DNA of 64,000 bases from Pedobacter sp. L105 (GTDB taxonomy: Bacteria; Bacteroidota; Bacteroidia; Sphingobacteriales; Sphingobacteriaceae), in the NCBI RefSeq assembly GCF_009765875.1, contig NZ_LMUP01000007.1, positions 1-64,000 on the forward strand, given 5' to 3'. A program made the translations under genes and the position numbers. Every line of letters starts with the position of its first letter. Position 1 is the first letter of the stretch. Shown piece by piece: positions 1 to 64,000 of the stretch. The notes under the pieces are model-generated. The model was not told where the DNA came from. It searched no databases and saw nothing but the letters and a program-made list of their open reading frames with translations.

Positions 1-22
1 TTCATATTTGTTCTTATTGTTT

Positions 23-937
23 TTAACGATAATAAGCAGAGCCCCGTAGGTTCTCATGCAGCGGCAGCTGCAATTCATCTTGTTGTAGATGCTGCTGATC
101 AAGGTTCTGCCTTAGGATAGATTCCAGAATCTTATAGCCGTATTGTTCAAAGCTGATTGCGCGTAAACAAGCAGATTTTAGCCTTTCAGTGCCATATATT
201 TTCCCTAGCCGCTGGATTCCTCCACAGGATCTGCAAGCTTGTTCGGGATGGGAACGTTGTACAAAGACTTTCTCAATATATTGATAGATTACCGGGTCTT
301 TGGATTCTGCCCAGGAGAGAAAAGAGGCCATATTCCAATCCTTCATTATCTGATGATTTTCCGGCATATGGTTATCATGAGTGCTGAAAGCAGCTGCCGT
401 CCTGTTCCTGAAGTGACAGGCTATTCTTGAACTGTAGGAATAGACCTCCACCAGTGTTTCGCTGTAACGTATTTCCACTTTTCTGCCAATATACTGATGC
501 GGCACACTGTAATAATGCTTATCCTCACTGATAAAGACATGGTAATTCTTTTGAACCATAGTGTGCTTATATGTAAGTAATTCATAAGGTTGGATGGGTA
601 GTGGCGATAATAAAGGCTTTTCCTGATCCAGGAATAACTGTTTCCGGCTGGTTTGCCTTTGTTGATACATTCGCTCATTATAAAGGTCAAGCAAGGGAGA
701 GATAGCTTGATTTAAGGAATGGAGATCAAAGAATACCCTGTCTTTCAGGGTAAAGCAGATACGTTGATACACAAGTCTCACAGCGTTTTCAACCAATGCT
801 TTGTCCTTTGGCTTGCGCGCTCTGGTGGCTAATACCGCTGTTCCATAATGAAGGGCAAACGCTTTAAAGTCTTTATTCAATTCTGGTTCGTACTTAATAC
901 TTTGTCTTTCACGCCAATTACTATTTAAATTATTTTT
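23..937 (-). pseudogene. istA: IS21-family transposase IstA, 5'-truncated remnant
   Basis: The 285-residue reading frame (first usable start TTG at 880) matches only the C-terminal half of IS21 IstA: the end of the integrase core (HYGTAVLATRARKPKDKALVE), then the C-terminal domain with the PYEL and HYYSVPH segments. The frame stays open back to a TGA near 940 and reads IKYEPELN just before the TTG, as in IstA. The N-terminal helix-turn-helix and the first catalytic Asp residues are missing, and no IstA sequence is seen further upstream. An ATG at position 5 (minus strand), 20 bases past the stop, is placed as expected for istB, which would lie outside the window. Full IstA is usually around 500 residues, so this copy is inactive. 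Confidence 0.85.
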
Positions 938-1262
938 TCAGGTCTGCAACTCATTTAATTATTGTTTAATTTAATCTTTCAGTTATAATAACAGATACGC
1001 AATTTATCTAATAAATCTCACACATATAGTCGATAATCGCAAAACATTTTTTTACAAAAAAACATAATTCAAACTAAACACTATCCTCTGAAGTACAGCA
1101 CATTATGTCATCATAAAGCTATGGACTAACAATAAAAGCAATTTTACAATCGTAGCCCATTAGACCTAAGATATTCTCAACGGTGTCCCTAAAGGTTACC
1201 TTACTGAAAAAAGGTATATCTTTTTTTTGTTTTTTACCAATAACAAGTGCAAAAATGATATT
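938..1262. other. AT-rich gap between IS21 remnant and Ter operon
   Basis: About 325 bases of AT-rich sequence with no credible reading frame, between the broken istA and the last gene of the minus-strand operon. It probably holds the operon's 3' end and the junction where the insertion sequence was lost. No convincing terminator hairpin was found. Confidence 0.5.
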
Positions 1263-2753
1263 CTATTCTGCTGGAGTATAAGGCTCGGATATAACTTTAT
1301 TTGTACATCCATAATCTTTTAGGTGCTTGATAAACTGTTTGCATATTGCATCATCCTGTTTCAGGATCTGTCCACTGAAAGCACCTTGGCGAAACAATTG
1401 GCTCAAAGCTGGTGAACTTTTGCCCATTTTTACATGGATAAATGTCTTAGCAGAAATATCATAGACATCACAAACCTCGTTATGGTCAATGCCAATAGAT
1501 TTAGATTTTGAACTTGCGTGACCAAGGTCAAAAAGTAACCTATTCCTCTTTTTGCAGATCTCTGCATTATAGTCGCTTTCCATGATTTTACTTTTAGAAG
1601 GTGTAGGGAAATTATGGTGCTCCAAAACTCTATCTAAGTAAAATTTATTGACTTTAGCAAAAAAGCTAGGATCTACAACATACCAGCTGCCTTCAGATAG
1701 GATATATTTGTGATCGTTGAATTCAGTTTCCCAGGCGAGGCACCGTTGGAGGGGCCAGGATTGATTTTTCCCATTTTCTTCATTTAACAAATTAACTTTA
1801 AAGCTGTCTATATTTTCTTCTTTAATTTCTTTTCTCGCCTCACCAATTGATTTTTTCCAGTCGAGCATGTCAGGCATATTAAAAGCCTCCTTTTTGTTCA
1901 AACGAGCGCGATCACCTGAAGAAAAGACAAATCCATTATATTCAAAAATTAATTCATAATAAACCGGAGGGGAAAAAAACATATTTTCGAATTTAGCTTG
2001 CTTAAGATTTTTGACAAGGTGCTTTGTTAATGCCTCAACCAGAGATTTATCGCGAACCATAGCAATATTGTCTATCCATGGATAATCCTTTTTATATCCA
2101 TTTGATAAATAATATTTAATCGCTTCTTTGCACAAACTCTTAAGCTTCTCAAGACCTTCAACTCCCTTTATCAGCCGCAAACTATCTTTACCATCCATAG
2201 ATTCTCCTAAAATATGACCTTTAGGAAGCTTGCCCGTAATCCCCCTCAAAATATCCTTTTGCTTATTGATCCCGAATTCTTCCGGAGTCGAGCCAACGAC
2301 CGCTTGCTTTTTTGTTTTTTGTGAGTTGGTTTCGGGAGTTGTAGTATCTATTTGTCTGATTTCTTCCTTAGGAATACAATTTAGTGCCGTCCGAAGACCA
2401 AAGTTATACTCGATCTTCGGCATATCCATCAAATGAATTCCAGAACCTAGAGGTATTGCCATAAATCTTCCTTCAACTTTTACTACGATTACAGCTTGCG
2501 ATGAAGAATTATTAAAAGGCTTAGTATTAACGTTAAAGTTTTCATTTAGATAATTGGCCCAATCAGGCGTATTTTTTTTACAATCAATATAATAAAGCCA
2601 AAAATCTCCTTTTTCTTCATAATGCAGCCTTGTACCCTTCTTAAATAGCTGTCTAGGGTCTTTTATATATTCTTTGATGAGATAGATTGTTGGTTTGATA
2701 GCGCTCATTATGCTTTTTTTTATAGTTGTGAATAATTGATCATATTTCTTCAT
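1263..2753 (-). CDS. TIGR04141 / DUF6119 sporadically distributed protein
   Basis: A 496-residue protein recognised by family landmarks: an N-terminal region with PDWANYL and SGIHLMD, the FGLRTALN block at about residues 118-125 followed by the DTTTPE stretch, the FGINKQKDILRGITG block, and the C-terminal IHVKMGKSSPALSQLFRQG block at about 439-457. TIGR04141/DUF6119 proteins occur patchily in bacteria, often in mobile or defence-like neighbourhoods; their biochemical role is not known to me. It is the last gene of the Ter operon, and its ATG overlaps the terC stop by 4 bases (2750-2753), so translation is probably coupled. No signal peptide or membrane segment. Confidence 0.85.
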   Translation of the reverse strand: MKKYDQLFTTIKKSIMSAIKPTIYLIKEYIKDPRQLFKKGTRLHYEEKGDFWLYYIDCKKNTPDWANYLNENFNVNTKPFNNSSSQAVIVVKVEGRFMAIPLGSGIHLMDMPKIEYNFGLRTALNCIPKEEIRQIDTTTPETNSQKTKKQAVVGSTPEEFGINKQKDILRGITGKLPKGHILGESMDGKDSLRLIKGVEGLEKLKSLCKEAIKYYLSNGYKKDYPWIDNIAMVRDKSLVEALTKHLVKNLKQAKFENMFFSPPVYYELIFEYNGFVFSSGDRARLNKKEAFNMPDMLDWKKSIGEARKEIKEENIDSFKVNLLNEENGKNQSWPLQRCLAWETEFNDHKYILSEGSWYVVDPSFFAKVNKFYLDRVLEHHNFPTPSKSKIMESDYNAEICKKRNRLLFDLGHASSKSKSIGIDHNEVCDVYDISAKTFIHVKMGKSSPALSQLFRQGAFSGQILKQDDAICKQFIKHLKDYGCTNKVISEPYTPAE

Positions 2754-3568
2754 ACTCTGTCTAATACCTCATTTCCAGGTTTGGAAACATTTAACTCGAC
2801 CACCTTCCTTTTCGGATAATTAAAAACCAATGAAGTAATCACAGGAACAACAAACACAGCTACCGTAAAAATTGATACGAACATATCTGTCTTCTCTCCT
2901 TCGATTAGCTGGGAAATTTGTGATTTTGGAGCATAATGAGTAAAAAAAGAAGAGATGAGTTTAATTCCCAGCACTCCGATTACAATGAATGCAACAGTTT
3001 CCAGAAAACTAAACTTCTCCATTAATTTCACAAATGCCTGTGCAACAAATCTCATGGCAAGAATTCCAATAAAAACGCCAATGTAAATGAGCCAGATATG
3101 ATCGGTAAAGGCTACCGCGGCAAAAACATTATCAATAGAAAAAGCCAAATCCATAACCTCCACTAGTGCGACAGTTGCCCAAAATGTTCCGACTAAGCCT
3201 ACAGTAGACTTATAAAGCCGGTTCTTGCTTTTGTCAATTTCGTCTTCTCCATCTTCTTTCTTTGAATTCTTCTTCATGAAGTAATCAAAAGTCAGGTATA
3301 AGAGATAGAACCCACCTATGGGCTTTAGCCACCAGATCTTAACCAGCCATGCTGCCAGAAATAAGCAAATACCACGAAACACATATGCCCCAATAATACC
3401 ATACTTCAATGCTTTACTTCTTTGATCTTTTGGAAGATCCATCACCATAGTAGCCAAGACAGCGGCATTATCTACTGATAGCAAACTTTCTATAACAATT
3501 AAATTTAAAATGATTAGTAGCCCAGCCTGGATATCATTTCCAAGAATATTATGTAAAAAATCCATCAT
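2750..3568 (-). CDS. terC: TerC-family integral membrane protein
   Basis: A 272-residue polytopic membrane protein. It carries the two hallmark TerC motifs in which an acidic Asp lies in a membrane helix: SVDNAAVLA at residues 31-39 and DLAFSIDNVFAA at about 140-151. A charged cytoplasmic loop (residues 98-120) separates the halves. TerC proteins are linked to tellurite resistance, metal handling and envelope stress, and form the membrane partner of TerD proteins. Here it sits three genes downstream of two terD genes in one operon and overlaps the following DUF6119 gene. Which metal it senses or moves cannot be read from sequence. Confidence 0.92.
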   Translation of the reverse strand: MMDFLHNILGNDIQAGLLIILNLIVIESLLSVDNAAVLATMVMDLPKDQRSKALKYGIIGAYVFRGICLFLAAWLVKIWWLKPIGGFYLLYLTFDYFMKKNSKKEDGEDEIDKSKNRLYKSTVGLVGTFWATVALVEVMDLAFSIDNVFAAVAFTDHIWLIYIGVFIGILAMRFVAQAFVKLMEKFSFLETVAFIVIGVLGIKLISSFFTHYAPKSQISQLIEGEKTDMFVSIFTVAVFVVPVITSLVFNYPKRKVVELNVSKPGNEVLDRV

Positions 3569-3621
3569 GTATAATTATTTAATTTGCTGATCTATATTCA
3601 ATTTAGACGTTTAGTGATTAG

Positions 3622-3834
3622 CTAAATTTTTCTAAGAATTGCCTTCAACGCGGTTATTAAGAAAATAATAAAAAAAGCAACGATGACAGGTGCAAAAACC
3701 TCGAACCAGCCTATACTGCCTGTAATCACCTTTGTTAAAAAAAAGATTGCGCTAAATAGTATTCCTAATGAAATTAAAACTTGTTTGATACCTGTTTGAC
3801 CAGTCTTAGTTTTCTGAGTTCTTCTCTTTGCCAC
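3622..3834 (-). CDS. Small two-helix membrane protein
   Basis: A 70-residue protein with a basic N-terminus (KRRTQKTKTG) and two hydrophobic segments at about 20-40 and 45-65. I do not recognise a family. It lies between the OmpA-domain gene (21-base gap) and terC (53-base gap) on the same strand, so it is probably an accessory membrane subunit of the Ter system. Confidence 0.6.
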   Translation of the reverse strand: MAKRRTQKTKTGQTGIKQVLISLGILFSAIFFLTKVITGSIGWFEVFAPVIVAFFIIFLITALKAILRKI

Positions 3835-3855
3835 AAGGAGTATCTTTCAATTAAT

Positions 3856-4623
3856 TTACGGAAGCGTAATTTCCACCCTTCTGTTCTTTTTTCTGCCAGC
3901 ATTGGTTTCATTTGATGCAATAGGATCCTCAATTCCTTTTCCGGTTGCTACTACCCTGCTCTCCGCAATAGCTTTAGTAACGAGGTATTTCTTAAAGGCA
4001 TCTGCTCTTGCCTGAGAGATGGTCTGATTGATCTCAAGAGAACCATCACTACTTGCATAACCATTTATATGAATTGATGCAGCAGGGTTTTCAGTCAGAT
4101 AAGAAATGATTCTTCTGACCAATGATTGATCTACCTTTTTAAAAGAAGAAGCACCCTGGTTAAACGTAACTGGTATTTTATGATTTAACCCCGTCCTGAA
4201 AACATCAGGAATATCAGATACTGTTTTTACAGGTGTAACAGCCGTATTTTTAGCTACAGGAGTTTCTGTAACAATGGGCTTGACAGAGGCAGTTTTAACT
4301 GCTGTATCGGCTGGTACAGCCTTAGCTTCTATATTTTTATTGCTGCTATCAGCAATTTTAGTACTGGAATCAACAGTAGTGGTAGCAGATAATGCACCTT
4401 CACCCGTATTTTCTGTTTTTGGAAGAGATGAATAATACCAGATCCCTCCTCCTACAACTAAGATCCCAACTAATCCGACGATCCACATCTTTGATTTCGT
4501 AGATTGCCCTGATACCATTGCATTAGTTACATCACCTTTTGATAGATCAAATTTAGATTTAGTGGGTATTTTACTCGTTGAGTCTGGTACAGACCCATCG
4601 TTTTTATTTAAATCAAATGCCAT
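3856..4623 (-). CDS. Membrane-anchored OmpA-domain protein of the Ter operon
   Basis: A 255-residue protein. Residues 1-45 are cytoplasmic-looking and hold two short motifs (FDLNKNDG at 3-10, KFDLSKGD at 24-31) that resemble the first strands of TerD proteins. A single membrane segment follows at 46-64, then a Thr/Val/Ala-rich linker, then a C-terminal OmpA-like peptidoglycan-binding domain from about 150, including the ARADAFKKYL helix and the final NRRVEI strand. The layout suggests an inner-membrane protein whose outer part grips peptidoglycan and whose short inner tail docks to TerD-like partners; the docking is inference. The gene directly follows the terD pair (13-base gap). Confidence 0.8.
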   Translation of the reverse strand: MAFDLNKNDGSVPDSTSKIPTKSKFDLSKGDVTNAMVSGQSTKSKMWIVGLVGILVVGGGIWYYSSLPKTENTGEGALSATTTVDSSTKIADSSNKNIEAKAVPADTAVKTASVKPIVTETPVAKNTAVTPVKTVSDIPDVFRTGLNHKIPVTFNQGASSFKKVDQSLVRRIISYLTENPAASIHINGYASSDGSLEINQTISQARADAFKKYLVTKAIAESRVVATGKGIEDPIASNETNAGRKKNRRVEITLP

Positions 4624-4636
4624 AATTTCAACTGGA

Positions 4637-5290
4637 TTAAGTGTACATATCTACTAATGTTTGCAAACTGCCGGTATGAGCTCTGCCCATGGCCTCAAAT
4701 TCCCAGGTATCACCAACACGGAATAAACGACCAAATTCAACAGCATCTTCGTTGGTGTACTGATCTTTCAAATCATAGCGGGTAATTTCTTCTCCGGTAC
4801 TTTCATTGACAATCCGGATGTAACAATCATTCACTTGTCCAAAGTGGAGATCTAATGTCCTGCGGTCTTTCTTATTGTCATGTGGATACTTACAGACGGT
4901 ACAGCAGATAATGATCTGTTCAATCTTCTGACTAACCTTCGTTAGATCAATAAACATATCTTCATCATCATCGCCATCACTTCTGGTTCCGTCAGGATCA
5001 TCAATTGCACCAATGATCGCCCCGTCCTCTGTCAATGGCCTGAAAAGGCCTTTTTCTAGTTTATCTTCAATTTTATTACCCATACGGAGCTGACCGTAAA
5101 AAGTGAAGTAAGAATCTGAAGGGATTTTGAAATCGCTTCCTATAGAGAAAGCAGACACATCCAGATCAAATTCTGGCCCACCTGGTTCGTCATTAGGATC
5201 CCATCCCATTCCAATTTTTACAATTGATAGTCCGGGTGCCGCCTTGGAAAGGGAAAATCTATCCCCTTTACTTAAATTAAAACTGCTCAT
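4637..5290 (-). CDS. terD: TerD-family protein with extended loop
   Basis: A 217-residue TerD-domain protein. The start is placed at the ATG at 5290 (MSSFNLSKGDRFSLSK), the canonical TerD N-terminus; the open frame extends back to 5530 but that part is antisense-type noise inside the neighbouring terD. Typical features are GMGWDP at 27-32, FDLDVSAF at 41-48 and the acidic SDGDDDEDMFIDL at about 104-116, which form the calcium-binding region of the family. Compared with the next TerD it has about 30 extra residues (65-100) between the FYGQ strand and the acidic motif. TerD proteins act in the cytoplasm in tellurite and stress resistance. Confidence 0.9.
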   Translation of the reverse strand: MSSFNLSKGDRFSLSKAAPGLSIVKIGMGWDPNDEPGGPEFDLDVSAFSIGSDFKIPSDSYFTFYGQLRMGNKIEDKLEKGLFRPLTEDGAIIGAIDDPDGTRSDGDDDEDMFIDLTKVSQKIEQIIICCTVCKYPHDNKKDRRTLDLHFGQVNDCYIRIVNESTGEEITRYDLKDQYTNEDAVEFGRLFRVGDTWEFEAMGRAHTGSLQTLVDMYT

Positions 5291-5301
5291 ATTGATATGT
5301 T

Positions 5302-5868
5302 TTATTGATATAATTCTACTAGTGTATTTAATCCTCCGGAAAATGCTTGCCCAAGTGCTTCTACATTCCAATCCCCTCCATTTCTTGAAATAGCGGCTAT
5401 AATCAAAGAATCTTCGTTGGTAAAGTTGTCCTTTAACTGATATTGGCACAGAATGGAATTGTCCGCAGCATTTCTGATATTGATATAAGAGTTCTGGACG
5501 TGCCCGAAATGATGCCCCCGCTCTTCGCATTGATCAATTGTCACTGCAAAATACAGGAACTCAACTTTTGGATCTATTTTAGACAAGTCGATGTTAATCA
5601 CTTCATCATCTCCCTCACCTTCACCACCTCTGCTATCACCAGGATAGTCTGTAGAACCATCCGGACTTGCTGAATTATTATAAAAAATGAAGTACTCATC
5701 TGCAACCAGCTTACCATTTTCGCCTAACATAAATAAGGATAGATCCAGGTCTACGGGATAACCATTAATGATAGCCGGATCCCAGCCTAAACCAGCTACG
5801 ATTTTGTGGAGCCCCGGTTGTTGCTTACTGATGGAGATCGGTTTTTTCTTTTCTAATTGTATAGCCAT
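5302..5868 (-). CDS. terD: TerD-family protein
   Basis: A 188-residue protein of normal TerD length (family about 190). It shows the N-terminal LEKKKPISISKQQPGL strand pair, GLGWDP at 26-31, VDLDLSLFML at 39-48, the FYNN strand at 62-65 and the acidic GEGDDEVINIDL motif at about 84-95. These positions bind calcium in characterised TerD proteins. It is the first of two tandem terD genes (11-base gap) and follows the Pro-rich Hsp70-like protein by 22 bases. Confidence 0.93.
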   Translation of the reverse strand: MAIQLEKKKPISISKQQPGLHKIVAGLGWDPAIINGYPVDLDLSLFMLGENGKLVADEYFIFYNNSASPDGSTDYPGDSRGGEGEGDDEVINIDLSKIDPKVEFLYFAVTIDQCEERGHHFGHVQNSYINIRNAADNSILCQYQLKDNFTNEDSLIIAAISRNGGDWNVEALGQAFSGGLNTLVELYQ

Positions 5869-5890
5869 TGTATTTTATGATTTAATCTTG

Positions 5891-7195
5891 CTAATTCCCC
5901 TTTTTAGGGGGAAGCGGGGGAACCTTTACTGTATTTACTTTTATTGTGCCTGACGGTTTTACTTGAGGCAATTTTGGAATAGGAATAGGCCGTTGGCTTA
6001 CATTTACCTCTTTTTTTGGCGGCAATGGAGGGGGCATCTTTGGTGGCGGAAGCGGTGGCCTTGGGGATACTGAAGTTCCAGGCAATACTGGCGGTGTAAA
6101 AGTCTCCCTCACTTTAACGCTATAATTGGAACCGGAGATTTCTGCAAAAACAGCTTGCATAGTATCTTTATTATCCAGGGCTTTTACTTCTTTCACGTAG
6201 TGATATCTCTTTAGTAGTTTATTGGAAAAATAAGGAGTACTGATCTCCCCGGTACCCAATAAAACAACTACATCCTCTCCCTGTAATCCACTGGATTTCA
6301 ATAAATCATCTATCGCAGAATAAATTATACTGTCATTAGAATAGTAGTTCAGTCTGTCATTGAGATTCCTTTCATTTACTTTAAACCAGTAGCAATTTCC
6401 ATCAGATAGCTCAGCATCGCCTTTTATAATAGGATTGATATTTTCTAACAGATTTGCGCAGAAAGGAAGTAACGCTGCAACCTCGGTACCTTTATCTATT
6501 GATAAATAGGAGTTTTGAAGAATGATGTATTCAATGATCATATCTGCTAAAATCTTTACTCTCGGATCTGCTCCCTGCCCGTCCAGTTTAAAAGAACCTA
6601 TCAGGTCAGCATTGATACCTTGATAGAGTTGCAGATATAATACATCATCAATACCACTCAATAACAGAATTGCTTTATCTCTTCCAAAAACTCCTTTTTG
6701 AGCCAATACTTCAAACAATAGGTTATTAAAATGAATCCGGTCCAGGTTAAAATAACCGGCTTCTTTAAACAGGTTTTCTATCAATGATTTTTCATTATCT
6801 TCTATATCGGTGTCAAATAAAAAACGTAATGGAAAATGCTGCCTGTAGGATTCGATGGAGTCTGCTTTATATAAAATGGTATTGAGAAAATGAGATAAAT
6901 ACTGCTCAATTCCATAATAAAAAAGCTGCTTAACCGGCTTTTTATTACCATAGATGGTGAAATGCATGCCTGGATCCTTAATAATTTCAAAGTAGTTACC
7001 ATAGGCATTAGGATCATGACGGTAGAACCGTTCTCTGGCAGCATTACCAAAAATAAAGTCGTTACCATTCACATAGAAGTACAAGGGAATTTCATTCGAT
7101 TCCCTCATCTTTAATGGCGCATAGGCGTTACTATCTGACTGGTACCAGAAAGAAACTGAACGTTTAGATATTTTTACCAATACACAGAATTTCAT
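5891..7195 (-). CDS. Degenerate Hsp70-like (ASKHA) protein with Pro-rich tail
   Basis: A 434-residue protein with no family I can name. The fold looks like a decayed Hsp70/actin ATPase: a first strand at 1-20 without the DxGxT loop, a second-lobe strand AILLLSGIDDVLYLQL at 175-190 without DxGG, and an adenosine-type loop VVVLLGTGEIST at 309-320. Catalytic loops appear lost, so it may bind rather than hydrolyse nucleotide. Residues 368-434 form a Pro-rich tail with repeated PPLPPKK, PPLPPPK and PIPIPK elements, which look like docking peptides. It follows the SrfB-like ATPase gene after 4 bases. The Hsp70 relation is inference from motif placement. Confidence 0.6.
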   Translation of the reverse strand: MKFCVLVKISKRSVSFWYQSDSNAYAPLKMRESNEIPLYFYVNGNDFIFGNAARERFYRHDPNAYGNYFEIIKDPGMHFTIYGNKKPVKQLFYYGIEQYLSHFLNTILYKADSIESYRQHFPLRFLFDTDIEDNEKSLIENLFKEAGYFNLDRIHFNNLLFEVLAQKGVFGRDKAILLLSGIDDVLYLQLYQGINADLIGSFKLDGQGADPRVKILADMIIEYIILQNSYLSIDKGTEVAALLPFCANLLENINPIIKGDAELSDGNCYWFKVNERNLNDRLNYYSNDSIIYSAIDDLLKSSGLQGEDVVVLLGTGEISTPYFSNKLLKRYHYVKEVKALDNKDTMQAVFAEISGSNYSVKVRETFTPPVLPGTSVSPRPPLPPPKMPPPLPPKKEVNVSQRPIPIPKLPQVKPSGTIKVNTVKVPPLPPKKGN

Positions 7196-7199
7196 GATC

Positions 7200-10100
7200 C
7201 TATTGTTTTTGAATTCCTTTAAGCAGATGTTTTTCGAAGAATTTCATGCCTTCTAAAATGATGATTGGGGCCACATAATCAAACTCTTTCTGATCATCAT
7301 GCTTCCGCTTTTGTGCTTTGATAAAAGCAGGCTCTCCTTTGATATAATTTTCCATATTCATATCCTGAAAGCCAGCCATAAAATCTGCAGGACTCATTTT
7401 TAAGCCAAACATGCTGGAAGAAACTTTGTAGAATAAATCGGCAAAATCCATAAATCTTGGACAAAGCGGTTTTCCCTCCTGAGGCAAATAGATAAAGTGA
7501 TTACCTATATGTTCTAACATTTCCGGAGTGATAGAGTTAGTGGATTCCAGATATTTGAATTCCCCGGCAGGGGTAACCACGCAAAAATTGTCTTCTCCCA
7601 GGATCTCAATAGCCTGTTTATTGGCAGGAACCAGTATACTGGTGATATTTGTTGGAATAGCCAGGCCTTTGGACACTTCATATTTAACATCAGCATTGTT
7701 GACTCCACGCTGCGAATTGATATCAATTATTTTTAAGGGATTGGTTTGAAACGGTTTAATAGTCTGCTTCGCTATTGCTTCCCCGCCCATTCCCCTGATA
7801 AACATCTGGGTATAGTAATCATCAGCTGCTGTTGGATTCACCGCTGTAAACCAGTCGAAAATCCTTGACCCTTTGCCCGCAAAAGCAATCTTGATTTTGG
7901 GAGGAAGGGCTTTAACATGCACCGGCGCATCCTCAGACTTTACAATCTCAGTTCTTAATTTATAAGCCAGCTGACCGGCATAATACATGATGAGCCCTGT
8001 AACGTATAAATTTACACTCATCATCTCTTTACATTCTGCGGCTATCAAGAGATAAAAAGTTTCAAAATCTGCAGCTTCCAGACGATCTACAACCTGTTCA
8101 AAATAATATGGGGCAGTATTTTCAGAGAATTTATTGGCACCATGATTCAATCCTTCAATGAAGATATTTTTTCTCTCACACATTCTCAGCAAAACGTTCT
8201 TAAAGTTTGGAGAGAACTTAGTGGCCTGAGCTACCCTTTCTGCAGCAAAATGAATAGAGTTTTGCTTGATCATGGCTTTTCCATTCTCCATCTGGCACAA
8301 TGCCGTAATATCAGTTGTACTTCCACCAATATCAAAACATAGAACCAGTTCTTCAGGATTAATAGAATAACCTCCATTTGGCCTGACCAGGTAATTTGCT
8401 ACAGCACAGGCTTCAGAGAGTGACTCTTCATTACTTAATTTTTTGAAATCGAAGCGTACCGGTCCTGTTTCTGTAGTTATATTAACAACACCAGAAGCTT
8501 TAACAGGTTCATCACCCCAGCCACCACCGGCAGCTGCAGCATTAGTTACCGAACTCCAGCCGTTAGCGCTGTTTCCAGCTGACCCCCAGCTTGAGGCTGA
8601 TGCTGGCGGATCAGTCACACCACTGCCCCAACCAGAATCAGCAGCCGGTGTATTCCATGTACTATTACCCGAGGTATCACCAATATCTGAGAGATCTGAT
8701 GGCGGGTAGGGTTTCAACTTGACATTGCCAACAATCGGAGAAATCTCTCTCAAAGAATCCCATATACCCCTGTATTCGTTTAACAATTCTTTACCCATTG
8801 ATGATGGATAAGACCATTTTAAGGTGTGAGGCTCGTGGCCCTCAATAAATAACTGTGCATAAACATGTAATAATAAAGAGCTTAAATAAGCAGTTTTATA
8901 ACTCTTGTCAATTGATTGGGTTGACCACTTCATGTTATATACCAGCTCTGCCCTGCCAACTCTATTGTAACTCAGAATATAGCGGTTGTCTTCTGCCGTT
9001 TCAATCGGCAGATTCTTTTCAAAACAAGGAAACCCACCTTTAACCGCTTGCGCCATCAAGGAATCGTTCTGAATTTTACCATCATTGACTAGCCTTCTGG
9101 AGTCATGAATAGTTAAAACCGACTTAATTGCATTCGTAAGGATTTCATCATTTTGGAAAAAGAAAATCTCATCTTCCACAGCCGGGCGTTTATCATTGTC
9201 CTTGACATCAGTGGAAAGCAGCGAAACCCTTTTATTAGTTAATTTTAAACTTTCACATACTTCATTTTTATGGTCGGAAAAATAAGCAATAGAAGTGTTT
9301 GTGCTTCCAAAGTCTACACCCAAATAGGCTTTTGACAGTGTTTTTGGAGAATTGAGCATATTGACCGGTAAGAATTGTGTATTTCCTGATCCATCATAAC
9401 GAATGATCCCAAATCCGCAATCAATACCCGCATGGGCAAATTTTACGCCCTTGAATGGCCTGTTGCTTTCGTAAATCTCGTATTTGTATTTGTTGTCAGC
9501 TACAGCATTATTTGATGTGATGTGCAGTTCTGTTTTAATAGCACCATTTTTTTCAGGAATAGTAGCCGACCGGCCATTGCTGGCCAAATACAGTGGAACC
9601 CCTTTTTCATCGAGCACAATCCGGAAAAAATCGTCGTCGATATTACCTATAAACGGAGTGGCCTGAAACTTTGCATCATTATGCGGAATTTCTGAATATA
9701 AAAAATACCGGTTCCATTGTTTGGAAATGAAGTTGGGCCACATTAAAATGTCTTTCCCACCTATGGGCAAAGCAATTACATTATATATGACTTCTTTAAT
9801 AATTTCATTTCCACTTTCTGTATATAATTTGAGATTGACAGTAAGGCGCTCGCCATCCTTATCATTTGGGTCATAAATAGCAGTAATCCTTGAATTCACA
9901 TTGGAAGCATCTGAAATGCCGACCAATGCATCCAGCGTAGCGCCAAAAACATTTAGGGCCAACGGTGTTAATGGTAAGGTAAAATAAGCATAGGTATTTC
10001 GCTCACCTTTAGTTTCTGCTGCTAATAAAAGTATGGGTTTAGTTTGGAGGTAATTTCTGGTTTCCATCCCTTCTTTACCAAAGTCTATCTGGGCGATCTC

Positions 10101-11108
10101 TGTTGTATCTGGCAAGAGCAGATCTTTAGGATCAAAGATGATACGACCTTCTTTTGGTTCATTATAGATGATACCTTCCGAGCCATATAATTCGGTAGAG
10201 TAGTTAAACAGGATACTGAACGGATAATTAAACAAAGAACCCACTTCAGGAGGTGCCTGCTGATCTAATTTTGGATAACCTTTCTTTTGCTGATAGGTTA
10301 TCATCTCATCAATCCATTCCCGGATACTGGAAGATAGATTGCCGTATTCTGGTCTGATCAGTTCTTCTAACCCAGCATAATTTGTTCTGAACAGTTCTAT
10401 ATTTTTAAGGATATGCTGCGCATAACCGTATAGTGTGGATAGTTCCTGCGAAGTTAATGGCGATTGCAAGGGATCAATAAACTTACCGTTTTGTACATTG
10501 ACGAATGGTAAGTTGTCTTTTACCTGATACGCTACAGAAGTAAACAGGAAACTATCTGGTGATGTTCCGCCTACAACATTCCCCTTAAAAGAGATCACGT
10601 CAATAAACGGAACTTTACCTGCATTGGTTGCGAGCGATTGATCACACCATAAAGGCTGGCGCTCAAACAGCATATTTCCAAAGGCACCTACCGGTTCGTA
10701 GATATTGGAAGTATTGATCAGCTGCTGTCCGTCGGAATAGGCTAAATGAATTCTATTGACCTCAATATCCTTATAATTCAAGGCGATACAGCTGATAAAA
10801 CCCTTCCACTCACTAATCAGCGATTTATAAAAAAGCATCAGTCCGGCAGCCTCTGAATCCTTATCCTGGATATTATCTAAAGCACTTTTGAATAAGTTGG
10901 CCCTCGCAAATACTGAAGGTATACCAGAAACGATGGTTCCAATGTTAACAGAAGAGTTTCCCTCTCTGTCGACTGCTATTTCAGGTATGATTATATTTTT
11001 AGTAAAAACTTCTAATTGAGGGATCTTGTCCCAGGCAAATTCAACACCATTAGGTTCAGTTTTGGGATGAACTTTTATCGCCAGTGCCTTTATTCTTTTA
11101 TCTGACAT
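7200..11108 (-). CDS. Giant SrfB-like Hsp70/actin-fold ATPase
   Basis: A 1302-residue protein with all three ASKHA nucleotide-binding signatures in its second half: phosphate-1 loop VDFGSTNTSIAYF near residue 597, phosphate-2 loop FDIGGSTTDITAL near 924, and adenosine loop FAGKGSRIFDWF near 1076. Residues 1-590 are a long N-terminal extension of unknown fold. A Gly/Ser/Trp-rich low-complexity insert (repeated GWGS and SSWGS) lies at about 809-870 between the two phosphate loops. The organisation resembles the SrfB virulence-factor family. It lies directly between the tubulin-like gene and the second Hsp70-like gene with 4-5-base gaps, so the three probably act together. Confidence 0.78.
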   Translation of the reverse strand: MSDKRIKALAIKVHPKTEPNGVEFAWDKIPQLEVFTKNIIIPEIAVDREGNSSVNIGTIVSGIPSVFARANLFKSALDNIQDKDSEAAGLMLFYKSLISEWKGFISCIALNYKDIEVNRIHLAYSDGQQLINTSNIYEPVGAFGNMLFERQPLWCDQSLATNAGKVPFIDVISFKGNVVGGTSPDSFLFTSVAYQVKDNLPFVNVQNGKFIDPLQSPLTSQELSTLYGYAQHILKNIELFRTNYAGLEELIRPEYGNLSSSIREWIDEMITYQQKKGYPKLDQQAPPEVGSLFNYPFSILFNYSTELYGSEGIIYNEPKEGRIIFDPKDLLLPDTTEIAQIDFGKEGMETRNYLQTKPILLLAAETKGERNTYAYFTLPLTPLALNVFGATLDALVGISDASNVNSRITAIYDPNDKDGERLTVNLKLYTESGNEIIKEVIYNVIALPIGGKDILMWPNFISKQWNRYFLYSEIPHNDAKFQATPFIGNIDDDFFRIVLDEKGVPLYLASNGRSATIPEKNGAIKTELHITSNNAVADNKYKYEIYESNRPFKGVKFAHAGIDCGFGIIRYDGSGNTQFLPVNMLNSPKTLSKAYLGVDFGSTNTSIAYFSDHKNEVCESLKLTNKRVSLLSTDVKDNDKRPAVEDEIFFFQNDEILTNAIKSVLTIHDSRRLVNDGKIQNDSLMAQAVKGGFPCFEKNLPIETAEDNRYILSYNRVGRAELVYNMKWSTQSIDKSYKTAYLSSLLLHVYAQLFIEGHEPHTLKWSYPSSMGKELLNEYRGIWDSLREISPIVGNVKLKPYPPSDLSDIGDTSGNSTWNTPAADSGWGSGVTDPPASASSWGSAGNSANGWSSVTNAAAAGGGWGDEPVKASGVVNITTETGPVRFDFKKLSNEESLSEACAVANYLVRPNGGYSINPEELVLCFDIGGSTTDITALCQMENGKAMIKQNSIHFAAERVAQATKFSPNFKNVLLRMCERKNIFIEGLNHGANKFSENTAPYYFEQVVDRLEAADFETFYLLIAAECKEMMSVNLYVTGLIMYYAGQLAYKLRTEIVKSEDAPVHVKALPPKIKIAFAGKGSRIFDWFTAVNPTAADDYYTQMFIRGMGGEAIAKQTIKPFQTNPLKIIDINSQRGVNNADVKYEVSKGLAIPTNITSILVPANKQAIEILGEDNFCVVTPAGEFKYLESTNSITPEMLEHIGNHFIYLPQEGKPLCPRFMDFADLFYKVSSSMFGLKMSPADFMAGFQDMNMENYIKGEPAFIKAQKRKHDDQKEFDYVAPIIILEGMKFFEKHLLKGIQKQ

Positions 11109-11113
11109 GTCCT

Positions 11114-12757
11114 TTAGTTTATATCGAAGTTTTGTGAAATGGTAAGCGCATTAAAAATGTGAGCAAGGAATTTCTCTTTGGTGGTATTTACTTTCTGCTC
11201 ATCCTTTGGACCACTATTGATAAGTTTCGCCACAAAAGTGTCGTATCGGTCACCGAAAAACCCTCCTTTTGACCAATGATGTTTTTCATCCAGAAAGATT
11301 GTCCCTACATCCAATTTCTTCAGCTCAGCCTGATTATCTGGAAATGCCTTGCTATCAAATAAGAATTTACCCGGCGCTATGGAACCCCTTATCTGATACA
11401 GCCATCCAGGGGTGAATTTGGCGTCTTTAAAAGTATAGGCAAATAGCTTAAAGTATTCATTGATATCTTTACAATCGGCATCTGTTATGGTACTGTATTG
11501 GAGCAGTTTCTGATTCTCACATTGTGTAATAAAACCTTTGATGCCAGCATCATTAAAGGCACCCCCATTTTTTGTTAAAGAGATATGGGCTAAAGAGAAG
11601 AATGCGCCTAGTTTATTGACAAATATTTCTCCGGCTTTATTGTCTTTACCTACAAAATCATCGAAGGAAAAGTTGAATGAGTTATCTTTAAATTCTACCG
11701 CTTTATACAAATAATCAGCTTTTGAACTATCAAAACCACTATTTCTGGTAAAAAAGTCATAAGCTGCGCAGGCACATAACAACTCTGTGATATGGCAAGG
11801 ATTCTTTTGTTCACTCCCACCAGTTACGGTTTGATTGGAGGCACTATTGTTATCAATCTTTTTACTTTCTATGGGCCAACCAATGTGGTACAATAATTTA
11901 TAACACTTCTGCACAGTGGGATCACTCTGGTAAAATTGCAGCGCAGCCTGGCTATTTAATGGAAAAAATGATGAATCTGCAATAACACTATTGGCTTTGC
12001 CAGACTTTTGCTTGTCGTCTGGTTTGTTAAAGGTGAAGTATTCAGTAAGCAATGTAGAGCCAAATTTTGCTTTAGAAAAATCTATACTGGCACTTCCACC
12101 AGAACGAATTTTCACAAAATCCTGCAGTGCTTTAGGAATAACAGGTATAGAAGAAGCTCCGGTTCCACCGAATATGGATCCAAAAATAAAGACCCTGGCG
12201 TTGGCGCCTGCTTTTTCCAGTTTGCCGATAAAAGTATCCAGCTCACGTTCCTGAGATTGTACAGCAGATCCTTTTAGTATATTCCTTGCAGCTTCAACAA
12301 TCCCGTGATACATTAACATGGAACCCAGGTGTGTTTGCGCACGATAGCCGTGTTCTAAAGCAAATTCCTGTACAGAAGCAGTATCAAGGAATAAATCAGA
12401 GATCAATTTATTAGCTTTCTGCTGATCAGGGGTACCCGTTGAAATTTTGGTGATGTTCTTATAAGTCTCTCTACCCGGCCCCGAATAGTTAGTCCAAAAC
12501 CTGTGCAAATTAAGTTTTGCTGAAAAGAATGTATTTGCATTAGGTGTTCCTCCTTCTGTTGAACCCGATGTTTTAATTCGGTTATATAAATTGATCAACT
12601 CTTCAACCCTGCCCTTGTTTCCGTTATTCTGATCCGTATCCAGTGTCAATACTTCTATTTCCTGATTATCAAATAATCCAGCTGCACTTAAGTGAACAAA
12701 AGATTCTAAACAGCGCATTCCCGTACCGCCTATAGCGATGACAAATAATTTATCCAT
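11114..12757 (-). CDS. Tubulin/FtsZ-like GTPase
   Basis: A 547-residue protein. The start is placed at the ATG at 12757 (MDKLFVIAIGGTGMRCLESF), which puts the nucleotide-binding strand and glycine loop at the N-terminus as in tubulin-like proteins; an upstream ATG at 12805 would overlap the preceding gene by 32 bases. The tubulin signature loop appears as FGGTGASS at about 196-203, equivalent to GGGTGTG in FtsZ. EVLTLDTD at 35-42 fits the next strand of the Rossmann-like domain. It probably corresponds to the bacterial tubulin-like domain family (PF13809). Whether it forms filaments is unknown. Confidence 0.82.
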   Translation of the reverse strand: MDKLFVIAIGGTGMRCLESFVHLSAAGLFDNQEIEVLTLDTDQNNGNKGRVEELINLYNRIKTSGSTEGGTPNANTFFSAKLNLHRFWTNYSGPGRETYKNITKISTGTPDQQKANKLISDLFLDTASVQEFALEHGYRAQTHLGSMLMYHGIVEAARNILKGSAVQSQERELDTFIGKLEKAGANARVFIFGSIFGGTGASSIPVIPKALQDFVKIRSGGSASIDFSKAKFGSTLLTEYFTFNKPDDKQKSGKANSVIADSSFFPLNSQAALQFYQSDPTVQKCYKLLYHIGWPIESKKIDNNSASNQTVTGGSEQKNPCHITELLCACAAYDFFTRNSGFDSSKADYLYKAVEFKDNSFNFSFDDFVGKDNKAGEIFVNKLGAFFSLAHISLTKNGGAFNDAGIKGFITQCENQKLLQYSTITDADCKDINEYFKLFAYTFKDAKFTPGWLYQIRGSIAPGKFLFDSKAFPDNQAELKKLDVGTIFLDEKHHWSKGGFFGDRYDTFVAKLINSGPKDEQKVNTTKEKFLAHIFNALTISQNFDIN

Positions 12758-12773
12758 GATTCTATTTGAGGGT

Positions 12774-13112
12774 TTAAAACCAGTGACCGATTTTTCCGTT
12801 GGCAAATATCTTGCTCAGTATAAAGCCCAATAGGATATATAAGACAAATCCAATAGCGGTTCCTATATTCAGAGCAATTTTATAATTATTTAATACCATG
12901 ATGTTTGCATCTGGCCTGAAAACGAAATAACCTAACAGGAAGGCCACTGCTGGATTTAGCAGGGCTAAAGTCCAAAACCAGTTTCTCCGTAATTGCGGAT
13001 CTTTAGGGGCACTGCCACCTTCGAACTTTATAGCATTTGCTAGGATAGCCGATAACAGTAGAAAAAGTAAAGCAGTGATGAGCGCAATGATGTAAGCAGA
13101 TGTAGATTCCAT
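12774..13112 (-). CDS. Four-helix membrane protein of the Ter operon
   Basis: A 112-residue protein with four hydrophobic helices at about 5-28, 45-65, 75-93 and 93-108 and a charged loop GGSAPKDPQLRRN at about 33-45. I do not recognise a family. Its stop lies 16 bases before the chosen start of the tubulin-like gene, and it follows the lipoprotein gene by 24 bases, so it is embedded in the operon and may anchor the cytoplasmic NTPases to the inner membrane (inference). Confidence 0.65.
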   Translation of the reverse strand: MESTSAYIIALITALLFLLLSAILANAIKFEGGSAPKDPQLRRNWFWTLALLNPAVAFLLGYFVFRPDANIMVLNNYKIALNIGTAIGFVLYILLGFILSKIFANGKIGHWF

Positions 13113-13136
13113 TTGATGAATGATGAGTGTTAAAGA

Positions 13137-14678
13137 TTATTGCTGAGTTTTGATATAGTAAGAATAGATCACCTTATTTGCTGGTTTAAGCTCTTGCAAG
13201 GTATTTTTGATAGATTCTGATAAGGCGATGTTTGGAATGTTCTCCGAGTTGATCCATTGGAACTTGGAGAGTTTTGCATTCGTAAGGTTGGGCTTAGCTG
13301 TATTTAACAGGATATCAACTTTAACCAGTCCTTCAGGATTTTTAATATTTTTAAGATTGAACTTTGGATCGAAAGCCACACCAAATTCTACCTTTTTATT
13401 TTCTGAGGCCTTAGTATTTGTAAAGAGGGATTTATTTAAGATAAAAACTTCATTTAAGGAAACTCCGGCTTCTGGTTTATAGATCCACTCGTCTTTTAAT
13501 TTTCCATTGTTTTGATAACACGATAATGCAATTGGATCTATTTGACCTACAGCTAACTTAGCTTCACCATTATTTCCCTTAGTTAATTTAGGCTGATGCT
13601 TTTTTGCCTCCTCCGATTTGGAAAATTTGTCAAAATCTGAGGTGACATCAGAAACTTTAACAATAAAATCTCCAAATATGTAACTATCATCATTGCTCAG
13701 ATCTATGTACAACTTTCTAAAAAAGTCATTAAATTGACCCTGACTGGAGTATGTGGTATGAAGCTGATCTATGGTCTTCCAATCAACTCCTAGAGGATAA
13801 AATTCAAATGGATTTCCATTTTTAAGTCCGTTGACGTAGCTATCTTTCAGATCCAGCACATTCTTTGCTTTATCTGATGTACCACTGGCGTCGTAAAATA
13901 TACCCCCGGATTTCTCACTTGCATATCCTGTGTAAAGTTTATACGATTGAGTAGAGAGATCGAATCTGATTGTCAATGGCCCAAGTTTAGATTCCAGCTT
14001 TGAGATCATACTTGATTCAATTGGGCGGCCACAATTAAAAACCGTGAAATAGATGTGCTTATCAACTTTACCTTCTTTATAGTCAGCAATAAAGAAGTGT
14101 ATTGTGTTTCCTTTTGAAAGCCATTTTGAAAAAGGTATTTTTAGAAAAGCTGTATTGATAACCTCGCTGTTTTGTTGCCATTCTTCAAAGTCGGTGATCA
14201 ATAAGGCATCGTTATGACCATCTACTATTTTTTCAACCGCGGACTGGATGGGAGCCCATATATCAGCATACTCTGAAGCATTACTGACTTGCTGGCCTAA
14301 TTCAGTAGTGTTATTTACATTTAATGGGGTAATTTTATTGGAACCTAGTTTGTAAACATCAAACTTTTGGGCTAAAACAGTATTGAAACAGTCGGTCATC
14401 ATTGATTTGATACGAGGATCAGCAAATGCTTTATTGATACCGGAAGAGAAATCGATATATAAGGCGGGATTTCCGCTTTTTGAATTGGCATTATTTGGGG
14501 CAATGATAGCGTTATAAGCTTCAATGCGTTTACCTACTGCTTCATCATAAGGGTTAAATTTCGCATCTGCGAATGGATCATCTGTAGGGTGAGTACAGCT
14601 ATCACAAGAAAGTACTAACGTGAATAGCGCAAATATTCCTGCGATCCTGAAAATGCCCAGGGCTCTACCTATTTTCAT
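13137..14678 (-). CDS. Lipoprotein with vWA-like domain
   Basis: A 513-residue predicted lipoprotein: hydrophobic signal ending in TLVLSC, so Cys25 would be lipidated. After a short linker comes a Rossmann-like stretch: ALYIDFSSGI at 72-81 has the spacing of a MIDAS DxSxS motif, ALLITDFEEW at 158-167 fits the second Asp strand, and NTIHFFIADYK a further strand. This is how von Willebrand A domains look; the exact family is not recognised. vWA proteins are regular partners in Ter systems (TerY, TerF). The protein probably sits at a membrane surface facing the periplasm. Confidence 0.62.
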   Translation of the reverse strand: MKIGRALGIFRIAGIFALFTLVLSCDSCTHPTDDPFADAKFNPYDEAVGKRIEAYNAIIAPNNANSKSGNPALYIDFSSGINKAFADPRIKSMMTDCFNTVLAQKFDVYKLGSNKITPLNVNNTTELGQQVSNASEYADIWAPIQSAVEKIVDGHNDALLITDFEEWQQNSEVINTAFLKIPFSKWLSKGNTIHFFIADYKEGKVDKHIYFTVFNCGRPIESSMISKLESKLGPLTIRFDLSTQSYKLYTGYASEKSGGIFYDASGTSDKAKNVLDLKDSYVNGLKNGNPFEFYPLGVDWKTIDQLHTTYSSQGQFNDFFRKLYIDLSNDDSYIFGDFIVKVSDVTSDFDKFSKSEEAKKHQPKLTKGNNGEAKLAVGQIDPIALSCYQNNGKLKDEWIYKPEAGVSLNEVFILNKSLFTNTKASENKKVEFGVAFDPKFNLKNIKNPEGLVKVDILLNTAKPNLTNAKLSKFQWINSENIPNIALSESIKNTLQELKPANKVIYSYYIKTQQ

Positions 14679-14698
14679 AAAATATAATTTAAGATCTG

Positions 14699-15799
14699 TT
14701 ATTTAACTATGGAATGGTTTTGATCAAGAGTTTTAGCACTTTCTAATCTTAGGACGACTTCATTTAAAATGCCTGAATGCTGGTATAAGTCATCCAGAGA
14801 ATGTATTTCGTATTTAATTTCTTTTTTATTCTCGTCGAGCACTGCCAAATATTTTTTAGCATTCATATATAAGCGGCAAATGGTTTTGCGGTTATTATTG
14901 TCCAGCAGGATAGAGAAATAGGAAAGTGCATCCCGGTAAGTAATCCTTTTAGGGTCGGTTGTTTCTCTAAGAATTGATTTCACAATAAAAAACCCCTCTA
15001 TCTCCTCCTCTGTTGTTATAATTCCGGAAGCCGGCTCAGCGATAATAAGCTCTTCAATTTTAACCGCCTCTGCAGCATCTTTATCTTTTTCCTGATTAAG
15101 AGCAGATTTCAAACGTTCATTAATCGCATCACTGATGAGCTGATTGAATGATCGTTTTATAATTGGTGTAAATTGTTCTTTGACCTTAGCAGTAATCACC
15201 TTCGGATACACCTGTTTAGTAAAAAAAGTGATAAAGCTATCCGAAGGGTCGGCTATCTCCTTATGAAGCAGACCTTTTAGTTCGTTCAGGTATTTTAACT
15301 CACTCGCAGTATTCGTAATATTCTCTACGTCAAAGTATGATTTGTGGAACTTCTTTAATTCTGAGATTTCAGCTTCCTTAACTTCAGTTAATTTGAATTC
15401 AAAGAATGGAGTGCTATCCATTTTGTTTTTCTCCACCAGATCAGTGTAAAAGCGATATACCAAACCATTAGTTAGCAAACCGAATTTAGCACTGGTGGTA
15501 TGAAAATATCTGAACAGTTGAGAATTATGCGGATCCAAATTCTCCAGGTGGTGTTTACATTCGATCAGGATTGTTGGTTCACCATCCTTCATAATAGCAT
15601 AATCAACCTTCTCTCCTTTTTTAATACCTAAATCAGCAATAAATTCAGGGTTTACCTCAAAAGGATTAAACACATCATAACCCATGATCTGAATAAATGG
15701 CATCACCAAGGCATTTTTTGTAGCTTCTTCTGTTTGTATCTGCGGCAGCATCTTCTCCACGCGAGAGGCTAACTGTGCAATCTGGTCTTTAAAATCCAT
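14699..15799 (-). CDS. PD-(D/E)XK nuclease-like protein, HsdR N-terminal type
   Basis: A 366-residue soluble protein. The N-terminal domain matches the HSDR_N_2 type: an early helix ending in TEEATKNALVMPFIQIMGYDVF (Glu24/25), KVDYAIM with Asp66, and the catalytic strand PTILIECKHH with Glu80-x-Lys82, followed by the AKFGLLTNGLVYRFY strand. All PD-(D/E)XK residues are present. The C-terminal half is helical and charged and lacks ATPase or methylase parts. Such free-standing proteins are usually annotated as type I restriction-like; in this operon it may be a nucleic-acid-targeting effector (inference). Confidence 0.82.
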   Translation of the reverse strand: MDFKDQIAQLASRVEKMLPQIQTEEATKNALVMPFIQIMGYDVFNPFEVNPEFIADLGIKKGEKVDYAIMKDGEPTILIECKHHLENLDPHNSQLFRYFHTTSAKFGLLTNGLVYRFYTDLVEKNKMDSTPFFEFKLTEVKEAEISELKKFHKSYFDVENITNTASELKYLNELKGLLHKEIADPSDSFITFFTKQVYPKVITAKVKEQFTPIIKRSFNQLISDAINERLKSALNQEKDKDAAEAVKIEELIIAEPASGIITTEEEIEGFFIVKSILRETTDPKRITYRDALSYFSILLDNNNRKTICRLYMNAKKYLAVLDENKKEIKYEIHSLDDLYQHSGILNEVVLRLESAKTLDQNHSIVK

Positions 15800-15841
15800 C
15801 TGAATATGATTTATTAATTGATAATTATATATTGAATATGA

Positions 15842-16054
15842 TTATTGTTCCCATCGACATAAGGTCATTCCCTTGCTTTTAGCTGCGGTTAAGGTTATTT
15901 TGATAATTTTAAACTGGCAGTTACTTAAGCCCCGGCAATTAGGCGTTTGATGGTACTTTTTGGCGTAATGACTGCCACAGATATAAATCATGGTTGGCTT
16001 ATTGCCTGCAATGTGATGTAAGGAGATAAATGTTAGTAGTAAAAGTATTTTCAT
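15842..16054 (-). CDS. Small secreted Cys-containing protein
   Basis: A 70-residue protein with a short hydrophobic N-terminus (MKILLLLTFISL) and a recognisable core CGSHYAKKYHQTPNCRGLSNC at about 26-46. The pattern Cys...YHxxxxCRGLxxC recurs in small Bacteroidota proteins of unknown role and may be a minimal metal or disulfide-bonded knuckle. It overlaps the preceding YidD-like gene by 4 bases and has nearly the same N-terminal sequence (MKILLLL), which suggests that the two share an export signal or a duplicated 5' end. Confidence 0.6.
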   Translation of the reverse strand: MKILLLLTFISLHHIAGNKPTMIYICGSHYAKKYHQTPNCRGLSNCQFKIIKITLTAAKSKGMTLCRWEQ

Positions 16055-16374
16055 AGACAGTGATTTAATTCAGTACTGTTATCGAAGAGTTGTCTTGTAA
16101 TCAATCTTTCTGCTATCTGATCTTCTGTAACCCCCTGGCCATTTGGAAGAATCATAATTTTGCTTCTTTTAATCGGATCTTCAAAAATGTGAAAGTCACC
16201 CCTGCAGTTTAAGTATCTATATTTTAATGCTGCTAACCCACTGTTAAACCCTTCCTTTCTAGTAGCCTGATAAACATATTGAGAGCAACTTGTCCTGAAT
16301 ATGCATTTGCGTCTCTTGCCCTTAGGAACTGTTGCCCAATAGATCCTTATGAACAGCAGCAGAAGTATTTTCAT
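16051..16374 (-). CDS. yidD: YidD-like protein with C-terminal extension
   Basis: A 107-residue protein. Residues 8-62 match the YidD (membrane protein insertion efficiency factor) domain: RIYWATVPKG, the Cys motif CIFRTSCSQYVYQAT, the Gly-x-x-x-Gly stretch GFNSGLAALKYRYLNC and the terminal RGDFHIF. About 45 extra residues follow (65-107), including PNGQGVTEDQIAERLI, not seen in housekeeping YidD. It overlaps both neighbours by 1-4 bases, the second gene of the operon. A YidD paralogue here instead of beside rnpA/yidC suggests a specialised helper for membrane partners of the Ter system. Confidence 0.72.
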   Translation of the reverse strand: MKILLLLFIRIYWATVPKGKRRKCIFRTSCSQYVYQATRKEGFNSGLAALKYRYLNCRGDFHIFEDPIKRSKIMILPNGQGVTEDQIAERLITRQLFDNSTELNHCL

Positions 16375-16607
16375 TAATAGTCTTTAGTAAAAACTACCAT
16401 TTGATGTGCAGTCATACGACCTGGTGTTCCACCCCCAAAACATCCAGACTCTGGTTGCACATAAGTCGAAACACTTTCTAACCTTAAGTATTCCCAACCT
16501 TCAGCATGAAATTTTTGGATTAACTGTTCTAGTTGATCTGCGACCACTTTTGTTGTTTCTTTTTGTTGGTTTATAACCGCGACGAATGGTACTACTTTAT
16601 ATTCCAT
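16374..16607 (-). CDS. DUF4177-like small protein, first gene of the Ter operon
   Basis: A 77-residue protein resembling DUF4177: an N-terminal strand YKVVPFVA, a helix ADQLEQLIQKFHAEGWEYLRLESV in which GWE is the family landmark, and a terminal strand HQMVVFTKDY. The C-terminal third has a Gly-rich loop (GCFGGGTPG). Function unknown. It is the promoter-proximal gene: an exact -7 element (TACTTTTG on the minus strand, 16636-16643) and an inverted repeat (16665-16680) lie 29 and 58 bases upstream. Confidence 0.68.
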   Translation of the reverse strand: MEYKVVPFVAVINQQKETTKVVADQLEQLIQKFHAEGWEYLRLESVSTYVQPESGCFGGGTPGRMTAHQMVVFTKDY

Positions 16608-16963
16608 TTTATTGATTTTTAATTGTTCAACACTTCAAAAGTAAAGAGACAGATGACCCTTTTCTTACGGGAAACCGTAAAGCAAAAAATATATTCAATG
16701 AAATTTATTAAGATTTTAACCTTGATTGACAGAGGGTTATTTTCAACAAAGAACTCTCTCACCTTTTGTGGCCCACCATTAGAAATTTACAATATCATAT
16801 TAAGGAAGTAGAATGTAGATATGAAAATGCGGAATTGTAACCCTTCCACGAGATTTGCGGATTTCAGAAACAATTCCTGCATTTGTTGGAGAGCTAACAT
16901 TTTTGATTCTAGGCAATACTCATCTCTGAGTTTAACTTCAAAAGTGTGATGCCAGAATTTCTA
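16608..16963. other. Intergenic region with the Ter operon promoter
   Basis: Contains the promoter and operator of the minus-strand operon (16636-16680). The rest (16700-16963) is AT-rich and shows no convincing gene; a short plus-strand open frame at 16623-16811 reads through the promoter and lacks family features. Confidence 0.6.
16636..16680 (-). promoter_or_regulatory. Promoter and inverted-repeat operator of the Ter operon
   Basis: On the minus strand the Bacteroidota -7 element TACTTTTG (TAnnTTTG) lies at 16643-16636. Exactly 21 bases upstream of it is the inverted repeat TTACGGGAAACCGTAA (16665-16680, arms TTACGG/CCGTAA). The repeat would be centred near -42, a classical activator position. 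The same pair of elements with identical spacing precedes the 68-aa gene. Confidence 0.65.
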
Positions 16964-17170
16964 TTACCCCTTATTACAAGTGGGTGAGCAAATTGCACAG
17001 CCATCTGCTGTAGAATAGGTTTTTTTTGCTTCTTTGACAGCTGCAGAACAAGAGGAAAAATTGCCTAGAAATGTTTTACTTACGATCAAATGTAAGTAAG
17101 GACAGGTATCATCATGAACCTCATGATCACCACTGTTTTGTGCACGGTCGTTTACGTAATATTTTTTCAT
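16964..17170 (-). CDS. Small Cys-rich protein of the Ter-associated regulon
   Basis: A 68-residue protein with conserved-looking landmarks: MKKYYVNDRAQNSGDHEVH, the TFLGNFSSCSAAVKEAKK block, and a C-terminal GCAICSPTC pair of Cys motifs with an earlier Cys-Pro-Tyr, which could form a small metal site. I know similar unnamed proteins in Bacteroidota but no function. It is transcribed towards the Ter operon, and its promoter copies the operon promoter. The IS256 element sits 65 bases upstream of its ATG and cuts its operator. Confidence 0.65.
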   Translation of the reverse strand: MKKYYVNDRAQNSGDHEVHDDTCPYLHLIVSKTFLGNFSSCSAAVKEAKKTYSTADGCAICSPTCNKG

Positions 17171-17202
17171 ACTTTTTTTGAGGTCTAATAGTATAGACTA
17201 GT

Positions 17203-17242
17203 CAAAAGTAGATGGAGGCATAAAATATTTTTTACGTAAAAC
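17203..17242 (-). promoter_or_regulatory. Promoter of the 68-aa gene with IS-interrupted operator
   Basis: The -7 element TACTTTTG occupies 17210-17203 (minus strand). The half operator TTACGTAAAAC starts at 17232, again after a 21-base gap. Joining the sequence across the IS (one copy of CGTAAAAC removed) restores TTACGTAAAACCGTAAAG, the counterpart of TTACGGGAAACCGTAAAG upstream of the Ter operon. A further short palindrome, GTCTAatagtaTAGAC (17183-17198), lies near the transcript start. Confidence 0.6.
17235..17242. repeat. 8-bp target-site duplication, left copy
   Basis: CGTAAAAC immediately before the IS256-family element; the identical octamer follows it at 18619-18626. IS256-family elements typically make 8-9-bp duplications. 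Confidence 0.85.
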
Positions 17243-18618
17243 GGGAGTGTAAAGTGAACTGTGTCAACATCACTTCTTCTTAGGTGGAGGCTCCTTCAGC
17301 CTCCACCTAAGAAGAAGTCGCCGAAGGCTTTCAATCGATCACCGAATTTAATAAAGAGCTGCGACATTGTCAAGCCCCAATTGTGCATAGGCATTGTCCA
17401 TTTTTTGGAAAAGTCTCTATAGGAAAGATACACAAGCTTCAGTAGTGCCTGATCTGAAGTAAACGCCCCCTTAGTTTTCGTTATTTTACGGATCTGCCTG
17501 TGCATTCCTTCAATGGCATTAGTGGTGTAAATCACCTTCCTTATTTCCGCAGAATACTCAAAATAAGTTGAAAGATTCGTCCAGTTATCCACCCATCCCT
17601 TAACTGATAGCGGATATTTTTTGCCCCATTTATCTTCAAACTCCAGTAACTTCTCATAGCCTTGTTCCTGATTATTAGCCTTATAAATGGGCTTAAGATC
17701 AGCAACTACTGCTTTTTTATCTTTTTCAGGCACATAACGAAGGCTTGTACGGATTTGGTGCACAATGCATAACTGAATCTGTGTTTTTGGAAATACAGCC
17801 TGGACCGCTTCTGGAAAGCCTTTTAAGCCATCGATGCAAGCAACCAGGATATCTTCTACACCACGCTGTTTCAAATCTGTGAGTACAGAGAGCCAGAATT
17901 TTGCACCTTCATTTTCTGAAAGATACACGCCAATTAAATCTTTTTTTCCATCACGATTCACGCCCAGGATATTATATACCGCACGGGACTCAACACCACC
18001 GCTATCACGTACTTTGTAATGCATACAATCAAGAAATACAAAGGGATACACTGTTTCCAATGGTCGATTGCGCCATTCGTTCATTGCAGGGATAATTCGG
18101 TCAGTAATGTTAGATATCTCCGTTGCTGAGATGTCCATCGCATACATTTCCTTTACATAATCTGCGATATTACGAGTACTCATTCCGCGGGCATACATCG
18201 CTATTACATTATCCTCCAGCTCATCAGTGATAATTAACTGACGTTTAGGAACGATCTTGGGCTCAAAAGTTCCGTTGCGATCACGAGTGCTTTCCAATTC
18301 AAATTCTCCTGATTGCAGACTACGAACGTTTTTCTTTGTCTTACCGTTACGACGATTGGGTTCGCTACTGCTTTTACTCTCCTGAAGATGATTATCAAGC
18401 TCCCCTTCGAGCATAGATTCCAACAAATGCTTCAACATCGGGGCAAAAACACCATTGGTGCCGCCCATCTTTTTGCCTTGATAAAGGCCTTCCATAGCTT
18501 CATGTTTGAAGCGCTCAAAATCGAATGGTTCTTTACTTTTCATTGTGTCCTAAGTGGTACTAAATTACTTATTTTAACTCTATCATTCTAGAGTTGACAC
18601 AGTTCACTTTACAGTCTC
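17243..18618 (-). mobile_element. Complete IS256-family insertion sequence, 1376 bp
   Basis: Bounded by 26-bp terminal inverted repeats (17243-17268 and 18593-18618) that match at 24 of 26 positions; the inner 21 bases (TGTAAAGTGAACTGTGTCAAC) are identical. Flanked by the perfect direct octamer CGTAAAAC, so the boundaries are firm. Contains one intact transposase gene, so it is probably still mobile, and insertion was recent enough to leave the duplication unmutated. Confidence 0.93.
17296..18543 (-). CDS. IS256-family (Mutator-type) transposase
   Basis: A 415-residue transposase of typical length (about 400). The DDE triad is visible: Asp172 in FVFLDCMHYK, Asp238 in VACIDGLKGFPEA, and Glu345 in YTTNAIEGMHRQIRK. 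The helical insert between the second Asp and the Glu contains the C-x2-H motif (LCIVHQIR), typical of the family. The N-terminal region carries the DNA-binding helices, and the protein ends in FGDFFLGGG 47 bases from the element's left edge. No frameshift or stop. Confidence 0.95.
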   Translation of the reverse strand: MKSKEPFDFERFKHEAMEGLYQGKKMGGTNGVFAPMLKHLLESMLEGELDNHLQESKSSSEPNRRNGKTKKNVRSLQSGEFELESTRDRNGTFEPKIVPKRQLIITDELEDNVIAMYARGMSTRNIADYVKEMYAMDISATEISNITDRIIPAMNEWRNRPLETVYPFVFLDCMHYKVRDSGGVESRAVYNILGVNRDGKKDLIGVYLSENEGAKFWLSVLTDLKQRGVEDILVACIDGLKGFPEAVQAVFPKTQIQLCIVHQIRTSLRYVPEKDKKAVVADLKPIYKANNQEQGYEKLLEFEDKWGKKYPLSVKGWVDNWTNLSTYFEYSAEIRKVIYTTNAIEGMHRQIRKITKTKGAFTSDQALLKLVYLSYRDFSKKWTMPMHNWGLTMSQLFIKFGDRLKAFGDFFLGGG

Positions 18619-18626
18619 CGTAAAAC
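18619..18626. repeat. 8-bp target-site duplication, right copy
   Basis: CGTAAAAC directly after the right inverted repeat, identical to 17235-17242. It is followed by CGTAAAG, which completes the interrupted operator. Confidence 0.85.
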
Positions 18627-18714
18627 CGTAAAGTGCAAGATTTTTAAACTTTATTAGTGTAAAACAGTATAATTGTTATGTGCAACAGGATTAACGAATT
18701 TCAGTTAATGGATC

Positions 18715-19383
18715 CTAAATAATTCCCATGTCTTTACAATAAACAATCAATTGTTCATTATTAGAAAATCCAAATACCTCCCTGATGAGGTTAAAACGTT
18801 TCTCGACACTGCTTAGACCAGAGGGCTTAATGTTGTTTTCTTGTAAATAGGATGGTATTTCTTTTTGAAGTATTCCCTTAGAAAGCAAAGATATGATCGT
18901 TATATCATAGGTGGTAAATTCATGCGAGTTTTTATCTTTTACAGCTTGCTTTAGATCAATAGATATGTATTTATTTCCTTTATAAACGCGATCAACAGCC
19001 ATTTTTAGATCTTTAGCGTCATTCCGTGCTTTCCTAACATATCCGTTTATGTCCAAGTCCTTAAATAGAGAATGAATTTTTGATTGCTTATTTTCAGCAG
19101 AGAATACAATAACTTTTAAATTAGATTGCACATTTTTACAAGCCTTTATTAATTCGATGCCCCCGGAAATTTTTTGTTTTTGATGGTCTTCTTCAAAAGA
19201 TAGGTCCGTAATGAGTAAATCATAGGGATCATCATTTTTAACCGCCTTTAATATCCTGGTTAAAGCGTCATCACAGTAAAATACGTAATCAGTATCAATA
19301 ATTCCCAGGTCTTCCAAGGTTATTCGCACCGAAATGTTAGAACTTTCGTGGTCTTCAGCAATTAATACTTTTCTAAACATCAT
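18715..19383 (-). CDS. LuxR/NarL-like response regulator
   Basis: A 222-residue two-component response regulator. The receiver domain has the acidic pair (AEDH at 9-12), phospho-acceptor Asp60 in LLITDLS, Ser/Thr at VIVFSAE and the conserved Lys in YVRKARND. The C-terminal half (about 150-222) is a helix-turn-helix of the LuxR type, somewhat diverged (YDITIISLLSKGILQKEIPSYL). The kinase gene lies 8 bases upstream, so they form one operon. By position it is the best candidate for binding the TTACG-N6-CGTAA repeats found beyond the IS element (inference). Confidence 0.85.
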   Translation of the reverse strand: MMFRKVLIAEDHESSNISVRITLEDLGIIDTDYVFYCDDALTRILKAVKNDDPYDLLITDLSFEEDHQKQKISGGIELIKACKNVQSNLKVIVFSAENKQSKIHSLFKDLDINGYVRKARNDAKDLKMAVDRVYKGNKYISIDLKQAVKDKNSHEFTTYDITIISLLSKGILQKEIPSYLQENNIKPSGLSSVEKRFNLIREVFGFSNNEQLIVYCKDMGII

Positions 19384-19391
19384 TTATCAAA

Positions 19392-21062
19392 TTAACATAT
19401 GGGAAAGGAAATTCGAATCTTCAGTCCCCTTTCGGTTTCATTATCAAAAGTAATTGTACCATGGATATTTTTTATACGGTTTCCCGTACTGGTAAGCCCG
19501 TTATTAAATTTAATATTGTTTGATATGCCTCTTCCATTATCAGAATATTGAATATTAATGTGCGTATCAGTTTGTTCAAAACGAATAAAAACATCAGTCC
19601 CTCCGCTATGTCTAGTCATGTTGACCATCAACTCCTGAAGAACAATTTCAATTTCATATTTTGCCTGGGAATTTACATTTTCCCATAATCCCGGACTGCT
19701 TCCTGTATAGCCTACACGAATAATGTCAGTCACAAAAGATTTTAATATTGAGACTATTTTTTCATGAAAGTTCTCATCTGTCGTTGATAACTTTTCATAA
19801 GAGATATCACGGGATTTTTCATACATATCATCCAATCTATCTACAATACTTTCTCTATCTAAAACCTTCACATTGTCAATTTCTTTCATTACTCTATATA
19901 ACCCGTTTGCAACAATATCATGTACCTTCTTTGATAGCTTAAGTTGATTTTCACGAATGGTATTTTGCGCTTCCAGCTGCAGCTTTTGTTTTCCCTTTTT
20001 GGACCAAAGGAAGATAATAATAGATCCAGCAATGATTAACAAAAATGTACCAATTATGATTATCTTTTGTTTAGTGATCTGATAAGTTTTCTCATTGTTC
20101 TCTTTTTGAAGATTCAGATTATCCGCTTTATTTTTTTGGGCTTCATATCTTATCAGTGCAAATTGATTTTTAGCAGCGTTACGCGCGGTCTGTATGCTAT
20201 CGTCTAATTTTTGATAGGTTTCAAAATAAGTTTTTGTCTCTGCTGGTGAACTTAGTTTTATCAATTTTTGAAGTGCTTCACGTTGATCATCCGGGCTTTT
20301 GATTTTCTGAGAAACTTCATACATCTTTCCGGCATATAATAAAGCAGTATTTGGCTGCCTTGCAGTATAATAATAATCAGCTAAATGAGCATAACTTGAA
20401 TTTTGTCCCCATAAATCATTTTCTTTTAAACGAATATTTAATGCCCTTAGCAATTCTGGTCCTGCCTCATATTGGCCATTATTCAGCCACTTTGTAAAAG
20501 AAATATTGGTTAATATCCTTGCATACAATATTTTATCTATTTTTTTTGAAGAGATAATCTGATTATATATTTTAAGAGCCTTTAAATATTTTTTGCCATC
20601 TCTATAGGCTGCTGCTTTATTATTTAAAATGCTCAATCTTAGATCATCATCTTTCGAGAATTTGATAGCTAAATTATAATATGGAATAGCTGCGTCATAA
20701 TTTTTTAAATTTCGCATATTTAATCCCAGTTCACTATAATTTGCTGCAAGACAGGAATAATCCTTTTTCTTTTTCTCATTTAAATATTTTAGCGAGGCCA
20801 GTAAACTTTCCTGACTTCCAAAATAATCGCCCGCATCAGTTTGAATTGCAGCCATAAAACTATAGGACAATGCTATTGATAAACTATCTTTGGTGGTCGT
20901 AGTAACTTTGTTAAAATAATAAAAAGCTGAATCGTTATTCTTATATAAGAATGATTGAGCTTTTTTATAATTAAAATCTTCAATGACAGATTTTTTGTCT
21001 TGTTTCTTTCCACAAGACAAAAGAAAAAAAATGAAGATTAATAAAAGAAATGTTATTTTCAA
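19392..21062 (-). CDS. TPR-containing lipoprotein sensor histidine kinase
   Basis: A 556-residue sensor kinase. The signal sequence ends in FFLLSC, so Cys17 may be lipidated. Residues 30-300 are TPR-like helices (for example YSELGLNMRNLKNYDAAIPYYNLAIKF in the third repeat region). One membrane helix lies at about 332-352 and a coiled segment leads to the phospho-acceptor His in SKKVHDIVANG near 380. The HATPase domain has the N box (LMVNMTRHSGG), the G1 box (YSDNGRGI) and GLTSTGNRI. This domain order is common in Bacteroidota NarL-type systems. The signal it senses is unknown. Confidence 0.88.
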   Translation of the reverse strand: MKITFLLLIFIFFLLSCGKKQDKKSVIEDFNYKKAQSFLYKNNDSAFYYFNKVTTTTKDSLSIALSYSFMAAIQTDAGDYFGSQESLLASLKYLNEKKKKDYSCLAANYSELGLNMRNLKNYDAAIPYYNLAIKFSKDDDLRLSILNNKAAAYRDGKKYLKALKIYNQIISSKKIDKILYARILTNISFTKWLNNGQYEAGPELLRALNIRLKENDLWGQNSSYAHLADYYYTARQPNTALLYAGKMYEVSQKIKSPDDQREALQKLIKLSSPAETKTYFETYQKLDDSIQTARNAAKNQFALIRYEAQKNKADNLNLQKENNEKTYQITKQKIIIIGTFLLIIAGSIIIFLWSKKGKQKLQLEAQNTIRENQLKLSKKVHDIVANGLYRVMKEIDNVKVLDRESIVDRLDDMYEKSRDISYEKLSTTDENFHEKIVSILKSFVTDIIRVGYTGSSPGLWENVNSQAKYEIEIVLQELMVNMTRHSGGTDVFIRFEQTDTHINIQYSDNGRGISNNIKFNNGLTSTGNRIKNIHGTITFDNETERGLKIRISFPIC

Positions 21063-21091
21063 GAGCTTTTTTTTGAAAAATACAAAAAAAT

Positions 21092-21125
21092 ATATGAAGA
21101 AGAAACTTTCGCTCCTTCTTCATAT
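21092..21125 (-). terminator. Intrinsic terminator after the 46-aa gene
   Basis: Perfect 11-bp stem ATATGAAGAAG/CTTCTTCATAT (21092-21102 and 21115-21125) with a 12-base loop. On the minus strand it is followed by a run of seven T; on the plus strand by six T, so it can act both ways. It separates the 46-aa gene from the kinase gene. Confidence 0.75.
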
Positions 21126-21162
21126 TTTTTCAATAAGACAAGTAGTACCTGCCTTATTATAT

Positions 21163-21303
21163 TTAGTGACCTGTCGGTGGAATGTGACCCGAATCGCCAC
21201 CTGTATCAGGCGCATCTTGTGTTGTAGGTGTAGTAGGACTTGGCGGTGTTGGGTGACCTGGACAGGCTAATCCTATCATTATAGCAATCATTAATTCTAA
21301 CAT
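21163..21303 (-). CDS. 46-aa Pro/Thr-rich lipoprotein-like peptide
   Basis: A short frame from the ATG at 21303 to the TAA at 21163. It has a hydrophobic start (MLELMIAIMIGLAC) with a lipobox-like GLAC, then a Pro/Thr/Gly/Asp-rich tail (HPTPPSPTTPTTQDAP). It has its own strong terminator (21092-21125) and lies just upstream of the sensor kinase on the same strand. The signal-like start, composition and dedicated terminator support a real small gene; no family is known to me. Confidence 0.45.
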   Translation of the reverse strand: MLELMIAIMIGLACPGHPTPPSPTTPTTQDAPDTGGDSGHIPPTGH

Positions 21304-21338
21304 GGTTCAAAAATTTAAGAATGAAATACTTTGTAGTT

Positions 21339-21359
21339 CCCCACGATCCGTTCGTGGGG
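21339..21359. repeat. Perfect GC-rich hairpin
   Basis: CCCCACGA-tccgt-TCGTGGGG, an 8-bp perfect stem with a 5-base loop, upstream of the 46-aa gene. A second perfect palindrome TCAGAAGGCCTTCTGA (21378-21393), followed by AAATTTTT on the plus strand, lies 19 bases away. Either could be terminator-like; their transcript is unclear. Confidence 0.45.
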
Positions 21360-21579
21360 GCTGCTACGATTTGTAAATCAGAAGGCCTTCTGAAATTTTT
21401 GGGAAGTAATGAGAATCAAACGCGGGAGGTAATAACTGCTTCCCAAACCGGCTACTAACTACCGCGCCTTCATCTCTTTTTGAAATCTGTTTTGTACATT
21501 TAAACTTTGATAGCGAATCAAAGTCTGAACTGATTTCTAATGCAAACATACGGGGAGGTAAATGACTATCTATCAGTGA

Positions 21580-21642
21580 ATTCCGAAGATTCCAATCATT
21601 CCATTGGAATTCCGAAAATTCCTTAGAAATTCCAAAAATTCC
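21580..21642 (+). promoter_or_regulatory. Seven helically phased ATTCC boxes
   Basis: ATTCC starts at 21580, 21589, 21598, 21609, 21618, 21629 and 21638, so spacing is 9, 9, 11, 9, 11 and 9 bases, about one helical turn each. The array ends 18 bases before the ATG of the following gene. This looks like a multi-site operator or an intrinsically curved promoter region. Confidence 0.5.
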
Positions 21643-21660
21643 GTTTAACTATAGCTCTTA

Positions 21661-22653
21661 ATGGATTTGAAAAGATTTGAAGATTATAAAAGAGAAGTAA
21701 TTCTTGCTTATGAAAAGAAAAAAAGGGAAGGTAAATTACCTCCTAATTTGGAGCGTCCGACCCCCGCAAAACTGAAAAAGGAGTGTCTCAAGGAGTTTTC
21801 CAATAGATATTCAGATAAGGATAGTCCCACCTTCTCATCGCTATTGAATAAAGGAAACAGTGCGGGAGAATACTTAAAATTAATCGATCAGTCCGAACCA
21901 AAGATCTTTAAACCGCTAAATAACTTTTTAAATAACAAGATAGGTTCGCCTAAAGATATAAGTATTGAACTCTTAGCCTGGTTAATTGATTTTGGAGACA
22001 GACCACACAGGTATGGAGATATTTATGAGATAGTAAAAGAAGACAGGAATTCATTAACAAATGTGACAGCAGCAGACACATCAGAAATTATATATCCTGA
22101 AAAAGAAGCAAAAGTTGAGAAGTTGAGTGAAACTGATCTCACAAATATTCCAGAAGAAAAAGATAATAACGAGGGTTCGAATCCCTCTTCCTCAACTACA
22201 GATGATATAGGTGAAGTAAGAGACATTTCTATAATGCCAAGAGACGAGATTCAGAATAGCGGCACCACAACTTTTGGTGTTCCACGTAAATTCAACAAAT
22301 CTATTCTGGCATTTTTTGGTGCATTCATCATCTTTAGCGGCTCTTACATAGTATATATTCTCAGAGATCACCAGTGTATGTACTGGGATGGTGGTCAATA
22401 TCAATCAATAGGATGTAATGAAAAAGTTAATGGTGCCACTATAATCGCTTTAGACACTTCCAGATTAGCACATTTAAAAAGAATAACGAATCTGTCATCC
22501 ATTACTATAAATGATATTGGAAAAATTTACTATTCAAAGGTATATGGCAAAGTAGAATTTTATACCACCGGAGGGGAAAATCCTAATGATAGCCATAAAA
22601 GGTTATTGCCAATGACTAAGTATATGTATGACAAGTATGTCCCTCATAAATAA
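21661..22653 (+). CDS. Single-pass membrane protein of unknown function
   Basis: A 330-residue protein. Residues 1-130 are soluble, helical and charged; 131-205 form an acidic, Ser/Glu-rich linker; one membrane helix lies at about 213-235 (ILAFFGAFIIFSGSYIVYIL); the C-terminal 95 residues (from DHQCMYWDGGQYQSIGC) would face the periplasm and contain two Cys that could pair. No family is recognised. The layout of inner sensor region, linker, helix and outer domain resembles membrane-bound regulators. The DNA for the linker includes a perfect tRNA T-arm-like sequence (22171-22187). The gene stands alone, preceded by the ATTCC array. Confidence 0.65.
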   Translation: MDLKRFEDYKREVILAYEKKKREGKLPPNLERPTPAKLKKECLKEFSNRYSDKDSPTFSSLLNKGNSAGEYLKLIDQSEPKIFKPLNNFLNNKIGSPKDISIELLAWLIDFGDRPHRYGDIYEIVKEDRNSLTNVTAADTSEIIYPEKEAKVEKLSETDLTNIPEEKDNNEGSNPSSSTTDDIGEVRDISIMPRDEIQNSGTTTFGVPRKFNKSILAFFGAFIIFSGSYIVYILRDHQCMYWDGGQYQSIGCNEKVNGATIIALDTSRLAHLKRITNLSSITINDIGKIYYSKVYGKVEFYTTGGENPNDSHKRLLPMTKYMYDKYVPHK

Positions 22654-23017
22654 CCACCTGGCAGACACCTTCGAATCCTGGCAAGAAATTACATTCCATC
22701 AATTAAGCAGGATCACAATTACATGAGACTTGTCCATGTTATATAATTCCCACGCACAATATGCTACGGCTAGAAATATATCTGATATGTAAATGTGAAA
22801 TCTAATTAGTTTAATATATTTTCAAAAGGAAATAAATAAATACAAATTCAATGTAAAAAATCACAAAATACTGTATTTAAGTAAATTACATAAAGAAAAC
22901 TATGCTAATCGACATTGTAAATTAATAATTATACAAATTAATTGATTCCTATTTGATTAATTTCAGTACATAAAATAGGAGATACTCACCAAAGTTATTT
23001 TAAATAGAATTATCCGC
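22654..23017. other. AT-rich gap with no visible gene
   Basis: About 360 bases of strongly AT-rich sequence after the one-TM protein gene. I see no reading frame with family features and no clear terminator. Composition differs from the core genes further right, in line with an accessory region. Confidence 0.5.
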
Positions 23018-23360
23018 ATAAAGCCCCAACACTACTCATTCCAGTAAAGACACCCTCCTTTTTAGCCGGTAACCTCACATATTTTGAAGCTTCATCGTGT
23101 AAACATCCACAGGGTCTAACCTTGATGTATCCAAGACCTTCGGCAGATATGCCTTGGACATTTGCTGATACCCCAAATTGAAGATTCTTCGACAGCTGGA
23201 AACCCACAATCTGGATCTCCGGATTTTATTCTTTCGGACACATAGAATTACACATGACACTTCCCATACCTCCCATTGAACTTACAAAATGCGCGATCTG
23301 CTGATTGTTATCATGGCAGACCTCAGGTTCTGTAGTTTCATAATCTGCCAGGCAATTATT
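23018..23360 (-). pseudogene. Decayed internal fragment of a cysM copy
   Basis: This stretch aligns base for base with the middle of the intact cysM at about 25772-26120, in the same orientation, with many substitutions and small indels. Shared runs include the code for DEASKY.R..AKKEG.F.GMSS and the HFVSSMG region. Frame breaks occur in the region of the LPKIFDAS motif and elsewhere, and both gene ends are absent, so no enzyme can be made. It is a diverged partial duplicate or the scar of an older cysM allele. Confidence 0.85.
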
Positions 23361-23772
23361 AGTATATGTTATTCCTAGTTTTCTATAAACGTATTCAATA
23401 GAATCCTTTACATAAAAACCTTTTGTGATAATTATTTGGTAATCTCCTCATAGAAATCCAGAAGATATGTACAAAAATGAAGTTCACATAGAGAAACGGG
23501 CATTTCACGTAAATTAATTTTACATTACATTTCATTTATGTTACTTCATATAAAAAAATGATTAACTATCAATATAATCAAACTGATTTCACAGCAGCAG
23601 TAATATTGTGTAATGCTGAACTTAAAAAAGCAATAGGTGCTAAAGTCCCCATTTATCTATGATCGTAAATCAAATCCAGAACTTGTTAAAGTTGCAGTAT
23701 TACTGTGAATTAACAAGACCACTCTGCTCGAATCTTCTAATTAACAAACGCTATATATCTTAATTAAATTTC
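23361..23772. other. AT-rich gap before the DUF4369/TlpA pair
   Basis: Homology to cysM ends near 23360. The remainder holds only a 34-codon frame (ATG at 23558, reading MINYQYNQTDFTAAVILC and ending in a TGA near 23662) that may be a gene fragment. No clear promoter element or terminator is seen. Confidence 0.4.
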
Positions 23773-24462
23773 ATGAAATATTTCATCACACTGCTTTTTG
23801 TATTTAATACACTCATTTTAATAGCCCAACCTATAAAATTCAATATCCAGGGTGAAATTAAAAATACAGCGCATGCTAAATTTGCTTATCTGACTACGCT
23901 ATCACAGCAGACAACTATTTCAAGTCCAAAAATATTTATAGTTTCTCCCATTATAAATGGAGAATTTTCATTTAAAGGAACCTTTAACTTAGAACAAAAT
24001 GATTATCAACAAGCCTGCGTGTTCGTGGATGAAAGAAGTAACATTTCAAAAGAGGAAATAGCATCAAAATTTAAAGAACTCATTTGGGTAACAGGAAGAG
24101 AAGGTAATTTAAGAATGATTGTCCTGGAAGATCTTACACTCAAAATAGAGGGGCAGGATCAAATGAAAGTATCAGAAATCACAGCAGGCGGTAAATTAAC
24201 AAAACAATTAGATGAACTACATCTTGCTTTTGTCAAAGGAGATAAAGAATTTTTAGTATTTATAAAAAAATATCCGGATTCACCAATCAGTTTCGATGGA
24301 GTAAAATCATTAACTAATATGGCTCAAGCCTCCAATAAAGATAAAATCGAAAGCAGATGGGGATCTCCTGTAGAACAGTATGAACTACTTTCAAACAGAT
24401 TGAAAAAAAGCGGGAAAGGCATTATTTTAAAAAAACAGATAGATGAAAAATATAAAAATTAA
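23773..24462 (+). CDS. Exported DUF4369-like protein lacking a thioredoxin domain
   Basis: A 229-residue protein with a signal peptide (FITLLFVFNTLILIAQ). The body resembles the N-terminal DUF4369 domain of Bacteroidota TlpA-type proteins: a strand-rich start FNIQGEIKNTAHAKFAYLT, ING.FSFKGTF, and a helical end with YPDSPISFDGVKSL and SPVEQYELLSNRLKKSGKG, where the thioredoxin domain would normally begin. It stops instead, so it is either a stand-alone version or a truncated one. Its TAA is followed directly by the ATG of the next gene. Confidence 0.6.
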   Translation: MKYFITLLFVFNTLILIAQPIKFNIQGEIKNTAHAKFAYLTTLSQQTTISSPKIFIVSPIINGEFSFKGTFNLEQNDYQQACVFVDERSNISKEEIASKFKELIWVTGREGNLRMIVLEDLTLKIEGQDQMKVSEITAGGKLTKQLDELHLAFVKGDKEFLVFIKKYPDSPISFDGVKSLTNMAQASNKDKIESRWGSPVEQYELLSNRLKKSGKGIILKKQIDEKYKN

Positions 24463-25617
24463 ATGATAAAAAAAATAATAGTCTTAATCATCCTGACCAA
24501 TATAACATTAACCTCATTTGGTCAGGAGCCCGTTACAGGAAAGCTAATAATAGCTTCAGATTTAGCCAGCCTAAAAGAGCTACCAATAAAGATTTTAATT
24601 GAAAAAAGCGATTTGGGAGATTACGAAAGTACAATAGATACTTGCAAAATAAACGATAAATCATTTAATTATAAGACAGACATTCCTGAACCTGAACTGA
24701 TTAAAGTAACCTGTTATTGGCAGGGTAAAAAACTTACCTCAACATCGTTTTGAGCCTTACCAATCACCTATAAATTAAAAATTAGCGATAATCTGCTACC
24801 AGAAGTTATAGATGCAGCAAACTCGAGCTTTGCAATAGCTATTAGTGATATAAAAAACCAGATATCCAATTCCAAAAACAGATCAGACAGTTTAGTAAAA
24901 AATATCAGTTACGAGAACCATTCAGTAGCTGATGTTGAAGAAAAAATAGCTCACCTGAGGGACTCAATTGAGTTTGATGTTGACGAAAACATTTACAAAA
25001 AGAATATTCTTAACCACTTAAATTCCCCTTTATCCTTATATGCATTATGTAGATATGCTGAAAGACCTTACGCAAATCAAAGAATTAAATCTGAGCCTGA
25101 AAAAATAGAAGCCCTACTTAATCAATTGGATACAAGTTTAAAAAAATTACCATCAGCTGTAATTTTGCTCAAAAAGATAGAAATCAGTAAACAACTGAAA
25201 ATTGGAAAAGTATTTACAACAATTTCCTTAAAAGACACAATAGGTAAAGCTTTTAAAATAGGGAATTTCAAGGATAAATATATTCTTATAGATTTTTGGG
25301 CCAGCTGGTGTATCCCATGCAGACAAGAAAGCCCCGAATTAATAAAAATATTTAAAAAATATAAAGGGGAAGGGTTTCAAATTATTAGCATTAGCAGGGA
25401 TGTAATATCTTCAAAAGCCAATTGGAAAAAAGCAATTAAACAAGATCATACAAACTTGTGGCCTCAACTGAGTGATTTTGATAATTTGGCACAAAATACT
25501 TACGCCATCAGATTTATACCTACCAATTATTTGGTAGATAAAAATGGGGTAATAATTGCGAGGGATTTGAAAGGCAAAGAATTGGAAGAAGAGCTAAAGA
25601 AATTATTCGGGCGGTAG
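24463..25617 (+). pseudogene. TlpA/ResA-like thiol-disulfide oxidoreductase with in-frame TGA
   Basis: One continuous frame of 385 codons interrupted only by TGA at 24751-24753. Before it: signal peptide and a strand-rich DUF4369-like part, ending in WQGKKLTSTSF. After it the same frame continues (ALPITYKLKI...) through helices into a complete thioredoxin domain with active site WASWCIPCRQESP and cis-Pro loop RFIPTNYLVD. A single TGG-to-TGA change would explain it. The protein would normally be periplasmic and reduce or isomerise disulfides. Either a recent nonsense mutation, a sequencing error, or rare readthrough; an internal start is unlikely because the signal peptide would be lost. Confidence 0.82.
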
Positions 25618-25651
25618 TTAATTACATTTAGTTATTTATTCAACCGCCCGA
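25607..25651. terminator. Convergent terminator between tlpA-like gene and cysM
   Basis: Perfect 9-bp GC-rich arms TCGGGCGGT (25607-25615) and ACCGCCCGA (25643-25651) with a 27-base AT-rich loop, between two genes that run towards each other. The left arm overlaps the last codons of the plus-strand gene. Confidence 0.6.
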
Positions 25652-25665
25652 TAACATTAAAACCC

Positions 25666-26544
25666 TTATTTCTCTATAAACAAGTCGCTGCTCAGGTACC
25701 TGTCTCCCCTATCGCAGGCAATAAATACAATAATTCCTGAAGTCAGTTCAGCAGCTAGTTTTAATGAACAGGCAAAAGCCCCGCCACTGCTCATCCCGGC
25801 AAAGATGCCCTCCTTTTTAGCCAGAAGCCTCGCATACTTTGAAGCTTCATCCTGTGAAACATCCAGTACCCGGTCTACCCTTGACGCATCAAAGATCTTC
25901 GGCAGATATTCCTTTGGCCATCTGCGGATACCAGGAATAGAAGATTCTTCCGTAGGTTGGCAGCCCACAATCTGGATCTCCGGATTTTGTTCTTTCAGGA
26001 ACATGGAATTTCCCATAATACTTCCGGTGGTTCCCATAGAACTCACAAAATGCGTGATCTGCTGATTGGTATCGCGCCAGATCTCCGGTCCTGTAGTTTT
26101 ATAATGCGCCAGATAGTTATCCTTATTGGCAAACTGGTCCAGCAGGAAATAACCTTCCTCTTCGCCCCTGGCTTCAGCATAATCCCTGCAGGCTTCTATA
26201 GATTCAAGCAGGGTAACCTTTGCGCCAAATGCTTCCATGGTTAGCGTGCGTTCACGGGTAGAATTAGAAGGCATCACCAGCTCTATCTCCAGATCATACA
26301 GACTTGCTATCATGGCCAGCGCAATACCTGTGTTTCCGCTGGTAGCTTCAATTAGCTTTGTTCCGGGTTTAATTTCCCCGCGTTCCATCGCACTGCGGAT
26401 CATATTTAAAGCAGCCCTGTCCTTTACACTTCCGCCCGGGTTATTTCCTTCCAGCTTAGCAAAGATCTTTACGCCCGGGTTAGGATTTAACTTCTGGATT
26501 TCTACCAACGGGGTATTTCCTATGCACTCTATAATGTTAGCCAT
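25666..26544 (-). CDS. cysM: Cysteine synthase B (O-acetylserine sulfhydrylase)
   Basis: A 292-residue PLP enzyme of full CysM length that makes cysteine from O-acetylserine and sulfide or thiosulfate. Lys41 in NPGGSVKDRAA forms the internal aldimine; the substrate loop EATSGNTG lies at 67-73; the phosphate loop SMGTTGS and the late MSSGGAFACS motif are present. It is the third gene of mscS-cysE-cysM; the ATG follows the cysE stop by one base, so translation is coupled with the enzyme supplying its substrate. It contrasts with the decayed copy at 23018-23360. Confidence 0.95.
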   Translation of the reverse strand: MANIIECIGNTPLVEIQKLNPNPGVKIFAKLEGNNPGGSVKDRAALNMIRSAMERGEIKPGTKLIEATSGNTGIALAMIASLYDLEIELVMPSNSTRERTLTMEAFGAKVTLLESIEACRDYAEARGEEEGYFLLDQFANKDNYLAHYKTTGPEIWRDTNQQITHFVSSMGTTGSIMGNSMFLKEQNPEIQIVGCQPTEESSIPGIRRWPKEYLPKIFDASRVDRVLDVSQDEASKYARLLAKKEGIFAGMSSGGAFACSLKLAAELTSGIIVFIACDRGDRYLSSDLFIEK

Positions 26545-26545
26545 G

Positions 26546-27358
26546 TTAAATTTTATTTTTTGTTTCTATCACTTTCATAGCCGACTGATGGTATACCGTT
26601 GAATCAGGCAAAACGGATTTGGTTAACCATACATTTCCACCAATAATGCTGTTGTGACCGATAAAAGTATCGCCTCCTAAAATTGTCGCCCCTGAATAGA
26701 TGATCACATGATCGCCTATTGTAGGGTGTCTTTTGGTATTGGCCATGAATTTCTCTACGCTTAATGCCCCTAATGTTACACCCTGGTATAATTTTACATG
26801 GTCTCCAATCACCGTAGTCTCACCGATAACGATACCGGTACCATGATCTATAAATAAGTACTCCCCTATCTTTGCCCCGGGGTGAATATCTATTCCAGTA
26901 ATAGAATGTGCATACTCTGTAAGTACCCTCGGAATTAAAGGAACGCCCAAAACCAGCAACTGATGGGCAATACGGTATAAGGATATGCCAAGAAAACCAG
27001 GATAAGTCCTGATGATCTCAAATTCACTTTTTGCAGCCGGATCACCATTTAACGTGGCTGTAATATCTGTATTCATCCTGCGGTACAATTCCGGAAGATC
27101 ACGGTAAAAGGTACCTGCAATCACTTCGTTATCACATTGCCCGCAGGCTTTGGTAGCTTTCAGTATTCCGAGCAACCCTTCCTGCGACTGGCGGAATAAC
27201 TCTCTGATTTCCTCCAGAGAATATTCTGGCTGCGTTAAACGTTCAGGATAGACTAAGTTTAATAAATTCACTGCCCATTCAGCTATCTCCCTGTTGGAAG
27301 GAATCGCCTCCTTTAGGTTTTGTTTATGATAGAGATGAAGGTAAAATTCTTCGTTCAT
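26546..27358 (-). CDS. cysE: Serine O-acetyltransferase (EpsC type)
   Basis: A 270-residue enzyme that acetylates serine with acetyl-CoA, the committed step of cysteine synthesis. The N-terminal half is helical; the C-terminal part is a left-handed beta-helix with hexapeptide repeats (IDIHPGAKIGEYLFIDHGTG, then IGETTVIGDHVKLYQGVTLG). The catalytic His and Asp are in the FIDHGTGIVIG and LTEYAHSITGIDIHPG motifs. The longer N-terminus is normal for EpsC-type proteins in Bacteroidota. Directly followed by cysM. Confidence 0.93.
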   Translation of the reverse strand: MNEEFYLHLYHKQNLKEAIPSNREIAEWAVNLLNLVYPERLTQPEYSLEEIRELFRQSQEGLLGILKATKACGQCDNEVIAGTFYRDLPELYRRMNTDITATLNGDPAAKSEFEIIRTYPGFLGISLYRIAHQLLVLGVPLIPRVLTEYAHSITGIDIHPGAKIGEYLFIDHGTGIVIGETTVIGDHVKLYQGVTLGALSVEKFMANTKRHPTIGDHVIIYSGATILGGDTFIGHNSIIGGNVWLTKSVLPDSTVYHQSAMKVIETKNKI

Positions 27359-27379
27359 TTTGATGGAATACGGATTGGA

Positions 27380-28207
27380 TTAAGGTAAAGGGTTGGTGTT
27401 TACATTCACTACGGTGGTAGTGCTTGGCAGTTTAATTTTATTGACCTCCAGTTCCTCTTTTAGTTTTTGATAATTGCTGTAATAGGCTGTCCAGAAATCG
27501 GCATTGAGCGACCACGACCTGATGATCAGTATAATGGCATCATCTCCAATAGAACTTACCAATACCGCAGGTTTAGGATCCTGAAGGGTTAGAGGATCAT
27601 TTTCCAAAATGGCCAGCAGGACCTTACGTACAGCCTCTATATTGTTATCAAAAGATATGGATATTTTGTATTCTGCCTGTCGGATATCATTATCGGAGGC
27701 ATTATTGATCACGGCATTGGCCAAAGGGCCATTCGGTGCATAGATGGTAGTTCCATTCCCGGCTTTTAGTGTGGTATATAAGATATCGATCTTCAAAACA
27801 GTTCCGGCAACATTATTACTGGAAGTGATATTGTGTCCTACCTTAAAAGGTTTGAAAAGCAGGATCAGCACCCCACCCGCAAAATTAGACAGACTGCCTT
27901 GCAGTGCCAGGCCAACGGCTAATCCGGCTGCACCCAGCACCGCTACAAAAGAACTGGTCTGAATACCAATCATAGAAGCGCAGCTGATAATCAGCAGTAC
28001 GTAAAGCACTACGTTAACAATGCTGATCAGGAACTCACTTAAGGAAACATCTATACTGTTCCGGTGCAAACGCGCGTGGAGAAACCTCACAAAACGTTTG
28101 ATAATCCAGAATCCCGCTAAAAGCGTGATGATAGCAAAAAAAAGATTGGGCAAACCCCTTACCAGGGTAAGGGTAAGGGCTTCCACATATTGTTTAACAT
28201 TATTCAT
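27380..28207 (-). CDS. mscS: Small-conductance mechanosensitive channel, MscS family
   Basis: A 275-residue channel of the short MscS class. Three membrane helices at about 15-38, 58-82 and 85-110; the pore helix TM3 reads GAAGLAVGLALQGSLSNFAGGVLILLF, the diagnostic Ala/Gly-packed MscS motif, followed by the cytoplasmic beta domain (FKVGHNI) and a C-terminal alpha/beta domain. It opens under membrane tension to release solutes. It is the first gene of the operon with cysE and cysM (21-base gap), an unusual partnership that may link cysteine production to efflux. Confidence 0.93.
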   Translation of the reverse strand: MNNVKQYVEALTLTLVRGLPNLFFAIITLLAGFWIIKRFVRFLHARLHRNSIDVSLSEFLISIVNVVLYVLLIISCASMIGIQTSSFVAVLGAAGLAVGLALQGSLSNFAGGVLILLFKPFKVGHNITSSNNVAGTVLKIDILYTTLKAGNGTTIYAPNGPLANAVINNASDNDIRQAEYKISISFDNNIEAVRKVLLAILENDPLTLQDPKPAVLVSSIGDDAIILIIRSWSLNADFWTAYYSNYQKLKEELEVNKIKLPSTTTVVNVNTNPLP

Positions 28208-28228
28208 CCTTAATTATTCTTGGGTTCA

Positions 28229-28236
28229 AAGCTAAT
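28229..28236 (-). promoter_or_regulatory. -7 promoter element of mscS-cysE-cysM
   Basis: TAGCTTTG on the minus strand matches the Bacteroidota -7 consensus TAnnTTTG exactly and lies 21 bases before the mscS ATG. No perfect -33 TTTG is seen upstream. Confidence 0.45.
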
Positions 28237-28327
28237 CGCCTCCTAAGATTTTTTAAAGATACATATCTATTTATTTGTTTAAAATCAAAGGATGTAATTG
28301 CTTTGTCAAGGAATAATTCCAGATCGG

Positions 28328-28963
28328 CTATAATAGGGTAAATTCTATCCCGAATGAAGTCCCGGGGTTGAGCACATAAAAATTCTCACGCAGCTTTCCG
28401 TCCAGCAGCTCATCTACTTTTACCCAGTCGAACTCCACCACGGTAAGATCTGGCGGTATGGTTGTCATCCCGCTCTTACCAATCATATCCTTGTCTGAAA
28501 ATAGCGGAATGAACTCCCTGCCATCCTTAACATAAGTTTGGAAATTAAGTGCGTTGCTCATGGGGTTAAAATCTTTAAACAGGGAACGAAGCCTTCCTGT
28601 AGTTACCTGATTAATAAACTCTTTTCTATATTTCTCGGGTTCAAACCAATATTTCATTATTGCTACATGCAGCGGCTTAGGCTCATCCAGCGCGTAAAAG
28701 GGGGCATTTGTCTGTTCTATAAAACTTAATAGTTCAGGCTCATAGGCTGATGAAGTAAAAGACACCTGACGGTTGGCGAGAAATTGCTGCTTAAGCGATT
28801 CAGTAACGATAAGTATGTTATCCAGGTCCCCATGATGCACTACGGCGAGAAATAAATCCTCAGAATTATCCTGTTCATTATAGAGCAGACCAAAGTAAGC
28901 TTTGAGCACAGCAGGATTGGAGGAAAAAAAACTAATCAGGCTTTCTATGTAGTTTTTGTTCAT
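28328..28963 (-). CDS. SseB-like protein
   Basis: A 211-residue soluble protein. The first half (ALKAYFGLLYN, LFLAVVHHGD, FYALDEP) fits the SseB C-terminal domain and the second half (FQTYVKDGREFIPLFSDKDMIG ... FYVLNPGTSFGIEFT) the SseB N-terminal domain, with the common stretch PLFSD and LNPGT. Enhanced serine sensitivity proteins are poorly understood. Its location beside the serine acetyltransferase operon is suggestive, but they are separated by 120 bases and may have separate promoters. Ends close to the mscS promoter. Confidence 0.7.
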   Translation of the reverse strand: MNKNYIESLISFFSSNPAVLKAYFGLLYNEQDNSEDLFLAVVHHGDLDNILIVTESLKQQFLANRQVSFTSSAYEPELLSFIEQTNAPFYALDEPKPLHVAIMKYWFEPEKYRKEFINQVTTGRLRSLFKDFNPMSNALNFQTYVKDGREFIPLFSDKDMIGKSGMTTIPPDLTVVEFDWVKVDELLDGKLRENFYVLNPGTSFGIEFTLL

Positions 28964-29268
28964 ATCAATAAATTAAAAACACCAACACTAATATATAAAT
29001 TATATAAAAGCAATAATAATCTATTTTATAAAAAATAATTTTCCATTGCTTAATAAGGAAACTAAGCATCCCTGGCGCTATTGATAAATGGATATAGCAT
29101 AAAATCCGAATATGATTTTACTCTTTGCTATTATTTCAAAAATCTTTTATCTGGAATTGTTCTAAATCACTTTTTATTTTATAAAAAATACTGTAATATT
29201 GTCCGCTGTTAATAATTAGTCTTAATAAGACAGACTAGCAGATAACAGCTGGCTCAATAACCCCAAAA
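28964..29268. other. Divergent intergenic region with palindrome
   Basis: A 305-base AT-rich region between the SseB-like gene (minus) and the TonB receptor gene (plus). The notable element is the nested palindrome at 29217-29237. No exact TAnnTTTG promoter was found; TAATATTG near 29194 is close. Confidence 0.5.
29217..29237 (+). promoter_or_regulatory. Nested palindrome upstream of the TonB receptor gene
   Basis: Outer arms TAGTCT/AGACTA with a 9-base spacer enclose an inner palindrome GTCTTA-A-TAAGAC (29219-29231). It lies 32 bases before the receptor ATG, a likely operator for an iron- or stress-responsive repressor. The sequence does not look like a standard Fur box. Confidence 0.45.
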
Positions 29269-31680
29269 ATGACTGCAAGATATTTGCCCCTAAAATTTAG
29301 TTTTTCTAACGTTTCTCTTTCCATTTTTATTGCTCTTCTTTTATTTAACCTCAGCGGTTATGCCCAGGATACCAAAGGCACAATTTCTGGAAAAGTACAG
29401 AACAATGACTATGAACCTGTAGAAAATGCAACTGTTTACCTGAAGGGCAGACCTGGCAAAACGACTACCAATCAAGCCGGTGAATTTAGTCTCTCCGCAG
29501 CTGCCGGAAATTATGAACTGATCATCTCTATTGTAGGTTATAAAAAAGAAACGGTAAAAGTACATTTGCTTCAGGGTGTTACTACCAGCATTACCCCTCT
29601 CCTGTTATCAGGCAGTAATGATATGAACGAGGTTAAGATTGGTGGAAAATCCCAAAACAAACAAATAAAAGAATTGCCTTTTAATGTCAATATCGTTGAC
29701 ACCAAACAGTTATATAACAATTCATCTGATATAAATCAGGTGCTGAATAGAACTTCAGGTGTGCGTGTCCGTGAAGACGGAGGGGTTGGGTCTAACTTTA
29801 CCTTTTCACTAAACGGTTTTTCCGGCAAACAGGTGAAGTTCTTTTTGGATGGGATCCCAATGGATAACTTCGGGTCTTCTTTGACCCTGAATAACTTTCC
29901 GGTAAATATGGCCGAAAGAGTAGAGGTATATAAAGGGGTAACCCCTATCGGTTTGGGCGCCGATGCATTGGGCGGAGCAGTGAATATCGTAACCAGGAAC
30001 AATCCTAATTACATGGATGTGTCTTATGGATACGGCTCGTTTAACACCCATAAAGCTACCTTTAATGCGGCTTATACCAATGCCAAAACCGGCTTTACTA
30101 TCCGGGCAAATGCCTTTTACAATTATTCCGACAATGATTATAAAGTAGATGTAAGCCCTATTAACCTCATTACAGGACAAACAGAGCCTGAGCAGGAAGT
30201 AAAACGTTTTCATGATGGTTATAAATCGGGAACCGCGCAGGTAGAAGTGGGCGTAACAGGAAAAAAATATGCCGACAAATTACTAATCGGATTAATCGCT
30301 TCCGGAAATGACAAAGATGTGCAGACCGGTGTAACAATGGAACAGGTTTTTGGTGCCAGAACAACACGCAGTGCTTCGGTTATCCCTACTTTAAAATATA
30401 AAAAAGCCGATTTGTTTGTCAAAGGACTGGACGTAAGTTTATACAGTGCTTATAATATGTCTGTCAACAGATTCATCGATACTACAAGACTAAAGTACAA
30501 CTGGCTACAGCAGACCATTCCAACTTCAACAGCCGAATTATTGAGAACACAGCTTAAAAATAAGGATAATGAAGAATTAACCACAGCCAATATAGCTTAC
30601 CGGATCAATGAGCACCACGCCATATCTTATAACTATACCCTTTCTGATTTCACAAGAAAGTCGAGCGATTTGGAAGATCCAAATAATGTAACCTATACTT
30701 ACCCGCAGAACCTAACCAAACAGATTATGGGCCTGGCCTGGCAAACAGATTACAAACGTTTTACCGCCACTCTTTTTTCTAAATTGTACCTGCTGGATGC
30801 AAATTCATTTGAGCAAAAGGGGCTGACCGTAGCAGATGGCTACAAACAAACTTCCACTAACACCAGCAATACCGGTTACGGAGCAGCTGTTGCCTATTAT
30901 ATTTTAACTGGCTTACAGGCAAAAGCATCTTATGAACATACTTACAGACTACCAGACCCTACGGAGCTATTGGGTGATGGATTATATGTAAGAAGAAATT
31001 CCGATTTGAAACCAGAAAACAGCAATAACCTCAATCTGGGAGCTTTATATACGCTGCCGCTAAACAGCGACCATAAAATAGGAATAGAAGCTAATTTCAT
31101 TTACAGAAATGCACAGAACTTTATTCGTCTCGACCAGGCACAGGCACAGCCGATAGACAGGCAGTATGTAAACGTAGGTAAAGTACGTACTACCGGCGTG
31201 GAAGGCGAAATTAAATATGCCTGGGCAGATAAAATCTTTGCTTCCGTAAATGCAACTTATCAGAATATCATTGACAAACAGCAGTTTATTACCAACAGCA
31301 ACCTTACCGGTGATAATGTAACCCAGAATTTCTATTACAATTACCGTCTCCCTAATATCCCCTATTTGTTTGGCAATGCCGATATAGGTACCCTGCTTCA
31401 CAACACCTGGGGAAAAGGAAATACACTGGGCTTAAATTATAGCCTGAATTATGTAGAAAAATACTACCTAACGCCTTCCGGATTTGGTGTAAATAATACA
31501 GATGACATTCCAACACAGGTATCACATAATGTGTCTGCTAACTATGCGCTTAGCCAAGGTAAGTACAATATTACGCTGGAATGCAGGGACTTCACTAATA
31601 ATAAGCTTTACGACAACTACCTTCTGCAAAAACCAGGACGTTCTGTCTTTATCAAATTAAGATACTTCATCAGTAAATAA
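29269..31680 (+). CDS. TonB-dependent receptor, siderophore/iron type
   Basis: An 803-residue outer-membrane receptor. Signal peptide to about residue 32 (GYAQ), a carboxypeptidase-regulatory-like beta domain (GTISGKVQNNDYEPVENATVYLKG, residues about 37-115), a plug with LNRTSGVRVREDGG and VYKGVTPIGLGADALGGAVNIVT, then a 22-strand barrel ending in VFIKLRYF. It imports a ligand using TonB energy. The DUF4374 lipoprotein and PepSY membrane protein that follow are the usual partners in siderophore or haem uptake in this phylum, so iron chelates are the likely substrate. Confidence 0.9.
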   Translation: MTARYLPLKFSFSNVSLSIFIALLLFNLSGYAQDTKGTISGKVQNNDYEPVENATVYLKGRPGKTTTNQAGEFSLSAAAGNYELIISIVGYKKETVKVHLLQGVTTSITPLLLSGSNDMNEVKIGGKSQNKQIKELPFNVNIVDTKQLYNNSSDINQVLNRTSGVRVREDGGVGSNFTFSLNGFSGKQVKFFLDGIPMDNFGSSLTLNNFPVNMAERVEVYKGVTPIGLGADALGGAVNIVTRNNPNYMDVSYGYGSFNTHKATFNAAYTNAKTGFTIRANAFYNYSDNDYKVDVSPINLITGQTEPEQEVKRFHDGYKSGTAQVEVGVTGKKYADKLLIGLIASGNDKDVQTGVTMEQVFGARTTRSASVIPTLKYKKADLFVKGLDVSLYSAYNMSVNRFIDTTRLKYNWLQQTIPTSTAELLRTQLKNKDNEELTTANIAYRINEHHAISYNYTLSDFTRKSSDLEDPNNVTYTYPQNLTKQIMGLAWQTDYKRFTATLFSKLYLLDANSFEQKGLTVADGYKQTSTNTSNTGYGAAVAYYILTGLQAKASYEHTYRLPDPTELLGDGLYVRRNSDLKPENSNNLNLGALYTLPLNSDHKIGIEANFIYRNAQNFIRLDQAQAQPIDRQYVNVGKVRTTGVEGEIKYAWADKIFASVNATYQNIIDKQQFITNSNLTGDNVTQNFYYNYRLPNIPYLFGNADIGTLLHNTWGKGNTLGLNYSLNYVEKYYLTPSGFGVNNTDDIPTQVSHNVSANYALSQGKYNITLECRDFTNNKLYDNYLLQKPGRSVFIKLRYFISK

Positions 31681-31703
31681 GAAACACATATAAAACCACG
31701 ATT

Positions 31704-32948
31704 ATGTATACAATTAAACAATTATTTAAATCTACTTTTTTTGCCGCACTGGCTATAACAGCGGTATCCTGCAGCAAGGATAAAGGTGTTGCTTCCGTAA
31801 GTACAGGAACTGAGACTTATGCTTTAGGTGTGGGTATCACTGATGCAAGCAACAATACCGTAAATTATGTGGTACAGGCCAGTAACCTGATGACCGGAAC
31901 TATCTCTGCAACTTCCGGCAGTACCAACAATCCACAATTACAAACCGGATACCGTGATTATTCATTTGGTGGAGGAACATTCTACAGTGTTGGAGGATTA
32001 GGCGTATCTGATGCTACAGCTTATACTTTAGATGCTTCAGGTAAACTTTCCGGTAAAACAGGACTAACTTTTGATTTACCAAATACTGACCTGGTTAACG
32101 TTGATGGTACCACCATGATTGGCGGATCTTTTCCTACAGGACCAACGGTAAGCGCAAATGCCCAGTTATATACCCTGAACATCGCCGGCAACACGATCAC
32201 CAATAAAGTAACTGTTCCTATGAACAGTTTATTTCCTACTAATACCGACTGGACTTTCTATACCGGAATGGTAGTTAGCGGATCTCAATTGTTCCAGACT
32301 TTCTATCCTGTTAATGCAAGTACTTATGAAACCTTACATACAGATACCAACTATGTTGCTGTATATTCTTACCCTGCTCTTGCTTTACAAAAAGTGATTA
32401 AGGATACACGTACTGGTCCTTCAGGTGCTTTTGGAACAAGATCTGGCATTATCAAAACTGATGCAGGGGATGTATATACAATTTCTAACTCCAGCTTTGC
32501 AAATGGCTACAGTCAATCTACCAAACCAGCAGGTATCTTAAAAATCGCTGCAGGCACAACTGTATTTGATCCTGCCTATTTCTTCAATACAGACACTGCT
32601 CCGAATGGTGGAAAAATTGCCCATGCAAAATACATCAGCGGTAACCTGATTTTTGTAGAGATTACTACTACAGCACCTACCCTGGCAGACAGATGGGGTG
32701 ATAAAAACCTTCAGATGGCAATTGTAGACTTAAGCAAACAAACGATTACCCCTGTATCAGGTTCTCCTGTATTTAGTGGTAACGGCGGAAGAAGTTTTGA
32801 TGCATTGGTAGACAACGGAAAAGTTTATACGGCCATCACTGTTAATGGTGTTACTAACATCTACCAGGTTGACGTAGCAACTGCTACTGTTACTAAAGGT
32901 GCCATCGTTTCAGGAACTTTTGTAGGCGGTATGGCCAGATTAAAATAA
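31704..32948 (+). CDS. DUF4374 lipoprotein
   Basis: A 414-residue lipoprotein (signal ending in AITAVSC, Cys23). The body is a repetitive strand-rich protein, probably a beta-propeller, typical of DUF4374 (YALGVGITDASNN, QTGYRDYSFGGGTFYSVGG). DUF4374 genes regularly lie between a TonB receptor and a PepSY protein in iron uptake loci; the protein probably sits at the outer membrane and helps capture or pass on the ligand. It follows the receptor by 23 bases. Confidence 0.85.
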   Translation: MYTIKQLFKSTFFAALAITAVSCSKDKGVASVSTGTETYALGVGITDASNNTVNYVVQASNLMTGTISATSGSTNNPQLQTGYRDYSFGGGTFYSVGGLGVSDATAYTLDASGKLSGKTGLTFDLPNTDLVNVDGTTMIGGSFPTGPTVSANAQLYTLNIAGNTITNKVTVPMNSLFPTNTDWTFYTGMVVSGSQLFQTFYPVNASTYETLHTDTNYVAVYSYPALALQKVIKDTRTGPSGAFGTRSGIIKTDAGDVYTISNSSFANGYSQSTKPAGILKIAAGTTVFDPAYFFNTDTAPNGGKIAHAKYISGNLIFVEITTTAPTLADRWGDKNLQMAIVDLSKQTITPVSGSPVFSGNGGRSFDALVDNGKVYTAITVNGVTNIYQVDVATATVTKGAIVSGTFVGGMARLK

Positions 32949-32965
32949 TCAGCTATATTTTTTAA

Positions 32966-32996
32966 AAGTCTGATGAGGCCTATCTTCATCAGACTT
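32966..32996 (+). terminator. Intergenic hairpin between DUF4374 and PepSY genes
   Basis: Perfect 11-bp stem AAGTCTGATGA/TCATCAGACTT with a 9-base loop, ending 8 bases before the PepSY ATG. There is only a short T-rich tail, so it may be a partial terminator or a processing/stability hairpin that reduces expression of the last gene. Confidence 0.5.
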
Positions 32997-33004
32997 CTCC
33001 TTTA

Positions 33005-34168
33005 ATGATCTCTATGACTGGTTACCGAAAAAAGAAAAAACATCCGCGTTCACTATTTTATAGAATCTCCGCCTGGCTTCACTTATGGCTGGGACTGATC
33101 TCTGGAATGGTGATCGTCATTGTGAGTCTTACCGGTGCCATCCTTACCTTTGAACAGGAGCTACGCCTGTTATTTCAACCTTATCAAAAGGCTGAAGCAA
33201 ATCATCTTCCTTTTTTACCGCCTTCTGCATTAAGTAAAGTAGTAATGGAGACCTATAAATTCCCTACCGTTGCAGGTGTTTTTTACCAGGGGGAAGGCCG
33301 AAGTGCCATTGTACCCTATTATGGCGATCCAAAGCGATATACGGTAGTGTATGTAGATCCTTATAGCGGTAAAATATTGCACCATCAGTTGCTGGATGAA
33401 GATTTTTATAGGATCATGCTTACCGGTCATTACCAGTTATGGCTCCCCCGTCCTGTTGGGCAGCCTATCGTTGCCTATGCTACGCTGATCTTTGTAATCA
33501 CCCTGATCTCAGGAATGGTTTTATGGTGGCCAAAGAAATGGACAAAATCTACCAGGAAAGCCAGTTTTTTTATCAAAGTTAAAGCGAAATTCAAACGTGT
33601 AAATTATGACCTTCATAATGTGCTTGGATTTTATTCCCTGCTTATTGCGCTTGTGTTAGCCCTTACCGGAATGGTTTACGGCATGAAGTGGTTTTCTACA
33701 GCGGTTTATTTTGTAGGCTCCGGCGGAGAAAAGCAGTTGTCCAGGCGCGACCGCGCAGTATCTGATACTACCTTAGCTACTATCCACAACTTACCCGAAG
33801 AAGATATCTTATTTCATCATTTAGTAACGACAGGGGTAGATCTTGATCACCAGTTGATCAGCATCAGTTATCCCTTTGGTAAAAAAGGTGCATGGGGCGT
33901 GGGCATTAATCCAAAACCGGGCACCTCTTACCTGGACCACTATCAGTATTACGAGCAGCATTCCCTAAAACTGCTGCCCAGTCCTGATTTGTATGCCAAA
34001 GCCAATGGTGGAGAAAAAATAAGCAGGCTTAACCTGGACCTTCACATTGGTGCCATTGGTGGCATATGGACAAAGATCATTGCCTTTTTAGTCTGTGTGA
34101 TCTGTACCAGCCTGCCCATTACCGGTTTTATCATCTGGATCAGGAAGAGGAATAAGTTCCAGTTTTAG
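33005..34168 (+). CDS. PepSY-associated inner-membrane protein
   Basis: A 387-residue protein with four membrane helices: about 22-48 (HLWLGLISGMVIVIVSLTGAIL), 150-175, 200-220 and 350-375, with a large outer loop. The first helix preceded by WLH and the VNYDLHNVLGFYSL motif with conserved His are the marks of PepSY-associated TM proteins, thought to be ferric-siderophore reductases. It would release iron on the inner side or in the periplasm after import by the receptor of this operon. Final gene of the trio. Confidence 0.85.
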   Translation: MISMTGYRKKKKHPRSLFYRISAWLHLWLGLISGMVIVIVSLTGAILTFEQELRLLFQPYQKAEANHLPFLPPSALSKVVMETYKFPTVAGVFYQGEGRSAIVPYYGDPKRYTVVYVDPYSGKILHHQLLDEDFYRIMLTGHYQLWLPRPVGQPIVAYATLIFVITLISGMVLWWPKKWTKSTRKASFFIKVKAKFKRVNYDLHNVLGFYSLLIALVLALTGMVYGMKWFSTAVYFVGSGGEKQLSRRDRAVSDTTLATIHNLPEEDILFHHLVTTGVDLDHQLISISYPFGKKGAWGVGINPKPGTSYLDHYQYYEQHSLKLLPSPDLYAKANGGEKISRLNLDLHIGAIGGIWTKIIAFLVCVICTSLPITGFIIWIRKRNKFQF

Positions 34169-34323
34169 ATATCCTGTCTGTTGGTGAATGATTAAAATCT
34201 TTCTTCAAAAATTACCCAAAAGCTAAATAGCTGATACTCAATATAGGCTTAAAACTGCATACAACTGCTTTGTCAGGAAAAAGTCAAGCCTGTTCTTACA
34301 TTGAAATTATTTTCAAATAAATA

Positions 34324-34353
34324 CTACTATTTTAATAGACATTATTATCTTTG
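34324..34353 (+). promoter_or_regulatory. Sulfur-type operator and promoter upstream of tRNA-Cys/metNIQ
   Basis: The motif CTACTATTTTAATAG (34324-34338) sits where the -33 element is expected, followed after 7 bases by an exact -7 element TATCTTTG (34346-34353). The transcript would begin about 25 bases before the tRNA. Related motifs precede four other sulfur-linked transcripts in this window. Confidence 0.6.
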
Positions 34354-34386
34354 TGTCGTTCAGTAATTGAATTAACGAATAAAAAT

Positions 34387-34457
34387 AGTCATGTGGCCGA
34401 GTGGTTAGGTGTGAGTCTGCAAAACTCTTTACGGCGGTTCGAGCCCGCCCTTGACGT
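34387..34457 (+). tRNA. tRNA-Cys (GCA), structurally degenerate
   Basis: 71 bases fold as a tRNA with anticodon loop CTGCAAA (GCA, Cys), D arm GCC-GAGTGGTTA-GGT, and a perfect T arm GGCGG-TTCGAGC-CCGCC. The acceptor stem AGTCATG/CTTGACG has only five of seven pairs (mismatches at pairs 1 and 6), and the outer anticodon-stem pair is T-T. Discriminator base T, no encoded CCA. It may be a decayed extra copy or serve as a leader element of metNIQ. A strong terminator follows at 34508. Confidence 0.65.
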
Positions 34458-34507
34458 CTGCTTTAATAGGTATAAAGACTTTTTGGTTAAAATTAAGTTT
34501 TGTTGAG

Positions 34508-34538
34508 AAGCCGGGCCGGATGGCCTGGCTTTATTTTT
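34508..34538 (+). terminator. Intrinsic terminator between tRNA-Cys and metN
   Basis: A 10-bp stem AAGCCGGGCC/GGCCTGGCTT (one G-U pair) with loop GGAT (34508-34531), followed by TTATTTTT. It ends 48 bases before the metN ATG, and no exact promoter element is seen between, so metNIQ may depend on readthrough. Confidence 0.8.
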
Positions 34539-34585
34539 ATCCGGCTATTTAATGTATTTTACACCTTATACGCAAACACTAATTA

Positions 34586-35617
34586 ATGATCACGCTACAA
34601 CACATTACCAAAACTTTCCATCAAAAAAACAGGACCGTAACAGCCTTATCGGATGTTTCCCTGCATGTTGCCGAAGGGAAAATATTTGGCGTTATCGGTG
34701 CCTCCGGAGCAGGAAAAAGCACACTGATCCGCTGCGTAAACCTATTGGAAACACCTACCTCCGGAGAGGTAATTGTAGACGGGCAGCATTTAACTTCACT
34801 TTCCAGAACAGCGCTGGCAAAAGCCAGAAGACATATCGGCATGATCTTTCAGCATTTCAATTTGTTATCCTCCAGGACGGTTTTTGAAAATATAGCCTTC
34901 TCGCTGGAGTTGGACCATGTACCTAAAGAAGAGATCAAAAAAAGGGTAAAGGAATTACTGGCTTTAGTAGGACTGGAAGAAAAATATAACGATTATCCTG
35001 TTAGTTTATCCGGAGGACAAAAACAAAGGGTGGCCATTGCGCGTACCTTAGCGAGTAATCCCAAAGTTTTGTTATGTGACGAAGCCACCAGTGCGCTGGA
35101 CCCGGCTACTACCCATGCTATCCTCCAGTTATTAAAAGATATCAATCAGCGTTTAAACATTACCATTTTACTCATTACCCATGAGATGAATGTGGTAAAG
35201 ACAATTTGCGATGAAGTGGCAGTGATCAGTGAGGGAAAACTGATTGAGCAGGGACCTGTAAGCACGATTTTTTCACACCCAAAAACAGACCTGGCCAGGC
35301 AATTTATCAGTTCTTCACTGAAGATCGATGTTCCGGCAGCTTACCAGCGACGGCTTTCTGCCCTGCGTTCTGAAGGAAAGCGGCCATTGCTAAAACTTGA
35401 ATTTACGGGACAGTCGGTTGATGATCCTGTATTTTCTGAAGTAGCTACCTTGTTCCAGGTACAGAACAATATTATCAGTGCACAGCTTGACTATGCCGGT
35501 GAGGTGAAATTTGGCGTGATCCTGACTGAAGTATCGGCCACACCAGAAAACCATGAAAAAGCAATCTTATTTTATGAACAAAAAAATATTAAAACGGAGG
35601 TATTAGGTTATGTCTGA
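34586..35617 (+). CDS. metN: Methionine ABC transporter, ATP-binding protein
   Basis: A 343-residue ABC ATPase with Walker A (GASGAGKST, about 36-44), Q loop ([15 protein letters not shown]), signature ([13 protein letters not shown]), Walker B ([12 protein letters not shown]) and switch His (LLITHEMN). A C-terminal NIL domain (about 265-343) is the methionine-sensing regulatory domain characteristic of MetN. With MetI and MetQ it imports methionine. metI overlaps its end by 8 bases. Confidence 0.95.
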
Positions 35618-36266
35618 AGCAATGATCTGGATGCTGATCCACGGCACACTGGAAACTATACTAATGACTTTTGCAGCCGGCTTTTTTGGTTTCGTAATTG
35701 GTTTACCCGCCGGCGTATTTCTCTTTATTACGCGTGACGGGCAGATCATGGAAAATAAATCAATGAACCGCCTTTTATCGGTTATTGTAAATATTTTCCG
35801 TTCTATTCCTTTTATCATCCTGATCGTATGGATGATCCCTTTTACCAGGGCATTGGTAGGTACTTCCATTGGCGTAGAGGCAGCCCTTGTGCCCTTAAGT
35901 ATTGGTGCCGCCCCTTTTATTGCCCGAATGATAGAAAACAGCTTACTGGAAATCCCTTATGGATTAATAGAAGCAGCAAGGGCGATGGGTGCAAAACCCT
36001 ACCAGATCGTAGTTAAAGTATTATTGCCCGAAGCGCTACCCGCTATTATCAATAGTGCATCGATTACGCTGATCACCCTTGTGGGCTATTCTGCCATGGG
36101 CGGTGCTGTAGGCGCAGGAGGATTAGGACAAATAGGTTACCAGTATGGCTATGTAGGTTACGACGTAGTGGTGATGAATACCGTATTGGTATTGCTGGTA
36201 GCGCTGGTGTTTTTTATCCAGTTTTTTGGAGACCTGATCTCAAAATTAACAGACCATAGAAAATAA
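35610..36266 (+). CDS. metI: Methionine ABC transporter, permease
   Basis: A 218-residue permease with five membrane helices and the EAA-type coupling loop [24 protein letters not shown], typical of MetI. The start overlaps metN by 8 bases and metQ follows after 2 bases, so the three are translated from one mRNA. Length and topology are normal for the family. Confidence 0.95.
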
Positions 36267-36268
36267 GA

Positions 36269-37093
36269 ATGATAGCAATCCATATGAAACTTTTAGCAAA
36301 AATGACCGTTGTTGCCGGATCACTGCTCATCCTGAGCTGTGCAGGCAAATCAAAAAGGAACAACCCCAATCACCTTATCGTAGGCGTAGAATCCGGACCG
36401 GAATACAATATGGCACTGGTAGCACAAAAAGTAGCCAAGGATAAATACGGACTGGATGTGGAACTGGTGCAGTTCAATGATTATGTGATGCCCAATGAAG
36501 CTTTAAACCAGGGGGATATTGAGGTAAATGCTTATCAGAACAAACCTTATCTCGATGTGCAGGCTAAACAGCGTGGTTATAAATTTGCCATTGCAGGTAA
36601 TACTTTTGTTTATCCTATAGCGGGTTATTCGAAAAAAATAAAAAGCATTGACCAGCTAAAGGATGAAAGCACAGTGATCATTCCAAACGACCCTACCAAT
36701 AGCGGCAGGTCATTATTATTACTGCAAAAGGCAGGATTGTTAAAATTGAAAGATAATGTGGGCTTATTCCCTACCATCAATGATATCACGGCTAATCCTA
36801 AGAACTTAAAAATTGTTGAAATGGAAGCCCCTCAGCTCCCACGTTCGCTTGACGATGCGAAGGTGAGCATTGCTATTATCAACAATACTTTCGCCACTCC
36901 TGCAGGTTTAATTGCTTCCCGCGATGGACTGTTTGTAGAGGATAAACAATCACCCTATGTAAACATCATTGTTTCAAGAGAAGACAACAAAAACGAAGAG
37001 AAAATAAAGAAATTTGTTAAAGCTTATGAATCGCCCGAAGTAGAGGCAGCTGCCCTGAAAGAATTTAAAGGGGGTGCGATAAAAGGCTGGTAA
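36269..37093 (+). CDS. metQ: Methionine-binding lipoprotein
   Basis: A 274-residue NlpA/MetQ-type substrate-binding lipoprotein: signal with lipobox LLILSC, then the NlpA fold (LIVGVESGPEYNMA, VELVQFNDYVMPNEALNQGDIEVNAYQ, YPIAGYSKKIKSIDQL, IPNDPTNSGRSL). A second ATG at 36284 (MKLLAK) is an equally good start for the signal peptide. It hands methionine to MetNI. Last gene of the operon, closed by a terminator at 37108. Confidence 0.94.
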   Translation: MIAIHMKLLAKMTVVAGSLLILSCAGKSKRNNPNHLIVGVESGPEYNMALVAQKVAKDKYGLDVELVQFNDYVMPNEALNQGDIEVNAYQNKPYLDVQAKQRGYKFAIAGNTFVYPIAGYSKKIKSIDQLKDESTVIIPNDPTNSGRSLLLLQKAGLLKLKDNVGLFPTINDITANPKNLKIVEMEAPQLPRSLDDAKVSIAIINNTFATPAGLIASRDGLFVEDKQSPYVNIIVSREDNKNEEKIKKFVKAYESPEVEAAALKEFKGGAIKGW

Positions 37094-37107
37094 TTCAACA
37101 GAAAAAC

Positions 37108-37144
37108 AGAAAGGCCAGATCATTAACATTGATTCGGCCTTTCT
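37108..37144. terminator. Bidirectional terminator between metQ and the LLM gene
   Basis: Arms AGAAAGGCC and GGCCTTTCT (perfect 9 bp), with an inner weak stem, followed by ATTTTA on the plus strand and by TGTTTTTC on the minus strand. It lies between convergent genes. Confidence 0.7.
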
Positions 37145-37161
37145 ATTTTAATAAATACCTG

Positions 37162-38178
37162 TTAACCAATAACCGCTGCAGAGAAACGTTCCATTTCTTC
37201 CAACTGAGGACTGCATTGCAGCAGGAAAAAATTAACACCAGCTTTTTCAAATTCTCCGATCCTGTCCTGTACCTGATTTGGCGTACCAATCAATCCTGAA
37301 CGCAAACCACGGTTTGAAACCGAATAATCTTCCAGTGAAACCTGTTGTTCCAATTGTGTGCCTGCCAGCCATTGCTGGTAGTTCTTATAACCTGAGCTGC
37401 TTGCTTTCACATCAGTTATCCTGGCCAGTTCTTTCTTAACTTCCTGTTCGGAATCCCTGATCACGCTATAGGCAGCTACGCCAAACTGCATTGGGGGCAG
37501 GTTCTTTTTATCCCTGCGCTCACTCAGGTCGCTGATGCGTTCTGCGATCTTTCCAGGGCTATCGCCATGCATTACATAACCGTCAGACGTAGTAGAGATC
37601 AGGTCTTTCGCCGCTTCAGATTCTCCACCGGCATAAATCCGCGGCCTCGGATGACCAATAGGTTTAGGCTGCAGGATATTTTCTTTCACCTGATAATACT
37701 TGCCATCAAAACTAAAATTATCTTTTTTCCAGACATTATCCAGTACCTCCAGCCATTCGGCGGTACGCGCATACCTGTCATCGTGCTGCTCAAATTTAAC
37801 CCCGTACTTCTCGGCCTCATCCTGCCACCAGGAAGAAACTACATTTAACGACAAACGGCCGCTGCTGATGTGATCTATATTTGCAGCCTGCTTTGCCAGT
37901 AATGCCGGATTATGGAAAGTTGGCCTTACAGCCACCATCAGCTCCTGCTTATGCGTAACTGCTGCCATTGCCGCTGCTGTAGACCATGCATCCAGTGAAG
38001 GGGCATATTCTCCTTTAATATCGTTTAAATTTAGCTCGGCAATCAACGCCAGGTCGAACCCTATTTCTTCACTTCTGATTGCCAGCTTTTTCACGTAATC
38101 CCAGCTGGCTTCCATATTTTCATTTTCAACATTTCTTAACCAGCCTCCAAAAACCGGTACCCAATATCCGTATCTCAT
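37162..38178 (-). CDS. LLM-class flavin-dependent monooxygenase, SsuD/SfnG-like
   Basis: A 338-residue bacterial-luciferase-like TIM barrel. Landmarks are YGYWVPVFGGWLR at the N-terminus, TIDHISSGRLSLNVVSSWW equivalent (NIDHISSGRLSLNVVSSW), HDDRYARTAEWLEVL and PRPRIYAGGESEAA. These match FMNH2-dependent monooxygenases that release sulfite from alkanesulfonates (SsuD) or act on dimethyl sulfone (SfnG). Exact substrate cannot be told. It is co-transcribed with an ATP-grasp gene 3 bases upstream, under a sulfur-type motif, which supports a role in using organosulfur compounds. Confidence 0.8.
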   Translation of the reverse strand: MRYGYWVPVFGGWLRNVENENMEASWDYVKKLAIRSEEIGFDLALIAELNLNDIKGEYAPSLDAWSTAAAMAAVTHKQELMVAVRPTFHNPALLAKQAANIDHISSGRLSLNVVSSWWQDEAEKYGVKFEQHDDRYARTAEWLEVLDNVWKKDNFSFDGKYYQVKENILQPKPIGHPRPRIYAGGESEAAKDLISTTSDGYVMHGDSPGKIAERISDLSERRDKKNLPPMQFGVAAYSVIRDSEQEVKKELARITDVKASSSGYKNYQQWLAGTQLEQQVSLEDYSVSNRGLRSGLIGTPNQVQDRIGEFEKAGVNFFLLQCSPQLEEMERFSAAVIG

Positions 38179-38181
38179 AAT

Positions 38182-39165
38182 TTAAAAGCTTGCTTTTTCA
38201 AGATGTACCTCTTCCTGTTTAGCCTGCTCATCTACTAAATACTGTACCAGCAGATCGTGCGGATTGAAACCAATTACATTCACCGCATCAGCTACAAAAT
38301 TTGAAAGTGCATTGATATCGTAATAATAGATCTCCCCGTCACGGTCGTCAATAATATATTCAATTCCACCTACATCAATGCCGGTATGCGCCATGATGGT
38401 TTCTATGTTTTTCACTACTTCTTCAGACGGTGTAAAACCCTCTACCTTTAACCCGTTTTTTGGTGCATCTATTGCACAGGCATTCCTTATCAATTCATCG
38501 CCAGTATTGGTCTGGCAAATATCTGCCGGGCATAAATTGAACGTATCACCCGTTAAATAAACCCTGATGCCATAGATCACTTTGCCACCAATCGTTTCTA
38601 CCCTTGATATATAACCTCCTTTGGCCGGAATGAACTCCTGCACCAAAGCAGTATGGTCGATTCCAAAATCTATAGCCTCATTTGCAATCGCTTCTTCTAC
38701 CTCTTCCAGTGAATTGAATTTCTCGATACCGGCACCGCTGCCCCCAATATTCGCTTTGATCACGATGGGGAAACGCAGACCTTCCAGTGCTTCTTTGATT
38801 TTAGAAACGTGGTTAACCACCTTAGATTTTGGATATTTAATGCCCAGGGACTGCAGCAAGCTTAGTTGTAAAGCTTTAGAAGTTTCGTATACATAAGCTT
38901 TGTAACCGTTGATTACCCTTACACCATGTAATTCAAGATGTTTTAGATAATATTGGGTATAAAACGTACCCTGAATACCGTCGCGTAAGTAGGCTGAAGG
39001 ACTCATCCGGTTAAAAAATACTTTGAAATCTGGTTTAGGCGCGTCTATTGCATATTGATGCCGAACCGGATTGATGCTTTGAAAAGCTATTCCCTGCTTT
39101 GTTAACAGTTCAAATAATGGTTTGAACCAATCAGGGTGTTCGTGTGAGATGATTATAGGTTGCAT
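38182..39165 (-). CDS. ATP-grasp ligase, RimK-like
   Basis: A 327-residue ATP-grasp protein. ATP-binding loop FPIVIKANIGGSGAGIEKF at about 132-150, the VQEFIP strand, IGGKVIYGIRV, and the metal-binding EIYYYDINALSNF at the C-terminus (Glu and Asn ligands) are present. It would join a carboxylate to an amine or thiol. The paired monooxygenase gene and an upstream sulfur-type motif suggest formation or breakdown of a sulfur-containing conjugate. First gene of the operon. Confidence 0.8.
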   Translation of the reverse strand: MQPIIISHEHPDWFKPLFELLTKQGIAFQSINPVRHQYAIDAPKPDFKVFFNRMSPSAYLRDGIQGTFYTQYYLKHLELHGVRVINGYKAYVYETSKALQLSLLQSLGIKYPKSKVVNHVSKIKEALEGLRFPIVIKANIGGSGAGIEKFNSLEEVEEAIANEAIDFGIDHTALVQEFIPAKGGYISRVETIGGKVIYGIRVYLTGDTFNLCPADICQTNTGDELIRNACAIDAPKNGLKVEGFTPSEEVVKNIETIMAHTGIDVGGIEYIIDDRDGEIYYYDINALSNFVADAVNVIGFNPHDLLVQYLVDEQAKQEEVHLEKASF

Positions 39166-39205
39166 GGACTATTCTTTTTTACTAAAATAGTTATTTATTC
39201 TTTGC

Positions 39206-39220
39206 CTACTAATATGGTAG
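39206..39220 (-). promoter_or_regulatory. Sulfur-type palindromic motif upstream of the ATP-grasp gene
   Basis: CTACTAATATGGTAG, 41 bases upstream of the ATP-grasp ATG; same half-sites as the motifs at 34324, 50680, 57444 and 62719. Confidence 0.5.
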
Positions 39221-39262
39221 TTTAAATATTACATTGTATTTAAACGTGCCCTGCCATGAACG

Positions 39263-39949
39263 CTATTTTTCTATTAACTCCCTGATCATCATTGCTACAC
39301 CAATAGTAGCAGGCTCCTGTATTTTTTTAACGAGCCTCCCTCCGCTTACCGGTGGGATATTCGGGTCAATTACATACCTGATTACGCCGGCGGGTACAAA
39401 GTCAATTAATCCTGCTGCAGGATAGACAGCTAGTTTAGTTCCTATGACAGCGAAAATGTCTGCCCGACTGCATATTTCTGCCGCAATTGGCAGGTTGGGC
39501 ACTGCTTCTCCGAACCACACTACATGAGGACGCAACGGTTTGCCATATTTGCATAGATCAGTGGCCTTGATCTCCCATCCTTCAATGGGATAAGTTAAGG
39601 ACGCATCTACATCAGATTGTGAACGGGTAATTACGCCATGCAGGTGTAACACATTTTTAGAACCTGCCCTTTCATGAAGGTCATCTACATTCTGGGTAAT
39701 GATCTGAACATCAAAATGCTGTTGCAGCCTGGCCAGATCCAGATGGGCCTGATTAGGCTCTGCCGCCTGTACCGCTTTGCGGCGCTCATTATAAAAATCC
39801 TGTACCAGCACAGGATTACGCTGCCAGGCTTCCGGGGTAGCTACATCTTCAATATTGTAACCTTCCCAAAGGCCATCCGAGTCTCTGAAGGTTTTTAATC
39901 CGCTCTCAGCGCTAATGCCTGCCCCGGTTAATACGACGATCTTTTTCAT
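39263..39949 (-). CDS. cobB: NAD-dependent protein deacylase (sirtuin)
   Basis: A 228-residue Sir2 protein. NAD loop TGAGISAESGLKTFRDSDGLW at 8-28, QNVDDLHERAG at 86-96, catalytic His104 in VLHLHG, and late VIGTKLAVYPAAGL. Length fits class III (desuccinylase/deacetylase) enzymes. Only one Cys (DLCKYG) occurs in the small domain, so the usual four-Cys zinc site is missing, as seen in some Bacteroidota members. The UBP zinc-finger gene lies 6 bases upstream. Confidence 0.92.
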   Translation of the reverse strand: MKKIVVLTGAGISAESGLKTFRDSDGLWEGYNIEDVATPEAWQRNPVLVQDFYNERRKAVQAAEPNQAHLDLARLQQHFDVQIITQNVDDLHERAGSKNVLHLHGVITRSQSDVDASLTYPIEGWEIKATDLCKYGKPLRPHVVWFGEAVPNLPIAAEICSRADIFAVIGTKLAVYPAAGLIDFVPAGVIRYVIDPNIPPVSGGRLVKKIQEPATIGVAMMIRELIEK

Positions 39950-39955
39950 TGGCTA

Positions 39956-40222
39956 TTAATAATCAACCATCTGCTCATCAACATAACACCAAAGCCAGCG
40001 CTCATCGGGCTGTGCAGAAGCGATTACGGGGTGATGACTTTGATGGAAATGTTTAGTCATGTGCTGATTGGGCGACTGATCACAACAAAGCGTAACGCCA
40101 CAGGTCTGGCAAACACGCAGGTGTACCCATTCATCATCAGTTTTGATACATTCTTCGCAAACAGCTTTACCGGGTTTAACTTCAGTAATCATACTGATGT
40201 GGGAACAAATTTCGTTTTTCAT
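39956..40222 (-). CDS. UBP-type zinc finger protein
   Basis: An 88-residue protein made of one ZnF-UBP domain: Cys and His ligands appear in CSHI, CEECIKT, CQTCGVTLCCDQS and HMTKHFHQSHHP. In eukaryotes this domain binds ubiquitin tails; in bacteria the role of the free-standing form is unknown. It is transcribed with the sirtuin gene. Confidence 0.85.
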   Translation of the reverse strand: MKNEICSHISMITEVKPGKAVCEECIKTDDEWVHLRVCQTCGVTLCCDQSPNQHMTKHFHQSHHPVIASAQPDERWLWCYVDEQMVDY

Positions 40223-40342
40223 ATCTTTCAGATTTATTTACCAGGAGCGAAGGCTGATGAATTTACTACATACATAAAATGGGCATGCCCAATAAGGTAT
40301 GCCCATCCAAGGTAAAGATTTATTTTAAATAAACGATAATTT

Positions 40343-40990
40343 TTATGGTTTCGTGACTATATCTTCCTTGTTATCGGGCAGCGCACTTTTCTGCACCATA
40401 TTTCCAACCAGCAGTTGTGCAAATTTAGCTTGCTGCTCCCCTGCTTCCGAAAGATTGATCAGCGGTGTTTGTGCAGAATACATTAATTTCTGACTGTCAG
40501 TTAGGTACAGGTTGTTTTGCCAGTAGTATTTTTCATGGGCATCGTAATAACCCGGCTGTCCAATACGACTGGTGATCGCATTGTAGTATTGTCCGAAAAG
40601 GTTTACACTATAACTGTAAGGCGTATTGTTAATTTCTCCGGGAACAAATTCCTTTGTTTTATCATTTTTGAGCAGGGCAACGGTAATGATCACATCTACT
40701 CCCTTGCTTTTCAGCTTACTCAAAGTAGCGGTGTCCGTTAGTTTCTCTGAAGATGCTGATCCGTATTCCTGCGACGAGGAGACGGCATCATAACCCATTC
40801 CCTTCAGATCAGTAACCATACTATTTTCTATGTTTTCCCTCAAACCGGGATCAGCTGTTTTTACCAATCCAAGCACCATAATTTTATGATAAATCTCTGT
40901 ACGCTGATTTACCCATCCTGTACTGAGTTTTGAGGTACTGCATCCTGCTGCAAGCAGCAATACGATACTGATATATTTGATATTCTTCAT
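40343..40990 (-). CDS. Lipoprotein of unknown function
   Basis: A 215-residue lipoprotein (VLLLAAGC, Cys17). The body starts with KIMVLGLVKTADPGLRENIENSMVTDLKGMGYDAV, a pattern of small periplasmic lipoproteins that begin with a Rossmann-like strand-helix and resemble DUF4136-type proteins, but I cannot assign a family. Stands alone with about 110 bases on each side. Confidence 0.6.
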   Translation of the reverse strand: MKNIKYISIVLLLAAGCSTSKLSTGWVNQRTEIYHKIMVLGLVKTADPGLRENIENSMVTDLKGMGYDAVSSSQEYGSASSEKLTDTATLSKLKSKGVDVIITVALLKNDKTKEFVPGEINNTPYSYSVNLFGQYYNAITSRIGQPGYYDAHEKYYWQNNLYLTDSQKLMYSAQTPLINLSEAGEQQAKFAQLLVGNMVQKSALPDNKEDIVTKP

Positions 40991-41100
40991 GTGCTCCCGC
41001 TATTTGGTTTTGTATTGATGACAATCTTACAAAAAAATAGTTCATGATCTCAATAGTACTGAATTTTTAACTGTAAATCAAATTCTTTATCACAAACAGT

Positions 41101-42102
41101 TTAATCCCTCTGCAAATTTCTATAAAGCAGTAATCCAACAGGAATAGGAAACCAAAACGTAAAAAAACGGTACAATAAAGTAACTGTCAGCGCTGCCTGT
41201 ACGGGCACGCCAAGTGTAGTGAAAAAATAGGTCATTGCACTTTCGTAAACAATCAGGGAGCCCGGAGAAATTGGCAGTGCACCAACCACCAGGGAGAGCA
41301 ACAGACCAAAGGTGATGACGTGAAAAGGCAATTCAATATGGAAACCTTTAAGGACTGCGTATGCAGTCACTACATCGGCCATGATAATTCCAAGCTGCAG
41401 CAATATGGAAATTAAAAATTCTTTTTGGTTTCCAGCCAGCAAATTACCATCCGCTTCAGTTTCTTTATGCTGAGATAGCGAAGTTACTTTTTTGATATAA
41501 TTCTGGATCCGTTTAAAACGGCTTAGTTTATTCACGATGAAATCAACAATTCGCTGATTGCTGATGATCACTACAACTATACCCAATATGATGTAAAATA
41601 CAAATCCTGTTAATGCCCCATAGCGAATAGGTTCTGTAATGAGCCTGTGATCATGAATATACCATCCATAAAATACTGCCAGTAGCAAAACCATGGCGAT
41701 GTAATAAGAAATTGATTCCAGTACCAATGTTTTAAAAGCACGTCCTCCGGGCACCCCTCGCTTTACCAGCTGGTTGAAAATGTAACCATTACCACTGATA
41801 CCGCCAGTTGGTAAGGCCTGGTTAACAAACATGATGACAATAGAGGTTTTAAAAAGAGTAAAAAAATCAGGGACTTTAGCCTCTTTTCTCAGGAATATCT
41901 TTAAGATACAGGCATTGAATATATAGGTAAAAACCTGGGCACCAATAGTCAGTAAAAGCCATGCCGGGCTCATCTGTAACAACAGCGTTTTGATGTCTTT
42001 CAGTTTTCCGAAATAATGGATGCCGAAATAAAATACCAGCAAAGACAATACATAAAATATAAGACGTGAAGGGCTGAATAACGATTTCTGTTTTTTGGTC
42101 AT
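41101..42102 (-). CDS. LPG-synthase-like transmembrane protein (UPF0104)
   Basis: A 333-residue membrane protein with eight or more helices. The motifs FVNQALPTGGISGNGYIFNQLVKRG and GLLLSLVVGALPISPGSLIVYESAMTYFF are those of the lysylphosphatidylglycerol-synthase TM domain family, which includes lipid flippases. No aminoacyl-transferase domain is attached, so it is not itself an LPG synthase. Substrate unknown. Confidence 0.85.
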   Translation of the reverse strand: MTKKQKSLFSPSRLIFYVLSLLVFYFGIHYFGKLKDIKTLLLQMSPAWLLLTIGAQVFTYIFNACILKIFLRKEAKVPDFFTLFKTSIVIMFVNQALPTGGISGNGYIFNQLVKRGVPGGRAFKTLVLESISYYIAMVLLLAVFYGWYIHDHRLITEPIRYGALTGFVFYIILGIVVVIISNQRIVDFIVNKLSRFKRIQNYIKKVTSLSQHKETEADGNLLAGNQKEFLISILLQLGIIMADVVTAYAVLKGFHIELPFHVITFGLLLSLVVGALPISPGSLIVYESAMTYFFTTLGVPVQAALTVTLLYRFFTFWFPIPVGLLLYRNLQRD

Positions 42103-42291
42103 CTTTGATAAACAACACTTTTATAAAACCAATGTTTGCCTACTATTACAAATCATGCATTATTGCCGTAAAAACGTGATTAAACCGACTCCACAGTGTC
42201 CATACCCATCTTTAGACAAATCATCACTTCCTCCAGTAACCGGAATTGAGGTCATTCATCAAACAAACACAATGACAATTTCTTCTATAGC

Positions 42292-42325
42292 AGAAAACCC
42301 TCCGGAATAATCCGAAGGGTTTTCT
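42292..42325 (-). terminator. Terminator of the RND efflux operon
   Basis: A 15-bp stem AGAAAACCCTCCGGA/TCCGAAGGGTTTTCT (one mismatch) with loop ATAA, 18 bases beyond the last gene of the operon. The T-run is part of the stem. Confidence 0.65.
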
Positions 42326-42343
42326 ATAATTTATTTAAACGGC

Positions 42344-45300
42344 TTATTCAGCAGCAATTTCTTTTTCTTCTATTTCTATCGCCGGAGGGATGAGCTCATA
42401 AATAATAGGTGTTACAATCCTGGACAATAAAGTGGAACTGATCAGTCCTCCGATCAAGACAATGGCCAGCGGAGAGATTAATGGATTGGTAGATATTGCA
42501 ATGGGGATCAGTCCGCCGATAGCTGTTAAGGAAGTCAGTACGATGGGTAAAAACCTGATCTCCCCTGCTTCACGGATAGCTTCCTGCAATCCCATTCCCT
42601 TTCGTCTCAGCTGGTTGGTAAAATCCACAAGCAGGATGGTGTTTTTCACCTCAATACCCGCCAGTGCAATCAGCCCAATGATCGCAATAAACGAGAGCGA
42701 ATTGCCCGTTACCCAAAGCGCCACAGCAGCGCCTACCACACCCAAAGGAATAACCGACAGAATAATCAGTGTGCTTTTGAATGTTTTAAACAGCAGTACC
42801 AGCACGGCAATGAACATAAATACAGTGACCAGGATGATGCTCATAAAACCGCCGAAGGAATTGTTCTTTGCTTCTACTTCACCACCCATTTCATAACTGT
42901 AACCCGGAGGAAGTTTCATTTTATCCATCTTCTGTATCACGTCGTCTACCACGCGGCTTACCAAAAAGCTCTTTTGAACATTGGCCTGTACAGATACAAC
43001 CCGCTTTTTCTCCTGATGGTTAATGACAGCAGGTGATGCTTCCAGCTGCAGATCGGCTACCTGGTTAAGCGGCAGGGCATTACCTTGTGCATTATTAACA
43101 TATAAATTACGGAAAGCATCTAGTGTAGGCCTTCCTTCTTTCAATCGAGTAAGCAATACATTAAAACCATATTTATTATCATTATTATAATAAGTACCTA
43201 AACTTAAACCTGTTACTGCCAGTCGGGAAATCTGGTCTACATCCATTGAAGATACCCCCAGCTGCTGTGCTTTATCTTTATTTACCGCAACGCGGATATC
43301 ACTCTTCAGCAAGCTCACAGGATTGTTGATATACATGGTGCCTGGTGTTTTGTGCAGCATTTGTTCTACCCGGATCGATAGTGCACGCAATGTATCCAGG
43401 TTATCACCAAACAGACGTACTTCAACCTCGGCAACTACCGGCGGCCCCTGCTCAAAGTTTTTCACTTCTACTTTTGCTCCCGGATACTTTGCCCAGCGGT
43501 CCTGTAACTTCTGGATTAACGCCAGTTTGGCATCAGGTTTAGTATCCGGATCCAATTGTATAAACAACTGCGCATAATCGCTCCGGTTATTTTCCGGCAC
43601 AATATTATAATAGATCCTTGGATTACCCCTTCCCACGTTTGTGGCATAATACTTAATCAACGGTTCATGTTTCAGCTGCTTTTCGATAGCCAGTGTTACG
43701 GTATCTGTATAAGGCAGGTTAGATTGGTTAGGTGTAGTAATATTGATCAGGAAGGCTGGTTTTTCTGATGCAGGAAACAAACTAAAGCCAATGATCCCAA
43801 AAATATAGATCGATGCGCTAAATAGCACAACCGCAACACCGATGGTAAAAAATGGCCTTTGCAGGGCTTTGTCCAGCAGACGGGCATAACTGCCATGAAT
43901 CAGTTTTTTTAACCCGCGCATCAGGAAGTTTCCTTCAGGATTGCCTACATGGTTTTTTAATAAACGGCTGGATAAAAAAGGAATAATTGTTAAGGAAACC
44001 AGCATGGAAGCCAGCACACAAAATATAACGGCTAAAGGCAGACAGCGGATAAAATCACCCGATCCTTCAGGCAGGAACACCAAAGGCATAAAAGCAATGA
44101 TCAGGATCACTGTGCAGCCTATCACCGCCATACCAATCTGTCCCGTAGCTTTTAGCGTAGCTTCCATCCGGCTATGCCCTTCCAGCATCCAGCGCTCTAT
44201 ATTTTCTACCACCACAATGCTGTCATCCACCAGTAAGCCCAGGGCAACCACCAAACCTACGATGCTCAGCTGGTTGAGGTTAAAACCAAACAATTGCAAC
44301 AGCACGATACCGATGGCCAGGGAAAGCGGAATAGAGATCATTACAATTACGGCCGGTCTGAAACCTAAAGGAAGCAGGGTAACCGCTACCAGCAAAATAG
44401 CGATGATAAAATCATGTCCTAAACCGGTTAAACGTCTGTTTACATTTTCTGCCTGGTCAAAATTCTGAACCAAATCAATATTATTGGGCAGTAATTTCTG
44501 AAAATTGGCGATTACTCCTTTATAAGCTTCTTGTGTTTTGGTAATATTCTCACCGTCCTTTTGTGCAGCAACAACGAATACACAGCGATGGCCATTTAAT
44601 CGTGTAATGTGCTCCTCTTCGCCATAACCGTAATACACATGTCCAATATCTTTCAGCAGGATATTTTTTGTTCCTGCAGGTGATACGATGGTATTGTTTA
44701 CGGCATCCAGCGTGCGGTAATCGTTGGTTTTAATATTAAAAGTTTGATGTCCTGCATCTACACTGCCTCCGGGAATACTGGCCATTTCGCTTCTCAGGCT
44801 ATTGGAAACAGCACTCAGGGGAAGATGCATCTGGGCCATTTTCTCCAGGTTAAGTTCTATACGCACCTGTTGTGCAGGTAAGCCATATATCGTTACCTGT
44901 TTCAGTGAAGACACTTTTTCCAGATCATCCTGCAGCTTTTCCGCAAAATACTTGAGGCGGCTGCGTGGTGCATTTTCCGACACCAGCGCTACCTGCAAAA
45001 CATTCACATCTGTAGGCTGCTGCTTTTGTACTTCAATACTGGTAATATCTGCCGGCAGTTCGCTCCGCTTGTTATTCACTTCACGCACCACCTCCTGATA
45101 CTTGGAGTCGATATTACTGCTGTATTTATATTCTACACGAATTACCGCTACGCCATTGGAAATAGTGGTACGCAGGCGTTTAATATCATCCAGGCTGGAA
45201 ATTGTTTTTTCCAGCGGGGTAACTACCCTATCTTCAATATCACGGGGATTTGTTCCCGGATAGTTTACAATAACCATAAAAGAAGGAGGGTGCATTTCCG

Positions 45301-45412
45301 GATCTTCCGATCGTGGCATACTGAACATAGTAGTTAAGCCCAATACAATGATCATCAGGAAGATCACCAGGGTAAACTGACTGTTTTTTACAGCATATTC
45401 TGAGATTTTCAT
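42344..45412 (-). CDS. RND-family efflux transporter, inner-membrane pump
   Basis: A 1022-residue AcrB/HAE1-like proton-driven pump. Twelve helices, two large periplasmic loops, the N-terminal MPRSEDPEM segment, the proton-relay Asp pair GLVVALGLLVDDSIVVVENIERW near residue 394 and repeated G-x3-D helices. It exports drugs or lipids out of the cell together with the adaptor and TolC-like protein encoded just upstream. The Asp-Asp pair indicates a hydrophobe/amphiphile exporter rather than a metal pump. No repeat or break. Last gene of the operon. Confidence 0.93.
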   Translation of the reverse strand: MKISEYAVKNSQFTLVIFLMIIVLGLTTMFSMPRSEDPEMHPPSFMVIVNYPGTNPRDIEDRVVTPLEKTISSLDDIKRLRTTISNGVAVIRVEYKYSSNIDSKYQEVVREVNNKRSELPADITSIEVQKQQPTDVNVLQVALVSENAPRSRLKYFAEKLQDDLEKVSSLKQVTIYGLPAQQVRIELNLEKMAQMHLPLSAVSNSLRSEMASIPGGSVDAGHQTFNIKTNDYRTLDAVNNTIVSPAGTKNILLKDIGHVYYGYGEEEHITRLNGHRCVFVVAAQKDGENITKTQEAYKGVIANFQKLLPNNIDLVQNFDQAENVNRRLTGLGHDFIIAILLVAVTLLPLGFRPAVIVMISIPLSLAIGIVLLQLFGFNLNQLSIVGLVVALGLLVDDSIVVVENIERWMLEGHSRMEATLKATGQIGMAVIGCTVILIIAFMPLVFLPEGSGDFIRCLPLAVIFCVLASMLVSLTIIPFLSSRLLKNHVGNPEGNFLMRGLKKLIHGSYARLLDKALQRPFFTIGVAVVLFSASIYIFGIIGFSLFPASEKPAFLINITTPNQSNLPYTDTVTLAIEKQLKHEPLIKYYATNVGRGNPRIYYNIVPENNRSDYAQLFIQLDPDTKPDAKLALIQKLQDRWAKYPGAKVEVKNFEQGPPVVAEVEVRLFGDNLDTLRALSIRVEQMLHKTPGTMYINNPVSLLKSDIRVAVNKDKAQQLGVSSMDVDQISRLAVTGLSLGTYYNNDNKYGFNVLLTRLKEGRPTLDAFRNLYVNNAQGNALPLNQVADLQLEASPAVINHQEKKRVVSVQANVQKSFLVSRVVDDVIQKMDKMKLPPGYSYEMGGEVEAKNNSFGGFMSIILVTVFMFIAVLVLLFKTFKSTLIILSVIPLGVVGAAVALWVTGNSLSFIAIIGLIALAGIEVKNTILLVDFTNQLRRKGMGLQEAIREAGEIRFLPIVLTSLTAIGGLIPIAISTNPLISPLAIVLIGGLISSTLLSRIVTPIIYELIPPAIEIEEKEIAAE

Positions 45413-45561
45413 ATTTTGAATATTTTTTTTATCGGTTATGAAGCTATCATGATCTTAAGCTCGTTTTTTCAATAGTAAGCTCTTATTTTTCTTTATTGAA
45501 TTCAAGAACCCGGAAACCCGGTTTGTTAGGAGATTTTAAAGATCATGGAGGTTTCATTTCC

Positions 45562-46626
45562 CTATTTTACAGGTGATTGAATGGTGATTGCGCTGTTATC
45601 GGTTAGATATGCGGAACCTGATATGATGAGTGCTCTGGACTGCCCCAGGCCATCGGTGATCGTTACCGTATTTTTATCGATACCGGCAACCGTTACTTTT
45701 ACTTTATGTGCCCTTTTATTATCATCAGTAACAAACACGTAACCGATGGTACCGTCCCCGTCCAGCAGTGCTTCATAAGGGATCTGCCAGTTTCCTTCAG
45801 TATGTGAATTATGGGTTGGTGTAATGGTAGCCTTGCCAAACATCCCGGCAGCAATAGCCTGTGGTTTTTTACCCGTTAAGGTAATATCGGCAGTAAAAGT
45901 CCCTGTAACAGCATCTATCCCTTCCGCTTTGCGGCTTACCACTCCATCCAGCAGCTGGCCGGGAAGGGCAGTCGTTTGAATCACAGCGTGGTCGTTAAGT
46001 TGCAGCATTGACCATTCGCGGTCGCTGATGCCTACCCTTAACATCCATTTGCCAGATGCCGCACCATTGGTCTGAAGAACAGCTGTGCCTGCAGCAATCT
46101 GCTGTCCAGGATTGGCCAATTTTTTAAGGATATAACCGTCTTTCGGCGCACGTATTTCAGAATACTGGCGATTAAAACTTACCATACTCAGCAGTTGCTG
46201 CGCCTGCTGTAAAGAAGTTTTACCATTCTGTAATTGTTCTAGCGTGGCTACGCTATCTTTATATAAATTCTGTGTACGCTGGTAATCACGTTTCGCTTTT
46301 TCTAAGGATAGCTGTGCCTGCTGTACCTGTGCATTGATCTCTGTAGGATTGAGCGTAGCCAGCAGCTGGCCTTTTTTTACCGCATCGCCTTCTTTTACCG
46401 CGAGGCTGCTGATAATTCCTCCTGTTTTAAAGGAAAGCATTACTTCATCATCAGTAGTGAACTGGCCCGAAACAGCCATAGTTGAATTGCTGTTCTCCTT
46501 TTTCAGTTCCATGATCTTTACAGGAATGACGGCAGCATCAATCTGGCTGACAGCTGCAGGATGTGACGTACAGGCGGCAAGCATCGATATGCATAACGAT
46601 AAGCTGATGTAATAAGTAGGTTTCAT
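45562..46626 (-). CDS. RND adaptor (membrane fusion) lipoprotein
   Basis: A 354-residue HlyD-type adaptor. Lipobox ISMLAAC (Cys19), a lipoyl half-motif GGIISSLAVKEGDAVKKGQLLATL, a helical hairpin (QVQQAQLSLEKAKRDYQRTQNLYKDS), the second lipoyl half (IRAPKDGYILKK) and C-terminal barrel. It bridges the inner-membrane pump and the outer-membrane channel in the periplasm. A 149-base gap separates it from the pump gene. Confidence 0.92.
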   Translation of the reverse strand: MKPTYYISLSLCISMLAACTSHPAAVSQIDAAVIPVKIMELKKENSNSTMAVSGQFTTDDEVMLSFKTGGIISSLAVKEGDAVKKGQLLATLNPTEINAQVQQAQLSLEKAKRDYQRTQNLYKDSVATLEQLQNGKTSLQQAQQLLSMVSFNRQYSEIRAPKDGYILKKLANPGQQIAAGTAVLQTNGAASGKWMLRVGISDREWSMLQLNDHAVIQTTALPGQLLDGVVSRKAEGIDAVTGTFTADITLTGKKPQAIAAGMFGKATITPTHNSHTEGNWQIPYEALLDGDGTIGYVFVTDDNKRAHKVKVTVAGIDKNTVTITDGLGQSRALIISGSAYLTDNSAITIQSPVK

Positions 46627-46650
46627 ATAGATATATTTTATAGAATGCTG

Positions 46651-48030
46651 TTAATTATTTTTGTTGATTGGATAAGTAGCCTGCTCACGTTCCAGTTCAG
46701 CAAGGCTGATTTGCAGGTCGGCCTGCGACGCTGCCATTTGTAACCTTGCACCGGTAAGCTGATCTTGTGCATCTACCAGTTCGAGGAACAGCAACTGTCC
46801 TGCGCGGTAGGCTTTCAGCTGATCGTTATAATATTTGGCCGCAAAAGACAACTGGGCCGCTGTGCTTTTAAAACCTACTTTGGCCGATTCATAATTGTTG
46901 AAAGATTGATTTAACTGTAGCTGCAGCGAAAGCTCCGCCTGATCCAGCTGCGCTGTGGTCGCGTTGAGGCTGGCATGTGATTGCGCCGCACGGTATTTAC
47001 GCTGTCCTCCGGTAAAAATATCCCATTGCAGGTTTACCCCCCATAAGTAATAGCGGGTTTTATCGTTCACGCTGAAATCAAATCCCTGCGATCCCAGGTC
47101 GATATAAGTATTCAGCCTAGGGATAAAACCTGATTTTTGTAACTTATAATCCAGTGTATACACCTGTTGCTGGGTGCGTAATTGTTTCAGTTCTTCCCTG
47201 CCGCTGGTACCCACAGTGGTATCAGGTTCAAGCAGAACTGCGGCTACGATTGTACTATCGATCAGAATAGAATCCTTTAAGGGGCGGTTTAGCAGGAAAT
47301 TGAAATAGTCGCGCGCATTCTGGCTGCTGTGCTGTGCCTGTATCAATTGCGCATTGGTTTTCTCCTGCTCTGTTTTGGAGCGTAGTAAAGCCGTTCCGTT
47401 ACGTGTGCCATTGCGCAGCATGCTTTCGTTTTCCCTGATGTTTTCGCGGATCAGAACCATCGCACTTTTGTACACAGCGATACTCTGCAGACCCTGGAAA
47501 TAGCGGTAATAGGCAGTTTTAATATCTTTTACCAGCGTTCTTTTATAAACGTTAACCGCAGCCTGCTGACTGCTGATCAGCTGCTGTTTGATCAGCTTGT
47601 TATAATGGATCTCTGCATTGATCAACGGCAGTGAAGTCCGCATTTTCAAATCGTAGAAATTATCCGGATTTAGCAGGATGGATTCATTCTTTAGCTGCGG
47701 ATACTTTGTAGAATTGGTAAGCTGGTTCAGTGCGGTATATATCGGGTTTACCAGATCACCCACCGGCACATCAATGGTTCGGCCTCCGGCCGATTTGGTA
47801 TAATCTCCAATAATACTAACCGTTGGAAGGAACATCGCCTGCGCCTCTTTCAGTGCGTAAAGGGATTTATCCAGGTTAAACTGTTGCTCTTTTAAACCTT
47901 CGTTCTGCGCAAAGGCTGTAGAAATGTAATTATCCAGCTGCGGGGATTGTTCCTGCCCCACCACATTGCTGCGAAAAATCACCAGGCATCCGAGGAATAA
48001 AAGGCCCGTTCTAATAAATGATGTGTACAT
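46651..48030 (-). CDS. TolC-family outer-membrane channel
   Basis: A 459-residue TolC-like protein: signal peptide (LLFLGCLVIFRSNVVGQ), two outer-membrane-efflux repeats with long helices and barrel strands, for example YYLWGVNLQWDIFTGGQRKYRAAQSHA, whose WxIFxGG is typical. First structural gene of the efflux operon, 24 bases before the adaptor. A TetR-type gene lies 153 bases upstream and its probable operators flank the region. Confidence 0.9.
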   Translation of the reverse strand: MYTSFIRTGLLFLGCLVIFRSNVVGQEQSPQLDNYISTAFAQNEGLKEQQFNLDKSLYALKEAQAMFLPTVSIIGDYTKSAGGRTIDVPVGDLVNPIYTALNQLTNSTKYPQLKNESILLNPDNFYDLKMRTSLPLINAEIHYNKLIKQQLISSQQAAVNVYKRTLVKDIKTAYYRYFQGLQSIAVYKSAMVLIRENIRENESMLRNGTRNGTALLRSKTEQEKTNAQLIQAQHSSQNARDYFNFLLNRPLKDSILIDSTIVAAVLLEPDTTVGTSGREELKQLRTQQQVYTLDYKLQKSGFIPRLNTYIDLGSQGFDFSVNDKTRYYLWGVNLQWDIFTGGQRKYRAAQSHASLNATTAQLDQAELSLQLQLNQSFNNYESAKVGFKSTAAQLSFAAKYYNDQLKAYRAGQLLFLELVDAQDQLTGARLQMAASQADLQISLAELEREQATYPINKNN

Positions 48031-48031
48031 A

Positions 48032-48048
48032 ATAAACAGTGTTTAGTA
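48032..48048. promoter_or_regulatory. Probable TetR operator 1 (before tolC-like gene)
   Basis: ATAAACAGTGTTTAGTA immediately upstream of the TolC-like ATG, one of three related sites; the others are at 48152 and 48821. Confidence 0.45.
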
Positions 48049-48151
48049 TTGTTGCTAAAAAAAACATATTATTTTGAATATGTCTGGTGTTAATATTTAA
48101 TAAAATGAAATTATCGTTACTACCGTATTGTTAATGAGACATGTATTTGTT

Positions 48152-48168
48152 ATAAACAGTGTTCATTA
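48152..48168. promoter_or_regulatory. Probable TetR operator 2
   Basis: ATAAACAGTGTTCATTA between the tetR-like stop and the TolC-like gene; differs from site 1 at two or three positions. Confidence 0.45.
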
Positions 48169-48183
48169 AAGTGGTAAATTTTT

Positions 48184-48798
48184 TTAGACAGTTATCAAAT
48201 CGATATAATCTTCTAAAGAAGCGTATAATATTTTTTCTATACCTACTCCTTCAGGTAGCATTTTTAAACGGCAGCGTAAATTCAATGATACTAACCCATG
48301 TACAGTAGCCCACATTTGCAGGCTGCCCAGCGTTGCATCCTGTATCCGTACTAAGTTTTTCGCCATGCATTCGTTCAGACAATCTATCAGATAGTCAAAA
48401 GATTTCTTTCCATGATCTTTATGGGTCTGCTCATTAACGTTGGTAGGTGCGCGGATAATAAACATCAGATCATATAATTCGGGGTTCGTCAATCCAAATG
48501 AAATATAGGTTTTACCTATCTGTCTCAACCTTTTCAAAGGATCTTTACTAGTGGCTTTTTTCTTAAAAACTTCCAGTAACTGAATATACGCCTGCCCCTG
48601 AACATCATATAACAATTCGTCTTTATCTTTGTAATACAAATAGATTGTACCTGGGCTATATTCAATCGCATCGGCAATATTGCGGATAGAAGTTTTGGCA
48701 TAACCTTCCTCAAGAAACATTTTCAAGGCTGCTGCCATGATCATTTGTTTCTTTTCAACCTTCTCCCGCTCTTTTCTTTCAGATATTCCCATTTTCAA
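48184..48798 (-). CDS. TetR-family transcriptional regulator
   Basis: A 204-residue TetR regulator. The N-terminal helix-turn-helix IMAAALKMFLEEGYAKTSIRNIADAIEYSPGTIYLYYKDKDELL is complete (about 19-62); the C-terminal half (DLMFIIRAP...) is the ligand-binding and dimer region. It precedes the efflux operon on the same strand and probably represses it and itself. Near-identical sequences upstream of both genes are candidate operators. Confidence 0.93.
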   Translation of the reverse strand: MKMGISERKEREKVEKKQMIMAAALKMFLEEGYAKTSIRNIADAIEYSPGTIYLYYKDKDELLYDVQGQAYIQLLEVFKKKATSKDPLKRLRQIGKTYISFGLTNPELYDLMFIIRAPTNVNEQTHKDHGKKSFDYLIDCLNECMAKNLVRIQDATLGSLQMWATVHGLVSLNLRCRLKMLPEGVGIEKILYASLEDYIDLITV

Positions 48799-48820
48799 AA
48801 ATTAAACGCCACAAACATAA

Positions 48821-48836
48821 TGAATGGTGTTCAGTA
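48821..48836. promoter_or_regulatory. Probable TetR operator 3 (before tetR)
   Basis: TGAATGGTGTTCAGTA, with half-sites TGAA/TTCA, 23 bases before the tetR-like ATG. It shares the core rGTGTTyAkTA with sites 1 and 2. Confidence 0.45.
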
Positions 48837-49032
48837 AATAACAGAGATTAGTTCATATTGCATGGATATGACATTTTATTTGTCCGTTATTATCTGGATT
48901 ATAATGCCTTTGGCTCCTGAAATAAGGATTTTAAGAGAAAAGTTTATAGCTGCGTTTTCTATTTATTTTATATCGAAAACAGATTTGTGTTTTCTTCTAA
49001 TTTGATCTTGTAATGAGAAGACATTAGGAAGT

Positions 49033-49105
49033 CATTGGAAGGTGGTTGAGAGGTGGTTGGTTTATCCCGGGGATAAACCAACCACCTCTCAACCACCTTC
49101 CAATG
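49033..49105. repeat. Perfect 73-bp inverted repeat (36-bp arms, 1-base centre)
   Basis: Arms 49033-49068 and 49070-49105 are exact reverse complements around a single G. Each arm also contains two copies of GGTGGTTG. It lies 97 bases past the end of the YeiH-type gene and 235 bases before tetR. Longer and more perfect than usual terminators and without a T-tract, so it may be a mobile palindromic repeat or a structural RNA element. Confidence 0.9.
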
Positions 49106-49201
49106 GATAATAAATAGATTTGCAGGGCAAAGCGAAAGTTTAGCCTATTATTCTGTGTCTTACTGATCAGAAAATGGGCTTACACAAAATGGCAGAACAG
49201 C

Positions 49202-50578
49202 TTACTTCAGATCGGGTATTGGAAAAATATATCCTCCAAATAAAACATACGACCATAATAGTGTCCAGAAGATATTAAATATCTGTGCAATAATAAAAGT
49301 ATAGGCAGGTCTTCCTCCCTGCAATTTTACCAGGTCAGAAAATCTGGCTTCCATCCCAATACAAATAAAAGCCATTCCGAACCAAACCGTCCTTAAACTA
49401 TTCAGCACTGTACTTACCCCTTTAACCGTTCCCGGAGAAAGTAAAAAAGAAAAGATTAAGGAAGCAGCAATAAAACCCAGCACAAATTTAGGGAACCTTT
49501 CCCATACGATTTTTAAACTTGGCTTTCCTGCATTGATTTGTAAACTGCCTTCTTTGGCTGTAACGTTTGTCTTTTTATAAGCCCACCAAATAGAGATAAA
49601 AAAGGCAGTTACCCCGATAAATACATTTTGAGAGAACTTAGCGATTACACCTGCTTTCACAGCTGCAGGCCCAACCAGCTGTCCGGCTGCTGTAACAGAA
49701 GCGGTAGTATCTAAAGTACCGCCCAGCCAGGCGCCACCTACAATTTCCGGAATATGTAAAACCCTGATGATCCAGGGCTGAATGATCATCATCGGTATAG
49801 CCATGAGCAGTACCAGTGTTGTAACATAAGATAGTTTTTTCTTATCTCCATTGATCGCACCGGCCGCTACAATAGCTGCCGATACCCCACAGATCGATAC
49901 GGCAGAAGCCAGTATGACCCCAAACTCATCATCTACTTTCAGCCTTCTGCTCAACCATAAAGAGAAAAACCAGACTGCTGTAACCACAATAACCGCTTGT
50001 ATAATCCCCGGCAGACCGGCTGTAACCAGATCGGCAGATAAGATGGTGGTACCCAATATCACCAATCCGGTTTTAATATAAAATTCTGAGCGTACAGCTT
50101 CTTTTAACCATCGGGGAAGCGTGGTTAAATTACCTATCAGCAATCCAATCAGTAAAGCAAATACCACATATTCCAAACCGTAATAAGCAACGCCTTTATT
50201 ACCTCCTACAATGAATGAAATAATTACAAGCGTATAAACAAAGGCAAAACCTGCTGCAAATCTTTTGATATTACCACCTGATAAGGCGATGGAGACAGCC
50301 GCCAGGAACAGGAATACCAGACCCGTTTCCACGATCAGCAGGAGGTTATCCAGGGAAAGTATTTTACCAAACAGTTCATCCGTACCGCTCCATTTGAAGG
50401 CCGGTAAGTGAAAAACAACACCTTTGTCCGTAAACCACAAAACGAAAGAGATAATGAGTGCGCCGAGAATAACTGCCCACCAGTCTTCGGTCAGGGAATT
50501 GAAAAAAGGTTTTTTAACCGGCGACACCTCCGCCTCAGATTCAGCCAGCGCTGCCTCAAGATTAATATTTTCTGCCAT
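49202..50578 (-). CDS. YeiH-type putative sulfate exporter
   Basis: A 458-residue membrane protein with about eleven helices. The motifs GAVTLLI-like (GLLIGNLTTLPRWLKEAVRSEFYIKTGLVILGTT), CGVSAAIVAAGAI and GGTLDTTASVTAAGQLVG identify the UPF0324/YeiH (putative sulfate exporter) family. A 50-residue charged tail precedes the first helix. The substrate is unproven. A sulfur-type palindrome lies about 100 bases upstream, in agreement with a role in sulfur handling. Confidence 0.85.
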   Translation of the reverse strand: MAENINLEAALAESEAEVSPVKKPFFNSLTEDWWAVILGALIISFVLWFTDKGVVFHLPAFKWSGTDELFGKILSLDNLLLIVETGLVFLFLAAVSIALSGGNIKRFAAGFAFVYTLVIISFIVGGNKGVAYYGLEYVVFALLIGLLIGNLTTLPRWLKEAVRSEFYIKTGLVILGTTILSADLVTAGLPGIIQAVIVVTAVWFFSLWLSRRLKVDDEFGVILASAVSICGVSAAIVAAGAINGDKKKLSYVTTLVLLMAIPMMIIQPWIIRVLHIPEIVGGAWLGGTLDTTASVTAAGQLVGPAAVKAGVIAKFSQNVFIGVTAFFISIWWAYKKTNVTAKEGSLQINAGKPSLKIVWERFPKFVLGFIAASLIFSFLLSPGTVKGVSTVLNSLRTVWFGMAFICIGMEARFSDLVKLQGGRPAYTFIIAQIFNIFWTLLWSYVLFGGYIFPIPDLK

Positions 50579-50674
50579 AAATTTTGATTTTTTATTTGTT
50601 TTATGCTACTTATTATAATTTGATAATCAGCGAGATGGTTAAATAAGCGCTATTGCAATGATATAAAATAAATA

Positions 50675-50699
50675 TTAGTCTACCAAAACTATAGACTAA
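50675..50699 (-). promoter_or_regulatory. Sulfur-type palindrome upstream of the YeiH-type gene
   Basis: Perfect 8-bp arms TTAGTCTA/TAGACTAA with a 9-base spacer; the core CTACCAAAACTATAG (50680-50694) matches the motif family. A near-consensus -7 element TATCATTG (50663-50656, minus) follows at an 11-base distance. Confidence 0.55.
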
Positions 50700-50827
50700 A
50701 TAATAAAAACTTAATGTTAACATCATTTAAACTTAACACAGCAAACACCAGCTAAATCAGGCTTTTTATGTCCCATTAGGCTGATATTTGTTTCCTGAAG
50801 ATTAAATTAACCTTATTTGGTATCCTA

Positions 50828-52381
50828 TTACCATCCTGGATTCTGGCTGAGCTTTCCGTTACTGTTATCAATCTCCTGCTGCGGTATAGGATAGAGATAA
50901 AACTTACCTTTTGCCCCCTTGCTTACATTGGTTTTTCCTACCTTCAGTAAGCTGGTTTCCAAAATGCCATTTCCGGCAGCGTCTTTTTCCCTGATCAGGT
51001 CAAACCAGCGCTGGTATTCAAAAACCAGTTCCAGTCTTCTTTCCAGGTAAACAGCATCCCTGAAATCGGCCTGGGTTAATCCGGATAGTCCTGTTAATCC
51101 CGCACGGGTCCTTACCCTGTTAATTGAAGTATAAGCTTTGCCCGTTGGTCCGTTAAGTTCGTTTTCTGCTTCAGCATGGATCAGCAGAATTTCAGCGAAC
51201 CTGATGATAGGTACATTCGCCCCCGACTCACTTTCATTGGAAGCCACAGACGGATCATAATATTTATTAAAAAAGGGAATTGAATCATTAGGAATACTGG
51301 CGTCATTCAGCTTACCATAGTATAAATTGGTGCTGGGGCTTAAAAAACGGGTTACAAAGCTTCCCCTCTTTCTTTTGTCGTTCGCTGTATAAAGCTTATA
51401 AATACTAAAAAACTTATCGGTACCGCCTGGTTTTGTGGCATCAGGAACAGAATAAAACACTACCTGATTGGCATAATTGCCCTGTACTCCCGGTATACCG
51501 GTATATACAGACCGGGGAGCTTCATCGTTCCCCTGCCCTCCGGAATTGGATTTAAACTGTGCAGAAAAAATATGCTCTTTACCATTTTCGGAAGCCGGTA
51601 AAAAAACATCGGCATAATTGCTGAACAAATCATAACCATAAGGGCCGTTGATCACTGCTTCGGCCTGTGTAACTGCAAGAGCCCATTTTCGTTCAGTAAG
51701 GTAAACCTTAGCCAGCAGTGCATTGGCAGCCCCTGCAGTCGCCCTGCCCAGGTCGGCCGCAGCATAACTGTTCGGCAGATCTACCACTGCTGCTGCCAGA
51801 TCGGCTTCTATCTGCGTATAAACCGCCGCCACAGGAGTCCTGGCTATCTGCTGATCAGACAGATTGATCGAATTCAGGGAATGCAGTACCAGGGGTACAT
51901 CGCCATACAGGCGCACCAGGTTAAAATAATATAATGCCCTTAAAAACCTGGCTTCTGCCACCAGTCTTTTATTCAGGGTGGCGTCAAAAGTGATATGGGG
52001 TATGGTGTCAATAGCAATATTTGCTTTTTTAATGGCGGCATAATGCTGCTGCCATAACTGCAATACGCGCAGTCCGGTAGAGGAATGACCTAATACCGCC
52101 TGAGAGCGTACATCCGGATTAGTAGCGCCTGGCCCGGGACCTACATCATCGGCCATAAAATCCATTCCGGTATTAAGCAGTATATTATAGGGGGTCTGCA
52201 CACCGGTAGAACCTGCGTTTAGCAATGAATAAACTGCATTTACAGCAGCCACTGCATCCGCCTGTGTTTTATAGAACTGATCGGACGGTATAAAAGACCG
52301 TGGATTTTCATCCAGTTTGGCGCAGGAAGCTGCAGAAAACGCAATCAGTAGAAGTATGTATATCTTATTCTTTATCAGCAT
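50828..52381 (-). CDS. SusD/RagB outer-membrane lipoprotein, set 1
   Basis: A 517-residue SusD-like protein with lipobox AFSAASC (Cys20). TPR-like helices (EARFLRALYYFNLVRLYGDVPLVL at about 135-160) and the C-terminal NRVRTRAGL and LELVFEYQRWFDLIRE motifs are typical. It forms a lid on the SusC barrel encoded directly upstream (23-base gap) and binds the nutrient. Substrate unknown; surrounding genes point to a sulfur compound. Confidence 0.92.
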   Translation of the reverse strand: MLIKNKIYILLLIAFSAASCAKLDENPRSFIPSDQFYKTQADAVAAVNAVYSLLNAGSTGVQTPYNILLNTGMDFMADDVGPGPGATNPDVRSQAVLGHSSTGLRVLQLWQQHYAAIKKANIAIDTIPHITFDATLNKRLVAEARFLRALYYFNLVRLYGDVPLVLHSLNSINLSDQQIARTPVAAVYTQIEADLAAAVVDLPNSYAAADLGRATAGAANALLAKVYLTERKWALAVTQAEAVINGPYGYDLFSNYADVFLPASENGKEHIFSAQFKSNSGGQGNDEAPRSVYTGIPGVQGNYANQVVFYSVPDATKPGGTDKFFSIYKLYTANDKRKRGSFVTRFLSPSTNLYYGKLNDASIPNDSIPFFNKYYDPSVASNESESGANVPIIRFAEILLIHAEAENELNGPTGKAYTSINRVRTRAGLTGLSGLTQADFRDAVYLERRLELVFEYQRWFDLIREKDAAGNGILETSLLKVGKTNVSKGAKGKFYLYPIPQQEIDNSNGKLSQNPGW

Positions 52382-52404
52382 AGTTTTAAAATCAAAAATG
52401 AACG

Positions 52405-55400
52405 TTATAAGGTGATGCCTATTCCGGCAATCAACGATCTGTAATTCGGATAAGCACCATTGTCTACACCCGCACCAATAGCAGATTGCTCATTACTGCT
52501 TACCTCCGGATCATAACCTGTATATTTAGTCCAGGTAACCAGGTTTTGAGCATTCAGATAGATCCGGATTTTTTTGAAGGGCGAGCGGGAAAGTACCGAC
52601 TGAGGGAAAGTATAACCCACACTCAGGCTTTTTAACCTCAGATAAGAACCATCCTCAATAAAGCGGTCGGATATCGTTGCCGCTGGGTCCTGGAAAGCAC
52701 TGTGTACATCTGTATTGGTATTGGTTGCCGTATAGCGATTCAGTAAAGTGGTAGTGGCATTGGTATAACCCGTTCCCAGTTCCAGTGTAGCCCGCTGGGC
52801 ATTGTAAATCTTATTGCCATAAGAAGTTTGCAAAAATACACTCAGATCAATATTTTTATAAGTAAAAGTGTTGGTGATTCCGCCCGTAAACTTAGGCTGG
52901 GCATTTCCCAGGATTACCCTATCGCCTGCCTGAGTGATTTTCCCGTCATGGTTAATATCCTCATAGGCCTGTCCACCCACAGCGGTATTGGCAGCAGGTG
53001 TCAACGCGACAGTACCCGGCTGGATCAACCCATTGGTTTTATAGCCAATAAAAGATCCTATAGGCTCACCTACCCTGATAATGGAAGGGGAAGAAGAGTC
53101 TGGTATAAATTGAGTGATCCCATTACCGCCCAAACTCAAAACTTTATTCCTGTTCACGGCGAACACAATGCCTGTATTCCAGGTGAAAGCCCCGGTAAGA
53201 TTTTTTGTATTTAAATTTAACTCGAACCCTTTATTCTGCACCGACCCAACATTTTCATACTGCTGTGCATTGGTGATGGAAGAATTGGTGATAATGGTTA
53301 AGCCGCTGGTAGAAGGTAATGGCACGTAAAGCAGCAGATTGGTTGTTTTCTTGTAATACACATCGGCGGTTAGCGTGATCCTGTCTTTTAATATACCTAA
53401 ATCGAAACCCAGATCATACTGTGCGGTCTTTTCCCAGGTCAGGTTTGGGTTAGCCAAACTGTTTGGGGCAAAACCAGATACCGTTGCATTCCCAAAATTA
53501 TAGCGGTAATAACCTAACTGCGAGTATGACTGATAAGCAGGAATATCACTGTTGCCCGTCTGTCCGGCACTAACCCTTAATTTCAACTGACTGATCTGTT
53601 CTACATTTTTCAGGAAACTTTCACTCGAAGCATTCCAGGCAAAAGCTGCCGATGGAAAAGAAGCCCATTGGTGACCGGAGGCAAATTTGGAAGATCCATC
53701 TGCACGCAAGGTTAAAGTAACCAGGTATTTACTATCAAAACCATAATTAACACGTGCCAGATAAGACTTCAGTGCCCAGCTATTTGAGATGGACGAAGGC
53801 GCCGGGGCAAATCCGCTGGCAGAAACAGAAGTGACACTGCCAGAACCCAGGTTATTGTAGCTATCGTAATCACTTACAAATCCTGATGAACCTGTAACTG
53901 AACCTTCACCCCTAAACACCTGCTGGGTAAAACCACCCAGGATATTCAGTGAATGACGACCGAATTTTTTGGTATAGGTCAAGGTATTTTCATTCAGCCA
54001 GTTGGTAGAATATAGTGCTCCGGTTTCACCCAGGCCATTATATCCTGCACCTTCATACACTGTGGCCGGTAAATACCTGTTTTGTTTATTATCGATAATA
54101 TCAATGCCTGCCAGTACCCTTGCGGTCAGTTCATTGGTGATCTTATAATCACCCGAAATATTACCCAGCACACGGTTTGTAGTGGTGGTATTGATTTGAT
54201 TGTACAACGTATTGATCGGGTTGCCATAGGTTCCTTCAAAAATATCTTTGATAAAGAAAGAGCCATTTGCATTGTATACAGGCGTTACCGGTGTCATCAG
54301 CAAAATAGCCGGCACTACACCTGCAGGTGCTACCTGTGCGGTGGTATGGCTTCCGGTGATATAAGAAGAAATCTTTAATCGATCATTATAGTCATGTTCT
54401 ACATTTACCCGACCGGCATAACGCTTAAAATTAGTGTTCTGCAAAATACCATCCTGGTCGAAATAATTTCCTGAAAAAGCCAGCCTTGTTTTGTCTGTTC
54501 CAGAAAGAATGGATAAACTATGGTTCTGGGTATTTCCGGTACGGAAAGCTGCATCCTGCCAGTTGGTATCGCTATGATAAGGATTGAGCACTGCATCGGT
54601 CTGGGTTGGTTTGCCCGTATTGACCAGTGCATCATTTCTCAGGTCTTCCCATTGCTGGGTATCCAGCAGGGGGATGGTCTTGATGATCTTCTGATCTCCA
54701 TAACTGCCGTCATAATTGATAGAAGAAACCCCTGCCCTGCCTTTTTTTGTGGTAATAATAATTACGCCGTTGGCACCGCGTGTTCCGTAGATAGCGGTGG
54801 CTGATGCATCTTTTAGCACTTCAATACTTTCTATATCCGAAGGATTAATAGAAGCCAGCGGATTGATCTTTGGTCCGTTGGTTACTCCTGCATCGTTCAG
54901 TGAATTGCTGTTTGAGGTAGGAAAACCATCAATTACATATAAGGGTTCTGCTACGGCATTAATAGAGTTTACCCCACGGATCTGCACAGTAACGCCTGCT
55001 CCGGGCTGTCCTGTGGCCTGGGTTACCTGGATACCAGAAACAGTACCCTGCAAAGCCCTGTCGAGAGACAAAGTGGATTGCTTTAAAGCCAATGCCGGAA
55101 CTGACGCTACGGAACCGGTGATATCTTTTCGTTTCACCGATCCATAACCTACTACTACCACCTGGTTGAGCTGGCTCTGATCTTTAAGTGCAATCTCCAC
55201 AGGACTGCCTGTTGCGGTAAACTCCTGCTTTTCATAACCGATAAAACTGACGATCAGTGTATAAGGAAATTTTTGTCCGGTTACAAAACTGAACTTGCCT
55301 TCAATATCAGTTTGCACCATATGGGTAGTACCTTCAATACGCACCACAGCACCTGGCAAAGGTTCTTTAGTGGTACCATCAATTACACGGCCTACCAGTT

Positions 55401-55488
55401 TAGAGTTTATAATTGGCTGTGTTTGCTGGGCAAAAACAGTTAGCATCCGGATAAAAATAAATATAGAAATGAGTATCAGTTTTTTCAT
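52405..55488 (-). CDS. SusC/RagA TonB-dependent transporter, set 1
   Basis: A 1027-residue SusC-type receptor. Signal peptide, carboxypeptidase-regulatory-like domain (VIDGTTKEPLPGAVVRIEGT), the TonB-box region VVVGYGSVKRKDITGSV, plug with ATAIYGTRGANGVIIITTK, and a barrel. It imports a ligand captured by the SusD partner. Its ATG overlaps the stop of a 40-codon upstream frame (ATGA). Structured leader sequence lies upstream but no SAM element. Confidence 0.93.
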   Translation of the reverse strand: MKKLILISIFIFIRMLTVFAQQTQPIINSKLVGRVIDGTTKEPLPGAVVRIEGTTHMVQTDIEGKFSFVTGQKFPYTLIVSFIGYEKQEFTATGSPVEIALKDQSQLNQVVVVGYGSVKRKDITGSVASVPALALKQSTLSLDRALQGTVSGIQVTQATGQPGAGVTVQIRGVNSINAVAEPLYVIDGFPTSNSNSLNDAGVTNGPKINPLASINPSDIESIEVLKDASATAIYGTRGANGVIIITTKKGRAGVSSINYDGSYGDQKIIKTIPLLDTQQWEDLRNDALVNTGKPTQTDAVLNPYHSDTNWQDAAFRTGNTQNHSLSILSGTDKTRLAFSGNYFDQDGILQNTNFKRYAGRVNVEHDYNDRLKISSYITGSHTTAQVAPAGVVPAILLMTPVTPVYNANGSFFIKDIFEGTYGNPINTLYNQINTTTTNRVLGNISGDYKITNELTARVLAGIDIIDNKQNRYLPATVYEGAGYNGLGETGALYSTNWLNENTLTYTKKFGRHSLNILGGFTQQVFRGEGSVTGSSGFVSDYDSYNNLGSGSVTSVSASGFAPAPSSISNSWALKSYLARVNYGFDSKYLVTLTLRADGSSKFASGHQWASFPSAAFAWNASSESFLKNVEQISQLKLRVSAGQTGNSDIPAYQSYSQLGYYRYNFGNATVSGFAPNSLANPNLTWEKTAQYDLGFDLGILKDRITLTADVYYKKTTNLLLYVPLPSTSGLTIITNSSITNAQQYENVGSVQNKGFELNLNTKNLTGAFTWNTGIVFAVNRNKVLSLGGNGITQFIPDSSSPSIIRVGEPIGSFIGYKTNGLIQPGTVALTPAANTAVGGQAYEDINHDGKITQAGDRVILGNAQPKFTGGITNTFTYKNIDLSVFLQTSYGNKIYNAQRATLELGTGYTNATTTLLNRYTATNTNTDVHSAFQDPAATISDRFIEDGSYLRLKSLSVGYTFPQSVLSRSPFKKIRIYLNAQNLVTWTKYTGYDPEVSSNEQSAIGAGVDNGAYPNYRSLIAGIGITL

Positions 55489-55607
55489 ATCGCGGGGTTA
55501 ATTAGAAAGTTTAATCTACCGGACAACTGGTACTGGACTTTGAATTGTTGTACAAGCCGGACATAGGGCAGCCTATAGCCTGTCGCGACTTTCGCAATAT
55601 TTTGCAT
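55485..55607 (-). CDS. Candidate 40-aa upstream peptide coupled to SusC 1
   Basis: A frame from the ATG at 55607 to a TGA overlapping the SusC ATG. It contains no Cys and has no family, but the ATGA overlap would couple translation. Its DNA includes the GC-rich imperfect hairpin around GACATAGGGCAGCCTATAG. May be only a structured leader with a chance frame. Confidence 0.3.
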   Translation of the reverse strand: MQNIAKVATGYRLPYVRLVQQFKVQYQLSGRLNFLINPAI

Positions 55608-55684
55608 AAATTTGAATGAATTAAAATGGCACCTTAGAAACAGCTTCCACACCAATGATATCTGTTTCGTTATTTTAAGAGAGA

Positions 55685-55706
55685 GGGAAAAGCGATTGCT
55701 TTTCCC
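55685..55706 (-). terminator. Terminator after the hydroxylase operon
   Basis: Perfect 9-bp stem GGGAAAAGC/GCTTTTCCC with a 4-base loop, 65 bases beyond the hydroxylase stop; followed on the minus strand by TCTCTCTTAAAA. Confidence 0.6.
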
Positions 55707-55770
55707 TTTATTATAAGAATTGTAATCGTAATTGTTTTTTATTCCTCCTTTCTGTTCTTGTTGATGGAAT

Positions 55771-56757
55771 TTAAGCCCCGGCGTTGTAGTTATCTGATCT
55801 GTATTGATGGTAAGTTAAAGGATGTGTATCCTGATCTTCTTTAACGGAGTCCTGTACTTTAGGACGGTATAACTGATGGTCCTGTAAAGGCACATCGGCT
55901 TTCACCAGCGGGCCATCTGCTGCCAGCTCACTACCTGCTACTTTTGATTTAAAAATGGGCCACAGCAGCTGTGCATACCATTGATCGCCTTCATAGTGAG
56001 ATATGCCATAAGCTGCCGGATACTGACGGGAGATATGCGCTGTACCAAAAATAACATCCCATAAAAAGAACATATTGCCAAAGTTCCCTTTATAATAACC
56101 CACACCGTCATCCGTAGTCGCTGCATGATGTGCATGGTGGGTAGCAGGTGTAGAAATAGTACGTTCCAGTACCCAGGCCAGCGGATGAAGTATTTTATAT
56201 TGATAAAAAGGTTTGTCCCATGGAATACTGGAATGCGCCAGTGTAGTGATGGTGCCTTTGATGGCCCTGACAGCGATGGCAGGGATACCCAGGCCCAAAT
56301 AAACCAGGGCGGTTGTTAAATAGGTTTGTGAAAAGAACAAGCTATAAATCAGATTTTGTCTGCTGGCCATCGCCATTCCCATATAGGAAGCAGAATGATG
56401 TGTCCTGTGGAAACGCCACAACCATGGCACTTCATGGTGCAGGCGGTGGTACCAGTACTGGGTAAGGTCATCGGCCACGGCAATGATGATAAATCCCCAG
56501 AAAAAGGGCACCCAGTCGAAACTGTTTTTTAAATCGGGCAGCAGTGCCGGTAGAACTTTAAGTCCGTAGTAAGCTACTACTGGCCTGATCACCAATCGGG
56601 GAATGGTAAAACAGGCAATATCCACCCACTTTTCATTTTTATTCCAGTGGTTTTTATACAATCCAAAGGAGAACTCGAGTATGCCGAGTACGAGTACTAA
56701 AACAGAAAAGCCGTAGCCATTCAGGTTTTCTATTACTTTGTTTATCAGTTCAATCAT
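55771..56757 (-). CDS. Sterol desaturase/fatty acid hydroxylase family protein
   Basis: A 328-residue membrane di-iron enzyme. Histidine clusters HRLHHEVPWLWRFHRTHHS (HxxHH and HxxHH) and the later THHAHHAATTDD are the metal ligands of the fatty acid hydroxylase superfamily; hydrophobic helices occupy residues 15-100 and 150-190. It hydroxylates or desaturates a lipid in the membrane. Bacteroidota make sulfonolipids, and the operon's cysteine-type leader would fit a step in them, but this is inference. Confidence 0.88.
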   Translation of the reverse strand: MIELINKVIENLNGYGFSVLVLVLGILEFSFGLYKNHWNKNEKWVDIACFTIPRLVIRPVVAYYGLKVLPALLPDLKNSFDWVPFFWGFIIIAVADDLTQYWYHRLHHEVPWLWRFHRTHHSASYMGMAMASRQNLIYSLFFSQTYLTTALVYLGLGIPAIAVRAIKGTITTLAHSSIPWDKPFYQYKILHPLAWVLERTISTPATHHAHHAATTDDGVGYYKGNFGNMFFLWDVIFGTAHISRQYPAAYGISHYEGDQWYAQLLWPIFKSKVAGSELAADGPLVKADVPLQDHQLYRPKVQDSVKEDQDTHPLTYHQYRSDNYNAGA

Positions 56758-56768
56758 AACGTAAAAGT

Positions 56769-56957
56769 TTAAGGATTAACAGGTTTGGTTTTTGTGGAAG
56801 CCCGGGATACTTTCTGTGGTTCTTTTTTCTTCTCCCAGGGCCGCTGTCCGGTAAAATAAAATGTTCCAAACATCAGTAAAATGGGTAGTGCATAGAGCAG
56901 CAGGCTGAGCAGCGCATTTCTTACAATTCTGGCTTGTGTAGCTTCTTCTATTTTCAT
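56769..56957 (-). CDS. Small membrane protein 62 aa, hydroxylase operon
   Basis: One hydrophobic helix at about 14-36 (LLSLLLYALPILLMFGTFYF) followed by a basic tail (KKKEPQKVSRASTKTK). Start ATG overlaps the stop of the preceding 57-aa gene by 4 bases, and the hydroxylase follows after 11 bases. Function unknown; possibly a subunit. Confidence 0.6.
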   Translation of the reverse strand: MKIEEATQARIVRNALLSLLLYALPILLMFGTFYFTGQRPWEKKKEPQKVSRASTKTKPVNP

Positions 56958-57127
56958 GAGCGGGTTGCTTTAGGTTGATTAATGGACTGCGGATCCGGTT
57001 CATGATGCTCAGAAAGTAACTTCTCGGTAAGCCACAAACCTCCGAAGATGATGATGAAAGGGATAGTGGTGATAATGATACCTACCAAAATCTTTTTCCC
57101 CAGCAGGGATACGTCGTTAATGGTCAT
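56954..57127 (-). CDS. Small membrane protein 57 aa, hydroxylase operon
   Basis: A short gene from the ATG at 57127 to a TGA overlapping the next ATG. One helix IIITTIPFIIIFGGLWLTEKLL (about 17-38) and a Pro/His-rich tail. The composition and the ATGA overlaps with the next gene support translation. It is similar in layout to the 62-aa neighbour; both may pair with the hydroxylase. No family known to me. Confidence 0.6.
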   Translation of the reverse strand: MTINDVSLLGKKILVGIIITTIPFIIIFGGLWLTEKLLSEHHEPDPQSINQPKATRS

Positions 57128-57276
57128 AAGAGTTTAAAAATTAAATGTAAATTATAGGTCAAGACCAATCATTGCGTTAAAACGCCTGATCAATGGGATG
57201 GATGAATATTTGAGGATGGATATCGCCTGAAAGGCAATAAATACTATAAAGAAGGGATCACCTGTTTATAGCTGAA

Positions 57277-57369
57277 TTAACAGCAACAACAACAGTGGAT
57301 GGCAGGGATAAAATCAGCCGAAAACCGGCGGGAAACAAATGAAGAGGAGACGTTAAATTCGGTATACAT
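57277..57369 (-). CDS. Cysteine-rich leader peptide, 30 aa (ends Cys x5)
   Basis: ATG at 57369, TAA at 57277-57279. The peptide begins MYTEFNVSSSF and ends in HCCCCC just before the stop, from codons TGT TGT TGT TGC TGT. It lies 149 bases upstream of the hydroxylase operon. Such a run of one amino acid at the end of a short frame is the classical design of a leader peptide whose translation stalls when charged tRNA-Cys is scarce and changes folding of the downstream mRNA. Confidence 0.6.
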   Translation of the reverse strand: MYTEFNVSSSFVSRRFSADFIPAIHCCCCC

Positions 57370-57430
57370 TTTTTGTTCTTTAGGACATTTAAATCTGTAA
57401 TGATCGATAACTGAGGGCAATATACAAATT

Positions 57431-57471
57431 ATTTTAATAAAGTCCACTATTTTGATAGACTTTATTAAAAT
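57431..57471 (-). promoter_or_regulatory. Long palindrome with sulfur-type motif
   Basis: Perfect 14-bp arms ATTTTAATAAAGTC/GACTTTATTAAAAT with a 13-base spacer; the centre CCACTATTTTGATAG (57444-57458) is a copy of the motif found at 34324. It is 62 bases upstream of the leader peptide. Confidence 0.55.
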
Positions 57472-57572
57472 AAATCTAATTCCGTATCAAACGACCCAAA
57501 AACAGCTGTTTATTATACCATAAAACCGCCTTATCATTTCTGACAAAGCGGTTTATCTGAGAGTTGTTAATT

Positions 57573-59006
57573 TTAATTTACATCAAACCACAGTTTAGTA
57601 GTTAACAGATCAGCACCCTGGTGGGCCACTGCTGCTTTGTAATTATCCGGGTTGAGGGATTGTTCAGTTCCAGGGTAAATAAACCTTACAGGGATAACAC
57701 CATTCAGCGCTCCTGCTGCAGCTGGTTTTAAGATGGGATAATCCAGTCTTCTCCATTCTGCAAAAGCTTCCAGCCCTTCACCAAATAAGGCGATCCATTT
57801 TTGATTACCAATAGACTTCTTGTAATTGGCAGCGTCATACTGCACTGCGGGCAGTGCCTGGTAAGTGGCAATATCTGTACTGGATATTCCATACTGCGAC
57901 AAAGAAGCGGCAACGGCATCATTATAAAGCGTAGCTGCATTTTCTGAGGTAAAACCTCTTGCTGCTGCTTCTGCACGGTCAAACAATACTTCTGCATAAC
58001 TGATGATCACTGCTGGTGCTGCCGGAGCGGTAAAATAGGTACCAGGTTTAGAGGTCCTGGTTAAACCCAGGGCCGCAGCGTCACCTGTCAGCAGGCCATT
58101 TGGAACACCCGTATACAGTTGTGTATCTACGGCTTTATTGGCATATACCGGAAGACGGGGATCATTTAATGCTGCCAGCTGATCAACTATCGTTTTACTG
58201 ATGCGGTAATCATCCCTGGTATCAAACAGATTACTAATTGGATTTTGATTTGGGGATGCCTGATAAACCAGCTGTGCAGTTTCACTGTTCGAACCGATAT
58301 AAGCACCGCCTTCGGCTTGTACCGCTGCAATTGTCTGTGCAGCAAGGGTCGGCTCACGGTCGGCAATTCGCAGGGCAACCCTTAAACGTAAGGAATTGGC
58401 CAGTTTTTTCCAAGAGGCGATATTATTGCTATAAATAACGTCGCCACCAATCGCTTTACCTGTAGTACTCAAAGCATCCTGTGCAGTTTTCAGATCTGCC
58501 AGTACGCCCAGGTAAACATCCCTTTGGTTGTCATATTTCGGCAGCAGATAAGTATCTATGCTTCCGGCCTGTGAATACGGTACATCACCATAGGCATCAG
58601 TAAGCAAAGTAAAGATCCAGGATCTTAAAACCAGGGCTACACCTTTGTAATTAGGGTTCGACTGTGCATCTGCCAGTTTAATGATCTGGTTCAGGTTAAC
58701 GATACCGGTGGCATAACCTATAGACCACAGGTCCTGAAAACTTGCATTGGTCTCGATGTATCTGTCGGGATCGGTATACTGGATCTTCGCCCAGTGCTGC
58801 ACAAAAAGCAGACTGGAATTCATGTTATTGGTGGTGCCCCAGTACGTATCTGAGGTAGCCTTAATAGCGGCAGTTAGCAGGTAATCAGGTTGTGCGGTTT
58901 GGGAAGCATTGGGATTTACATTGCTTTCATCCAGCGATTTCTTGCAGGAAACGGTGCTTAGCAGTAAAACTCCGGATAAGAATATGGATATATAATTGAT
59001 CTTCAT
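57573..59006 (-). CDS. SusD-like nutrient-binding lipoprotein, set 2
   Basis: A 477-residue protein of the SusD-like_2 type: lipobox VLLLSTVSC (Cys21), then SNVNPNASQTAQPDYLLTAAI, LWSIGYATGIVNLNQII and LRVALRIADREP. It binds the nutrient for the paired SusC barrel, whose gene lies 4 bases upstream. Regulated with it by a SAM riboswitch, so the nutrient is probably methionine-related or another organosulfur compound. Confidence 0.9.
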   Translation of the reverse strand: MKINYISIFLSGVLLLSTVSCKKSLDESNVNPNASQTAQPDYLLTAAIKATSDTYWGTTNNMNSSLLFVQHWAKIQYTDPDRYIETNASFQDLWSIGYATGIVNLNQIIKLADAQSNPNYKGVALVLRSWIFTLLTDAYGDVPYSQAGSIDTYLLPKYDNQRDVYLGVLADLKTAQDALSTTGKAIGGDVIYSNNIASWKKLANSLRLRVALRIADREPTLAAQTIAAVQAEGGAYIGSNSETAQLVYQASPNQNPISNLFDTRDDYRISKTIVDQLAALNDPRLPVYANKAVDTQLYTGVPNGLLTGDAAALGLTRTSKPGTYFTAPAAPAVIISYAEVLFDRAEAAARGFTSENAATLYNDAVAASLSQYGISSTDIATYQALPAVQYDAANYKKSIGNQKWIALFGEGLEAFAEWRRLDYPILKPAAAGALNGVIPVRFIYPGTEQSLNPDNYKAAVAHQGADLLTTKLWFDVN

Positions 59007-59010
59007 GGGA

Positions 59011-62000
59011 TTAAAATTTAAGGTTAATATTGAAACCGAATGTGCGTACAGTTGGGAGCGCTAAATCTTCCAGTCCTTGCCCGTTACCGGTGTTAAAAGC
59101 CGTCTCCGGATCTATATTAGGTACTTCTTTGTGGATGATCAGCAGATTCCTTCCCACCAGGGAAACAGTTGCACTTTGAAGTCCTGAACCTTTTATCCAG
59201 CGCTGAGGCAAATTGTAACCCAATTTCACCTCTCTCAGTTTCACATAAGTAGCATTGTAAACAAAGGCTTCATCGGCATTGTAAATTCCTTTGTAATACT
59301 CCTGGGCAGGAATAATTGTGCTGTTTGCGGTACCATCTGCCAATACGCCTTTAAAGATCATTCCGTCATCATAAACTGTTGCCCCGCCCGGAGCAGTTGC
59401 ACCGGCAGCTATTTTTACCGCTTTGTTGGCACTGCTGTTTCCAGGATAATAATAACTTATACCTCCATTTTCAGTTCCGCGGCCCGGAAGGGTTGTTTTT
59501 AACACCCCCGTATAAGTTCCTGTTTCGTTGGTACCAGAGAAGATCTTACCACCTACGTGTGCATCTACCAATACGCTCAGGTTAAACCTTTTATAGGTAA
59601 AACTGTTGGTGATGCCCCCTATCCAGTCGGGTGTATATTTTCCCAGTACTTTTTTAGATGCACTGATAGACGGTGTTCCGTCTGCACTGACAATAATATT
59701 TCCGGAAGCATCCCTGGCATAGGCGGTTCCGAAAATTGTACCATAAGACTGTCCCACAGAAGCCAGTACCTGAACTGTTCCGTCAGTACCCAGTACATAA
59801 CTCTGAATATTTCCATACAGCGATTTCACCCTGCTTTTATTCGATGAAAAATTGGTGTTGATATCCCAGGTAAAATCTTTTGTTTTAATCGGGGTGATAC
59901 CTAATTGTGTTTCCAGTCCTTTGTTATTGATCGTACCGCCATTCACTAACTTCTGGCTATAACCAGTAGACGTGCTGACATCCAGGTTTAAGATCTGGTT
60001 GATACTATTGGTATTGTATACACTGAAATCAAACCTCACCCTGTTTTTAAAAAGGCCCAGTTCAAAACCTGCTTCAGTAGAATTGGTAGTTTCAGGTTTC
60101 AGATTGGCGTTGAGGTCTACAGCATTTGAATATTGTTGTGGATTGCCGTTAAATGGTGCGATAAATCCGTAGGTATTGATCAGCTGGTAAGGTGTAGCAT
60201 CTTTACCAACTTTAGACCAGCCGCCTCGCAGTTTTGCAAAGCTTAACACATCACTTTTGATATCAAATAATTCTGAAAGGATTAAACTTCCGTTAACAGA
60301 AGGGTAAAAATAAGAGCGGTTTGCCGCGGGCAAAGTAGACGACCAATCGTTCCGGGCAGTCAGGTTTAAATAAGCATAATTCCTGAAACCCAATTGTGCA
60401 GAGCTAAACGTACTGTAAACTTTTTGCTTGGTATAAATATTAGAAGAGATCAAGGGATCCCTTGAATTGCTCAGCGTATATAAACCATTTACAGCCAGTT
60501 TAGGGGCCTTCTGATCATTGTCTTCAAACGTGGTGGTACGAATATTTCCACCCAGTAATACATCCAGATTAAAATCACTGTTCAGCTTTTTCGTATAGTC
60601 CAGTCTTCCTTCTGTATTGTTTTCATTGAAGGTATAGGTATCCTCCTCATAAGAACCATAAGGTGTTCCATTAGTTCCGTAAGCAATTCTGATCTTCCTG
60701 CGGTCGGTATAATTATCATTACCCGTTCTGAAATTTGCAGATAAACCATCAATGATCTTATAGTTTAATTCCACATTACCAATCAGACGGTCGCGCACCT
60801 GCCCTACCGTATTTTCATAGGCCATGAAGTAAGGGTTACTGTAATAATTATTATTCCAGTTGATCACACTTCCGTCGGCAGCGGTATAATTCCTTAACTG
60901 CGGAATATCTACCTGTCTGCCCGACCAGATAAACTGCAACATGGTACTGCTTGCCCTTTTGCCACCGGAACCCGGCAGGTTATCCGCACTGCTGTTTACA
61001 TAGTTGGCAAAAGCATTTAGCGTTAGTTTAGGCGTTATTTTATAACTTGAACTAAACAGGAAAGAGTTTTTTGATTGCGATGAATTAGGGATCACACCTT
61101 TCTGATCGAGATTATTGTAAGACAGGCGGTAATCAAACTTATCTGTTGCACCAGCAAACGAAATCCCATTATTCAAGGTGCGCCCCGTATTAAAGAAATC
61201 GCGCACGTTATCCGGATGTGCAACAAAAGGTACAGCTACCCCATTGGAATAATATTGTGGGATCAATTGTCCGTTGAGGCGTGGTCCCCAGCTTTCATCT
61301 ACCCCATCATTTACCCCACCACCTTTACCATCTACATAACTGAACTGGCCATTAGAACCCTGGCCATAGGAGTTTTGATAATCAGGCAAAACGAGCAGGG
61401 TAGAAAAAGTAGTATTTGAATTTACGCTGATCCCTAAACCTTTAACATTTTTACCTTTTTTAGTCGTGATCAGCACCACACCCGCTGCTGCGCGGGAGCC
61501 GTAAAGTGCCGCTGCATTGGGCCCTTTTAATACACTGATAGATTCTATATCTTCAGAATTGATATCGGAAATGGTATTGGCAAAATCCCTTGATCCGGCG
61601 GTACCGAGATTTTGTGTATTGTCCACAGGTACACCGTCGATCACAAATAAGGGTTGGTTATTTCCCGAAATAGAGGTCTCTCCCCGAATAATAATTCTTG
61701 AAGAGCCCATATCGCCCTGGCTGCTGGTTACCTGTACACCGGCAACTTTACCGGTCAATGCGTTTACCAGATTAACCTCCTTGGCTTCTGAAATATCTGC
61801 CGATTTCAATTCCTGAACGGCATAACCCAGGGACTTTTTTTCTTTTGTAATGTTTAAGGCAGTAACCACCACTTCATCCAGCGCATTCTGTGCTTCGTCC
61901 AGGCTGATATTCAGCGTAGAAGTTTCACCTGATACTTTGATTTCCTGTGTGGTATAACCAATAAAAACTACCCTTAGTATATCATCGGTTTTCGCGTTTA

Positions 62001-62193
62001 AACTAAACCTCCCATCGGTGTTGGTCTGGGCGCCAATAGTTGAACCTTTAATGGAGATACTTACTCCGGGAATAGGCTTTCCGCTGGACTTTTCGGTGAC
62101 CACACCGGCTACTTTTATGGTTTGCGCAGTAGCGGACTGCAGGATAAAAAGGGACAAGAGTAGCCCTAGTATAGGTTTGTACAATTTTAACAT
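59011..62193 (-). CDS. SusC/RagA TonB-dependent transporter, set 2
   Basis: A 1060-residue SusC-type receptor. Start chosen at the ATG at 62193 (MLKLYKPILGLLLSLFIL), which opens directly into the signal peptide; the frame runs on to an upstream ATG at 62280 without signal features. Then a carboxypeptidase-like domain (VVTEKSSGKPIPGVSISIKG), TonB-box/plug VVVTALNITKEKKSLGYAV, ALYGSRAAAGVVLITTK and a barrel. Expression is governed by a SAM-I riboswitch 375 bases upstream plus a Cys-containing leader peptide. Confidence 0.93.
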   Translation of the reverse strand: MLKLYKPILGLLLSLFILQSATAQTIKVAGVVTEKSSGKPIPGVSISIKGSTIGAQTNTDGRFSLNAKTDDILRVVFIGYTTQEIKVSGETSTLNISLDEAQNALDEVVVTALNITKEKKSLGYAVQELKSADISEAKEVNLVNALTGKVAGVQVTSSQGDMGSSRIIIRGETSISGNNQPLFVIDGVPVDNTQNLGTAGSRDFANTISDINSEDIESISVLKGPNAAALYGSRAAAGVVLITTKKGKNVKGLGISVNSNTTFSTLLVLPDYQNSYGQGSNGQFSYVDGKGGGVNDGVDESWGPRLNGQLIPQYYSNGVAVPFVAHPDNVRDFFNTGRTLNNGISFAGATDKFDYRLSYNNLDQKGVIPNSSQSKNSFLFSSSYKITPKLTLNAFANYVNSSADNLPGSGGKRASSTMLQFIWSGRQVDIPQLRNYTAADGSVINWNNNYYSNPYFMAYENTVGQVRDRLIGNVELNYKIIDGLSANFRTGNDNYTDRRKIRIAYGTNGTPYGSYEEDTYTFNENNTEGRLDYTKKLNSDFNLDVLLGGNIRTTTFEDNDQKAPKLAVNGLYTLSNSRDPLISSNIYTKQKVYSTFSSAQLGFRNYAYLNLTARNDWSSTLPAANRSYFYPSVNGSLILSELFDIKSDVLSFAKLRGGWSKVGKDATPYQLINTYGFIAPFNGNPQQYSNAVDLNANLKPETTNSTEAGFELGLFKNRVRFDFSVYNTNSINQILNLDVSTSTGYSQKLVNGGTINNKGLETQLGITPIKTKDFTWDINTNFSSNKSRVKSLYGNIQSYVLGTDGTVQVLASVGQSYGTIFGTAYARDASGNIIVSADGTPSISASKKVLGKYTPDWIGGITNSFTYKRFNLSVLVDAHVGGKIFSGTNETGTYTGVLKTTLPGRGTENGGISYYYPGNSSANKAVKIAAGATAPGGATVYDDGMIFKGVLADGTANSTIIPAQEYYKGIYNADEAFVYNATYVKLREVKLGYNLPQRWIKGSGLQSATVSLVGRNLLIIHKEVPNIDPETAFNTGNGQGLEDLALPTVRTFGFNINLKF

Positions 62194-62333
62194 AGTGATT
62201 GGGTTAATTACCCGTTTGCTCATAGTAAACCCACAGGCCCGTATTGATTGCTCAATGGCAGCAAGCCTGGAACTCAACATGAATGAGTAATAGTGAAAAT
62301 TTTAATTAATTTTTTCCGGTACGGAGGGGATTG

Positions 62334-62438
62334 TTATTTACAACACCAGCAACTCATCGCAGAACTGATTAAACTGTTCATTTTCTGAGGTGGGGCGTTG
62401 AAATAACTCGTGTCTGATTGCGTAAATTTTAATTCCAT
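62334..62438 (-). CDS. Cys-containing leader peptide, 34 aa (ends CWCCK)
   Basis: ATG at 62438, TAA at 62334-62336, between the SAM-I riboswitch and the SusC gene. The peptide starts MELKFTQSDTSYF and ends SCWCCK. Its stop is 140 bases before the SusC start, nearly the same distance as in the other leader peptide. Downstream mRNA can form a nested stem (CAGGC...GCCTG with TTGCT/AGCAA inside), a plausible attenuator. Confidence 0.55.
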   Translation of the reverse strand: MELKFTQSDTSYFNAPPQKMNSLISSAMSCWCCK

Positions 62439-62568
62439 TAATTGCTCTTTAATTGGTGGTTTATAAATCAATTATTAGTTCTGATTATACTTCTTTAAGA
62501 AGTTAATACCGATACAGAAATCCTGAAGAAATAAATGACAATTGATACACTGGTGAGCGAATCTATCA

Positions 62569-62670
62569 CTTATCTTTCCGCTATTGCGGATAGGAGTTAG
62601 CACCTTTTACCGTTGGTTGTACAGGTTGCTAAGACTTCAAAGGGCCTTTCCCTCAGTCTTTCTGGATAAG
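62569..62670 (-). ncRNA. SAM-I (S-box) riboswitch
   Basis: Read on the minus strand: 5' CTTATC pairs with 3' GATAAG (P1); the conserved core CTGAGGGAAAGGCCC, TGAAGTCTTAGCAACC and AAGGTGCTAACTCC appear in order, followed by the short hairpin TCCGCAATAGCGGA. All S-box hallmarks are present. It binds S-adenosylmethionine and shuts down the downstream mRNA, here the SusC/SusD set 2 (ATG 375 bases away). Confidence 0.95.
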
Positions 62671-62700
62671 TAGAAAATCAATGAACGTTTAATTGTTCTG

Positions 62701-62733
62701 CAAATATATATAAATATTCTATGGATTTAGTAG
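62701..62733 (-). promoter_or_regulatory. Promoter with sulfur-type motif for riboswitch-SusCD
   Basis: On the minus strand the motif CTACTAAATCCATAG (62733-62719) is followed by an exact -7 element TATATTTG (62708-62701) ten bases further. The transcript would start about 25 bases before the riboswitch P1. Confidence 0.6.
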
Positions 62734-62865
62734 TATTAATAAATAAAAATCATATCTCTTTATAAATCAGCTTATTTAAGATAAGAAACAACTATAAATA
62801 TTGATTACAACAGCATAGAGCCCTTCTTTTGAAATTATAAATCGTCAAAATATATATCTTTACAC

Positions 62866-63945
62866 ATGAATTTTTCCGATCAGTTTCCCGTACTTGACAG
62901 CTACACCTATCTTAATACCGCCAGTTCCGGAATTTTATTCCATTCTGCAGCCGATTGGCGCCGGAAACACGACCTTGAATTTATGGCAGCAGGAAGTATA
63001 TTCAGGCTTAACCAGGCCCAATTCCTGGATGAAGTAAGACATAACCTTTCCCGCTTTTTTCATGCAAAACCTGAAAACACTTTTTTAGTTCCAAACTTCT
63101 CTTTTGGATTTAATACATTCCTGGATGGTTTACCCGGAGAACATCGTTTTCTGCTGCTCCATGAAGAATATCCTTCCATTAATTACCCTGTACAAAACAG
63201 GGGATTTATTTGCGATTATGCAGTGATAGATGAAAAACTGGAAGAAAATATTCTGGAAAAAATAAAGCTTTTTAAACCTACCGTACTTGCTTTGAGCATG
63301 GTTCAATATATTAGTGGCATCCAGATCAGCTTTGAATTTTTAAAACAACTTAAACGTCAGTTTCCGGAGTTGCTCATTGTTGCAGACGGAACCCAATTTT
63401 GTGGCACTTCAGACTTTAACTTTGAAGCTTCGGGCCTGGATGTGTTCATTGCCAGTGGTTATAAATGGATGATGGGCGGATATTTAAATGGCTTTTTGTT
63501 CCTGAAAGATGAAGTTGCAAAACTTTTATATACCGGAAACCAGCAAAGTGAACGCACATCAGCATCTTTTCTACCTTATAAAAATTTGTTATCCTCTTGT
63601 TTTGAACCCGGACACCTGGATACTTTATCTTTTGGCACGCTGAACCAGGGTGTGTTGTTAATGGAAAAACTCGGAATCAAATTTATTGAAAATCAGGTTC
63701 AAATGCTGAGTAAACATGCAAAAGCAGCCTTTGCTGAACGTGGTTTACTTGATCAGGCGGTTGTGCAGAGAACAATGCATAGCGGTATATTTAATTTATC
63801 TATTGATGATAAAACCTACCAAAAACTTCAGGAAGAAAATATCATTTGCTCTGCCCGTGGTAAGGGTATCAGAGTGTCTTTCCATTTTTATAATACAGTA
63901 GCTGAACTGGAAAGATTATTAGAGGTAATTGATAGCTGTGTTTAA
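62866..63945 (+). CDS. Class-V aminotransferase-fold PLP enzyme
   Basis: A 359-residue enzyme of the cysteine-desulfurase/isopenicillin-epimerase fold. It starts FPVLDSYTYLNTASSGIL, has LIVADGTQFCGTSDFNF for PLP Asp binding, and the Schiff-base Lys200 in ASGYKWMMGGY. RVSFHFYNTVAELERLLEVI closes the fold. The active-site Cys loop of true desulfurases is not obvious. Divergent from the SAM-riboswitch operon, so a role in sulfur amino acids is possible; unrelated aminotransferase activity is equally possible. Confidence 0.8.
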   Translation: MNFSDQFPVLDSYTYLNTASSGILFHSAADWRRKHDLEFMAAGSIFRLNQAQFLDEVRHNLSRFFHAKPENTFLVPNFSFGFNTFLDGLPGEHRFLLLHEEYPSINYPVQNRGFICDYAVIDEKLEENILEKIKLFKPTVLALSMVQYISGIQISFEFLKQLKRQFPELLIVADGTQFCGTSDFNFEASGLDVFIASGYKWMMGGYLNGFLFLKDEVAKLLYTGNQQSERTSASFLPYKNLLSSCFEPGHLDTLSFGTLNQGVLLMEKLGIKFIENQVQMLSKHAKAAFAERGLLDQAVVQRTMHSGIFNLSIDDKTYQKLQEENIICSARGKGIRVSFHFYNTVAELERLLEVIDSCV

Positions 63946-64000
63946 ATAGATTACGATCCTCTCATATAGATATTAAACTCTTTTCTACATAAGGTAAATA

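Follow-up and report, generated by a model that had tools for sequence, protein, structure and literature searches.

The window, by which we mean the whole 64,000-nt stretch of Pedobacter sp. L105 DNA analysed here, carries on its minus strand a short open reading frame (ORF) ending in five consecutive Cys codons at the head of a hydroxylase operon. The features on both sides of it, listed in the direction of the minus strand, are as follows.

62567 to 62672, minus strand: SAM riboswitch (RF00162; 80.4 bits against a gathering threshold of 44.4) heading the neighbouring SusC/SusD pair
62334 to 62438, minus strand: second Cys-rich leader, MELKFTQSDTSYFNAPPQKMNSLISSAMSCWCCK followed by a stop, between the SAM riboswitch and SusC (translation)
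59011 to 62280, minus strand: SusC-type receptor behind the riboswitch and second leader (sequence features; the true start may lie downstream of 62280)
57573 to 59006, minus strand: SusD-like lipoprotein (PF12771, Pfam)
57432 to 57470, minus strand: palindrome TTTTAATAAAGTC-TATCAAAATAGTG-GACTTTATTAAAA, a putative operator by its position upstream of the leader
57417 to 57424, minus strand: weak -7-like box TATATTGC, by its position upstream of the leader
57277 to 57369, minus strand: poly-Cys leader ORF, 30 aa, MYTEFNVSSSFVSRRFSADFIPAIHCCCCC followed by a stop (translation; Pedobacter hartonius ortholog; conserved class)
57317 to 57329, minus strand: hairpin GCCGGTTTTCGGC and T-rich tail, terminator-like, lying within the leader ORF 5' of its Cys codons (terminator scan)
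57244 to 57271, minus strand: A+T-rich hairpin, then TATTTATTG, beginning about 5 nt 3' of the leader stop (local fold)
56954 to 57127, minus strand: 57-aa ORF, the first gene 3' of the leader (no Pfam or NCBIfam match; kept in relatives)
56769 to 56957, minus strand: 62-aa ORF (weak YajC-like match, below cut-off)
55771 to 56757, minus strand: hydroxylase, 328 aa (Pfam FA_hydroxylase, PF04116)
52405 to 55488, minus strand: SusC-type TonB-dependent receptor (Pfam), 282 nt 3' of the hydroxylase and probably on the same transcript
50828 to 52381, minus strand: SusD-like lipoprotein after SusC (ORF)
49202 to 50578, minus strand: YeiH-family putative sulfate transporter (PF03601; TIGR00698 below cut-off)

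Read from 57369 to 57277, the leader consists of an ATG start, 30 codons and a TAA stop, with the 3' end TGT TGT TGT TGC TGT TAA; on the plus strand the same interval contains an internal stop. An earlier note on this DNA had described a 30-codon frame with five terminal Cys codons and TAA, leaving the strand unstated, and minus-strand translation bears this out. The spacing it gave was also right, with 149 nt between the leader stop and the next ATG (57127), as was its account of three overlapping or closely spaced genes downstream, the second overlapping the first by 4 nt and the hydroxylase following after 11 nt. The leader does head the hydroxylase operon that the note took to be its target, but the unit is broader and includes SusC/SusD and, in relatives, sulfatases and a sulfatase-maturing enzyme. 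The window's own operon has no adjoining sulfatase, and the only sulfur-related features in the window near the leader were the YeiH-family protein and the nearby SAM riboswitch. Further sulfur genes lie nearby in the window (25666-27358 and 34586-38178). These include ORFs resembling cysteine synthase and serine acetyltransferase, identified by eye, genes for a methionine ABC transporter (MetQ, NCBIfam) and a gene for an LLM monooxygenase whose nearest match, below cut-off, is SfnG.

The Cys-run leader is conserved beyond chance. A CCCC-stop by itself is not unique in the strain's own genome (6.4 Mb), which has eight such sites (reversed pattern, 0), so comparison with relatives decides. The P. 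hartonius leader (L094; MYTNSDASSSLASLRFTADLISDGQCCCCCC followed by a stop) is a clear ortholog, the whole peptide being recognisable with one additional in-frame codon. To cover a wider range, a collection of 84,980 species was scanned with an alignment of seven hydroxylases, giving 299 relatives, the best 80 of which form the named loci. Short ORFs had to begin with ATG, span 10-70 codons, lie outside ORFs of at least 120 aa and carry at least three identical residues within the last five. Among these best 80 of 299 loci, Cys-run ORFs numbered 73 on the operon strand vs 0 on the other, and all non-Cys residues pooled under the same rule gave 27 vs 45. At least one Cys-run leader was present in 64/80 loci by the strict rule; the run is thereby retained in relatives, where its loss had been named beforehand as evidence against the reading.

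The 16/80 negative loci comprised four short contigs missing the full upstream region (L111, L117, L119, L146), three with a looser Cys-rich ORF (L147, L150, L168) and nine in which the upstream region was present and a Cys-run ORF absent (L139, L140, L144, L145, L158, L164, L165, L166, L171). Genera with a leader include Pedobacter, Mucilaginibacter, Olivibacter, Hufsiella, Desertivirga, Chryseolinea, Larkinella, Dyadobacter, Pseudarcicella and Chitinophaga; both Spirosoma loci among the best 80 lacked one. Since many loci are related, these counts are not independent events. Outside P. hartonius, other genera keep mainly the Cys run, the rest of the peptide differing in sequence and in length (from 10 to more than 40 aa, with uncertain start codons). 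Within the own genome, four of the eight CCCC-stop sites were looked at more closely, and two of these are leaders, namely the one in the window and one ahead of a PhyH dioxygenase gene on another contig (C19). At the latter (locus L006; G000:C19:92190-92303, minus strand), the leader MSTELVDITDMATLQNIHISLTMRMPLSQRAMDCCCC, followed by a stop, stands directly ahead of the PhyH-type gene and has a palindrome, TCTACTGAATTAGTAGA, at its start. Of the other own-genome sites, L001 lies opposite a large ORF and L008 has no clear neighbouring gene. Two more CCCC-stop matches were put down to chance: L010, which runs antisense to a larger ORF, and L011, which occupies another frame of a 152-aa ORF.

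The position of the leader was compared with gene order in close hydroxylase relatives (77–84% identity), found in 11 same-genus genomes among 117 other genomes (one relative in two pieces). The gene order of the window occurred in 4/11, all with an upstream poly-Cys run (CCCCC in G060, CCCC in G023 and G013, CCC-Arg in G059). The remaining seven had a SusC-SusD-first order, and in six of these a Cys frame ending SCCC-stop stood ahead of SusC; in the seventh, G040, the contig begins inside SusC. One group has its leaders ahead of the two small ORFs and the hydroxylase, the other has them ahead of SusC, and because the leader precedes SusC once the order is SusC-SusD-hydroxylase, it follows the operon head.

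Same-strand chains around the best 80 of 299 hydroxylases (phmmer, E 1e-10) contained SusC in 66/80, SusD in 67/80, sulfatase in 51/80, formylglycine-generating enzyme (FGE) in 32/80, rhodanese-thioredoxin in 14/80 and YeiH in 2/80. The sulfatase queries included Pfam-confirmed sulfatases, and examples from the chains were confirmed by Pfam (PF00884, PF03781, PF00581 with PF00085, PF03601). A home-made sulfatase motif, found in 9/80 of these loci, was too strict and the phmmer count was used in its place. The simplest reading of this gene content is that the operons would import and break down sulfated or other organosulfur compounds for sulfur. In two Mucilaginibacter loci (L109:6648-6728 and L112:6896-6976), a poly-Cys leader was also seen ahead of a 189-aa gene, a carbonic anhydrase by Pfam in L109.

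The neighbouring SusC/SusD pair in the window carries a different combination. The SAM riboswitch is a known sulfur-metabolite sensor; here the SAM-I riboswitch at 62567-62672 is followed by a Cys-rich leader 150-186 nt later (185-186 nt between the SAM-I-like motif and the Cys frame in the window, 150-157 nt in three Pedobacter relatives). At the position of this second leader, P. caeni, P. steynii and Pedobacter sp. KBW06 have frames ending PMCCCGI-stop or PMCCCSI-stop. Three other SAM-like motifs among the scanned loci (L109, L112, L198) had no Cys frame. The tandem arrangement suggests that two sulfur inputs, the SAM riboswitch and the Cys leader, may act on one transcript.

Cys-run leaders were also found at genes for PAPS reductase, a step of cysteine synthesis itself. 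The PAPS-reductase/CysD survey comprised a first set of 31 genomes (30 loci) and a second set of 40 genomes around G073 (30 loci, G073 included), a member of the same class and another family; the search covered flanks of 1.5 kb and would overlook an operon head lying farther away. One of the 30 loci of the first set, L200 of G073, carries a 7-Cys leader, MTPIKQHHSSIASNRMMCCCCCCC and a stop, whose distance to the PAPS-reductase ORF is 87 nt; TATATTTG lies a short way upstream. Five of the 30 loci around G073 (L279, L280, L200, L284, L285) had a 6-7-Cys leader, with the stop-terminated peptides MTPIKQHHSSIASNRMMCCCCCCC (twice), MNQITHRHSSIAPNGLMCCCCCCC, MTHIKQHHSSITSNGMMYCCCCCC and MTHIKQHHSFIKSAGMMCCFCCCC, and all five genomes (G073, G388, G390, G391, G393) belong to one genus outside the window's family. 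These leaders lie on the strand of the gene, 177-191 nt before the Pfam match, with a box of the form TAnnTTTG, which we take to be the Bacteroidota -7 element, 23-25 nt before the ATG. The other PAPS-reductase loci around G073, among them L283 of G392 (same genus as G073), had no near-gene leader; one distant 3-Cys frame occurred in L218 and the opposite strand had none. The predicted leaders tie the Cys run to cysteine supply in that other genus. In the window's own genus, PAPS-reductase/CysD loci had no Cys leader in the 1.5-kb flanks, so the leader is not a general cysteine-synthesis switch there.

TAnnTTTG was found upstream of 54/74 leaders vs 11.7 expected from shuffles, mostly 100-155 nt before the leader end, and from this distance most leader ATGs are probably not at +1. 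A perfect box was absent at 20/74 leaders, including those of the window and P. hartonius. The core of the operator-like palindrome, AGTCTAT-AAAATAGTGGA, is kept in P. hartonius, and similar palindromes were seen by eye ahead of other leaders. A genome search with the operator motif TCTAYTNAATTARTAGA (up to three mismatches) gave 197/203 vs 237/235 for the reversed-pattern control; in view of this lack of excess we claim no regulon and treat the palindrome only as a lead. One two-mismatch copy, TCTATTAAAATAGTAGT, lies at 34323-34339 (minus strand), upstream of the methionine-transporter genes starting at 34586.

Downstream of the window leader, the first 60 nt after the stop fold more stably than shuffles (z -3.9); the mean z over this interval was -1.5 for hydroxylase-type leaders (n = 23) and +0.3 for SusC-type leaders (n = 29). 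When RNA up to 15 nt past the A-site codon was hidden in the folds, the A+T-rich hairpin was lost with the ribosome on the last Cys codon and retained with it on the first or third. This hairpin is without the G+C stem and U-tract of a terminator. The earlier note had proposed the design of an amino-acid attenuator, which holds in so far as a Cys-run leader heads the operon, but the terminator scan found no classical intrinsic terminator in the gap that separates the window leader from the first gene, the sole terminator-like site of the leader region being 57329-57317 inside the leader ORF (0.5 expected by chance). Terminators were not convincingly enriched after the 74 leaders either. A classical terminator, taken as a hairpin plus U-tract within 250 nt of the stop, was scored for 57/74 leaders (77%) vs 213/370 base-shuffled sequences (58%), many of them in coding sequence, and was discarded as a shared feature. 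The arrangement of trp/his-type attenuators, with an intrinsic terminator between leader and first gene, is thus absent from the window and not clearly present across the 74 leaders. Rho or translational control, as proposed for actinobacteria in the excerpted text of PMC1262725, would be as likely.

The gap between leader and SusC in SusC-type loci holds additional structure. In 25 distinct loci, chosen for the presence of a two-hairpin element, a start-stop mini-ORF (ATG, 1-3 codons and a stop) occurred in 25/25, a few tens of nt 5' of the element. Its forms include MK, MR, MAL, MKL, MNI and MCAK, each followed by a stop, and others; in several loci it reads Met-Cys-stop, and a few Cys leaders end in it, in frame (CCCCPMQ-stop). 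As background, 847/4032 non-coding ATGs (21%) in the best 80 of 299 loci have a stop within four codons. Hairpin A of the element is CCGGCAAGG-AAG-CCTTGCCGG, and stem B pairs GATCAG with CTGATC around GTAACGCCAATCAC, with GACTGCGAATCAC as a second core form; TTTTACTAAC and then the SusC start follow. The core GYAACGCCAATCAC is strongly conserved in most copies. Copies directly before SusC were seen at L107:4829-4987, L116:4741-4909, L154:3388-3554 and about 20 other places.

Across 21 sequences, the two helices had 90.4% paired cells vs 86.8 in shuffled alignments, eight pairs changed on both sides vs a shuffled mean of 3.7 (3/500 as high) and a covariation score of 0.160 vs 0.096 (0/500); the number of further pair types was not raised (14 vs 14.9). 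With the helix partner slid along, at most 46% of cells were paired; this control is biased towards a structure that was drawn from these same sequences. RNAalifold detected hairpin A only, because the alignment shifted stem B, which was tested by name afterwards. Two element-bearing loci, L107 and L116, were compared with Rfam, and the element matched no family up to E 1 in either.

A covariance model of the element, which contains no leader sequence, matched in 14/69 relatives (E 0.01) and 38/301 family genomes (E 1e-4), in most cases with a single match per genome. The own genome is part of both sets, and its match lies 34 kb beyond the window with a leader ending MNIVAPSFSNGCASCCCCCQ-stop before another SusC. 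We counted 39/43 distinct model-found loci, leaving out three already seen and one reverse-strand overlap, and excluded 16 family-scan places. Short ORFs with three or more Cys among their final eight residues occurred in 32/39, a strict Cys leader (three consecutive, no more than two codons before the stop) in 28/39 (mirrored place on the other strand, 0), a mini-ORF in 37/39 and a long ORF directly after the element in 38/39. At least eight of the 39 had been seen before (L188, L232, L233, L235, L236, L238, L240, L245), and others are close relatives of earlier loci. Without these eight, the Cys leader was found in 24/31 (strict, 21/31) and the mini-ORF in 29/31; all seven leader misses by the looser rule and both mini-ORF misses fall among these 31 newly seen loci. 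In the gap after the leader at L048, L050 and L051, a stretch TTAGTAAAA-GAACAG, then ATTGGCGTTG, then CTGTTC resembles by eye the reverse complement of the SusC-type element (TTTTACTAA, AACGCCAAT), and a similar one occurs again 5' of the promoter. The covariance model did not detect this stretch in the named copies of two of those genomes (L115, L124).

We consider it very probable that the 57277-57369 frame is a translated, cysteine-responsive leader peptide heading an operon for sulfur acquisition from organic compounds. Its Cys codons stand at the very end of a short frame and at the head of a sulfur operon, and so have the anatomy of a leader reporting Cys-tRNA supply. Translation of the leader, stalling on Cys-tRNA shortage and the direction of the response are what we infer from this layout: when Cys-tRNA is scarce, ribosomes would pause in the Cys run just before the stop, and the paused ribosome would alter the fate of the RNA directly downstream such that the operon is expressed. 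With plentiful cysteine, ribosomes would pass the run and expression would stay low. The genes so controlled would serve SusC/SusD import, hydroxylation and YeiH transport and, in relatives, the action of sulfatases and FGE.

Other roles for the Cys run were weighed against this one. The run itself is conserved and short Cys-rich peptides adjoin TonB-dependent receptors, as would be expected if the peptide were the product, either a small peptide that binds metal or a precursor from which a modified, exported peptide arises for uptake by SusC. We regard this as very improbable, since the rest of the peptide is unconserved (10 to over 40 aa), no common leader or cleavage region was seen, and the frame stands at operon heads beside sulfatases and FGE or PAPS reductase. 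There is also little to recommend sensing by the nascent chain, in which poly-Cys would bind a metal (copper, zinc, iron) or respond to redox and stall the ribosome by that binding and not via Cys-tRNA. Cysteine clusters can bind metal, and in another bacterium a nascent exported protein is described as controlling copper genes at translation (excerpted text of PMC9973294), but the run abuts the stop codon and would therefore not yet have left the exit tunnel when the decision is made; moreover, sulfur genes and a SAM riboswitch adjoin it, and the residues before the run are unconserved across genera.

It is similarly hard to credit that the TGY runs are a non-coding signal acting at the nucleotide level, as RNA structure or a protein site. 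In several loci the last Cys codons look, by eye, able to pair with a GCAGC-like stretch 3' of the stop. Against this, an in-frame stop lies no more than two codons past 76 of the 95 non-coding runs of (TGY)3 or longer on the operon strand and directly abuts 62 of them, vs 4 and 0 for the other strand (n = 32). Runs interrupted by single other codons (CCTCCCC, CCYCCCC, CCACCCC) also retain frame and stop, and the P. hartonius leader has gained its codon in frame. The cysteine-responsive leader peptide remains our preferred reading. More tentatively, and at somewhat less than even odds, the SusC sulfur operons may carry an undescribed composite 5' region of poly-Cys leader, mini-ORF (ATG, 0-3 codons and a stop) and two-hairpin RNA with the GYAACGCCAATCAC core, in which mini-ORF and RNA would form a second switch (a re-initiation gate or a ligand- or protein-binding RNA) reading the ribosome traffic set by cysteine; sister operons would obtain the same logic by stacking a SAM riboswitch on a Cys leader.

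Polycysteine leaderless ORFs of Mycobacterium smegmatis were reportedly studied by Canestrari et al. in 2020. Unlike those, the Bacteroidota leaders are probably not leaderless. Candidate leaders with runs of Cys codons and no conserved terminators are given for the Mycobacterium cys operon, Propionibacterium acnes and Bifidobacterium longum cbs in the excerpted text of PMC1262725, and experiments on the M. smegmatis polycysteine leaders are cited in the excerpts of PMC13236596, PMC9094748 and PMC9031893. The window leader shares two features of polycysteine leaders, with consecutive Cys codons next to the stop and a position upstream of sulfur/cysteine genes. As far as those excerpts go, the leaders described here resemble the actinobacterial ones as short upstream ORFs with a Cys run near the stop, no conserved terminator and sulfur genes downstream. 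They differ in phylum and in their targets, which are operons for SusC/SusD, the hydroxylase and sulfatases and, in one genus, PAPS reductase, and in that one form stands in tandem with a SAM riboswitch and SusC-type forms add a mini-ORF and a two-hairpin element.

In Rhodobacterales, uORFC-8-2 has two tandem Cys codons, usually at positions 14-15, and lies upstream of cysS with an intrinsic terminator (PMC8632094, excerpted text). It is similar as an upstream ORF with Cys codons and proposed ribosome-mediated attenuation, and the window leader is not a member, having other downstream genes and no terminator in the gap. Leader-peptide attenuators have been suggested in Bacteroidota for Flavobacterium psychrophilum (PMC9723704) and among the sORFs of Bacteroides thetaiotaomicron (PMC7366714); these belong to the same phylum and to 5' regions, and the excerpts of both papers contain no cysteine leaders or sulfatase/SusC targets. 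A search of the open-licence literature on cysteine leaders and sulfur-limited SusC/sulfatase systems returned nothing on a Bacteroidota Cys-run leader among the matches listed. Cysteine leaders are already known elsewhere, and the leader of Bacteroidota sulfur operons would be a variant of them.

SusC/SusD systems are known mostly as carbohydrate importers. The codon-level signal described here singles out a large set of these, frequently accompanied by sulfatases, as probable operons for scavenging sulfur, and the Cys-run tag thereby predicts a substrate class and an inducing condition across several Bacteroidota genera. It also makes ribosome-mediated control readily testable in a phylum for which the excerpts of PMC9723704 and PMC7366714 suggest leader peptides and do not show them acting. 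For operons that lack annotation, the leader would serve as an easy genomic tag for assigning function.
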